A stretch of 39,797 nt of DNA from an uncultured Bacteroidales bacterium (lineage in GTDB: Bacteria; Bacteroidota; Bacteroidia; Bacteroidales; UBA932), in contig CALVDP010000020.1 in the NCBI GenBank assembly GCA_944326315.1, positions 1-39,797 on the forward strand. Reading direction: 5' to 3'. Position numbers and translations under genes: made by a program. The notes below the pieces were generated by a model, which was given only the letters and a program-made list of their open reading frames with translations, was not told the origin of the DNA and searched no databases. Shown here in pieces: positions 1 through 39,797 of the stretch (positions within the stretch are counted from its first letter, which is position 1; every line of letters begins with the position of its first letter).

Positions 1-18
1 AGAGTAGGAAGCTGCCGT
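1..18 (+). rRNA. rrf: 5S rRNA, 3' end only (partial)
   Basis: The first bases, AGAGTAGGAAGCTGCCG, match the conserved 3' end of bacterial 5S rRNA (E. coli has GAGAGTAGGGAACTGCC at the same place). A strong terminator follows at once, as expected at the end of an rRNA operon. The rest of the gene lies outside the window, so pairing with the 5' end cannot be tested. Confidence 0.7.
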
Positions 19-30
19 TTTTACAGACAG

Positions 31-67
31 GACCCTGGAGAATCATTTCTCCGGGGTCTTTTTTTAT
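31..67 (+). terminator. Intrinsic terminator after 5S rRNA
   Basis: A 12-bp stem (GACCCTGGAGAA with TTCTCCGGGGTC, one T-G wobble) closes a four-base loop and is followed by a T run. It would end the rRNA operon. Confidence 0.85.
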
Positions 68-127
68 TGTTGCCATTGAAAACATACTCGAAAACTTGAA
101 AACACTTGAAAACACACTTCATGTGTG

Positions 128-156
128 CTTGATTCTGTAAATTATTGCTATCTTTA
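128..156 (+). promoter_or_regulatory. Possible promoter for the lysC operon
   Basis: TTG (129-131) and TATCTTTA (149-156) resemble the Bacteroidota -33/-7 pair, but the -7 box lacks the final G and the spacer is 17 bp, so this is weak. The leader to the ATG would be about 80 nt. I see no known riboswitch in it. The stretch 68-120 is AT-rich with several TTGAAAAC repeats. Confidence 0.35.
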
Positions 157-240
157 AAAGTTTTTTACAGGCTTTGTCCTGATATGCCTCAGGGCTGCAA
201 GCCGTTGCTTTGTAGTGAAAAAGGATTATTTTGAAGTATT

Positions 241-1608
241 ATGATTGTAATGAAATTCGGCGGCACTTCGGTTGCCAACTGTGAAGCCATTACCAGGACT
301 GTATCGATAGTCCAGGGCAAACTGGACCAGAAGCCTGTTGTCGTGGTATCGGCCCTTTCCAAGGTGACAGATATGCTGTATAAGATAGCCGACCATGCGG
401 CAGTAAGGAACCGTATGGAGGCGAATGACCTTCTCGGCCAGCTCAGGGCAAGACATATAGGGCTTGCACATGAACTTATGTCAGAATTTCCGTCCTATTG
501 CCAGCAGGCATGTGCGACGGTAGACAAGATTTGCGATGACCTGACCTCTTTCGTTAATGCCGTCTGTTCTCTCGGCGAACTGTCGGACAGGAGCAAGGCT
601 GTCATCATATCGACTGGCGAGTATCTTTCGTCCAATATCATCTGCTGTACGATGAATGCCCGTGGTATCAGGACCGGCTACATGGATGCCAGGAAGATGA
701 TCATTACGGATAATGAATACCTGAAAGGCGAACCGGATTCTTCTGCCATACAGGCCAGGGTGCCGGGTGTGGTGTCCACGGCTTACGAAGGGAATGATGC
801 CGTCATCACGCAGGGCTTTGTCTCAGCTACGGCTGACGGCGAGCCGACTGTACTCGGACGTGGCGGGTCAGACTATTCCGCATCGCTGATAGGAATGGCC
901 ATTGATGCATCTGCAATAGAGATCTGGACAGATGTTGACGGTGTACGCACAGCCGATCCCCGGAAAGTCGGAAATACAAAGTGCATTGAACGTATCTCGT
1001 TTGAGGAAGCCGCTGAAATGGCACATTTCGGAGCGAAGGTCCTTCATCCGCTGACAATAGAGCCTGCTGTCAACAAGAATATCCCAATTTATGTCCTTAA
1101 TTCGATGAATCCGGAAGGAAAGGGGACAGTCATCCTGCAGAACAGCTTTATTGAAGATGGAGTCAAGTCTGTATCATTCAAGGAGAACATACATGTCATA
1201 AACATATTCTCCACCAAGATGATCAACACGTCCGGCTTTCTTAAAAAAGTATTCGAGATATTCAGCGTCAACAAGGTGTCCGTGGACCTGATCAGTACAT
1301 CCGAGGCCAATATATCCATCACAGTCGATTCTTCCCAGAAGATTGACAAGGTGGTGGAGCAGCTGTCGGAATTCTCTGACGTGTATGTAGACAGCGACAA
1401 GTCCCAGATATCCATAATAGGGAAAAATATCATCAACATCAAGGGCCTTCTCCAGAAGGCTTTCGCTCCGCTTGCAGATTGCAGGATCTACATGATATCG
1501 CAGGGAGCGTCATACGTTAACCTGAGTTTCGTCGTGGACAGGGAAGTCCTGACAGATGCCGTCTGTCAGATCCATAAATATCTTTTTGAAAATGAAGGTA
1601 GTAATTAG
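241..1608 (+). CDS. lysC: Aspartate kinase
   Basis: Phosphorylates aspartate to 4-phosphoaspartate, the entry step to lysine, threonine, methionine and diaminopimelate. The 455-residue protein has the family N-terminal motif KFGGTS (residues 5-10), the substrate-binding segment GRGGSDYS (about 206-213) and a C-terminal third with two ACT-like regulatory segments (from about 300), so it is probably feedback-inhibited. The length matches monofunctional LysC (about 450 residues). No homoserine dehydrogenase domain is fused, unlike ThrA. ATG 241 is used; ATG 250 is an alternative. It overlaps dapB by 17 nt and heads a run with dapA, which indicates a role in diaminopimelate and cell-wall supply. 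The inhibiting amino acid cannot be read from the sequence. Confidence 0.93.
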   Translation: MIVMKFGGTSVANCEAITRTVSIVQGKLDQKPVVVVSALSKVTDMLYKIADHAAVRNRMEANDLLGQLRARHIGLAHELMSEFPSYCQQACATVDKICDDLTSFVNAVCSLGELSDRSKAVIISTGEYLSSNIICCTMNARGIRTGYMDARKMIITDNEYLKGEPDSSAIQARVPGVVSTAYEGNDAVITQGFVSATADGEPTVLGRGGSDYSASLIGMAIDASAIEIWTDVDGVRTADPRKVGNTKCIERISFEEAAEMAHFGAKVLHPLTIEPAVNKNIPIYVLNSMNPEGKGTVILQNSFIEDGVKSVSFKENIHVINIFSTKMINTSGFLKKVFEIFSVNKVSVDLISTSEANISITVDSSQKIDKVVEQLSEFSDVYVDSDKSQISIIGKNIINIKGLLQKAFAPLADCRIYMISQGASYVNLSFVVDREVLTDAVCQIHKYLFENEGSN

Positions 1609-2260
1609 CGGTTATGGGAAAATGGGAAGGATGGTTGAAAAAATCCTTCTTGAGAAGAATATCGAATGTGCTGCGGTAAGCGAGGATATCCAGTCTGTTG
1701 ACAAGGCTATCGCAAGGGATTCGGTCTGTATCGACTTCACTGTACCTGAAGCTTTCAGAAGGAATTACAGGTTCCTTGCGGAAAATTTCAAGGCTGTGGT
1801 CGTAGGTACGACGGGATGGGACGATATCAGGGATGAAGTGACTGGTTATTTCCGTGAATGCGGCACGACCATGATATATGCATCGAATTTCTCCATAGGA
1901 GTCAATGTGTTTTTCGCGGCGGTGGACTACCTGTCATCACTGCTAGGCAAGACAGGAGGATACAGCCCGTATATCGTGGAGAAGCACCATTGCCACAAGC
2001 TGGATGCGCCGAGCGGAACAGCAAGAAGTCTCGCGGCTGTCGTAGATGGCAATATGGGGACCAGTGTGGATATACAGTCAGTGCGTTGCGGGGAGATCCC
2101 AGGCATCCATACGGTAGGATTCGAGGGTCACGACGACAGGATTACAATGACGCATGAGGCTTTTTCCAGGGAAGGCTTCGCACGGGGTGCCGTAGAAGCT
2201 GCCGTCAGGACGGAAACGGTTTCAGGCGTGCATGAATTCAAGGATATAGTTTTCAAATAG
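1592..2260 (+). CDS. dapB: 4-hydroxy-tetrahydrodipicolinate reductase
   Basis: NAD(P)H-dependent reductase of the diaminopimelate/lysine pathway, acting after DapA. The 222-residue protein shows the Rossmann motif SGYGKMGRM at the N-terminus, VVGTTGW, and the catalytic/substrate motif EKHHCHKLDAPSGTA (E. coli DapB has HHRHKVDAPSGTA). An in-frame ATG at 1556 exists, but it would add 12 residues before the nucleotide-binding strand, so ATG 1592 is preferred. At 222 residues it is shorter than the usual 240-270, the saving lying in loops, while the catalytic core is intact. It begins inside the end of lysC, suggesting translational coupling, and dapA follows after 23 nt. Confidence 0.93.
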   Translation: MKVVISGYGKMGRMVEKILLEKNIECAAVSEDIQSVDKAIARDSVCIDFTVPEAFRRNYRFLAENFKAVVVGTTGWDDIRDEVTGYFRECGTTMIYASNFSIGVNVFFAAVDYLSSLLGKTGGYSPYIVEKHHCHKLDAPSGTARSLAAVVDGNMGTSVDIQSVRCGEIPGIHTVGFEGHDDRITMTHEAFSREGFARGAVEAAVRTETVSGVHEFKDIVFK

Positions 2261-2283
2261 ATTCAGGGACAGGAGGTATTGTC

Positions 2284-3165
2284 ATGGAAAAGTTGAAATT
2301 GTCCGGGTGCGGAACAGCTCTGGTCACCCCGTTCAGGGACGGAGAAGTAGATTACGGCGCTTATGCCGGACTTGTGGACAGACAGGTGAATGCCGGTATA
2401 CATTTCCTTGTGCCTCTGGGTACTACGGGAGAGACTCCGTGTCTGGAACTTCAGGAGAAACAGAAGATACTGGAAATCACCAAGGCACATTGTCAGGGCC
2501 GTCCGGTCGTTGCCGGCTGCGGTACGAACTCTCTTACGCAGACAGTGAAGGGGATAGCGCAGCTTGAATCATACGGCGCAGACGCCTATCTTATTGTCGT
2601 CCCTTATTACAACAAGCCCACACAGACCGGCATGTATGAATATTTCAAGGCAGTCGCCGAGTCTACGGACAAGGGTATAGTGCTGTATAACGTGCCGGGA
2701 CGGACTGGTGCGGACCTGTCTGCGGAAACTACCCTCAGGCTTGCCGAAATACCGAATATCATCGCGGTCAAGGAAGCTTCCGGCAATTATTCCAAAATCA
2801 CGGAAATAATAAGGAATGCCCCCGACGGATTTTCCGTGTTGAGCGGGAATGATGAGGAGACACTGCCATTGATGGCAACAGGGGCTGACGGTGTCATAAG
2901 CGTTGCATCGAATATCGCTCCGGAGGACATGTCAAGGCTTGCTGAAGCGCTGCTCCAGGATGATATAGTCACTGCCCGGACGCTCCACCTTAAGCTGTTC
3001 CCGCTTTTCAGGAACTGTTTCCTTGAGAGCAATCCTATTCCCGTGAAGGCAGGCATGGCTGCGATGGGACTTATCTGCAATTCCTTGAGATTGCCGCTTT
3101 GCCCTGCTTCCGCACACACTTGTGAAGTAATGAAAAAAACACTTGAAAATCTGGATTTGGTATGA
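2284..3165 (+). CDS. dapA: 4-hydroxy-tetrahydrodipicolinate synthase
   Basis: Condenses pyruvate with aspartate semialdehyde, the branch point into lysine/diaminopimelate. The 293-residue TIM barrel carries GTALVTPF, the pyruvate-binding GTTGE, PYYNKPTQ, YNVPGRTG and the Schiff-base lysine K163 in AVKEASGN, all as in DapA. A strong Shine-Dalgarno (AGGAGG, 2271-2276) lies ahead of ATG 2284, unusual in this window, where most genes have none. N-acetylneuraminate lyases share the fold, but the position directly after dapB settles the assignment. Its last codons overlap the next gene (ATGA, 3162-3165). Confidence 0.95.
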   Translation: MEKLKLSGCGTALVTPFRDGEVDYGAYAGLVDRQVNAGIHFLVPLGTTGETPCLELQEKQKILEITKAHCQGRPVVAGCGTNSLTQTVKGIAQLESYGADAYLIVVPYYNKPTQTGMYEYFKAVAESTDKGIVLYNVPGRTGADLSAETTLRLAEIPNIIAVKEASGNYSKITEIIRNAPDGFSVLSGNDEETLPLMATGADGVISVASNIAPEDMSRLAEALLQDDIVTARTLHLKLFPLFRNCFLESNPIPVKAGMAAMGLICNSLRLPLCPASAHTCEVMKKTLENLDLV

Positions 3166-3908
3166 AAATGATAAGAATGAGCGCCATTGCGGCAGCGATG
3201 ATTCTGGCCGCATCATGCATGAATGATGTCGGATACGAGACCACATACACTGCCGGGATATCGTTCGATAATTTCGGTTACGGGGATGACGACATATACG
3301 GGGAGGACAAGCTGTTTTTCGGATCTTATCTTATTTCCGACGATATTGTCTTCGCTTCGAAAACGGATGAGTCGGTGACGGACTTCAACGGTTTCGGCCT
3401 TTCGAAGGCCACATCAAAGGATGAGATTGCCGACGGCAGATATAGCGTCAATGCGGAATCCGCATCTTCCGGTTCTGCATTTGCCCTCTTCCACAACACA
3501 TCTTATATAGAACCGCTTGACCAGCATATTATCTTCGCCAGGGCCGGATACGGCACATGCAGTCCGGTGTCCTGCATGGTCAACAATACCAAACTTGTTG
3601 CGGACATGATACAGATGTACAATTCCCAGAATGACGAATCCATCGGCGTCACACTCACCGCTACAGGCTATGCTGGAGGCAGCGAGACTGGAAAGGCTGC
3701 AATATCCCTGGCTATTCCGGGGGAAACACCTGAGGCAAGGGATTCCATAATGAGCAGCTGGACGTTGTTTGACCTTTCTGATCTGGGCAATGTGGAATAC
3801 ATCAGTTTCAATATGGATTTTTCCGATGCGACGCAGACTATGATACCACAATATTTCTGTCTTGATGATTTCGTCGCCAATGTACATGTCAAAATAGCCG
3901 CTGAGTAA
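3162..3908 (+). CDS. DUF4465-like lipoprotein
   Basis: A 248-residue exported protein. The N-terminus MKMIRMSAIAAAMILAASC is a lipoprotein signal with cysteine 19 as the likely acylation site, so it should be anchored in the outer or inner membrane. The C-terminal part, with SWTLFDLSDLGNVEYISF followed later by PQYFCLDDF, resembles the DUF4465 family of Bacteroidota, beta-rich proteins of unknown function that sometimes have carbohydrate-binding-like folds. The start overlaps the dapA stop (ATGA), so it is probably co-translated with the lysine genes although no functional link is known. The family call rests on motif memory. Confidence 0.7.
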   Translation: MKMIRMSAIAAAMILAASCMNDVGYETTYTAGISFDNFGYGDDDIYGEDKLFFGSYLISDDIVFASKTDESVTDFNGFGLSKATSKDEIADGRYSVNAESASSGSAFALFHNTSYIEPLDQHIIFARAGYGTCSPVSCMVNNTKLVADMIQMYNSQNDESIGVTLTATGYAGGSETGKAAISLAIPGETPEARDSIMSSWTLFDLSDLGNVEYISFNMDFSDATQTMIPQYFCLDDFVANVHVKIAAE

Positions 3909-3921
3909 AAGATATATAGCT

Positions 3922-4527
3922 ATGAAAGTTTCAGAATTCAACGCCCTTTTCGACAAGGTGGTTGCGGATTATCATCTCAAGGATGATGTCAATGCCGCAT
4001 GCGAGAATCCGTACACTCCCGGTTCGCTGGAATATCTGCTGTACCGCAAATGCTGGATTGATGCCGTACAGTGGCATCTTGAGGATATCATCAGGAACCC
4101 CGGAATCGACCCTGCCGAAGCCCTGTCAATCAAAAGATGGATTGACAGGTCCAACCAGGACCGTACGGATACCGTGGAATATATAGATTCGTGGTATCTG
4201 GACAAGTTCAAGGACGTGAAACCTTCCGCAGATGCGAAAATCAATACGGAGACTCCTGCATGGGCCATAGACAGACTGTCTATCCTTGCGTTGAAAATAT
4301 ATCATATGCAGATAGAGGCCATGAGGGAGGACGCCGATGACGAGCACAAGCGGAAATGTTCTGACAAGCTGGCTGTTCTCAGACAGCAGAGGACGGATCT
4401 GACATCTGCAATCAGTGACCTGCTGGATGATATAGCGTCAGGCAGGAAATACATGAAGGTTTACAAGCAGATGAAGATGTATAACGATCCGAGTCTGAAT
4501 CCAGTCCTTTACGCTGCCGGGAAATGA
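3922..4527 (+). CDS. DUF4254 domain protein
   Basis: A 201-residue soluble, largely helical protein without signal peptide. The pattern LEYLLYRKCWIDAVQWHLEDIIRNP near residues 30-60 and the segment IDRSNQDRTDTVEYID match DUF4254, a Bacteroidota family of unknown function that typically sits next to family 9 glycosyltransferases, as here (the glycosyltransferase starts 22 nt downstream). That pairing suggests a role in lipopolysaccharide or surface-glycan assembly. No catalytic motif is recognisable. Confidence 0.75.
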   Translation: MKVSEFNALFDKVVADYHLKDDVNAACENPYTPGSLEYLLYRKCWIDAVQWHLEDIIRNPGIDPAEALSIKRWIDRSNQDRTDTVEYIDSWYLDKFKDVKPSADAKINTETPAWAIDRLSILALKIYHMQIEAMREDADDEHKRKCSDKLAVLRQQRTDLTSAISDLLDDIASGRKYMKVYKQMKMYNDPSLNPVLYAAGK

Positions 4528-4549
4528 CAGGCCGATAACCCCGCCACTG

Positions 4550-5575
4550 ATGAGCAACAGCAAAAGACAGGCTTGTGACCATATCCTCATTGCCAGGTTT
4601 TCGGCAATGGGAGATGTGATCATGAGCCTTTTCGCCGTATCGGCCTTGAGAAAGACTTATCCGGACCTGAAGATAACGGTCGCGACGAAAAAGAAATTCG
4701 CCAGGTTTTATCAGGAAATACCGGATATCGAGATTCTGACCCTGGATGCTGAAGGGTCATTGAAGTCCCTGCTGGAAATCGCCGGCAAGGCCGTTCATTC
4801 CGGTGTCAATCTTGTGGCCGACATTCACAATTCCTTGCGCGGAAAGATATTGAGGCTTTACCTTGGCCTGCATGGGGCGAGAACCGCCTCTTTCAGGAAA
4901 TGCAGGCGGGAAAGAGCTGCCATCAAAGGAAAGGGCAGGACGGCTGTCCCTCTAAGACACAATGTCCTGCGCTTTTGTGATGTGTTTGCTGCCCTTGGTT
5001 ATCCTGTGCCGGAGCCGTCACAGACCCGCATGCACAGACCTGTGCCCGAAGTTTTCGGTGTCAAGTCAGGGCGGTGGATAGGCTATGCTCCGTTTGCGAG
5101 CCGCCAGATGAAAATCTATCCCGACAGACAGAGCAGGGAACTGGTCCGTCTGATGGCGGGAGAGTTCGACAGGGTGTTCATTTTTTCCGGCCCTGGGCGG
5201 GAACAGGAGTTTGCGCGGGAGATGGAGAGGCTTTACGGGAATGTGACCGGTGTCTTCGGCCGTACAGATATCTGGGGAGAACTTGCACTGATGTCAGAAC
5301 TGGATGCCATAGTGACCATGGATTCTTCCTCCATGCACATGGCTTCTCTTGCCGGCACTCCGCTGGTTTCAGTCTGGGGTGCTACCCATCCTGCCGCCGG
5401 CTTCATGGGGTACGGGTATGATATAGAGAAAAATTGTATCCAGATGGATCTGGACTGTCGTCCGTGCTCGATATTCGGTGAAGGAAAATGCCGATATGGT
5501 GACTACAGATGTCTGACAGGCATTACGCCGGATGCCATCATGAGAAAAGTCCGTCAGGTATGCTCATCCGAATGA
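4550..5575 (+). CDS. Family 9 glycosyltransferase (heptosyltransferase-like)
   Basis: Probably transfers ADP-heptose or a related sugar in lipopolysaccharide core synthesis at the inner face of the cytoplasmic membrane. The 341-residue protein shows the GT-B layout of WaaC/WaaF: N-terminal ILIARFSAMGDVIMSLFAVSALRK (the conserved GD pair), a mid-protein Rossmann strand FIFSGPG, and the donor-site region TMDSSSMHMASLAGTPLVSVWGATHP. A cysteine cluster near the C-terminus (about residues 304-325) is common in Bacteroidota members. It is the last gene of the forward operon, and its 3' end overlaps the converging rimM by 38 bp. The acceptor is unknown. Confidence 0.85.
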   Translation: MSNSKRQACDHILIARFSAMGDVIMSLFAVSALRKTYPDLKITVATKKKFARFYQEIPDIEILTLDAEGSLKSLLEIAGKAVHSGVNLVADIHNSLRGKILRLYLGLHGARTASFRKCRRERAAIKGKGRTAVPLRHNVLRFCDVFAALGYPVPEPSQTRMHRPVPEVFGVKSGRWIGYAPFASRQMKIYPDRQSRELVRLMAGEFDRVFIFSGPGREQEFAREMERLYGNVTGVFGRTDIWGELALMSELDAIVTMDSSSMHMASLAGTPLVSVWGATHPAAGFMGYGYDIEKNCIQMDLDCRPCSIFGEGKCRYGDYRCLTGITPDAIMRKVRQVCSSE

Positions 5576-6053
5576 CCTGCATTTCCTGGTCTGCGGATAA
5601 TATCAGATCTTCGTGAAGCGGCACTATGACCTCCTTGTCTCCGGCCGTTATTTCAAGGCATGGATTGTTCGGAATGTCCAGGAAGCCTGCTACCTTCCCC
5701 ATGACGTTGCCATCCTCATCCTCAAGTGTCCATCCGGCCAGGAAAGAAAAGTCTCCATCATCTTCGTCGGCTATGCTGCTGTCGTCAGTGAATATGTCCA
5801 TACCTGCAATCTCATCAGCATCTTCCAGTGTTCGGATGCCTGTCAGGCGGACAATAGCCTTGTTGCTGGCTTTTCTTGTAAATGATTCAAAATAGAAAGG
5901 GACCGGCAGTCCATCAAAATAGATGAATACCGGTCCTTCAATGTCGATGTCTTCAGGCGAGATGCCGATGAAACTTATCATCACATCGCCTTCGGTACCG
6001 TTGGATTTCAGTACCTTGGCTATCCTGAGCATCTTATGCGCCGAAGAGTGCAT
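5538..6053 (-). CDS. rimM: Ribosome maturation factor RimM
   Basis: Assists 30S assembly by binding S19 and the 16S rRNA head. The 171-residue protein has an N-terminal RimM domain beginning LRIAKVLKSNGTEGDVMI and a C-terminal PRC-barrel (FLAGWTLEDEDGNVMGKVAGFLDIPNNPCLEI). The ATG at 6053 shares its A with the rpsP stop codon (TAATG), a coupled start; a second ATG at 6032, right at the conserved domain, is possible. The rpsP-rimM order is classic. The gene converges on the glycosyltransferase gene with a 38-bp overlap, leaving no room for an intergenic terminator. Confidence 0.9.
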   Translation of the reverse strand: MHSSAHKMLRIAKVLKSNGTEGDVMISFIGISPEDIDIEGPVFIYFDGLPVPFYFESFTRKASNKAIVRLTGIRTLEDADEIAGMDIFTDDSSIADEDDGDFSFLAGWTLEDEDGNVMGKVAGFLDIPNNPCLEITAGDKEVIVPLHEDLILSADQEMQVIRMSIPDGLFS

Positions 6054-6625
6054 TATGCCTCGGCAGGTGCGTCTGCCTGTGCTCCTTCCGCTTCTGCAGC
6101 TGCAGCTTCCTGTGCTGCTTTCTCTGCAGCGGCAGCCTCTGCGGCAGCTCTTGCAGCTTCTTCAGCCTCAGCCTTCTTCTTGGCTATGGCTTCGGCCCTT
6201 TCCTGGTTCACCTTTGCCTCTGCGGCTTCTGCAGCTTTCACAGCCTCTGATGCAGCCTTATTCAGATTGGCAATCTTGGCGTTGATCTTGGCATCCTTCT
6301 GGGCTTTCCATGCATCGAACTTCTGGTCAGCCTGCTCCTGTGTGAGAGCGCCTTTGGCCACACCCCCCTGGAGATGTTTCCTGAGGAGAACTCCCTCATA
6401 GGAAAGGATACGGCGTACGACAAGTGTCGGCTGAGCACCGACATTCAGCCATGCAAGTGCCCTGTCTGCCTTAAGGACTATGGTTGCAGGGTCGGTGTTA
6501 GGATTGTAGGTGCCGATCTCTTCAATGTAACGGCCATCACGTGGTGAACGTGAATCAGCCACGACAATGTGGAAGAATGCGAAATTCTTCTTTCCGTGGC
6601 GCTGTAGACGAATTTTAACAGCCAT
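6053..6625 (-). CDS. rpsP: 30S ribosomal protein S16
   Basis: A structural protein of the small ribosomal subunit. The first 80 or so residues are standard S16 ([37 protein letters not shown]). The protein continues to 190 residues with a low-complexity tail rich in Ala, Glu and Lys from about residue 125, probably helical. Such tails are usual in Bacteroidota S16, while E. coli S16 is only 82 residues. The promoter at 6686-6716 drives it. Confidence 0.95.
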
Positions 6626-6685
6626 TGTAAATCTGTTTTTTAATTAATAATAAAACCAATGCTTCCCTGCTCGAGGAAAAGCGTG

Positions 6686-6716
6686 CAAAATTAAACATTA
6701 TTCCTGAGAAAACAAA
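6686..6716 (-). promoter_or_regulatory. Promoter of rpsP-rimM
   Basis: On the minus strand TTTG (6713-6716), 19 bp, then TAATTTTG (6686-6693): a full match to the Bacteroidota -33/-7 consensus TTTG / TAnnTTTG. The leader is about 55 nt. Confidence 0.75.
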
Positions 6717-6852
6717 ACTTCATTATTCTGCCGTACATCAGGAAGACATCACAATCTCGTGTGCAGCAGAATTTTATGTTTGTACTGCAGTTTGGCGAGA
6801 AATTTGACTATAGAAATATTCTGTTTATACTGTTGTATATCTGCAGGATAAA

Positions 6853-6884
6853 TTTGACCTGCGACCGGTTTTTGAGTATATTTG
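6853..6884 (+). promoter_or_regulatory. Promoter of the DUF2147 gene
   Basis: TTTG (6853-6856), 20 bp, TATATTTG (6877-6884). Transcription would begin near 6890, downstream of the ATG at 6886, which rules that ATG out and fixes the gene start at 6904. Confidence 0.75.
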
Positions 6885-6903
6885 ATTGAAAGATTCAGGG
6901 ACG

Positions 6904-7347
6904 ATGAGAAAAATTTTATTATCAGTGGGTGTCTGCCTTGTTGCATTGCTGTCTGCTGCGGCACAGGATGCTGACAGGATTGTCGGAGTCTATCTTGCCG
7001 AATATGAGGGAGAAGAGAGCAAGGTCTCTATCTTCAAGGAAGATGACGGTACTTACACTGCCAGGGTAATATGGGTGAAGAACAAGTATGACGCTAACGG
7101 AAATCTGAAGACGGACTCAAAGAATCCGGACAAGTCCAAGAGAAACACTCCGTGTGACGAGATAGTCCTTATAGAGAAAATGAGCTATGACAGCAAGAAG
7201 AATTCGTGGACAAATGCCAAGATATATGACCCGGTCAGGGGAATCAAGGCAAATGCTGACTGTTCATTTGAAAAGGACGGCCGACTGAAGGTGCGTGGCT
7301 CTCTTATGGGGATAGGAATGTCAGTCTATTGGGATAGACTGGAGTAG
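6904..7347 (+). CDS. DUF2147 family exported protein
   Basis: A 147-residue protein with a cleavable signal peptide (MRKILLSVGVCLVALLSAAA, cleavage near AQD). The mature part, DRIVGVYLAEYEGEESKV through WVKNKYDANGN to ARG-GLY-ILE-rich YDPVRGIKAN and KVRGSLMGIGMSVYW, matches the DUF2147 family, small periplasmic beta-barrel proteins of unknown function common in Bacteroidota and Proteobacteria. The upstream in-frame ATG 6886 is rejected because the promoter's -7 box sits against it. It stands alone between a divergent promoter and tRNA-Leu. Confidence 0.85.
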   Translation: MRKILLSVGVCLVALLSAAAQDADRIVGVYLAEYEGEESKVSIFKEDDGTYTARVIWVKNKYDANGNLKTDSKNPDKSKRNTPCDEIVLIEKMSYDSKKNSWTNAKIYDPVRGIKANADCSFEKDGRLKVRGSLMGIGMSVYWDRLE

Positions 7348-7374
7348 ATATTTTGAAATATTTTAATAAAATTA

Positions 7375-7404
7375 TTTGTAAGTAAGAAAAAATGTCTATC
7401 TTTG
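7375..7404 (+). promoter_or_regulatory. Promoter of tRNA-Leu
   Basis: TTTG (7375-7378), 18 bp, TATCTTTG (7397-7404), followed by GCAATCCCAA. The same GCAATCCCAA follows the -7 box of the tRNA-Lys promoter at 37604, suggesting a shared stable-RNA start-site context. Confidence 0.75.
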
Positions 7405-7418
7405 CAATCCCAAATCAA

Positions 7419-7501
7419 GCGGATGTGGCGAAATGGTAGACGCGCCACTTTGAGGGGGTGGTGGGAGTTTTCCTGTGCGAGTTCGAGTCTCGCCATCCGC
7501 A
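7419..7501 (+). tRNA. tRNA-Leu (anticodon GAG)
   Basis: The acceptor GCGGATG pairs with CATCCGC. The D arm contains AAATGGTAGA, the anticodon stem CCACT/GGTGG closes loop TTGAGGG (anticodon GAG, reading CUC/CUU), a long class II variable arm follows, and the T arm is GCGAG-TTCGAGT-CTCGC. Discriminator A is at 7501. The 3' CCA is not encoded. Confidence 0.93.
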
Positions 7502-7515
7502 CAACAGCAAACCGA

Positions 7516-7553
7516 AAGGGTGACCCGAGAAATCTCAGAGGTCACCCTTAATT
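7516..7553 (+). terminator. Hairpin after tRNA-Leu
   Basis: AAGGGTGACC (7516-7525) and GGTCACCCTT (7540-7549) form a perfect 10-bp stem followed by AATTT. It is the likely terminator of the tRNA transcript, although the T run is short. Confidence 0.6.
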
Positions 7554-7754
7554 TAACGTCAGTTCGACGAATTATTCTGTTCAATATCAGAGATTCCGTC
7601 GAACTGACGTTACGATTTCTTCGAAATCCCTTTCCTTTTTCGTGTCACCCCTCTTAAATTCTCCCCTGCGTAGGGGAGAACTTACGCCGGACTTCGTCCT
7701 CTATAGAGGTAATTCTCTGAAATTCATTTCATTCATTTCATCGAATTCACGTTA
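7554..7754 (+). repeat. 201-bp interspersed palindromic element, copy 1
   Basis: Begins TAACGTCAGTTCGACG and ends with the imperfect inverse (TAACGTGAATTCGATG read from the other end; 14 of the outer 17 bases match). The first 59 bp form a hairpin with a perfect 16-bp stem (7554-7569 with 7597-7612). Further inside are GATTTC/GAAATC, TTCTCCCCT-GCGT-AGGGGAGAA and CCTCTATAGAGG. It has no credible ORF. It reads as identical to copy 2 (18149-18349, inverted). Its structure suggests a non-autonomous mobile element (MITE- or REPIN-like) that may also act as a terminator. Confidence 0.9.
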
Positions 7755-8023
7755 ATTTATTTGTTCCGGTATGGAAATTCGGTGAAGTGTCCATGAGGCT
7801 GGGTCAAAAGTCCCGAAGGGACCGCGACCGGAGGAAGCGATATCCCCCTAACCGAGTGGTAAGCCGAGCGGCATGTCGGAATGTATTCCGATATGTCCGA
7901 GGCGGAACGAGGAAAAGCAATGTAATTGCTTAATAGGGGGTACAGGGGGTTAGGATGGGTCCAGGTTAAACTGAAGTTTTTCCATATCCTCACCTCGGCA
8001 ATTTGTGCAGGCACAATTGCACT
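7755..8023. other. Gene-free stretch with a possible structured RNA
   Basis: No supported gene. It holds several short inverted repeats: GTCCCGAAGGGAC (7810-7822), TCGGAAT/ATTCCGA (7876-7882 with 7885-7891) and AGCAAT-GTA-ATTGCT (7916-7930). CCTAACC (7847-7853) can pair with GGTTAGG (7948-7954) and enclose the last two. This nested arrangement could be a structured RNA or a second repeat family. An 85-codon minus-strand frame here has no recognisable domain and is not called. Confidence 0.4.
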
Positions 8024-9685
8024 CTATTCGTCAATGGTTTCGAAGAAAGACGTTTGAGGGTGACCAAAAGTCACTTTTGAGTCACCCTCAAGTGCCTTTT
8101 CAAGCTGAGTGTCATATCTGAGCCGGACTTTGATACCGGCTTCCTGATAGTAGTACCTTACGGCCAGTTCCTCCTCGATGAACGGTATGATTTCGTCCTT
8201 CTTCAGACGGATGAACTCTTCCTTGCCGATGGCTATGGCCTTGCCAAGCGAATCCAGTTCTGCGGACATGCTTTCTGCCAGACCGTCTGTTTCAAGTTCT
8301 TTCTTCATCTGGTCAAAAAGCGTCTCGGCACTGCTCCTGTAATCGAACTCCTGTGTTTTGGCGAAGCTGATGAAATCTTCGAAATCTTCGTCAGAGAAAT
8401 GGAACTCGTCCAATGCCGGTATCGTGTCATGCTGCTTTGCATATTGTATGGCGTATCTGTCGATGATGCCTCCGAGCACGAGAGAATACACGAGCCTGCT
8501 GTATTCAGGCGCATCTATGTCCACGTCAGGAGTTATTCCGCCTCCGTCACGCACCGTACGTCCCTTGCTGGTCTTGAACTCATGAGTGAGAGAATCCGGT
8601 ATATGCCCCACACTACCGTCATCATTCCTGTGGCTGTAGTCGATGGCCTGCACGCAGCGTCCGCTTGGCGTGTAATATTTGGCCGTAGTCACTTTCAACT
8701 GCCCGTTGTAGACAATAGGACGCACGGTCTGGACCAGCCCTTTGCCGAAGGTCCTTTTGCCCATGATTGTCCCGCGGTCAAGGTCCTGTATGGCCCCCGC
8801 AACGATCTCGGAAGACGATGCAGAGCCGGAATCCACCATTACTATAAGCGGGATTTCAGTATCCACCGGATCGGAAACAGTCCTGTATTCCTTCAGTGAT
8901 TCCGGCGTGTTGCCCTTAGAGGAGACGACAAGCGAACCTTTCGGCACGAAAAGGGATACAATGTTTATCGCTTCGTTCATCAGTCCGCCTCCGTTGCCGC
9001 GCAGGTCGAGCACAAGACGTTTCATTCCCTGCTCCTTCAACTTGAAGTACCCGGCCTTCACTTCCTCGGATACCTTGTCCGTGAATCCGCTCTGCCTTAT
9101 GTATCCTGTGGTGTCATCTATCATCCCCACATATTCCACATCCGGGATATGTATGCGTTCCCTGACTATCGCCACATCGACAGTGTCCCCGGTAAGCCCT
9201 TTCAACACCTTGAAATTCACTGTAGTGCCTGGCTTGCCTTTCATCCTGTCGCTGCTTTCCTTGGCTTCGAGGCCCTTCGTGGTCTGCCCGTCTATCGTGA
9301 TGATTTCGTCCCCGCACCTCAGGCCGTTCTTCCATGCCGGAGAGCCGTAGTAAGGCTCGTTTATTATCACATTGGCATCCTTGTCCTTCAGAATGATAGC
9401 TCCGATGCCCCCGTAAGTCTTTGAAAGCATCATCTGCAGGTCCTCGTTTTCCTCCTCAGGGATATAGATCGTGTACGGATCGAGGTTTTCAAGCATCGCA
9501 TCTATGCCGGCACGCATGATCCTGTCCACAGGCAGGCTGTCCACATAGGACCTGTTCAGTTCCTTCAGCACCGAATTTTCGATTTCCACCCATTGTCCGA
9601 GCTTGAAGCTCTTGCTCTGTCCGTAAGCCTCAAATCCTGAAACCGCAGCCGCCATGACCGCTATCGCAAAAAATATCCTTTTCAT
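8024..9685 (-). CDS. S41 family C-terminal processing peptidase
   Basis: A tail-specific serine protease of the CtpA/Prc type, acting in the periplasm. The 553-residue protein has an N-terminal signal sequence (MKRIFFAIAVMAAAVSG), a PDZ domain (about 80-180, with YGGIGAII and LRCGDEIITIDGQ), and the S41 catalytic region with VDSGSASSSEIVAGA (nucleophile motif near residue 288) and the general-base lysine in GKRTFGKGLVQ. A longer reading from TTG at 9700 is possible, but ATG 9685 starts the signal peptide. A near-perfect palindrome (8054-8091) lies inside the last coding stretch. Substrates are unknown. Confidence 0.92.
   Translation of the reverse strand: MKRIFFAIAVMAAAVSGFEAYGQSKSFKLGQWVEIENSVLKELNRSYVDSLPVDRIMRAGIDAMLENLDPYTIYIPEEENEDLQMMLSKTYGGIGAIILKDKDANVIINEPYYGSPAWKNGLRCGDEIITIDGQTTKGLEAKESSDRMKGKPGTTVNFKVLKGLTGDTVDVAIVRERIHIPDVEYVGMIDDTTGYIRQSGFTDKVSEEVKAGYFKLKEQGMKRLVLDLRGNGGGLMNEAINIVSLFVPKGSLVVSSKGNTPESLKEYRTVSDPVDTEIPLIVMVDSGSASSSEIVAGAIQDLDRGTIMGKRTFGKGLVQTVRPIVYNGQLKVTTAKYYTPSGRCVQAIDYSHRNDDGSVGHIPDSLTHEFKTSKGRTVRDGGGITPDVDIDAPEYSRLVYSLVLGGIIDRYAIQYAKQHDTIPALDEFHFSDEDFEDFISFAKTQEFDYRSSAETLFDQMKKELETDGLAESMSAELDSLGKAIAIGKEEFIRLKKDEIIPFIEEELAVRYYYQEAGIKVRLRYDTQLEKALEGDSKVTFGHPQTSFFETIDE
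8054..8091. repeat. Palindrome inside the 3' end of the S41 gene
   Basis: TTGAGGGTGAC (8054-8064) and GTCACCCTCAA (8081-8091) are perfect inverses, and the interior AAAAGT/ACTTTT continues the symmetry with one bulge. It encodes part of the last 25 residues of the protease. The GGGTGAC/GTCACCC core also forms the tRNA-Leu terminator stem 500 bp away. Confidence 0.8.
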
Positions 9686-9752
9686 CTTCTTTTGTCCCAA
9701 TAATTCCTTTCAGTCAAATTCCTGACCGGCCCCTGCCGTTGCAACAATCATA

Positions 9753-9784
9753 CAAAGATACGCTTTTTGCAGTTCCAATGTCAA
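9753..9784 (-). promoter_or_regulatory. Promoter of the S41 peptidase gene
   Basis: On the minus strand TTG (9782-9784), 21 bp, TATCTTTG (9753-9760). The leader would be about 60 nt. Confidence 0.6.
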
Positions 9785-9823
9785 TTTGTTCCTTAATATT
9801 GTCCCGGTCCGTAAACAAAAATT

Positions 9824-10237
9824 CTAATCTTCCAGGATGCGGACCATTTCGGCAGGCGTGACAACAAATGGTTTTACTGGGAAATGCTTTATATTACCTG
9901 TAACAAGATAAGAATCTTCGACGGAAAGAGCGACTTCGTAGAATACGATGTCTTTCGGATCCGGGAAATCGATATCTGCTGCCGGCGTTCTGTCTATATT
10001 TAATCCATCGGCAATAATGGCTTTGATAACTGTCTCTATCAATGGAAGATCCAGATGGAACTTTGATCTTGATAACACGTTCTTGTATTCTTCAAGGATC
10101 ACGTCATTGAATAGCGGCACAATCCGTTCCTGCACGATTGCACGGAAGACTTTGACAGGATTGGATTCAAGATTACTTGACAAGAGTGCAGAGACAATGA
10201 CATTGGTGTCAATGACGGCAAAAATTTTATCTTTCAT
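9824..10237 (-). CDS. PIN-domain toxin (COG1569-like)
   Basis: A probable ribonuclease toxin. The 137-residue protein begins with the PIN signature KIFAVIDTNVIVSALLS (metal ligand D10) and continues with an acidic helix VILEEYKNVL, PDPKDIVFYEVAL and VTGNIKHFP. These features define the 'putative TA toxin, PIN family' group. ATG 10237 is chosen over the longer reading from 10273 because it starts at the PIN strand and overlaps the antitoxin stop by 11 nt, normal TA coupling. The partner is a DinJ-type antitoxin rather than the VapB/AbrB type usual for PIN toxins. The target RNA is unknown. Confidence 0.85.
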   Translation of the reverse strand: MKDKIFAVIDTNVIVSALLSSNLESNPVKVFRAIVQERIVPLFNDVILEEYKNVLSRSKFHLDLPLIETVIKAIIADGLNIDRTPAADIDFPDPKDIVFYEVALSVEDSYLVTGNIKHFPVKPFVVTPAEMVRILED

Positions 10238-10520
10238 TGCGGGCATTCTGTATCTCTGCATTAATTTCATCAAGTGAAAGGTCCTGCACTCCTGCGGCGG
10301 CAGCCTGTGTCCTCATTTCAAGGAATGCCTCCCATGCTTCATTATTTATCTGATCCCTGCCGGATGCCTTTATCTCGAAGGGAATGCGCCTCTCGCGCAC
10401 GACCGTTTTCATGAATACGGTGATTGCTGCAGTACTTGTGAAGCCGAAATCATCGCATATCATATCGAATTTTTTCTTCAGGGTATCATCCACCCTCATT
10501 GATAATGTTGCTTGTCCCAT
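10227..10520 (-). CDS. RelB/DinJ-type antitoxin
   Basis: A 97-residue protein with a ribbon-helix-helix N-terminus (ATLSMRVDDTLKKKFDMICDD then FTSTAAITVFMKTVV), as in RelB/DinJ antitoxins, and a charged C-terminal tail (about 60-97) that would wrap the toxin. It should neutralise the PIN toxin and repress the operon from the palindrome at 10552-10564. The gene pair lies directly downstream of a truncated ABC exporter gene, which suggests that it arrived with a rearrangement. Confidence 0.88.
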   Translation of the reverse strand: MGQATLSMRVDDTLKKKFDMICDDFGFTSTAAITVFMKTVVRERRIPFEIKASGRDQINNEAWEAFLEMRTQAAAAGVQDLSLDEINAEIQNARNER

Positions 10521-10544
10521 GATGGTCTATTTAAATTGTATGGA

Positions 10545-10575
10545 CAAATATAATACAGTGTATTGATTAATGCAA
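10545..10575 (-). promoter_or_regulatory. Promoter and operator of the DinJ/PIN pair
   Basis: On the minus strand TTG (10573-10575), 20 bp, TATATTTG (10545-10552). Between the boxes lies the perfect inverted repeat AATACA-G-TGTATT (10552-10564). Its position in the promoter spacer is what an autoregulating RHH antitoxin would need. Confidence 0.65.
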
Positions 10576-10638
10576 GACAATGTCCGTATTTGTAACAAAA
10601 GTACATACGATAAAGCGGGCGACAGAATTGTGTTCGGC

Positions 10639-12003
10639 CTATTGAAATCCTCCTATTATATATTGCATCGCCATCATCATACCAAGTGTCATGTCCCCTT
10701 TGATTACGGCACTTGCAGCAAGAAACGAAATGATTATGTTTTTTGTCTGGTCGATGAACGTTCCGCCCACTTCCTGGCTCTGCCCTAATGTCAGGCTTTT
10801 TATGCTTACCTTAAACAATCTTGCCTGTATGCTTTCCCATTCCCACCTCTTTTGTTTTTCGCAGTTGTTCAGCTTTATGTCCTGCATGCCGTTTATCAGC
10901 TGTACGATATTGCTCTGGTTTGCTGATGCTTCCTGGAATCTCATATAGTCCAGCTTGCGTCTCCGTTTCAGGAACAGGACTATCCACAGAATGTAGAAAA
11001 TACTTCCGATAAGGAATACCCCGAATATCCCGATGTCATATCCGGCCATTACTATACTGTATATCAGAAAAGTTATTATGGCTACGGCCATGCTGAGGAG
11101 AGATTCGGTAAGGAATGCCTGCACCCTGTTGTAGTCTTCTATTCTCTGCATGATATCTCCTATCATCTTTGAATCAAAAAATGCTATAGGAAGCCTCATC
11201 AACTTGCAAAGGAAATCGGATATAAGGGATATGCTCACACGTGTGGTCATGTGAAGCATCAGCCAGCTGCGTATGAGATTGTTGCACATCTGCCCTATGA
11301 CAAGTACCAGTTCTGCAACCAGGAGCATCACGATGAACGATATATTACCGGTGCCTATACCTGTATCTACCACTGATTGTGTGATGAACGGCATGATGAG
11401 GCTGATTCCGATTGCAACAAACATTGCAAGCAGTATCTGTACTATATACGACTTGTATGGTCTTAGATACCCTGCCAGATACCGGAAGTTCATCTTTCTG
11501 TCGTCCTCACCTTTTTCTTTGTAGAATGCCGGAGTCGGCTCAAGTATCAGTGCGATACCGTGGGTCTTTGCGGGAGTTACCCCGTTTTTCTCCGTTATAT
11601 CCTGTTCGTCACCGCTACTCTGCAGCCATCCATTCAGAAATGGCTTCTCGTCATATACAAGCAGACCTGATGCCGGATCCGAAACAGATATCTTATAACC
11701 TTTCTTTTGCTTTCTGATGTCGTACACCACAATAAAATGTCTCTGATGCCAGTGAACAATGCATGGAAGCGACAATTGGTCCCGCAGTTGTTCCCAAGTG
11801 AGCCTGACGCCTGCGGTACGAAAACCAATGCTTTCAGCGGCATCGCTGATCCCAAGCAAGGATACACCTTCCCGTGTGATATGGCATCTGTCCCGCAGTG
11901 TGTGCAGACTGTAGCTTTTCCCGTAGAAACGTGCTACAATCCGAAGACAGGTCGGACCACAGTCCATTGCATCAAGCTGTTGGTAATGAGGGAATGAGGA
12001 CAT
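10639..12003 (-). CDS. C39-peptidase ABC exporter, truncated (ATPase domain missing)
   Basis: An exporter of the type that cleaves double-glycine leaders and secretes peptides. Residues 1 to about 150 are a C39 peptidase (QQLDAMDCGPTCLR with catalytic C15, then the His in HWHQRHFIVVYD and Asp in SDPASG). Residues about 170-450 are the ABC transmembrane domain (YLRPYKSYIVQILLAMF and MIGDIMQRIEDYNRVQAFL). The frame ends at MMAMQYIIGGFQ, where intact members continue into about 270 residues of ATPase. No Walker A or signature motif is found downstream, where the DinJ/PIN pair begins. It is therefore unlikely to transport on its own. The 16-bp gap to the upstream metallopeptidase indicates one operon. 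Confidence 0.85.
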   Translation of the reverse strand: MSSFPHYQQLDAMDCGPTCLRIVARFYGKSYSLHTLRDRCHITREGVSLLGISDAAESIGFRTAGVRLTWEQLRDQLSLPCIVHWHQRHFIVVYDIRKQKKGYKISVSDPASGLLVYDEKPFLNGWLQSSGDEQDITEKNGVTPAKTHGIALILEPTPAFYKEKGEDDRKMNFRYLAGYLRPYKSYIVQILLAMFVAIGISLIMPFITQSVVDTGIGTGNISFIVMLLVAELVLVIGQMCNNLIRSWLMLHMTTRVSISLISDFLCKLMRLPIAFFDSKMIGDIMQRIEDYNRVQAFLTESLLSMAVAIITFLIYSIVMAGYDIGIFGVFLIGSIFYILWIVLFLKRRRKLDYMRFQEASANQSNIVQLINGMQDIKLNNCEKQKRWEWESIQARLFKVSIKSLTLGQSQEVGGTFIDQTKNIIISFLAASAVIKGDMTLGMMMAMQYIIGGFQ

Positions 12004-12019
12004 TTTATGTATTATGTGG

Positions 12020-13468
12020 TTATATCCCTATCTTATTACGGATTTTGGCGACGTCCTTGCCGACTATGCTCTTGTCCCAGCCGCAGTTCGTACCTCTGAC
12101 AAGCAGCCGGATGACTTTCTCCAACATGGCTTCATCACCTCCGGACTTCTGTGCGGCCTGATGCAGGTGCCATGGAATGTATTCGTAGTAGAGCCAGCTT
12201 GAAGAGCCTTCGGATGAAAAAGCGGAGTTCGTCTCCATCTCGGACGCTTTCATGGCGGCCTTACGGTCATATCCGTTTTTCTCCAAGTACCGGAACATGC
12301 TTTCAAATCCGTCCTTCCCGGTTGTCAGGGCAGTAAGAGCGGTGGCCGAATACTCGATAAGAGCTTCGCTTACTATAAACCTTTCATACGGTGTCCAGTC
12401 CGGACTATCCTTTTCAGGAACGGAAAAATACAGATGGAGTATCTCATGGGCCGGCATTGCCGTGTGGAAATCAGACTTGTCCATGATTATCAGTCTGTTT
12501 CCCTTGTCAGTATATGCACGTCCCCAGGTCCATGATCTGTCGACCGTGTCCATAACACCGTGAAGAACCTGTTTCGTCACTACCATTTCCAATTTTCCTG
12601 AAGGTACGGTGTCAAGATCTTCCGCCAGCTGTTCGATTTTTTCGATTGTCCTTTTTATAACTGTCTGGGCTGTATCTGTTTCTGTGCTTTTTGCGAGAGG
12701 CATTATTTCGATATTCGTGAGGGATGACCTGGTGGTGTCCACATTTTCCCAGAGCAGATCTATATTCAGGCTTTTCCCTGCATCAAAGGTCTTGTTCAGG
12801 AAAGCAGGTTTGTAATAGAGGAAAAAAGACGGTGGACAATCGGTCGTAGCCGATACTGTCCTGCGGTCAGGGTCGTATTCATTTTCCGCAAGAGCCATGT
12901 CAGAGCGCAGATAAAACAAGGATTCGGGTATGTCGAATGTTATTCTTAGACTGTCCGTCTCGCCTTTCCGGACAAAGACATAGTTCTGGAAATCGGTCAT
13001 TGCATAAAATTGAGGGCATTGATACAATGGCTCGTCATCTTCCATCAAACATGAAGGAGACAGGTAGGAGTATCTTATCAGCGTGTAGTCAGTGTTTCCG
13101 GACTGTTTTCTAAGCGGTGCTACAGACAGCATCGGCATCTCTATTTTTAAGTTCCCGATATCTTTTTCACTGATTTCAACCCATGGAAGAGCAAATATGC
13201 CCATATAGTCTGTAACATAATGGTAATATTCACCTAACTGCATGACTGTCGTATCGGTCAGCAGCTTGTCGGGAATTTTTTCCGTCATGCGGATCTGTAT
13301 TGTCTTGTGGTATGTGTATGTCGGGTCCGGAATGGTGTCATACTTCAATATATAGTCGGAATAGAATGCCTTGACGGTCAGGTCTATCCCATTAAAGTCA
13401 TCAACTTCTGCCGTTGCATTCCAGATGAACGGCAGAAGCAGGAGCATTATTGCAGTTGCATATTTCAT
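12020..13468 (-). CDS. Exported gluzincin-like metallopeptidase
   Basis: A 482-residue protein with a signal peptide (MKYATAIMLLLLPFIWNATA). At residues 341-345 it has HEILH, a HExxH zinc site, followed 22 residues after the second His by SEALIEYSA, a plausible third zinc ligand as in M1-like gluzincins. The first 300 residues look beta-rich and resemble no family I can name. It lies between an outer membrane barrel and a C39 exporter on the same strand, so a role in processing an exported peptide or clearing secreted protein is an inference from context. The exact peptidase family is not assigned. Confidence 0.7.
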   Translation of the reverse strand: MKYATAIMLLLLPFIWNATAEVDDFNGIDLTVKAFYSDYILKYDTIPDPTYTYHKTIQIRMTEKIPDKLLTDTTVMQLGEYYHYVTDYMGIFALPWVEISEKDIGNLKIEMPMLSVAPLRKQSGNTDYTLIRYSYLSPSCLMEDDEPLYQCPQFYAMTDFQNYVFVRKGETDSLRITFDIPESLFYLRSDMALAENEYDPDRRTVSATTDCPPSFFLYYKPAFLNKTFDAGKSLNIDLLWENVDTTRSSLTNIEIMPLAKSTETDTAQTVIKRTIEKIEQLAEDLDTVPSGKLEMVVTKQVLHGVMDTVDRSWTWGRAYTDKGNRLIIMDKSDFHTAMPAHEILHLYFSVPEKDSPDWTPYERFIVSEALIEYSATALTALTTGKDGFESMFRYLEKNGYDRKAAMKASEMETNSAFSSEGSSSWLYYEYIPWHLHQAAQKSGGDEAMLEKVIRLLVRGTNCGWDKSIVGKDVAKIRNKIGI

Positions 13469-13523
13469 GAGGTCAAATGTTTATTGGTTGCCATAAGTTT
13501 TCAGTCAATGATTGCCGGAGGGC

Positions 13524-15629
13524 TTACAGAAGACCGCGCTTGTCGAGGATCTCGTTGTCGTATCTGGTGTTGTCCCTGATTTCCTTCGTCTCCTTGCCTT
13601 TCCCGAATCTGAAGGTCAGACGGAAGATGAGCATATTGTCGTATATGCCTAGATCCAGTGCGTTCCTCTGGAAATAGAAAGGTGTGACGGTTTCGCTTTT
13701 CTGACTTTGGCGCACACCGATATTAAGAGGAATGACATAATCCATCGAAAGCACCAGCCTGTCCTTCAGCAAGTATTTGCCCACTGTCAGATTCCAAAGG
13801 TCAAATCCGTATTCCGAAAAGCCCTGCAGTCCCGGTATACGTGACATGCCCCGCGAATAGCCGAGACTTGAAAGCAGCTTCAGTTTCGGGGAGAAGTATT
13901 CAAGTTCAGATTCTCCCATGAAACCGATTTCGCTGTTGCGGAATCCGCCTCCTGATATTTTCATGAGATTCATCTGCACGGAATTGTTCCATGCCCAGTT
14001 CTTGCTGATTTCCCATTTGTATTCGAGCCCCGTCGTGTACCGGAAATATCCGGCGGTAGTGTATGTGGATATCACATTATTGCCCGACAGGGCATAGTAG
14101 TCGGAAATGTAGTCAGGGGTAAAGGTGAGGTAGTTTATGAACTGGAGATTGTTCCAGAAACTCATCTGTATCAGGAGAGAGTGTGTCAGGGACATAGGCG
14201 GCAGACCGGGATTCCCCTGCGAATAGAGGAACTCACCTGTCTGGTGCAGTGTCGGGTCGAGCTGCTCCTGTACGGGATATGACGGGTCCGCGTTGTAGAC
14301 AGCTGTAAGTCCGAATACAGACTTCGGGAAATAGTTCAGGGTGAGCATCGGAGCCGCATAGAACCGGTCTGCAGCCCCGTCTTTCACGTACCCTGCTGAA
14401 AGTCCGCCTGACAACGCGAGGTCGTCTCTGATGCCCCAGGTGGCGTATGCATACAGGTCGGCTCTTCCCGATATCCTGTCGAAGACCGTGCTGCCTGTCC
14501 CCGTGTCGGAAATCCTGTACCTGTTGTACGTGCCGTTCATGCCGAAATTCAGCGATAGCCTGTCGGAAAAACTGTATGTAAGGTCTATATTCTGGAAAGA
14601 GTAATCCTTGCGGCTGTTCTGGACCGAGTTTTCGAGCACTGTCCCGTCCCGCAGGAATGTGTAAGTCTCCGGTGTGTATATGCCGTTCCAGTTCACGGAA
14701 ATATTCATGGCCAGCCTGTCGGAAAGCATGCCGTTGTATGTCGCGCTGGCTGTCCAGTTGCTTGCGGACGACTGTCTCTGCGAGAATTCATGGAAGGTCG
14801 TCCCGGAGGCTTTTTCCATCATGTACAGGGAGTTGGCGGTATTGGTGCCTTCCCTCGAATAGTTCGCGAATACCGATAGGGTGTGCCTGTCATTGAAGCT
14901 GTACGAGGTACGCAGGTATGCGTTGTGACTTGTGTAACGGTAGCGTTCGGTAGGGAGACCCGCATAATCGGGATTTATGGAATATTCCCTTCCGTCAGGC
15001 ATTCTTCTCTCAGCGGTATTCTCATAGTTCCAGAGAATATCTCCGAATCCGTAGCCTGTATTCATGTCGAAGCGGCCTTTTGTGTATTGGAGAGCAATTC
15101 CCGGCTGCTCGTTGGCGATGGTCCTGCTGTTCTCCGGAGTGATGAACAATGAGTTCCGGACATTCATAAAGATGCCGTCATCCCGTTTCCGCCTGATTTC
15201 GATGACATATCTGATTCCTCTGGAAATGTATTTGCCTTTGGGAGTATGGATGATGCTGATGCTCCTTATCTGTTCCGGGGAAAGTGCCTTGAGTTCCTCC
15301 TTTGATATTTCCACACCGTCAAGGACGAATACTATCGCATCATAGCCGTTCACGGTCAGTCTGTCGGAGATCCCGTCATACTTTATTCCCGGCAGGCGGT
15401 CAAGCAGGGAGTTGATGTCATAGGACTTCAGCCTGTCGGACGGCAGGATGGTATAGACGTTCCTGTCCGCCTGTCTTGTGACTCGGGATTCTATGATTCC
15501 GGCTTCCGCTATCGTGTCTCTCATCACGGACAGGCTGTCCTGCTCCACTGCATACATTTCCTGAGGCAGCATGGATATAAAAGCCAATGCTGCAATGATG
15601 ACGCGCTTGAAATTGACGGGACTTTTCAT
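13524..15629 (-). CDS. TonB-receptor-like outer membrane beta-barrel protein
   Basis: A 701-residue outer membrane protein. A signal sequence (FKRVIIAALAFISMLPQ) precedes a plug-like domain (about 40-150: NVYTILPSDRL, LLDRLPGIKYDG, DGVEISKEELKALSPEQIRSI) and then a long barrel of alternating aromatic strands ending DNMLIFRLTFRFGKGK. No N-terminal carboxypeptidase-like domain is present. It looks like the 'outer membrane beta-barrel family' group (PF14905-like) rather than SusC. It is the first gene of the minus-strand cassette with the metallopeptidase and the truncated C39 exporter, suggesting a peptide uptake or release role. A ligand cannot be inferred. Confidence 0.8.
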   Translation of the reverse strand: MKSPVNFKRVIIAALAFISMLPQEMYAVEQDSLSVMRDTIAEAGIIESRVTRQADRNVYTILPSDRLKSYDINSLLDRLPGIKYDGISDRLTVNGYDAIVFVLDGVEISKEELKALSPEQIRSISIIHTPKGKYISRGIRYVIEIRRKRDDGIFMNVRNSLFITPENSRTIANEQPGIALQYTKGRFDMNTGYGFGDILWNYENTAERRMPDGREYSINPDYAGLPTERYRYTSHNAYLRTSYSFNDRHTLSVFANYSREGTNTANSLYMMEKASGTTFHEFSQRQSSASNWTASATYNGMLSDRLAMNISVNWNGIYTPETYTFLRDGTVLENSVQNSRKDYSFQNIDLTYSFSDRLSLNFGMNGTYNRYRISDTGTGSTVFDRISGRADLYAYATWGIRDDLALSGGLSAGYVKDGAADRFYAAPMLTLNYFPKSVFGLTAVYNADPSYPVQEQLDPTLHQTGEFLYSQGNPGLPPMSLTHSLLIQMSFWNNLQFINYLTFTPDYISDYYALSGNNVISTYTTAGYFRYTTGLEYKWEISKNWAWNNSVQMNLMKISGGGFRNSEIGFMGESELEYFSPKLKLLSSLGYSRGMSRIPGLQGFSEYGFDLWNLTVGKYLLKDRLVLSMDYVIPLNIGVRQSQKSETVTPFYFQRNALDLGIYDNMLIFRLTFRFGKGKETKEIRDNTRYDNEILDKRGLL

Positions 15630-15827
15630 TTTGAATCAGTCAAGTCATAAAATTCCTTTAAAGTTAAATGGAAAAAGTTTAACATGTGTTGTTTTTAAGA
15701 GAAATTTTCATTGGTTAAATAATTAATTTTAAGGTATTTGTGCTTTTGTTGAATTTTAAGGCAAACCAAAAGTTTAACATATGGGTAAATTTTATGCTTC
15801 CGCCCGCCTCAAAAAGCGAATGTTCCC

Positions 15828-15866
15828 GTCAGAAATGTTTGTCAGAAATGTTTGTCAGAAATGTTT
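15828..15866 (+). repeat. Three perfect 13-bp direct repeats
   Basis: GTCAGAAATGTTT occurs at 15828-15840, 15841-15853 and 15854-15866 with no spacing. The last copy runs into the -33 position of the GH77 promoter, so this is probably an activator-binding array. Confidence 0.9.
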
Positions 15867-15895
15867 CGCCGGATACGGTATTAATTCTAAATTTG
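15864..15895 (+). promoter_or_regulatory. Promoter of the GH77 gene
   Basis: TTTC (15864-15867), 20 bp, TAAATTTG (15888-15895). The imperfect -33 box overlapped by direct repeats fits an activator-dependent promoter. Transcription would begin near 15902, after the upstream in-frame ATG at 15781. Confidence 0.6.
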
Positions 15896-15912
15896 CAGAA
15901 CAAGGATTTGCT

Positions 15913-18057
15913 ATGAAACTGATAACTGAAGTCGAATATTTTACCGAATGGGGTGAAGAGATCTTTCTGAGAGCGAATGGCTGTCTGTACAGAATGGATT
16001 ATCATGGAGACGGGAAATGGCATGCCGTGATAGATCGCCTTAAGCCGGGGCAGACATTAGAATACAGGTACGAGCTTCATTCAGGGGGCTTGTGCAGACG
16101 CACCGAATGGGATCCGCACATCGTGGCCATGCCTGAAGGGAATTCCCGCAAGCCCGTGCAAGTCACGGACAAATGGAATGATGTGCCCCAGGGTCTGCCT
16201 TTCCGCTCCGCACCTTTTGCCGACGGGGTGTTCCGGACAGTGCCTGGCAGGCTGTGGAAAGCCGCAGGTACGGCAATACCGGTGTTCTCCCTTCGTTCAG
16301 AAAGCGGATTCGGCATAGGCGAGTTCCATGACCTGAAACTTCTCGTGGACTGGGCAGCCTTGACCGGACAGAAAATCATACAGCTGCTTCCGGTCAATGA
16401 CACGACCATGACAGGTACATGGGAGGATTCGTATCCTTATAACGCCTGTTCGAGTTTCGCGCTTCATCCGCAGTTCATCCATCTTCCGGATGTCGGGGTG
16501 GCGGAGGATGAGGCTTATACAAGTCTCCGTGACGAGCTCAATGCCCTTCCGGAAGTGGACTACGAACGAGTGAACAGGGAAAAGCAGAGGCTTCTCAGGG
16601 AGGCATTCAGGACAAACGGGGCGAAAACGCTCAGGACCAGGGCCTGCAGGTCTTTTGTGGAGGAAAACAGGGACTGGCTCCTGCCTTACGCCATGTTCTG
16701 TGTGTTGAGGGACGCTTTCGGGACGGCAGATTTCTCCAGGTGGAAAAGTCCCGCTGGGCGGAAAACCGGAGAACGGACCGAAATTCAAGGTGACTTCACT
16801 GACTATGACAGAGTCAAGGCGGAGGCTTTCGCGGCAGGACACAAGAAGGAAATTGACTATCACTTCTATGTGCAGTATCATCTGCATGTCCAGCTGTCGG
16901 AAGCAAGGAATTATGCACGCGGCAAGGGCATTGTATTCAAGGGAGACCTGCCTATCGGGGTGAGCCGGACAAGCGCTGATGCATGGACTGGAAAGAAGCT
17001 TTTCAATATGGATTCACAGGCCGGCGCCCCGCCCGACGCATTTTCCGCAGACGGGCAGAACTGGGGCTTCCCTACGTACAACTGGGATGAAATGGCCAGG
17101 GACGGATACGCATGGTGGAAGTCGCGTCTGAAACACATGTCTCTCTATTTCGACGTGTTCAGAATAGACCACATCCTGGGCTTTTTCCGTATATGGGAGA
17201 TACCGCTGTCTGAAAAGAGCGGACTGATGGGGCATTTCAATCCTGCCCTGCCGTATTCCGAGGGCGAGCTGGCATCTTTGGGCTTCGATGTCCATGCTGC
17301 CGGACATGACGGGAACGATGTGCTTTTTGTAGAAGACCCGCGCAGAAAAGGCTGGTGGCATCCGAGGATAGCCGCACAGTTCACTTCCGCATATGCCGGA
17401 CTCGATCCAGGCCTCAGGCAGTCGTTTGACAGGCTTTATGACGATTTCTTCTATCGCAGACACAATGCTTTCTGGAAGGAATCCGCCATGCGCAAGCTCC
17501 CGCCGCTTCTTTCCGCCACGGGAATGCTTGCATGCGGGGAGGACCTGGGCATGATCCCGGACTGTGTGTCAGAGGTGATGAGGGAGTATCAGATACTTTC
17601 TCTTGAGATACAGCGGATGCCAAAGTCCGTGCATGAGGTCTTTGCTGATCCGGCGCATTATCCGTACTGCTCTGTCTGCACCACTTCTACGCATGACATG
17701 AATCCGATAAGAGCCTGGTGGGCGGAAGACCGTAAGGTGACGGATGATTTCTGGCACATGGTGATGCACAGAGAGGGAGAAGCTCCTGCGGATTGCGGGC
17801 CGTGGATATGCCGGGAGATTGTGCGGCTTCATCTGGAGTCGTCTTCAATGCTCGTTATACTTCCGCTTCAGGACTGGCTGTCTCTTGACGGTGATCTGAG
17901 AGCCCAGGACCCGACGAAGGAGAGGATAAACGTGCCTGCGATACCTCGGTATTACTGGAAATACAGGATGCATCTGACGCTGGAAACGCTTATCGCCAGC
18001 GATGCATTCAATTCTTCCCTACGGGAAATGATTTCGGATTCCGGCAGGTGCCAATGA
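15913..18057 (+). CDS. malQ: 4-alpha-glucanotransferase (GH77)
   Basis: Amylomaltase: transfers alpha-1,4-glucan segments between maltodextrins in the cytoplasm. The 714-residue protein has an N-terminal starch-binding-like segment (about 1-90) and a GH77 barrel with PPDAFSADGQNWGFPTYNW, the nucleophile Asp in DVFRIDHILGFFR, the acid/base Glu in ACGEDLGMIPD and the third Asp in STHDMNPIRAWW. Bacteroidota homologues often carry two CBM20 domains and reach about 890 residues; this one appears to keep only one. An upstream in-frame ATG (15781) would translate through three 13-bp DNA repeats and the promoter, so ATG 15913 is chosen. It pairs with the GH13 gene downstream for maltodextrin use. Confidence 0.92.
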   Translation: MKLITEVEYFTEWGEEIFLRANGCLYRMDYHGDGKWHAVIDRLKPGQTLEYRYELHSGGLCRRTEWDPHIVAMPEGNSRKPVQVTDKWNDVPQGLPFRSAPFADGVFRTVPGRLWKAAGTAIPVFSLRSESGFGIGEFHDLKLLVDWAALTGQKIIQLLPVNDTTMTGTWEDSYPYNACSSFALHPQFIHLPDVGVAEDEAYTSLRDELNALPEVDYERVNREKQRLLREAFRTNGAKTLRTRACRSFVEENRDWLLPYAMFCVLRDAFGTADFSRWKSPAGRKTGERTEIQGDFTDYDRVKAEAFAAGHKKEIDYHFYVQYHLHVQLSEARNYARGKGIVFKGDLPIGVSRTSADAWTGKKLFNMDSQAGAPPDAFSADGQNWGFPTYNWDEMARDGYAWWKSRLKHMSLYFDVFRIDHILGFFRIWEIPLSEKSGLMGHFNPALPYSEGELASLGFDVHAAGHDGNDVLFVEDPRRKGWWHPRIAAQFTSAYAGLDPGLRQSFDRLYDDFFYRRHNAFWKESAMRKLPPLLSATGMLACGEDLGMIPDCVSEVMREYQILSLEIQRMPKSVHEVFADPAHYPYCSVCTTSTHDMNPIRAWWAEDRKVTDDFWHMVMHREGEAPADCGPWICREIVRLHLESSSMLVILPLQDWLSLDGDLRAQDPTKERINVPAIPRYYWKYRMHLTLETLIASDAFNSSLREMISDSGRCQ

Positions 18058-18399
18058 GTTTAGTTCCGTAAATGACTGAAGCATTCATCCCGAAAGCAAC
18101 GCAGCAGACTGCCTGTTATTACCCTGTTATTTCGCCTGATTATTACATTAACGTGAATTCGATGAAATGAATGAAATGAATTTCAGAGAATTACCTCTAT
18201 AGAGGACGAAGTCCGGCGTAAGTTCTCCCCTACGCAGGGGAGAATTTAAGAGGGGTGACACGAAAAAGGAAAGGGATTTCGAAGAAATCGTAACGTCAGT
18301 TCGACGGAATCTCTGATATTGAACAGAATAATTCGTCGAACTGACGTTACATTATTACGCCGCCGACAGTAAGATATTGTGACAAGATAATCCGCTTTG
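18058..18399. other. GH77-GH13 intergenic region
   Basis: No gene. Bases 18149-18349 are copy 2 of the 201-bp element. The remaining 91 bp before it and 50 bp after it show no convincing promoter or hairpin. Confidence 0.7.
18149..18349 (-). repeat. 201-bp interspersed palindromic element, copy 2 (inverted)
   Basis: Reverse complement of copy 1, read as identical over all 201 bases. Its hairpin end faces the GH13 gene. ATTATTAC occurs just outside both ends (two bases from the left end, one base from the right), a possible but unproven target duplication. Confidence 0.9.
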
Positions 18400-20301
18400 A
18401 TGACAATGACAGATTTTGTTTCCGGCAACGTCAATCATGAATTTGATCCGGATACGGTGCCTGATGCCGGCGGGCGCGTATCCAGAGTCGAGCCGCTTTC
18501 ATGGTGGACAGGGATGAAGACCCCTTTGCAGCTCATGGTTTATGGCGAAAACATCTCAGGGGCAGCCGTCCGTATCGAGGGTGGCCGGGGTGTGAAGGTC
18601 TCCCGGATCTATCAGGCCGACAGCCCGGACTATCTGTTCATCGATGTGGAGATTGCGCCGGATGCCGCTCCAGGTACATATTATATCGTATTCGTCAGCG
18701 GTACAGAGACCTTCAGGTACGCGTACCGGATAAACGCGCGGGCCGCGGGCTCGTCCGCCAGAAAGAGCTTCACGACAGCGGACATGATATATCTCATCAT
18801 GCCTGACCGTTTTGCGAACGGAGACTCGTCCAACGATGCCACTGATGACACTGTCGAAAAACCGGACAGGGATGCTCCTTTCGGACGTCATGGCGGTGAT
18901 ATACAGGGTATTGTTGACCATCTCGGCTATATTGCCGACCTTGGCGCGACTGCGGTATGGTGCACGCCGATGCTTCTTGACAACGAACCGGAGGGCTCCT
19001 ATCACGGCTACGCCTGTGCCGACCATTACCGTATAGACCCGCGTTTCGGCTCCAATGAACTGTACCGGGAATTTGTGTCCAAGGCTCATGAATATGGACT
19101 TAAAGTGTTGATGGATATAGTGACGAACCACTGCGGGACAGCTCACTGGTGGATGAAGGACCTTCCGTTCAAGGATTGGATTCATACGTTCCCTGAATAT
19201 ACCGGGACAAATGTCTGTCTGTCGGCAGGTATGGATTCCAATGCGTCGGAGTACGACCGTAATCTCCAGGAAAGCGGCTGGTTCGTCCCTTCCATGCCGG
19301 ACATGAATTTGGACAATCCTTTCGTGCTGCAGTATTTCCGGCAGTGGGCCGTGTGGTGGATAGAGTATGCCGGACTTGACGGTTTCAGGGTGGACACATA
19401 TCCGTACAATGAGAAAGGCCCTATGAGCGGATGGTGCGCCGCCATACTGGAAGAATACCCGGATTTCAATATCGTCGGCGAATGCTGGACCTCCTCAATC
19501 CCGCAGCTGGCATACTGGCAGGGAGGGAATGCGAACAGGGACGGTTTTGACTCGCATCTGCCGTCGATAATGGATTTCCCTCTTCAGGAAGCCATCTGCA
19601 ATGCTCTCCCGACGGATTCTCATGCATGGGGCAAGGGCATGTCCAGAGTGTATGACTGTATCTCCCATGATTTCGTTTACCATGATCTGTCCCGGATGAT
19701 GATATTTCTCGGCAATCATGATATTGACCGTATCGGGGATGTCCTGAAGAAAAATCCGGACAGGCACAGGATAGCCCTGGCCATGTTGGCAACGATGAGG
19801 GGGATTCCACAGCTGTTCTACGGAGACGAGATGATGTTCGTCTCGAAAGACCGTTCGCAGGGGCATGGCGGTCTTCGGGTGGATTTCCCGGGAGGCTGGC
19901 AGGGTGACAGCATGGACCTGTTTTCGGCAGAAGGCAGGGCCTCTGCGGTGGTGAATACGGACGGGAAGCCTGTCTCTGAAGGATTTGCGGCAGCAATGCA
20001 TGATTATACGCGCAAGCTTTTCCAGTGGAGGAAAGGCAAGAAAGTGATCCACGACGGTAAGACGCTCCATTTCCTGTCACGGGACAATACCTACGCCTAT
20101 TTCCGCTATGATGATACTGACGCCGTGTTCGTATTCATCAACAACTCCCGTGGCCGGAAGCGCGTTCCATGGTCTCATTATGCGGAAATTGCCGGCAGTC
20201 TGCATGGCGGACGCAATGTCCTGACCGGAGACCCAGCCGAGGTGTCGGATTCCACCGTCGTCGGGCCGCGCCAGGTGCTCATTGTCGAGTACAGCCGATA
20301 A
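18400..20301 (+). CDS. GH13 alpha-amylase / cyclomaltodextrinase-like hydrolase
   Basis: A 633-residue glycoside hydrolase acting on alpha-1,4-glucans. An N-terminal beta domain (RVEPLSWWTGMKTPLQLMVYG, as in Bacteroides SusA-type neopullulanases) is followed by the catalytic barrel: DIVTNHCG, nucleophile Asp in GFRVDTYPYN, acid/base Glu in NIVGECW, and FLGNHDIDRIG. SusA-type enzymes normally have a signal peptide; here the frame begins MTMTDFVSGNVNHEF with no hydrophobic segment, and stop codons lie upstream in frame, so it is predicted cytoplasmic. The start is uncertain (ATG 18400 or 18406, no clear Shine-Dalgarno). The 201-bp element lies only 50 bp upstream. Confidence 0.9.
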   Translation: MTMTDFVSGNVNHEFDPDTVPDAGGRVSRVEPLSWWTGMKTPLQLMVYGENISGAAVRIEGGRGVKVSRIYQADSPDYLFIDVEIAPDAAPGTYYIVFVSGTETFRYAYRINARAAGSSARKSFTTADMIYLIMPDRFANGDSSNDATDDTVEKPDRDAPFGRHGGDIQGIVDHLGYIADLGATAVWCTPMLLDNEPEGSYHGYACADHYRIDPRFGSNELYREFVSKAHEYGLKVLMDIVTNHCGTAHWWMKDLPFKDWIHTFPEYTGTNVCLSAGMDSNASEYDRNLQESGWFVPSMPDMNLDNPFVLQYFRQWAVWWIEYAGLDGFRVDTYPYNEKGPMSGWCAAILEEYPDFNIVGECWTSSIPQLAYWQGGNANRDGFDSHLPSIMDFPLQEAICNALPTDSHAWGKGMSRVYDCISHDFVYHDLSRMMIFLGNHDIDRIGDVLKKNPDRHRIALAMLATMRGIPQLFYGDEMMFVSKDRSQGHGGLRVDFPGGWQGDSMDLFSAEGRASAVVNTDGKPVSEGFAAAMHDYTRKLFQWRKGKKVIHDGKTLHFLSRDNTYAYFRYDDTDAVFVFINNSRGRKRVPWSHYAEIAGSLHGGRNVLTGDPAEVSDSTVVGPRQVLIVEYSR

Positions 20302-20407
20302 TTTTCTCCGGAACCGGATCCGGCTCCATATCGGGATATCTCCGAAAGCGTACCGCATCCGTGCGCATGTAAAGCATGTTGAAGCATGTCCACATGTCAG
20401 ATGAATA

Positions 20408-20440
20408 TTTGGAGAATTGGAAATGATTTTTATAACTTTG
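20408..20440 (+). promoter_or_regulatory. Promoter of rdgB-recO
   Basis: TTTG (20408-20411), 21 bp, TAACTTTG (20433-20440). The predicted start site near 20446 leaves only about 7 nt before ATG 20453, which favours ATG 20471 as the rdgB start. Confidence 0.7.
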
Positions 20441-20470
20441 CGGCGGATTTAGATGAAATACAAAGCAGTT

Positions 20471-21106
20471 ATGAAAATGGTTTTTGCAACGGGCAATAGC
20501 GGAAAACTGCGTGAGGCATCAGAGATTTTAGGCAAGGGATTTGAGCTCGTTACCCCTGCACAGATGGGAATCAATGAAGAGATTCCAGAGACAGGCACGA
20601 CCCTGAGGGCCAATTCGCAGCAGAAAGCGGACTATATCTGGCAGCATTGCCATACGGATTGTTTCGCTGATGATACAGGGCTTGAGGTCGATGTGCTGGG
20701 CGGTGCCCCGGGCGTCCATACGGCAAGATATGCCGGTGAGGACAAGGATTTCGGGAAGAACATGGACAAACTTCTCGACGAACTTGCCAGAAAGGAGATG
20801 GAGGCGTCGCTTATGAGGTCGATTGGGATTACTCCAAAGAAAAATCTTCGCCGGGCGCGTTTCAAGAGCGTCGTCACCCTCATTCTCGGAGGTGAAAGGC
20901 ATTTTTTCACCGGTGTGCTTGAGGGCAGGATAGCCAGATGCCGGTCAGGAAACGGCGGTTTCGGGTATGACCCCGTGTTTGTCGCAGACGAGTATCCGGA
21001 GACTACGCTGGCCGGAATTTCAGAGGAACAGAAGAATTCAATATCCCACAGAGGCAAGGCGTTGAGGGCCATGGCCGCATTTCTGAAGGACGGAGCTGAA
21101 GCATGA
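20471..21106 (+). CDS. rdgB: XTP/dITP diphosphatase (RdgB/HAM1)
   Basis: Removes non-canonical purine nucleotides (XTP, ITP) from the pool. The 211-residue protein begins MKMVFATGNSGKLREA, the family's phosphate-binding motif, and continues with FADDTGLEVDVLGGAPGVHTARYAG and NGGFGYDPVF. An ATG at 20453 would add six residues but leaves almost no leader. Its last codon overlaps recO (ATGA), pairing nucleotide-pool cleaning with DNA repair. Confidence 0.93.
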   Translation: MKMVFATGNSGKLREASEILGKGFELVTPAQMGINEEIPETGTTLRANSQQKADYIWQHCHTDCFADDTGLEVDVLGGAPGVHTARYAGEDKDFGKNMDKLLDELARKEMEASLMRSIGITPKKNLRRARFKSVVTLILGGERHFFTGVLEGRIARCRSGNGGFGYDPVFVADEYPETTLAGISEEQKNSISHRGKALRAMAAFLKDGAEA

Positions 21107-21753
21107 ACAGTTCCGAATTCATCCTGCTGCACACTACAAGGTTCGGGGAGAACTCCATGATTCTCCATACCCTGTCCAGGGAATATGGCAGGAAGGGGCT
21201 TTTTGTCAGGAACATATCGCGCAGGTCTGTAACATCGGTATTTTTCCCTCTTGCGATACTGGAAGCGGACATAACAGACAATTCAAGGTCGAAATTGTCC
21301 AATGCCAGGAATTTCGCACTGGTATATCCGCTGAACGGAATCCGGAACAACCTGAGCAAAAGCGCGATTGCCATGTTCATAAGCGAAGTCCTGTACCGGG
21401 TGATCCGGGACGGGATGCAGGATGATGCCCTTTATGACATGTGTGTGAAGGATATTATGCTGCTGGATGCGATGGAGGCTGACTTCAGCAATTTCCAGCT
21501 GTACTTCCTGCTGGAATTCATCATCGCCCTGGGATTCAGCCCGGAGCCAAGGGACCTGCAGCCGTTCATGGGCGGGAATATGCCCCTGGTGTCGGAGTTC
21601 TCCGGCTTGCCGTTTTCGGAAGCCATGCTGGTGCCGATGTCCGGCGAACTCCGCAACGATATTGCGGAGAAGCTTCTGAAATATATTGAATACCATACGG
21701 AATCGGCTGTGAATGTCAATTCGTTGAAAGTCCTCAGGGAGCTTTTCAAGTGA
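21103..21753 (+). CDS. recO: DNA repair protein RecO
   Basis: Loads RecA at gaps with RecR in the RecFOR pathway. The 216-residue protein has the N-terminal OB fold (ILLHTTRFGENSMILHTLSREYGRKGLFVRN) and the helical C-terminal part (LYFLLEFIIALGFSP then PFSEAMLVP and HTESAVNVNSLKVLRELF). The zinc-finger cysteines of some RecO proteins are absent, as in most Bacteroidota versions. ATGA overlap with rdgB. Copy 3 of the 201-bp element begins 18 bp after the stop. Confidence 0.88.
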   Translation: MNSSEFILLHTTRFGENSMILHTLSREYGRKGLFVRNISRRSVTSVFFPLAILEADITDNSRSKLSNARNFALVYPLNGIRNNLSKSAIAMFISEVLYRVIRDGMQDDALYDMCVKDIMLLDAMEADFSNFQLYFLLEFIIALGFSPEPRDLQPFMGGNMPLVSEFSGLPFSEAMLVPMSGELRNDIAEKLLKYIEYHTESAVNVNSLKVLRELFK

Positions 21754-21770
21754 GTGCTGATATTCATATT

Positions 21771-21971
21771 TAACGTCAGTTCGACGAATTATTCTGTTCA
21801 ATATCAGAGATTCCGTCGAACTGACGTTACGATTTCTTCGAAATCCCTTTCCTTTTTCGTGTCACCCCTCTTAAATTCTCCCCTGCGTAGGGGAGAACTT
21901 ACGCCGGACTTCGTCCTCTATAGAGGTAATTCTATGAAATTCATTCCATTCATTTCATCGAATTCACGTTA
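21771..21971 (+). repeat. 201-bp interspersed palindromic element, copy 3
   Basis: Same orientation and length as copy 1, with two base differences, both near the right end. It fills the gap between converging recO and the U32 gene and ends one base before the U32 stop codon, so its hairpins are the only candidate terminators for either gene. Confidence 0.9.
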
Positions 21972-21972
21972 T

Positions 21973-23223
21973 TTATTCTTCGACCCACAGATAGACTTTG
22001 TCCGAGCGACGTAATTTCCCGGTAACGGACGTGTCTACCGGTATGGAGCAGTATGTCCCCTTGCCGGCTTCCTCCACAGGCTTCAGGTCTACCCTTATCT
22101 CCTTGACCTTGAGCTCCGCCACACCTGTCGAGGCACCGATGACAAGGATGTCGTCCCCGACCTTGAGCGGGGCGGATTCCACCAATATCTCGGCGACTCC
22201 GATTTTGGCGAACCAGTTGGTCACTTTCCCGCAGTAGATTTTTCGCCTGGTGGCCTTGCTGCCATAGACTTCGCTCCATTCCCCGAGCCTTGCCCCCTGG
22301 TAATAGCCGTCCCAGAAGCCACGGTTGAATACTTCCGCAAGTTCTTTTTTCAGCGCTCCGGCCAGTTCCGGAGTGTATTTGCCGTCACACACCGCATCGG
22401 CTGCCCGGCGGTAACAGGACGCTGTCCTTTTCACATATTCCGCGGACCTTGCCCTGCCTTCGATCTTGAACACGGACACTCCGGCGTCTATGATCTTGTC
22501 CATGAATTCTATGGTGCAGAGATCCTTCGGGGACATGATGTATTTGTTGTCCACCACGAGTTGATTCCCGGTCTCGAGGTCTGTCACTTCATATCCGCGC
22601 CTGCAAATCTGGTAGCATGAGCCTCTGTTGGCCGACGCCCCGTATTCATGCAGGCTGAGATAGCATTTGCCGGAAATGGCCATGCACAAAGCCCCGTGGG
22701 CGAACATCTCTATGCCGACCTTGCGTCCGGACGGGCCCTTGATGTCTTCGGAATCTATTATCGACCTGATTTCCTTTACCTGATGCAGGTTCAGTTCTCG
22801 TGCAAGCACGATGACATCCGCATATTGCGCATAGAAACGCAGCGCTTCGGCATTCGATATGCTGAGCTGGGTCGAAATGTGTACCTCGATCCCGATCCGG
22901 CGTGCATACATTATGGCAGCCATGTCTGAAGCTATGACAGCTGTGATACCTGCATCTTTCGCGGCATCGAGGGTCCTGCGCATGTCTTCCAGATCTTCCT
23001 GGTACAGGACGATGTTCAGCGTCAGGTAGGATCTGACCCCGTTCTCCCTGCATATCCTGCAGATTTCCGGAAGATCCTCCATCTTGAAATTGTTTGCGGA
23101 ATGTGACCGCATGTTCAGTCTCTCGACACCGAAGTAGACGGAATCCGCCCCGCCTTGGATAGCTGCCTGCAGACATTCGAAATTGCCGGCAGGCGCCATT
23201 ATTTCCAGATCCTTGTGATTCAT
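21973..23223 (-). CDS. U32 family protein (RNA hydroxylation type)
   Basis: A 416-residue protein named as a peptidase but related to TrhP/RlhA, which use prephenate to hydroxylate tRNA or rRNA. Visible motifs are IMAPAGNFECLQAAIQGGAD and VYFGVERLNMRS at the N-terminus, the family region EMFAHGALCMAISGKCYLS, and cysteines in RGSCYQICRRGY that could bind an iron-sulfur cluster. The C-terminal segment forms a small beta domain ending KVYLWVEE. The ATG overlaps the stop of the polyprenyl synthase gene by 4 nt. Which RNA it modifies cannot be told from sequence. Confidence 0.85.
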   Translation of the reverse strand: MNHKDLEIMAPAGNFECLQAAIQGGADSVYFGVERLNMRSHSANNFKMEDLPEICRICRENGVRSYLTLNIVLYQEDLEDMRRTLDAAKDAGITAVIASDMAAIMYARRIGIEVHISTQLSISNAEALRFYAQYADVIVLARELNLHQVKEIRSIIDSEDIKGPSGRKVGIEMFAHGALCMAISGKCYLSLHEYGASANRGSCYQICRRGYEVTDLETGNQLVVDNKYIMSPKDLCTIEFMDKIIDAGVSVFKIEGRARSAEYVKRTASCYRRAADAVCDGKYTPELAGALKKELAEVFNRGFWDGYYQGARLGEWSEVYGSKATRRKIYCGKVTNWFAKIGVAEILVESAPLKVGDDILVIGASTGVAELKVKEIRVDLKPVEEAGKGTYCSIPVDTSVTGKLRRSDKVYLWVEE

Positions 23224-24236
23224 TTGTTCCTGCCTATAAGCCTGTCGGCATATCTGTGGAGCATCTCGTAACGCACCTTGCCGAGTCCTATAAGTCCGGC
23301 ATAGTTCATTGCCTGAGCATGGAGCTTGATGATCTCATACTTCACATCTTCATCAATGCCGAGAGCTTCGTATATTTCCTTGACCTTGTCTATCTTGGCC
23401 GTCTTCTCCGCCTCGTTGCCGGCTTTCATGTCCATGGCCCTGAGAAGTGCGGTCTTGCCGTGCGCCGGGTCTATCGCCCCCGTATTTTCCAGTTCCTCTC
23501 CCTTTTCCATTGCCCGGGTCAGCAGCCATGTCTTCTTGTTGTTTATGATGTCCCCGCCGATCTTTTTCCCGAAGATGGACGAATCTCCGTATGTGTCGAG
23601 GTAGTCGTCCGTAATCTGGAACGCAAGCCCGAGGTCATATCCGAACTTGTAGAGCAGATCGCAAGTCCTCTTGTCAGCACCGGCTATCAGTGCTCCCGTC
23701 TTGGCCGAGCAGGCGATCAGGACGGCTGTCTTCAGCCCTATCATTTTCATGTAGTCATCCATCGTGATGTCCCTGGTATTCTCGAAGTCCATGTCGTATT
23801 GCTGTCCTTCGCATACCTGTGCGGCCGTGGTGGAGAACAGTTCCAGAACTTCCGGCAGCACTTGTGCCGGAGCTTTCGCAATCCTCCTGTAACTGTCTAT
23901 TGACATCACGTCTCCTGAAAGTATGGCTGTGTTGCTGTCCCATTTCCGGTGTACTGTAGGAACACCACGGCGCATGTCGGAATTGTCCATGATGTCATCA
24001 TGAATCAGAGTGAAGCTGTGGAATACCTCAAGTGCAGCAGCCGGTTCAAGTATTTTCTCGTCAAAGCTGTCCTTGAAAAGAGCATAGGTGATCAGGCATA
24101 GCCGGGGACGCACCCTTTTCCCGCCGATTCCTATCATATAGCGCAGCGGGTCGTAAAGTCCTGCCGGCTCGTCGCTGAACACGATGTCCGAAAACATGCC
24201 GGACAGGGTGTCTTCAATCTGGTTTTCTGTTATCAT
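23220..24236 (-). CDS. Polyprenyl diphosphate synthase
   Basis: Chain-lengthening trans-prenyltransferase making an isoprenoid diphosphate (quinone side chain or similar). The 338-residue protein has GGKRVRPRLC, the first Asp-rich motif DDIMDNSDMRRG and the second DDYLD, with the Mg-binding Asp residues intact. The chain length made cannot be read reliably. The frame stays open 49 codons upstream, but those codons lie in the tandem repeat array and encode its repeats, so ATG 24236 is the start. The promoter sits in the first array unit. Confidence 0.9.
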   Translation of the reverse strand: MITENQIEDTLSGMFSDIVFSDEPAGLYDPLRYMIGIGGKRVRPRLCLITYALFKDSFDEKILEPAAALEVFHSFTLIHDDIMDNSDMRRGVPTVHRKWDSNTAILSGDVMSIDSYRRIAKAPAQVLPEVLELFSTTAAQVCEGQQYDMDFENTRDITMDDYMKMIGLKTAVLIACSAKTGALIAGADKRTCDLLYKFGYDLGLAFQITDDYLDTYGDSSIFGKKIGGDIINNKKTWLLTRAMEKGEELENTGAIDPAHGKTALLRAMDMKAGNEAEKTAKIDKVKEIYEALGIDEDVKYEIIKLHAQAMNYAGLIGLGKVRYEMLHRYADRLIGRNK

Positions 24237-24256
24237 GGTCTGAAAATCAATATTTG

Positions 24257-24287
24257 CAAATATACTCAGAAGCCGAGAGCAATGCAA
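24257..24287 (-). promoter_or_regulatory. Promoter of the polyprenyl synthase-U32 operon, in array unit 1
   Basis: On the minus strand TTG (24285-24287), 20 bp, TATATTTG (24257-24264). Both boxes belong to the tandem repeat unit, so units 2 and 4 carry the same pair further upstream. Confidence 0.65.
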
Positions 24288-24693
24288 GTTTACTTGCAAT
24301 TGCCGAGGCGCCACTGTATAAATGACGAAGTCAAATATACTCAGAAGCCGAGAGCAATGCAAATGAACTTGTTCAATTTGCATTGCCGAGGCGCAGCAGG
24401 ATATGTGGCGGAGCCAAATATCGAAGAAGCCGAGAGCAATGCAAGTTTACTTGCAATTGCCGAGGTGCCACTGTATAAATGACGAAGTCAAATATACTCA
24501 GAAGCCGAGAGCAATGCAAACAAACTTGTTTGATTTGCATTGCCGAGGCGCAGCAGGATATGTGGCCGCAGGCCAAATATCGAAGAAGCCGAGAGCATAC
24601 TTGGAGGCGCAACAGGATATGTGGCGGAGCCAAATATCGAAGAAGCCGAGAGCATTCTTGGCGGTTTTCAACCGGGGCGCAGCAGGATATGTG
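24257..24693 (-). repeat. Six-unit tandem array of promoter-like box plus hairpin
   Basis: Units begin CAAATAT at 24257, 24332, 24415, 24489, 24574 and 24631 (75, 83, 74, 85, 57 and 63 bp). Each starts CAAATAT(ACTC/CGA)AGAAGCCGAGAGCA. Units 1-4 then hold a hairpin GCAATGCAA...TTGCA(A)TTGC. Units 1 and 3 end CACTGTATAAATGACGAAGT and units 2 and 4-6 end in CAGCAGGATATGTG-type sequence, so 1+2 and 3+4 form a higher-order repeat of about 158 bp. Unit 5 has lost the hairpin and in unit 6 it is replaced. On the minus strand units 1, 2 and 4 present TATATTTG with TTG 20 bp upstream. Confidence 0.9.
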
Positions 24694-24704
24694 TAAAATT
24701 CTTT

Positions 24705-24712
24705 TATCTTTG
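24705..24712 (+). promoter_or_regulatory. Possible -7 box for rsgA
   Basis: TATCTTTG lies 14 bp before ATG 24727, just outside the array. No good -33 box is seen upstream, so the call is tentative. The leader would be very short. Confidence 0.4.
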
Positions 24713-24726
24713 TAAGGATTTACCGG

Positions 24727-25689
24727 ATGGAAACACTTATGCCCCAGACAGAAAATACAGCAACAGTAGTGAAGCACACGGGAAGCCATTACCTGCTATC
24801 AAGATTGCCGGAGTGGAAACTCTTCCCGGCGGTACTCCGTGGCAGAATCCGGCTTGGAGGAAATTCATCGACCAATCCTGTGGCCGTAGGTGACAGGGTC
24901 ATTTACGAGACAGGGCCCGAGCCTCCTTCCGCAGAGAATCCGGCTGTCATCAAGTCTGTACTGGAAAGGAAGAACTACGTGATCCGCAAGTCGGCCAACC
25001 TGTCGCGCCAGTCCCATATCATAGCCGCGAATATAGACCAGGCCTTCATTGTCGCCACATTGGACTTCCCGGAAGTCAAGCTGCCTTTTCTGGACAGGAT
25101 ACTGGTGACTTGCGAGGTATACAATGTCCATCCTGTAATCGTGCTTAACAAGATGGACCTTTTCCGGGACGGGTATGCGGGACAGCTTGAGGCTTTCCGC
25201 AGAATCTATGAAGGAGCCGGATACCGTATCATGGAGGTGTCCGCCATTGAAGGCGAAGGCGTGGCCGGACTGCGGGAGGCCTGTAACGGCATGATATCCC
25301 TGTTTTCAGGTGTTTCCGGGGTGGGAAAATCCTCGCTTATCAAAGCCCTCGACCCTTCCATTGACTTGAAGATAGGGCAGATATCGGAGGCGCACCTGCA
25401 AGGCAAGCACACCACGACATTCTATGAGATGTATCCGCTTTCATCCGGGGGCTTCATAATAGACACCCCAGGAATCAGGGGATTCGGGCTTGTGGATATC
25501 GCTCCGGAGGAGATTGCCCTTTATTTTCCGGAAATGCTCAAGGCATCGGAAAACTGCCGGTTCACACCATGCACCCATACCCATGAGCCAGGATGTGCGG
25601 TCAAGGCTGCCGTTGAGGAAGGCACCGTAAGCTACGAGAGATATTCTTCGTATCTGGGAATGCTTGAAGAGGGGAGGAAATACAGGTAA
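24727..25689 (+). CDS. rsgA: Ribosome small subunit-dependent GTPase RsgA
   Basis: A GTPase that checks late 30S assembly. The 320-residue protein has an N-terminal OB fold, then a circularly permuted G domain: the G4 motif NKMD comes before the G1 P-loop GVSGVGKSSL and G3 DTPG, the diagnostic order for RsgA. A C-terminal zinc site follows (CRFTPCTHTHEPGC). ATG 24727 or 24739 could start it. The stop codon shares a base with the MATE gene start (TAATG). Confidence 0.93.
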   Translation: METLMPQTENTATVVKHTGSHYLLSRLPEWKLFPAVLRGRIRLGGNSSTNPVAVGDRVIYETGPEPPSAENPAVIKSVLERKNYVIRKSANLSRQSHIIAANIDQAFIVATLDFPEVKLPFLDRILVTCEVYNVHPVIVLNKMDLFRDGYAGQLEAFRRIYEGAGYRIMEVSAIEGEGVAGLREACNGMISLFSGVSGVGKSSLIKALDPSIDLKIGQISEAHLQGKHTTTFYEMYPLSSGGFIIDTPGIRGFGLVDIAPEEIALYFPEMLKASENCRFTPCTHTHEPGCAVKAAVEEGTVSYERYSSYLGMLEEGRKYR

Positions 25690-27092
25690 TGGGTGTAAAC
25701 AAGAACATATTGAACCTGGCTGTCCCGAGCATACTGGCGAACATAACTGTCCCTATCGTCGGGATGGTGGACATTGCCGTGGCCGGGCACATGGACACGG
25801 GTTCCGTGGTGTCGGCCGCTACTCTGATAGGAGGCGTGGCCATAGGGACGATGCTGTTTGACCTGATGTACTGGAATTTCGGTTTCCTCAGGATCGGCAC
25901 GGGAGGCCTTACCGCCCAGGCTTACGGGCGCGGATCCATGAAGGAGGCCGCATCTGTATTCAGCAGGGCCGAAGGAATCGCGCTTGCCTGCGCACTTTTC
26001 CTTATCGCGGTCCAATGGCTCTTTGTCAGGCTGGCTTTTCTTGTGGTCGATTGCACTCCTGAAGTCGAGAAGCTGGCGTCAGATTATTTTTTCATAAGGA
26101 TATGGGCGTCTCCTGCGACATTGAGTCTCATGGCATTCAAAGGCTGGTTCATAGGCATGCAGGACAGTGTCTCTCCTATGGTTACGGACCTTGTGGTGAA
26201 TGCTGTGAATGTTGTCGCGAGCATAATACTCGCACTCGGGATTACTGCCGGAGACTTCCAATGGGAGGGAATAGGCTTCGCCGGTGTCGCGGCTGGCACT
26301 GTCATAGCCCAATATTGCGGGCTGATCTGTGCCGTAGCCTTCCTTCTTGTCAAGTACAGGAAGGTCTTCGCGGATTTCGGTTTCAATGATATTGTCATGT
26401 CGTTCAAGGGGACAGGGATGAAGCGGTTTTTCGTTATGAACACCGATCTCTTTGTCCGCTCTCTCTGCTTCATCAGCATCTATATCGGTTTCACGACATT
26501 CTCCGCACACTACGGGGATCTCCTGCTGGCTTCCGGGACTATCCTCATGAAGATAATGATGCTCTTCTCTTATTTCACGGATGGCTTCGCCTATGCCGGA
26601 GAGGCTCTTGCAGGCCGCTACATAGGCGCCGGAGACAAGGCGATGCTGAAACGTGTCGTCAGATATATCTTCGTGTGGAGCATGGGCATAGGAGTCGCGT
26701 TCATGTTCATATATGCTTTCGGCGGGCAGCCTATAATGCGCGTGATGACTTCCGACTACGAAGTGGTGGACATGTCCCTCAAATATATGCCGTGGATGGT
26801 TCTTATGCCCCTTGCAGGATGCGCTGCCTTTGCCTGGGACGGGATATTCATCGGCGCTACCGCATCCAGACCCATAAGGGACAACATGATCCTGGCTGCG
26901 GCCGGCTTTTTCCTGACTTATTTTGCCGGACTGGCAGTACTCAGGGCCTTCAGTCTTGACGATGCGGCATCTTCCATTGTTTCCATACATATCCTTCTGG
27001 CCGCTTATCTTGTGCATCTGATAATACGTACCGTCTTCCTGTCTGCCCGTTACAGGAAGGATGTACTGGTGGGGGCCTTCCGACAGCCGTGA
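25689..27092 (+). CDS. MATE family efflux transporter
   Basis: A 467-residue polytopic inner membrane protein with about 12 hydrophobic segments, beginning ILNLAVPSILANITVPIVGMVDIAVAGHM as in MATE/DinF cation-drug antiporters. GGLTAQAYGRGS after the second helix and the duplicated half from about residue 240 support this. It is coupled to rsgA by a one-base stop/start overlap. The substrate is unknown. Confidence 0.9.
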   Translation: MGVNKNILNLAVPSILANITVPIVGMVDIAVAGHMDTGSVVSAATLIGGVAIGTMLFDLMYWNFGFLRIGTGGLTAQAYGRGSMKEAASVFSRAEGIALACALFLIAVQWLFVRLAFLVVDCTPEVEKLASDYFFIRIWASPATLSLMAFKGWFIGMQDSVSPMVTDLVVNAVNVVASIILALGITAGDFQWEGIGFAGVAAGTVIAQYCGLICAVAFLLVKYRKVFADFGFNDIVMSFKGTGMKRFFVMNTDLFVRSLCFISIYIGFTTFSAHYGDLLLASGTILMKIMMLFSYFTDGFAYAGEALAGRYIGAGDKAMLKRVVRYIFVWSMGIGVAFMFIYAFGGQPIMRVMTSDYEVVDMSLKYMPWMVLMPLAGCAAFAWDGIFIGATASRPIRDNMILAAAGFFLTYFAGLAVLRAFSLDDAASSIVSIHILLAAYLVHLIIRTVFLSARYRKDVLVGAFRQP

Positions 27093-27146
27093 AGGCAGCT
27101 GGGGAAATACCTGGGAAATACCCCTTGGAAATAGCTTGGCCGGGAA

Positions 27147-27177
27147 TTGGATAATTCATTATGAATGATTATATTTA
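27147..27177 (+). promoter_or_regulatory. Possible ndk promoter
   Basis: TTG (27147-27149), 20 bp, TATATTTA (27170-27177). The final G of the -7 box is replaced by A. The leader would be about 70 nt. Confidence 0.45.
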
Positions 27178-27252
27178 CAAAATCGGACGGAATATGTTGC
27201 CGCCCGGGATTGCTTATTTTGAAACCACGGAAAGAAAAACAATCTGATTGTC

Positions 27253-27717
27253 ATGATGGAAAGGACACTTGTGATCTTGAAGCCGGGCACATTGCAGAGA
27301 GGCCTGGTAGGTGAGGTGATTTCACGATTCGAAAAAAGAGGGCTTAAGCTTGTCGCCATGAAGATGAAACAGCTTACGCCGGAAATACTGGACGAACATT
27401 ATGCCCATTTGAAGGACAGGCCGTTCTTCCCGTGGCTGAAAGCCGGCATGATGGCTGCGCCGGTGATACTCTGCTGCTGGGAAGGGTTTGAGGCGGTAAA
27501 GACCGTGCGGGAGATGGCCGGCTCCACCAATGCCCGCAAGGCGGCTCCCGGCACTATCCGCGGAGACTACGGGATGAGTTCCCAGGAAAATATTGTCCAC
27601 ACCTCGGATTCCGTAGAGAACGCGAAAATAGAGCTTGACAGGTTCTTCTCTCCGGAAGACTATTGTGACTATCCGTCGCCACTGCGGCAATACCTTTACG
27701 CACCTGACGAGGAATGA
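27253..27717 (+). CDS. ndk: Nucleoside diphosphate kinase
   Basis: Transfers the gamma phosphate between nucleoside triphosphates through a phosphohistidine. The 154-residue protein has RTLVILKPGTLQRGLVGEVISRFEKRG at the N-terminus, AGSTNARKAAPGTIRGDYG, and the active-site histidine H116 in NIVHTSDSVENA (usual form NxxHGSDS). Length matches the family. Two consecutive ATGs (27253, 27256) could start it. The stop overlaps the DUF1963 gene by ATGA. Confidence 0.94.
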   Translation: MMERTLVILKPGTLQRGLVGEVISRFEKRGLKLVAMKMKQLTPEILDEHYAHLKDRPFFPWLKAGMMAAPVILCCWEGFEAVKTVREMAGSTNARKAAPGTIRGDYGMSSQENIVHTSDSVENAKIELDRFFSPEDYCDYPSPLRQYLYAPDEE

Positions 27718-28361
27718 CGCCTGTTTACCTTGACCTGTCCATTCCTGCAGGGGAAATGAAACCCGGCTCTTCCCGTTTCTGGGGAAAGCCGGATATACCT
27801 TGCGGCATGCGGTATCCTTCTTATAAGGACAGCAGCGGGGAAGAACATCCGTATTTCTTCGTATGTCAGATAAACCTGGCCGACGTGTCCGTATATGACG
27901 TCGGCAATATGCTTCCGCACGAAGGTGTCCTGTCCTTTTTCGCCAGGATAGACCACTATCTCGGGTATTATGATACTGATGACTTTATCGGAGGCTCCGT
28001 CAGTGGTCCCGATGCCGTGAAGGTGCTCTACTTCCCGTCAGACGCGAATCTGGCAGAGACCGGGTCTCCGTCGGAAAGCAGACCGGCATACATCCCGCGG
28101 GCGCTGAAGATCAGCTTCAGCCACAGCCCTGCAAGCCCTTTTGGAGGTCATGCGCTCTTCGCCCCGCCGACCCACCGCCAGTGGGAAACCTGGGATCCTC
28201 CGTTTGAGGACAACATCATTCTGCTGGAAATAGATTCTTTCAGCGGAGACGGTTTCGACCTGCGCTTCATGGACGAAGGTGTGCTCGATCTGCTGGTTTC
28301 CCCTTCTGATCTCGGGCGGCACTGCTTCAGCGATGTCAGGGCTATTGTCCTCTCTTCGTGA
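27714..28361 (+). CDS. DUF1963 (YwqG-like) protein
   Basis: A 215-residue soluble protein. SRFWGKPDIPCGMRYPSY, FFVCQINLADV and NMLPHEGVLSFFARIDHYLG match the DUF1963/YwqG family, whose function is unknown. No signal peptide. Coupled to ndk by ATGA overlap. Confidence 0.82.
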   Translation: MTPVYLDLSIPAGEMKPGSSRFWGKPDIPCGMRYPSYKDSSGEEHPYFFVCQINLADVSVYDVGNMLPHEGVLSFFARIDHYLGYYDTDDFIGGSVSGPDAVKVLYFPSDANLAETGSPSESRPAYIPRALKISFSHSPASPFGGHALFAPPTHRQWETWDPPFEDNIILLEIDSFSGDGFDLRFMDEGVLDLLVSPSDLGRHCFSDVRAIVLSS

Positions 28362-28421
28362 CCGTTTGTCCGCATGTCTTGCATTACCCGCTATATGTGA
28401 CCTTACTGAAATTTGACGAAT

Positions 28422-31235
28422 ATGAAAAAAATCCTCTCTGTCCTTTTCCTCCTGTCCTGTATCATCCGGACAGCGGATGCCCAGGTCCGGTATCTTGCTG
28501 ATATCCTGTCCCCCGCAAGCTCCTATATGTACACCCCGTACAAGCATTCGGGACGGAATTCTCCTGCAATCAATCTGGAGGGTGGTCTTGTCTGGAAGGC
28601 CGGATTTACCATAGGGAGTTCACAGGGACCGTACAAGCCTGGATATGCGGCTTTCCGTCTCGGAGGGGAATACGAGTATGTCATGTTTGTGCTGGGACGT
28701 ATCCATGATCCGGAATCTCTGGACTACGGGCCGGCTGTCGTGACAGTCTATGCCGACGGACGGAAAATCGCCGATGAAGTCATATACAGGTATGCCGTGC
28801 CGAAACGCATGAAGCTGGACATCCGTGGTGCCGACGAACTGAAATTCGTGATTGTCAAGGGAGAAGATGAGATAGGATTTGCCGAAGTGACTCTATGGAA
28901 GGCAGGGGAGACCCCGTACGAGACCGGCAATCCGGACACCGGGGTGACGGAGACGGCGGAGCTGGTCAGAGACCTGAAGCCGTATGCCCAGTACAATCAT
29001 TTCTGTGTCTCGCCTGACCTGGAGGCCAAGACTGTTTATGTGAACGGGACAGGATATCATTACGGGCTTGTCTGCAATATGAACATGGCCTTCATCGGAG
29101 TCCAGCCAGGTGCCTCTTATTTCAACCTCCGCGGCCGGTACGAGACATTGAGCCTGCTTGCCGGTCCTGTAGACAATGACAGCAGCAGCGGAGGCAAGGG
29201 ATGGATCACCATCAAGGCAGACGGCAGGATTATACATGAATATGAGGTCTCCCAGACAGATATCGCCAAGCGTATCGTGCTCGATGTCACCGGATGCCGC
29301 CAGCTGTCTATCCATACGGAACAGTCTGAGCAGAGCATGCATGCCGCAATCGTGGACGCAAGGCTTTATCCTGCGGGAAAATACAAAAGTGAGGAAGATG
29401 ATGCCGCCGGTAATGTCAATCCGCGGCTGAAAGACCTGCCGGACGTGTGCAAGCTTGTGTCTAATATCCCGCCTTACGCTGTCGGCGGGCAGATTGCCCA
29501 TCAGGTATATGACGGCGAATCCGACCATGTGACATTTTCCATGGGAGGGACGAGATTCAGCGAAGGATTTATCCTCTACGAGAAAGCGGATTTCTGGAAT
29601 GACAATATTGTCTCATACGCTGTTTTCGACCTCGGCAACGAGTTCGACTATGTCAGTTTCACAGCCGGATATGTAGGCAAGAGCTGGGCGATGACCGATG
29701 ACGTCATCAGGGTCTATGCGGATGACAGACTCATACTTGAAGAGCCGATGAAGGCGACATATCCCAACCGTCATTTTACACTTCCGCTTGGCAAGTGCAG
29801 GAAACTGAGGTTCGAGAACGGAGGCTCCGGCAATCTCAATGTCGGTGCATACGGGATTGCGGATATCGTGGTCTATCGAGGGGAGCCTGTTGACAACGAC
29901 CTTTTCGTGCATCCTGTACCGGAATGCCCGCATGAGATAGATCTGATAGACCTTGGAGCCCCGTATCTCCATTATGTAAGCACGAAAGAGGATGCAAGGG
30001 ATGAGATCTTCCATGACGGAAGCACCATGCGGAGATATTTTGAAATGCCGGACGGAAGCCGGATCAACAAGGGATTCATGCTTCAGACCAGCGTACACTT
30101 TTCACTTGACCACGGGGTGCTGTCCGGGACAGACAATGCTGCGGCAGGTGCGATAGGAGGTGCGGCTGTAGGATCGGCATTTGTAGCTGCCGGAGCGGCT
30201 GTCGGAGGAGCGGTAGTGGGAAGTACGCTCATCGGAGCTGCGGCATTTCTGATGCTGGCTGCCGGAGGTAATGCTGTCGAGAATTCTTGCGCGGCATTCA
30301 ATACCTACGGGGAATACAACAGTGTCACATTCACTGTAGCATGTCTGCGTCCGTTCTCGGAAGAGAAGACCGACTACAAGGAGACGCTTCTGATAGGCGC
30401 TGACCAGAAGGTCGTGGCCGAGATCGCCGTATACGAAACCATGGAGCCGCAGACCGTGACAGTGCCGATAAACGGCTGCGGACAGCTCATGTTCTGGCTG
30501 GCGAATACATACAATACCTCTGGTCAATATGTATTCTACGACATAAGGCTTACCAAGGATCATCTTCCGCTGAGCGTACCGGGAGACGCAAGACTGTCGC
30601 GGAGCGTTGTCACTGAGCCTGTATATACTGAAAAGAACATCAGCATACAGTGGAAGCGCCCTGACTTTTCCGGTTCGCAGGGAGTGGACGCCTATATATC
30701 AGACTGTACTTCCGCCTATTCCGAGGTCCTCAGGCTGATAGAGGATACCCGCCCTGTCTACAAGATATTCACCACCTACCTTGAGACTGCTTCCGGAGAA
30801 GTCTGCAAGGCGGTCCAGATAAGGATTGACGATGAGGACAAGCTCAATGACGGTGACTTTATTGACATATTGCAGGAGTATCAGGCGTGCAGGGAAGACC
30901 TGAAGCGTCTCCAGGACATGAGCGCGGAGCTTGCAGGGCTCGGGCTTTCATACGTCAATGCCACTCTCGGCCTTCCTGAACTCGGGCTGGGGGCCATAGC
31001 CTACGGCAAGATGCTTAAAACAGGAAGGCAGATGGCGAAAGAGTGCACGGCTGTGGTCAAGACCATGATTGGAGAGAAACAGGCAGAACTGTCTGTCCTG
31101 GAGACATGGCTCAAGACAGCCATGGATATAGAAGGGACAGAGAGTACAAGATATACCTTGCTCTGTCCCCTTATGCCTGGCGAGACGCCTCCGGACAATC
31201 AACTGCAGCTTCTTTCGAACTTTACGCCCAGATAA
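28422..31235 (+). CDS. Large exported protein with four NPCBM-like repeats and a glycine-rich segment
   Basis: A 937-residue exported protein (signal peptide MKKILSVLFLLSCIIRTADA). Four diverged copies of a beta-sandwich-like unit can be aligned by eye: FRLGGEYEYVMFVLG, FNLRGRYETLSLLAG, FDLGNEFDYVSFTAG and FNTYGEYNSVTFTVA, each followed by a V-x-ADG/D turn and a closing GxxxLxF strand. This pattern resembles NPCBM carbohydrate-binding modules. The fourth copy is interrupted before its core by about 45 residues (573-616) of Gly/Ala/Val in a GxxxG-like pattern, which could be a membrane-inserting glycine zipper. Residues about 730-937 are helical. No catalytic motif is seen. ATG 28422 is preferred over an upstream TTG. 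It may bind glycans at the cell surface; this is inference. Confidence 0.7.
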   Translation: MKKILSVLFLLSCIIRTADAQVRYLADILSPASSYMYTPYKHSGRNSPAINLEGGLVWKAGFTIGSSQGPYKPGYAAFRLGGEYEYVMFVLGRIHDPESLDYGPAVVTVYADGRKIADEVIYRYAVPKRMKLDIRGADELKFVIVKGEDEIGFAEVTLWKAGETPYETGNPDTGVTETAELVRDLKPYAQYNHFCVSPDLEAKTVYVNGTGYHYGLVCNMNMAFIGVQPGASYFNLRGRYETLSLLAGPVDNDSSSGGKGWITIKADGRIIHEYEVSQTDIAKRIVLDVTGCRQLSIHTEQSEQSMHAAIVDARLYPAGKYKSEEDDAAGNVNPRLKDLPDVCKLVSNIPPYAVGGQIAHQVYDGESDHVTFSMGGTRFSEGFILYEKADFWNDNIVSYAVFDLGNEFDYVSFTAGYVGKSWAMTDDVIRVYADDRLILEEPMKATYPNRHFTLPLGKCRKLRFENGGSGNLNVGAYGIADIVVYRGEPVDNDLFVHPVPECPHEIDLIDLGAPYLHYVSTKEDARDEIFHDGSTMRRYFEMPDGSRINKGFMLQTSVHFSLDHGVLSGTDNAAAGAIGGAAVGSAFVAAGAAVGGAVVGSTLIGAAAFLMLAAGGNAVENSCAAFNTYGEYNSVTFTVACLRPFSEEKTDYKETLLIGADQKVVAEIAVYETMEPQTVTVPINGCGQLMFWLANTYNTSGQYVFYDIRLTKDHLPLSVPGDARLSRSVVTEPVYTEKNISIQWKRPDFSGSQGVDAYISDCTSAYSEVLRLIEDTRPVYKIFTTYLETASGEVCKAVQIRIDDEDKLNDGDFIDILQEYQACREDLKRLQDMSAELAGLGLSYVNATLGLPELGLGAIAYGKMLKTGRQMAKECTAVVKTMIGEKQAELSVLETWLKTAMDIEGTESTRYTLLCPLMPGETPPDNQLQLLSNFTPR

Positions 31236-31248
31236 GGGCGCTGAAGCG

Positions 31249-32196
31249 TCAGAGCTTTGACAGGCAGTCAAGTACGTTCTTCTCGATACGTTCCAGGACA
31301 TTGCCTGCGCTGTCTGCCTTGACGAACTTTTCGCCGGTGATGTTCTCGTAAAGCTCTATATACCTGTCTGTGATGCTGTTCACGATTTCAGGTGTCATCT
31401 CGGGAACCTTCTGGCCCTCTTTCCCCTGGAATCCGTTGGCCATCAGCCATTCGCGTACGAATTCCTTGGAGAGCTGCTTCTGCTTCTCGCCTCTGGCCAG
31501 CCTGTCCTCGTAGCCGTCGGCATAGAAGTACCTGGAAGAATCCGGCGTGTGTATCTCGTCCATGAGATATATCGTACCGTTCTTTTTCCCGAACTCGTAT
31601 TTGGTGTCGACAAGTATCAGGCCCATTTTGGCGGCTATCTCGCTGCCTCTCCTGAATATGGCTCTCGTGTAGTTTTCAAGCTTCTCGTAGTCTTCGCGGC
31701 TTACGAGCCCTGATGCTATGATATCCTCTTTCGAGATATCCTCGTCATGACCTTCTGCCGCCTTTGTGGTAGGAGTTATTATAGGCTCCGGGAATTTCTG
31801 GTTTTCCACCATCCCGTCAGGCATTGCCACTCCGCAGATGCTGCGCTTGCCGGCCTTGTACTCTCTCCAAGCATGCCCTGAAAGGTAGCCTCTGATGACC
31901 ATTTCCACCTTGAACGGCTCGCACTTGTGCCCTACAGTCACCATCGGGTCAGCCTCCGCGACTTTCCAGTTCGGAATGATGTCGGATGTGGCGTCCAGGA
32001 ACTTGGATGCTATCTGGTTCAACACCTGGCCTTTGTACGGGATGCCCTCCGGCAGCACGACATCAAAGGCGGAAATCCTGTCGGTGACCACCATTACAAG
32101 ATATTCGTCATTTATATCATAAACATCACGCACTTTCCCGACATATTTGCCTGTTTGTCCGGGAAAAGAGAAATCAGTCTTTACAATAGCTTCCAT
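31249..32196 (-). CDS. purC: SAICAR synthetase
   Basis: Joins CAIR and aspartate in purine synthesis. The 315-residue protein shows [37 protein letters not shown] at the N-terminus, [16 protein letters not shown] and the catalytic-region motif DTKYEFG, plus [13 protein letters not shown]. The length matches the roughly 310-residue PurC subgroup. It converges on the exported repeat protein with only a 13-bp gap. A TAAATTTG box (32216-32223, minus strand) lies about 20 bp upstream, without an obvious -33. Confidence 0.94.
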
Positions 32197-32516
32197 TTTG
32201 TTCTGAATTAATCTTCAAATTTATGTAAAATTATCATTAGGATGTACCCGGGCATGCCGGAATCTGAGGCGATTGTTGATAAGTCGTCCGCCGTTGTTGA
32301 AAATTCCCGGGATTCCCGTGCAATATTCCTGGAATTCCGGGATTTATAATGAAGTTTCATCGATTTATAATGAAGATTGATCCGCGAATGTCCTGTCATG
32401 AGGATTTTTTTCCTTGAAGGATATTGCGTTGGCGCACACTTTGATAATATGTCTGCCGGAATCCACGGAAAGCTGCCGGTGCACAGGCAGGTGACGTGAC
32501 AAATATATTGAGGAAT
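32197..32516. other. Divergent intergenic region with repeats
   Basis: No gene in about 320 bp. It contains an imperfect inverted repeat, AAATTCCCGGGATTCC (32301-32316) against GGAATTCCGGGATTT (32331-32345), and a direct repeat GATTTATAATGAAG at 32341-32354 and 32362-32375. The minus-strand 63-codon frame here merely translates these repeats. Confidence 0.6.
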
Positions 32517-33113
32517 ATGAAAAAGATGTTGATTTTGCTGGCATTGGTGTCAGCATGTTTTTCAGGGATGGCCCAGGACAGGGAGACCCTGAAGGAGAGG
32601 ATAGAGCGCTGGAAAAGCGATATGGAGGAGTTCAACCAGGGGCGCAGCGGCGTGGAGAAGCGCCAGGCTGCCATCGATACACTGTCATGGCTGCAGGCGC
32701 AGTCCGCCCTGAAGGATTCTTCTTTCGTGGTCGAGGCCGACGCCGTGACATTCAAGTACGGTACTCGCGTGCAGGTCAATTCCACGACAAATTTCGTCTC
32801 ACTTGACGGTGACCGTGCGGTGATACAGGTGTCGCCGAGCTATGCGTACAGCGGTCTTAACGGTGTGGGAGGAATAACAGTGGAAGGCGTAGCCTCCAAT
32901 GTGAAGATCACTTATGACAAGAAAGGCCGCATGCATTTCAAGATGGATGTCATCGGACGTGGCGTGAATGCTACAGTGTCCATTTCCGCTTATCCTGGCT
33001 CGAACAGGGTGACTGTGGACATTTCCCCTACATTCAACTCGAATGACATAAGGCTGGAAGGATATCTGCTGCCTTACGAACATTCGCGCGTGTTTGAAGG
33101 CATGTCAATCTGA
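32517..33113 (+). CDS. DUF4251 exported protein
   Basis: A 198-residue protein with a signal peptide (MKKMLILLALVSACFSGMAQ). The mature part has VVEADAVTFKYG, NFVSLDGDRAVIQVSP and GVGGITVEGVASNVKI, the pattern of DUF4251, a Bacteroidota periplasmic family of unknown function. A helical, charged stretch (about 22-60) precedes it. ATG 32517 with AGGAA just upstream is chosen over GTG 32496. It heads a group of three small envelope genes. Confidence 0.82.
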   Translation: MKKMLILLALVSACFSGMAQDRETLKERIERWKSDMEEFNQGRSGVEKRQAAIDTLSWLQAQSALKDSSFVVEADAVTFKYGTRVQVNSTTNFVSLDGDRAVIQVSPSYAYSGLNGVGGITVEGVASNVKITYDKKGRMHFKMDVIGRGVNATVSISAYPGSNRVTVDISPTFNSNDIRLEGYLLPYEHSRVFEGMSI

Positions 33114-33172
33114 CATGGACGGCAGACACGGTTAATCTGGAAAATTTCGGACAGACAATAAAATGATTGGTC

Positions 33173-33820
33173 ATGAAAAGATTTATATTGGTTGCAATGC
33201 TGGCGGGTACCGGCCTGTTGTATTCCTGCCAGAAATTTCCGTCAGTGGTGGATGCTGACGGCGAGTTCCTTGTCTCTACATCGTATGCGGAAGACACGGA
33301 TTTCGGGAGTTATTCCACTTTCACGGTGGCGGACAGCCTGCTGGTGCTGGATACCCGTCTCGGGTGTGACACCATAAAGAATTCCGCGACTGACATGCTT
33401 GTGGGCGAATACAGGCAGATGATGGAAGACAGAGGGTACACCTATGTGCCTTCTGACAACAAGGCGGATGCCGATCTCGCCATACAACTCACATATGTGG
33501 CTGATACGGACTATTATGTCGACTATGTCAATCCTTACTGGTGGATAGACTATCCGGGCTACTGGTCATCCTATTACTGGGGTGCATGGGGAGGAGGATG
33601 GTATTATCCTTATCCGGTGACTTACGAGCTGACGACACATTCGCTTATGGCCGACATGGCGGACCTTACTTCTCCGGAAGGAGAGAATGAACAGCTGCCG
33701 GTAGTATGGAGCTGCATGATCAACGGAGATGCCAGTTCTGCCAGGGCGGACCTCTCCAGATTCGTGCAGGGCATACGCCAGGCGTTCGAACAGTCTCCAT
33801 ACATGACAGTCACAAAGTAA
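33173..33820 (+). CDS. DUF4136 lipoprotein
   Basis: A 215-residue protein with a lipoprotein signal (MKRFILVAMLAGTGLLYSC, acylated Cys 19). The segment FGSYSTFTVADSLL, the conserved LVGEYRQMMEDRGYTYVPSDNKADADLAIQ and a Tyr/Trp/Gly-rich middle (YWWIDYPGYWSSYYWGAWGG) match DUF4136. Function is unknown; it is presumably membrane-anchored. ATG 33173 is preferred to TTG 33167. The next gene starts 20 nt downstream. Confidence 0.85.
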   Translation: MKRFILVAMLAGTGLLYSCQKFPSVVDADGEFLVSTSYAEDTDFGSYSTFTVADSLLVLDTRLGCDTIKNSATDMLVGEYRQMMEDRGYTYVPSDNKADADLAIQLTYVADTDYYVDYVNPYWWIDYPGYWSSYYWGAWGGGWYYPYPVTYELTTHSLMADMADLTSPEGENEQLPVVWSCMINGDASSARADLSRFVQGIRQAFEQSPYMTVTK

Positions 33821-33839
33821 CGCAAAGGAGGAATTGAAG

Positions 33840-34442
33840 ATGAAAAAGATATTATTAGCGGTATTGGCCGTGATAGTCTTGGCGGCAAGTGCGGATGCCC
33901 AGGTGGGGAGGCGCTTCTATGTGGATGCCGGATGGCAGTTCAACGGCTCGTTCTCCAATAATTTTTCCAGAAGTGCGAACGGTTGGGGCGCATATCTGGA
34001 GGGCGGATATTATTTCCTTCCGAGAGTCGCTGCGGGAGTGTTCGCAAGCTTCAATACCAACAATGAATATGTCCCTAAGCAGACTTATGATACAGGCAAC
34101 GGGACGGCGGTGACTACCGACCTTTATAATTCACTGTATCAGGTGCCTTTCGGGGCAACGCTCAGATACCGTTTCGCATGGAAGAAGGTGCAGCCTTATG
34201 CCGAGGCCAAGATCGGGGCCAACTACGCCAGGGAGTACCAGTTGTTTTCTACCTTCGGCGCTTATGACAGCCAGTGGGGCTTCTATGTGTCACCTGAGAT
34301 AGGTGTGGTATTCCATCCGTTCAACAAGAGCAATGTCGGTCTTCAGATAGCCGGATATTACAGCTATGCCACGAACAAGAGCAGGGCTTTCGGTATAGAC
34401 GGACTGAACAATGCAGGCTTCAAGCTTGGCATCTCGTTCTGA
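33840..34442 (+). CDS. Small outer membrane beta-barrel protein
   Basis: A 200-residue protein with a signal peptide (MKKILLAVLAVIVLAASADA) and a run of amphipathic strands (FYVDAGWQFNGSF, WGAYLEGGYYFLPRVAAGVFAS, GATLRYRFAW, VQPYAEAKIGANY) ending FKLGISF, a C-terminal aromatic typical of outer membrane barrels. It probably has eight strands, like OmpA/OmpW-type barrels (PF13505-like). One of the few strong Shine-Dalgarno sequences here, AAAGGAGG (33825-33832), fixes ATG 33840. Probably co-transcribed with the DUF4251 and DUF4136 genes. Confidence 0.85.
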   Translation: MKKILLAVLAVIVLAASADAQVGRRFYVDAGWQFNGSFSNNFSRSANGWGAYLEGGYYFLPRVAAGVFASFNTNNEYVPKQTYDTGNGTAVTTDLYNSLYQVPFGATLRYRFAWKKVQPYAEAKIGANYAREYQLFSTFGAYDSQWGFYVSPEIGVVFHPFNKSNVGLQIAGYYSYATNKSRAFGIDGLNNAGFKLGISF

Positions 34443-34512
34443 CGGGAGCCATGCGGAATGTGGGATTTTTCCGTATAAAACATTCTCCAGTCAAAAAAAT
34501 AATTATATTTGA

Positions 34513-34542
34513 GGATGTGTCGCATGTCGGCACATCCTTTTT
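34513..34542 (+). terminator. Terminator-like hairpin just before the guanylyltransferase gene
   Basis: GGATGTG (34513-34519) pairs with CACATCC (34531-34537), followed by TTTTTGTT and the next gene's ATG at 34546. It would end the envelope-protein transcript. A TATATTTG box (34504-34511) lies right before it, so the hairpin might instead be the 5' end of the next transcript. Confidence 0.6.
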
Positions 34543-34545
34543 GTT

Positions 34546-35595
34546 ATGGATAATACACATGTAGTCATTATGGCCGGAGGCATAGGGAGCAGACTATGGC
34601 CGGCGAGCACCCCGGATACCCCGAAGCAGTTCATAGACGTGCTCGGGGTGGGGAAGAGCCTGATACAGCTTACGGTAGACAGGTTCCTGCCATTGTGTCC
34701 GATGTCCAATTTCTGGGTGGTGACCTCGTCCCGGTATGTGGAGATGGTGAAGGAACAGCTTCCAGGAATTCCCGAGGAGAACATACTTGCGGAGCCTGAG
34801 CCGAGAAACACTGCGCCTTGCATAGCGTATTCCTGCTGGAAGATAGCCGCCGGACATCCTGACGCCAATATAGTGGTGACCCCTGCAGACGCACTTGTCC
34901 TCGACAAGGGGAAATTCGCGGAAGTCATCTCTTCTGCCCTGTCATTCTCGGCTACCGGCCGGTATATCGTAACTGTCGGCATCGTCCCGTCACGTCCGGA
35001 GACGGGATACGGCTACATCTGTGCCGCTAATGCGGAATACGGCAAGGTGACGAAGGTGAAGTCGTTCAAGGAGAAACCGGACATAGTCACTGCCCGCAGA
35101 TATCTGGCGGAAGGAAACTACTTCTGGAATGCCGGAATATTCGTATGGCAGGCCGGGACGATCGTGTCGCAGTTCCGCCGGTTTTCGCCGGGAATAGCGG
35201 ATATCATGGACAAGATAGCGGCGACATTCGGCACGCCTCAGGAGCAGGAGACTCTTGAGCGCCTGTTCCCGACGTGCGAGAAAATATCGATAGACTATGC
35301 TATAATGGAGAAGTCCCCGGATATCTATGTCATTGCCGCAGACCTTGGATGGAGCGACCTTGGCAGCTGGGGCTCGGTGAAGTCGCATATCAAGCCGGAC
35401 TGCAACGACAACACTGTGGTGGGGCAGGATGTGAGGATGTTCAACTGCAAAAAATGTCTGGTGCATCTGTCGGAGGCCAAGGCAGCTGTCATAGAGGGAC
35501 TTGACGGATATATTGTGGCCGAGAAGAACGGCCTGCTGATAATCTGTCGTCTTTCCGAAGAACAGCATATAAAGGAATATTCCGCCGGCATATAA
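34546..35595 (+). CDS. Mannose-1-phosphate guanylyltransferase
   Basis: Makes GDP-mannose, the donor for mannose and fucose in surface glycans. The 349-residue protein starts VVIMAGGIGSRLWPASTPDTPKQF, the nucleotidyltransferase signature, and continues with VVTPADALV, FKEKPD and YFWNAGIFVWQ. It lacks the C-terminal phosphomannose isomerase domain of bifunctional ManC, as usual for the shorter Bacteroidota form. It is followed after 7 nt by the LpxH-like gene. Confidence 0.9.
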   Translation: MDNTHVVIMAGGIGSRLWPASTPDTPKQFIDVLGVGKSLIQLTVDRFLPLCPMSNFWVVTSSRYVEMVKEQLPGIPEENILAEPEPRNTAPCIAYSCWKIAAGHPDANIVVTPADALVLDKGKFAEVISSALSFSATGRYIVTVGIVPSRPETGYGYICAANAEYGKVTKVKSFKEKPDIVTARRYLAEGNYFWNAGIFVWQAGTIVSQFRRFSPGIADIMDKIAATFGTPQEQETLERLFPTCEKISIDYAIMEKSPDIYVIAADLGWSDLGSWGSVKSHIKPDCNDNTVVGQDVRMFNCKKCLVHLSEAKAAVIEGLDGYIVAEKNGLLIICRLSEEQHIKEYSAGI

Positions 35596-35602
35596 TAAGA
35601 CT

Positions 35603-36361
35603 ATGGAGGACAGGAAACATTACAGGACAGTCATCATATCCGATGTGCATATCGGATCAGCCCATTCGAAGGTCAGGGAAGCGGCAGAATTCCTCTCTTC
35701 GGTGGATTGCGACCGTCTTATATTGAACGGAGACATAATCGACGGGTGGCAGCTCCGGAAGAAATCATCCAGCAAGCGCTGGAGTCCGGACTATACCCGA
35801 TTCGTAGATGTCATAATGAAGATGATGGAAACCCGTGACACCGAGGTAATCTATCTCAGGGGAAACCACGATGACTTCCTGGACAATCTTGTGCCGCTGG
35901 AGCTCGGAAATATCAGTGTCCTTCAGGACTATATCCTGGAATCCGGCGACCACCGCTATTTCGTCACGCATGGCGATGTCTTCGACAGCGTGACTTCCAA
36001 GATGGAATGGCTGGCCAAGCTCGGAGATGTAAGCTACACGGCCCTGCTGCGCTTCAACAGCTTCTACAACAAGATACGTACAAGGCAGGGGAAGCCGTAT
36101 TTCTCCCTTTCTCAGGCGATAAAGCATAAGGTGAAGCAGGCAGTATCCTTTATTTCCGGCTTTGAACGCATGCTTGCGGATCTGGCGAGGTCCAAACATT
36201 GTGACGGAGTCATCTGCGGCCATATCCATTATCCTGAGGACAGGATGATTGACGGAATAAGATACCTGAATTCGGGTGACTGGGTGGAGTCCTTGTCCGC
36301 GTTGCTCGAAGACAATGACGGCACCTGGAGAATCATGAAATACAGGGAGGAGTATCTCTGA
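35603..36361 (+). CDS. Metallophosphoesterase, UDP-2,3-diacylglucosamine hydrolase-like (LpxH-type)
   Basis: A 252-residue calcineurin-like phosphoesterase with all metal-site motifs: SDVHIGS (N-terminus), NGDIIDGW, RGNHDD, THGD and CGHIHYP. The family includes LpxH, which releases lipid X in lipid A synthesis, and Bacteroidota members are commonly annotated so. Substrate specificity is not proven by sequence. The neighbours (GDP-mannose synthesis before, a glycosyltransferase after) fit envelope lipid or glycan work. Confidence 0.82.
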   Translation: MEDRKHYRTVIISDVHIGSAHSKVREAAEFLSSVDCDRLILNGDIIDGWQLRKKSSSKRWSPDYTRFVDVIMKMMETRDTEVIYLRGNHDDFLDNLVPLELGNISVLQDYILESGDHRYFVTHGDVFDSVTSKMEWLAKLGDVSYTALLRFNSFYNKIRTRQGKPYFSLSQAIKHKVKQAVSFISGFERMLADLARSKHCDGVICGHIHYPEDRMIDGIRYLNSGDWVESLSALLEDNDGTWRIMKYREEYL

Positions 36362-36409
36362 CCCGGGTATCTGCATGATACGGAAGGAATAACAGCAAAC
36401 AAGTCGTCT

Positions 36410-37492
36410 ATGGGAAAAGGTCTGAAATATCTGTTCATAGTCCAGGGTGAGGGCAGAGGGCATCTTACCCAGGCAATGGCCCTTGAGAAACTTCTGACTG
36501 AAAACGGCCATCAGGTAGTGGGCATGCTGGTAGGCAAGAGCCAGGCAAGGCAGCTTCCTGAATTCTTCACGCGGGCGGTGTCTGCCCCGGTGCAGCGGTT
36601 TGACAGTGTGAATTTCCAGCCTTCATCGGAGAACAGGACTGTCAACATGCTGAAAAGCGTCATGTATAATGTCGAGAAGTTCCCTCAGTATCTCAAGAGC
36701 GTGCTCTTTCTCAAGGATGCCATCAAGAAGTCGGGTGCTGATGTCGTCGTGAATTTCTATGAGCTGCTGACAGGCATTACATATTTCAATTTCAATATCG
36801 ACATACCGAATATCAGTATCGGCCACCAGTATCTTTTCCATCATGCAGACTTCCATCTCGGAGAATCCGGCATTGTCGGGACTGAGGGGCTGATGATTTT
36901 CACCAGAATGACCTCGATTGGCTCGTGCAAGAAGCTGGCTCTTTCGTTCAGAGATATGCCGGACGATGAGGGGAAGCGTATCCGGGTGGTGCCGCCCATA
37001 CTCAGGGAAGAAGTTCTGGAGACCGTTCCCGAGCGGGGAAGCTATATTCACGGCTACATGCTGAATTCTGGCTTTTCCGAAGATGTGATGAAATGGCATG
37101 CGGCGCATCCTGAAGTCGAACTCCGGTTTTTCTGGGACAAATGGTCCGAGACTCCGGTGAAAAAGGTGGACGATACCCTGTCTTTCTATCTGCTTGATGA
37201 CCGGGAATTCCTGCGTCAGATGGCCGGATGTATGGCATACGCCAGCACTGCCGGCTTTGAATCCATCTGCGAGGCCATGTATCTTGGGAAACCTATACTC
37301 ATGGTCCCGTCCCACATAGAGCAGAAATGCAATGCCTTCGACGCGGTGAGAAGCGGCGTCGGCATATCGTCCGACTATTTCGACTTGTCAGCGCTGCTGG
37401 AATTTGCAGCTGGCTTCACTCCGGATGAGGCCTTCCATGACTGGGCTTGTTCGGCCCGCCGCCGCATACTTGAAGAGCTTGTGATACTCTGA
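36410..37492 (+). CDS. GT-B glycosyltransferase (MurG/GT28-like)
   Basis: A 360-residue protein. YLFIVQGEGRGHLTQAMALEKLL at the N-terminus is the GEGxGH loop of GT28/MurG-like enzymes, and the C-terminal region MAYASTAGFESICEAMYLGKPILMVPSHIEQKCNA is the nucleotide-sugar donor site. It probably glycosylates a lipid or envelope acceptor together with the LpxH-like enzyme 48 bp upstream. Acceptor and sugar are unknown. Confidence 0.8.
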   Translation: MGKGLKYLFIVQGEGRGHLTQAMALEKLLTENGHQVVGMLVGKSQARQLPEFFTRAVSAPVQRFDSVNFQPSSENRTVNMLKSVMYNVEKFPQYLKSVLFLKDAIKKSGADVVVNFYELLTGITYFNFNIDIPNISIGHQYLFHHADFHLGESGIVGTEGLMIFTRMTSIGSCKKLALSFRDMPDDEGKRIRVVPPILREEVLETVPERGSYIHGYMLNSGFSEDVMKWHAAHPEVELRFFWDKWSETPVKKVDDTLSFYLLDDREFLRQMAGCMAYASTAGFESICEAMYLGKPILMVPSHIEQKCNAFDAVRSGVGISSDYFDLSALLEFAAGFTPDEAFHDWACSARRRILEELVIL

Positions 37493-37556
37493 TTCCAACG
37501 GTCTGCGGGCTATATATACCCTCAAAAATGCTGATGCTGCGGGTATTTTGTATGAT

Positions 37557-37576
37557 TTTGTGAAAATTTTCACAAA
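37557..37576. repeat. Perfect 20-bp palindrome before the tRNA-Lys promoter
   Basis: TTTGTGAAAATTTTCACAAA is self-complementary over 20 bp and ends 4 bp before the -33 box of the tRNA-Lys promoter. It could be a protein-binding site or the weak terminator of the glycosyltransferase gene. Confidence 0.7.
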
Positions 37577-37579
37577 TAA

Positions 37580-37611
37580 TTTGGATAATTCATATTTAAC
37601 TTCTACCTTTG
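37580..37611 (+). promoter_or_regulatory. Promoter of the tRNA-Lys pair
   Basis: TTTG (37580-37583), 20 bp, TACCTTTG (37604-37611), followed by GCAATCCCAA, as at the tRNA-Leu promoter. Confidence 0.8.
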
Positions 37612-37660
37612 CAATCCCAATTCAGAAGAAAGTGTTTCTGGAACGGGTCGAAAATGGTAA

Positions 37661-37733
37661 GATTCGTTAGCTCAGCTGGTAGAGCACAACACTTTTAATG
37701 TTGGGGTCTTGGGTTCGAATCCCAAACGGATCA
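37661..37733 (+). tRNA. tRNA-Lys (anticodon TTT)
   Basis: The acceptor GATTCGT pairs with ACGGATC (one T-G). D arm GCTC/GAGC, anticodon stem CAACA/TGTTG with loop CTTTTAA (anticodon TTT), T arm TTGGG-TTCGAAT-CCCAA, discriminator A. CCA is not encoded. Confidence 0.95.
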
Positions 37734-37764
37734 CGAAGTTGGCCTTTAAAATGGCCTTCATGAC

Positions 37765-37837
37765 GCTTCCTTAGCTCAGTTGGTAGAGCACGACACTCTT
37801 AATGTTGGGGTCCAGGGTTCGAGCCCCTGAGGGAGCA
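37765..37837 (+). tRNA. tRNA-Lys (anticodon CTT)
   Basis: The acceptor GCTTCCT pairs with AGGGAGC. Anticodon stem CGACA/TGTTG with loop CTCTTAA (anticodon CTT), T arm CAGGG-TTCGAGC-CCCTG, discriminator A. It lies 31 bp after tRNA-Lys(TTT) and is probably co-transcribed. As the tRNA nearest the integrase, it is the likely attachment target of the integrated element. Confidence 0.95.
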
Positions 37838-37838
37838 C

Positions 37839-37865
37839 AAAGACGGTTCAACACCGTCTTTTTTT
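37839..37865 (+). terminator. Terminator of the tRNA-Lys transcript
   Basis: AAGACGGT and ACCGTCTT form the stem with loop TCAAC, followed by a run of T. Confidence 0.85.
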
Positions 37866-37872
37866 GTATCAC

Positions 37873-37904
37873 AATCGGCCTCTGATGTATGTCAGAGGCC
37901 GATT
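37873..37904. terminator. Second hairpin after tRNA-Lys
   Basis: AATCGGCCTCTGA (37873-37885) and TCAGAGGCCGATT (37892-37904) form a perfect 13-bp stem with a six-base loop, followed by TGTATTTTTGG. It may be a backup terminator, or a bidirectional one protecting the tRNAs from the element. Confidence 0.7.
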
Positions 37905-37937
37905 TGTATTTTTGGGGTATGATGGAATTTCCAGACA

Positions 37938-38098
37938 ACCGTTTGTTTTTCCGTTTGTTGTTTGTTTGTATTTTTGTAAAAACAAACGGTTGCGATGTTA
38001 TGATGCCTGGATCCAAAATTTAAATATTCTAAATTCAGGGTTCCACAAGAAAAAACAAACGGTTAGCAAACGGTTTTGCAAAAAAGAACAAACTGTTG
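37938..38098. repeat. Cluster of AACAAACGGTT-like sites before the integrase gene
   Basis: Forward copies lie at 37978-37991, 38050-38064, 38065-38075 (CAAACGGTTTT, missing two bases) and 38083-38098 (AACAAACTGTT variant). Reverse copies lie at 37938-37951 and 37951-37960. The first reverse and first forward copies form a 14-bp inverted pair. Their density next to an integrase gene fits arm-type integrase binding sites or an excisionase/operator region. Confidence 0.7.
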
Positions 38099-38120
38099 TG
38101 TAACTAAAGTATTAATTATC

Positions 38121-39431
38121 ATGGCTGTACAATTCTATCTTTTCCCAAGACCGCTGAAATCCGGAGAATATCCGATTTCTGTTTCTGCTTATGTATCCAA
38201 CACTCGCCTTCAAACAACAATTGGCATATCCATTAGTCCGGACTATTGGCTTGACGCCAAGCAATGTGTCAAGAAAGGGGCGCAGAATAAAAAAGGGCTG
38301 AAGTACACTGAAATCAACAACAAACTTCTTGAAATTACCAAGGCATTTAATGATTATGATGCACAACAGTCCGGTGCTCCAGTTACAAAGGATGAACTTA
38401 AAGCTCTCTTGCATTCTGTTTTATATGGGAAAAGCAGAAAACCGCGCAAGTCTGAACCTGATTTCTTTAAAACATTTGACGAAATCATCGCAACCGAAAA
38501 AGTAATCAGACAATGGACTGCAAGTTCTCTGAAAAAATATATTACAGTAAAGAATCACTTGCACGAATTTTCACCAGAGATCCAGTTTGCCGACTGGACT
38601 GAGACGCAGCTAAACGCTTACGTAACTTTCTTGGGTTCAAAACTCCGAATGAAGGATGTTTCCGTTCAGAAAGAAATCAAATTGCTGAAACTGATACTGA
38701 AGAAAGCGGTCAAAATGGGCATCAGGATGCCACTTGATTTTATTGATTTCAAACCGAAATTCAAGATAATAGATAAGGAAGTCGTCTACCTTACTTGGGA
38801 GGAACTTATGAAGCTGTATAATTTGAGTATTCCTGACGATGGTACTGAAATTACTGTTAGTGATATTAGTGGACAATATTATAGGAAGATTGTAAAAAGG
38901 AGTTCTTCGTTGAAGAAAACGAGGGATCTTTTCTGCTTTTGCTGCTTCACCGGGCTTAGATACAGTGATATGGCCAAACTAAGGAAGACTGATGTAAGGA
39001 ACGGCACAATCAGAGTAGTAACGGAAAAGACAAACGATAGCCTGACGATTCCATTGAATAAATATGCAAAAACAATATTGTCAAAATACGAAGACGAGAC
39101 TTTTCCAGGAGATCTTGCACTACCGGTAATCAGTAATCAGAAGATGAATGACTATATTAAGGATCTCGCCGAGATATGCGGTTTTGCTGATCCAGTGACC
39201 TATATATATTATCAAGGAGGTATCCGCCATGAAGAAGTTTATCCTAAATGGAGCGTGCTGGGTACACACGGAGCCAGACGTACATTTGTATGTAATGCTT
39301 TGGCTTTCGGAATCCCGGCAGAAGTTATAATGAAAATTACCGGACATTCCAATTACGCAGCTATGAAGCCATATGTCGCAATATCTGATGCCTCGAAGAA
39401 AAAAGCTATGGAAATGTTCAATAACGAATGA
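38121..39431 (+). CDS. Tyrosine recombinase / integrase
   Basis: Catalyses integration and excision of the element. The 436-residue protein has an N-terminal arm-binding domain (VQFYLFPRPLKSGEYPISVSAYV), a core-binding SAM-like domain (about 125-215) and a C-terminal catalytic domain with Arg in CFTGLRYSDMAKL, Lys in VVTEKTNDSLTIPL, HGARR, the second His in ITGHSNYAAMKPYV and the likely nucleophile Tyr in the same segment. An upstream in-frame ATG (38076) would translate part of the AACAAACGGTT cluster; ATG 38121 starts the conserved domain. Confidence 0.92.
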   Translation: MAVQFYLFPRPLKSGEYPISVSAYVSNTRLQTTIGISISPDYWLDAKQCVKKGAQNKKGLKYTEINNKLLEITKAFNDYDAQQSGAPVTKDELKALLHSVLYGKSRKPRKSEPDFFKTFDEIIATEKVIRQWTASSLKKYITVKNHLHEFSPEIQFADWTETQLNAYVTFLGSKLRMKDVSVQKEIKLLKLILKKAVKMGIRMPLDFIDFKPKFKIIDKEVVYLTWEELMKLYNLSIPDDGTEITVSDISGQYYRKIVKRSSSLKKTRDLFCFCCFTGLRYSDMAKLRKTDVRNGTIRVVTEKTNDSLTIPLNKYAKTILSKYEDETFPGDLALPVISNQKMNDYIKDLAEICGFADPVTYIYYQGGIRHEEVYPKWSVLGTHGARRTFVCNALAFGIPAEVIMKITGHSNYAAMKPYVAISDASKKKAMEMFNNE

Positions 39432-39486
39432 TATGATACAGTAGCATCCTGTTCTGTAATATTTATTGTAATTAAATTTATTAAAG

Positions 39487-39519
39487 TTTGTGTAATTCAG
39501 TAATTTATTATTACATTTG
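39487..39519 (+). promoter_or_regulatory. Promoter of the DUF3853 gene
   Basis: TTTG (39487-39490), 21 bp, TACATTTG (39512-39519). The -7 box is the left arm of the 38-bp palindrome, so any protein bound there would block polymerase. Confidence 0.6.
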
Positions 39520-39547
39520 TGTCCATAATTATGGACACAAATGTAAT
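39510..39547. repeat. Perfect 38-bp palindrome, likely operator
   Basis: Bases 39510-39528 (ATTACATTTGTGTCCATAA) are exactly complementary to 39529-39547. It spans the -7 box, the predicted start site and ends 5 bp before the ATG of the DUF3853 gene. It could be an operator or an RNA hairpin hiding the ribosome site. Confidence 0.85.
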
Positions 39548-39552
39548 GTAAT

Positions 39553-39797
39553 ATGGCTGAGATAACCCCTAATACTCCACTAGTGATGTTGACTGTCGGG
39601 CAATTCGAAGAATTGCTCAGCAGGAATAGAATAGAAAAAACTGAGACATTCCAATCCTCTCACAGAAGGTATGTGTATGGGCTGAAAGGAATCTGCGAAC
39701 TTTTCAATTGCGCACACTCAACAGCACAAAAACTGAAAGACGAAGTGATTACAGAGGCTGTTTCCCAGTATGGCAGGAAAATAGTAGTAGACGCAGA
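39553..39797 (+). CDS. DUF3853 family protein, 5' part only
   Basis: The gene runs off the window after 81 codons. MAEITPNTPLVMLTVGQFEELLSR, then RYVYGLKGICELFNCAHSTAQKLKDEVI and AVSQYGRKIVVDA, match DUF3853, small helix-turn-helix, MerR/excisionase-like proteins found next to integrases in Bacteroidota mobile elements. It probably acts in excision or regulation of the element. Same strand as the integrase, 121 bp downstream, with its own promoter. Confidence 0.8.
   Translation, partial: MAEITPNTPLVMLTVGQFEELLSRNRIEKTETFQSSHRRYVYGLKGICELFNCAHSTAQKLKDEVITEAVSQYGRKIVVDA

Follow-up and report, generated by a model that had tools for sequence, protein, structure and literature searches.

The window analysed here is a stretch of 39,797 nucleotides from an uncultured Bacteroidales bacterium of the UBA932 lineage (assembly GCA_944326315.1, contig CALVDP010000020.1, positions 1 to 39,797 of the forward strand). 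Sequence comparison within the window reveals three near-identical copies of a repeat, whose coordinates are collected in Table 1. Copy 1 has a tRNA-Leu gene before it and an S41-peptidase ORF that faces it with its 3' end, copy 2 separates the stop of a GH77 gene from the start of the next gene (alpha-amylase family), and copy 3 is flanked by the 3' ends of two converging genes, one recO-like and the other encoding a U32 peptidase. The first-pass annotation had placed all copies at gene ends, which is only partly right, given the gene start on one side of copy 2. It had also described the first two copies as identical and the third as carrying two differences; over the 199 positions, copies 1 and 2 indeed show 0 differences from each other, and copy 3 shows two from either. 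The length of 201 bp given there is that of the 199-bp unit plus an outermost T and A, both part of the duplicated target. This mobile unit starts with AACGTCAGTTCGACG, ends with CATCGAATTCACGTT, and has no gene inside it. The window contains two further repeats of other kinds: direct repeats in tandem, 142 and 51 nt long, where a polyprenyl-synthetase ORF ends (24268-24654), and an inverted repeat with two 32-nt arms, no spacer, and 81% complementarity (39497-39560).

Table 1. Positions of the three copies of the 199-bp element in the window, with their target-site duplications and left-end hairpins.
Feature	Position	Strand	Basis or remark
Copy 1, 199-bp element	7555..7753	+	identical to copy 2
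Copy 1, left target-site duplication AATTT	7550..7554	.	flank comparison
Copy 1, right target-site duplication AATTT	7754..7758	.	flank comparison
Copy 1, left-end hairpin (terminal repeat and inner inverted copy)	7555..7611	+	motif matches, folding
Copy 2, element inverted	18150..18348	-	sequence comparison
Copy 2, target-site duplication by left end, AATGT (element orientation)	18349..18353	.	
Copy 2, target-site duplication by right end, AATGT (element orientation)	18145..18149	.	
Copy 2, left-end hairpin	18292..18348	-	motif matches
Copy 3, two differences from copies 1 and 2	21772..21970	+	sequence comparison
Copy 3, left target-site duplication ATTT	21768..21771	.	flank comparison
Copy 3, right target-site duplication ATTT	21971..21974	.	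flank comparison
Copy 3, left-end hairpin	21772..21828	+	motif matches

The ends of the element are as first annotated: the terminal inverted repeats pair at 14 of 17 bases, and the left end, over 57-59 nt, forms a hairpin in which the terminal repeat pairs with its own inner inverted copy. Compared with dinucleotide shuffles, the whole element folds far better than expected, with a z-score of -8.0 as DNA and of about -7.0 as RNA on either strand. A 16-mer searched with up to 3 mismatches has 9 matches in the window, where 0.18 are expected, and a 15-mer end motif searched with up to 1 mismatch has 164 matches genome-wide, compared with 0 for the reversed control pattern. These two counts exclude chance as the origin of the motif.

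The flanks carry the signature of insertion. Among the complete copies of the genome with usable flanks, 47 of 53 are bordered by a direct duplication that is 4 bp or longer, whereas random re-pairing of left and right flanks (2000 trials) gave on average 5.3 copies with a duplication and never more than 13. The 47 duplications are 91% A+T and have a modal length of 5 bp (23 of 5 bp, 14 of 4 bp, 8 of 6 bp, and 2 of 7 bp). Seven of the 54 complete copies lack a duplication of at least 4 bp, one of the seven being at a contig end. The site of copy 3 was compared with 27 loci in relatives, of which 12 with only one matched flank were set aside; at all 15 of the loci with both flanking genes matched, the element is absent, and 8 to 232 bases separate the flank matches (9 of these sites were aligned and all 15 were checked). 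Terminal-repeat-like matches (up to 3 mismatches) do occur at 12 of the 15 empty loci, and they correspond to a conserved coding stretch of recO that is also present in the window's own recO. For copy 2, the 15 genomes searched gave no readable site: the two flanking genes have their matches on separate contigs or at distances of thousands of bases, or a single one is listed. The first-pass annotation had held that its reading would fall if no strain had an empty site; empty sites of copy 3 were found, between species rather than between strains. Together, the target-site duplications and the empty sites indicate that the copies were inserted.

The assembly to which the window belongs comprises 2,423,204 bases in 103 contigs and is 95.6% complete. 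With 40 of the 142 first-look candidates scored, BLAST gave at least 74 matches to the element in this genome, counting partial and reverse-arm ones, and a search for the oriented left hairpin with up to 3 mismatches gave 76. From the fetched neighbourhoods, 74 left ends were parsed, 54 of them with a detectable right end. Of these 54 complete copies, 35 are exactly 199 bp long, with a median pairwise difference of 2.0%, and the remainder range from 144 to 537 bp; members of other lengths have the ends in common while their centres differ. Copies are spread over many contigs, which disposes of the local duplication, in the form of a single genome-wide cluster, that had been put forward beforehand as the explanation that would defeat the mobile reading. 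Thirteen contig ends fall 68-76 bases inside a copy.

Some arrangements within this genome deserve mention in their own right. Longer copies (L161, L163, L164, L166, and others) have the same two ends and other palindromic modules in the centre, which by eye partly resemble the window at about 7780-7950. At four loci (L009, L010, L018, and L172), an older right end stands directly before the copy with the duplicated target as a spacer, as though one target had served for two insertions. A different insertion sequence (IS), with the outer bases ACTAGTGTCCCG / ACTACTGTCCCG, appears to lie within the loop of the left hairpin of one copy, and the assembly appears to break there (L195 and L206, at the ends of contigs C7 and C12 of genome G000, and L213, at the start of C29).

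The 199-bp form is also found in four other genomes (G348, G390, G346, and G325). In G348, the copy on contig C15 matches window copies 1 and 2 at 199 of 199 positions and has its own 5-bp duplication, although the amylase-family gene on that contig is only 73% identical to that of the window; the copy on contig C4 has two differences, and the GH77 match on C4 is likewise 73% identical. Compared with copy 1, there are two differences in G390, three in G346, and eleven in G325. Two of the six 199-bp copies in these genomes (L279 and L306) lack a 4-bp duplication. G348 also contains longer-form copies of about 82-86% identity, with two at 95-96% (20 of 155 candidates scored). In L099, a copy cut by a contig end, 142 of 142 positions agree with the consensus. 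In viral contigs, no exact match was found for the left hairpin or for the right end of the related IS described below. An assembly chimera is an unlikely source of the identity between species, because a diverged gene lies on the same contig and the copy has a matching duplication. The simplest reading is that the 199-bp form has spread horizontally, and since some other species of the genus have it in almost the same form, the element probably moves between species. A perfectly conserved copy amid genes that differ by about one quarter makes the movement of tiny gene-less elements across species directly testable.

A likely source of the element was reached from right-type ends in other species, which led first to a gene end and then to insertion sequences. 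In G142, the IS at locus L243 is 1056 bp long, carries a mismatch-free terminal repeat at each end, and is bordered by AATTT duplications; its 310-aa protein reaches 249.8 bits with the NCBIfam model of the IS982 transposase, whose cut-off is 130, and matches Pfam DDE_Tnp_1_3. In G289, the IS at L250 is 1028 bp long with AAATT duplications. Among the ten IS loci (L243-L252), only two combine both exact ends with a duplication of 5 bp or more; exact ends and no duplication are seen in L244, L245, L247, and L251, and the remaining four are divergent, cut, or without an end. The ends of the 199-bp element were compared with those of six ISs, the three closest being L243, L244, and L245: in these, its left end matches the IS right end at 20 of 21 positions, and its right end matches the IS left end at 18-19 of 21. 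In the other three, agreement is poorer or the polarity is swapped (15-19 of 21). For the remaining 21-mers of L243, the match to the left end of the element never exceeds 13 positions.

Relatives of the IS982 transposase (E <= 0.001) occur in 33 of the 400 sampled genomes of the genus, many of them as fragments. In the window's own assembly, searches with the protein, with PF01609, and with the conserved sequence of the IS left end found none, the PF01609 control being detected in 9 of 14 genomes; nor was a transposase recognised, by eye and in ORF lists, inside family copies of this genome downstream of unpaired ends. Multi-copy ISs are easily lost from draft assemblies of this kind, and this, together with the contigs that break off 68-76 bases into a copy, makes the absence from the assembly a weak negative. 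Among the other genomes with the 199-bp form, G348, G390, and G325 have no relative at E <= 0.001, and G346 has one short fragment. G052, which contains MITEs, has an IS982-type right end at the very end of a contig (L222), similar to the right end of L252, and no listed transposase relative despite it. Truncated IS982 remnants, in which the right end and the last transposase codons stand beside unrelated sequence, were seen in G022 (L229) and G039 (L230).

Several features expected of a bacterial MITE were found here: a short gene-less unit, terminal inverted repeats, target-site duplications, and dispersed copies with empty sites. The unit has defined ends, its copies are near-identical, and those ends match the ends of IS982 elements. 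The repeat is therefore very probably an IS982-derived MITE moved in trans by an IS982 transposase, a reading of sequence data that rests on the duplications, the empty sites, and the match with ISs that encode such a transposase and make 5-bp duplications. In outline, the transposase, supplied in trans, would recognise both ends of the element and mobilise the 199-bp unit, and insertion into AT-rich DNA, mostly between genes, would duplicate about 5 bp of the target. We infer the enzyme from the ends and duplications that the element shares with the ISs, none having been found in the window's own assembly. The proposal of the first-pass annotation, a short gene-less MITE that spread recently with a transposase acting in trans, is supported by the terminal repeats, the duplications, the near-identical dispersed copies, the empty sites in relatives, and the IS982 ISs of the genus with matching ends. 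This reading would explain the prominent repeat that breaks the assembly and name the enzyme likely to mobilise it.

Two explanations without an IS982 transposase have to be set against this one. The same annotation had considered REPIN/RAYT logic, in which a REPIN or related palindromic repeat is moved by a RAYT-type (Y1) transposase. REPIN/RAYT systems consist of short palindromic repeats in many copies that are moved in trans, and the element resembles them in its palindromic short ends, its many copies, and its mostly intergenic position. To our knowledge, REPINs make no target-site duplications, whereas nearly all of the copies with usable flanks have them, and the ends are those of IS982, a DDE-type IS. 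An origin of the REPIN kind was rejected on the duplications, and on both counts it is extremely improbable. An RNA element with a conserved regulatory or transcription-terminating role, maintained by selection with no transposon involved, would account for the strong folding, the near-identity of the copies, and their mostly intergenic position. However, insertion is evident from the duplications and the empty sites, and the only Rfam matches in the window are three tRNAs. Nor does the suggestion that the copies could serve as terminators find support in the sequence: a scan for consensus terminators (a G+C-rich stem followed by a T run, loops of 3-8 only) found 0 around copies 1 and 3, the two copies scanned. 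Covariation was assessed in 52 distinct left hairpins chosen out of 82, once those with an apparently reversed reading, 15 of 58 nt and 15 of 57 nt, had been left out; a double change that keeps the pairing occurs at only 2 of the 23 stem pairs, which gives little sign of selection on the hairpin as a structure. An RNA element of this sort is very improbable.

Another possibility accepts the IS982-derived MITE and adds a function to it, namely that the element has been co-opted to serve as a promoter-like or leader cassette which, with its left end placed immediately ahead of gene starts, influences the expression of the gene that follows. Position and orientation were analysed, on mechanical ORF calls, for 45 copies of the window's genome and 40 of other genomes, all with duplications. 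Of these 85 copies, 83 occupy gaps between ORFs or sit no more than 200 bases from an ORF end, and two are further inside ORFs. Where both neighbouring genes are on the same strand, transcription tends to run from the right to the left end of the element, in 14 of 18 pairs in the window's genome (14:4, p = 0.031), in 13 of 17 in the others (13:4, p = 0.049), and in 27 of 35 when pooled (p = 0.002); an earlier count for the window's genome gave 15 of 18. Gene starts face the left end in 48 cases and the right end in 26, a difference that is significant when pooled (p = 0.014) but not in either group (p = 0.07 and 0.13). Because the ORF calls are mechanical and orientation was counted three ways, this modest bias is a lead rather than a finding, and an insertion preference or the loss of the other orientation would explain it equally well. 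One promoter-like match lies inside copy 3 and none around copy 1, in a scan for sigma-70 sites that differ in kind from those of the Bacteroidota. Co-option as a leader cassette is, on this evidence, rather unlikely. A broader version, equally doubtful, is that of a genus-wide IS982-derived MITE family with doubled palindromic ends and exchangeable centres, which spreads between species and, inserted in one orientation upstream of genes, acts as a portable leader or insulator; if this were true, gene expression would be rewired in many Bacteroidales at once.

As to known systems, a search made mostly without subscription journals found no literature on transposable elements, IS982, or inverted repeats in Cryptobacteroides, the probable genus of this bacterium. 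Among the closest relations of the IS982-derived MITE described here are the IS982 ISs of the genus (L243, L250, and their relatives), which have the same terminal repeat, AACGTGARTTCGAYG, and, when intact, 5-bp AT-rich duplications. These ISs differ from it in their length of about 1.03-1.06 kb, in their transposase gene, and in that no inner inverted copy of the terminal repeat was seen at their ends; the inner half of each end hairpin of the MITE has no counterpart at the IS ends examined. Beyond the genus, a close precedent comes from Cardinium, which also belongs to the Bacteroidota. There, MITECca01 is an element of about 240 bp that derives from ISCca4 (IS982 family); its 169 copies lie for the most part in intergenic DNA and within other mobile elements, and its inverted repeats are called palindromic (PMC9769881). 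The element of the window resembles MITECca01 in being gene-less, multi-copy, and mostly intergenic, with palindromic inverted repeats and with ends in common with an IS982-family IS, and it differs in the ends themselves and in the parent IS. A further difference lies in distribution: the same source describes MITECca01 from a single Cardinium lineage whose genome has 7 intact parents (PMC9769881), whereas related forms of the present element are found in several species, and the window's assembly yielded no parent. The element is of the same kind as MITECca01, with different ends and a different parent, in several species of one genus, and it adds to the Cardinium precedent an IS982-derived MITE family that extends over several species.
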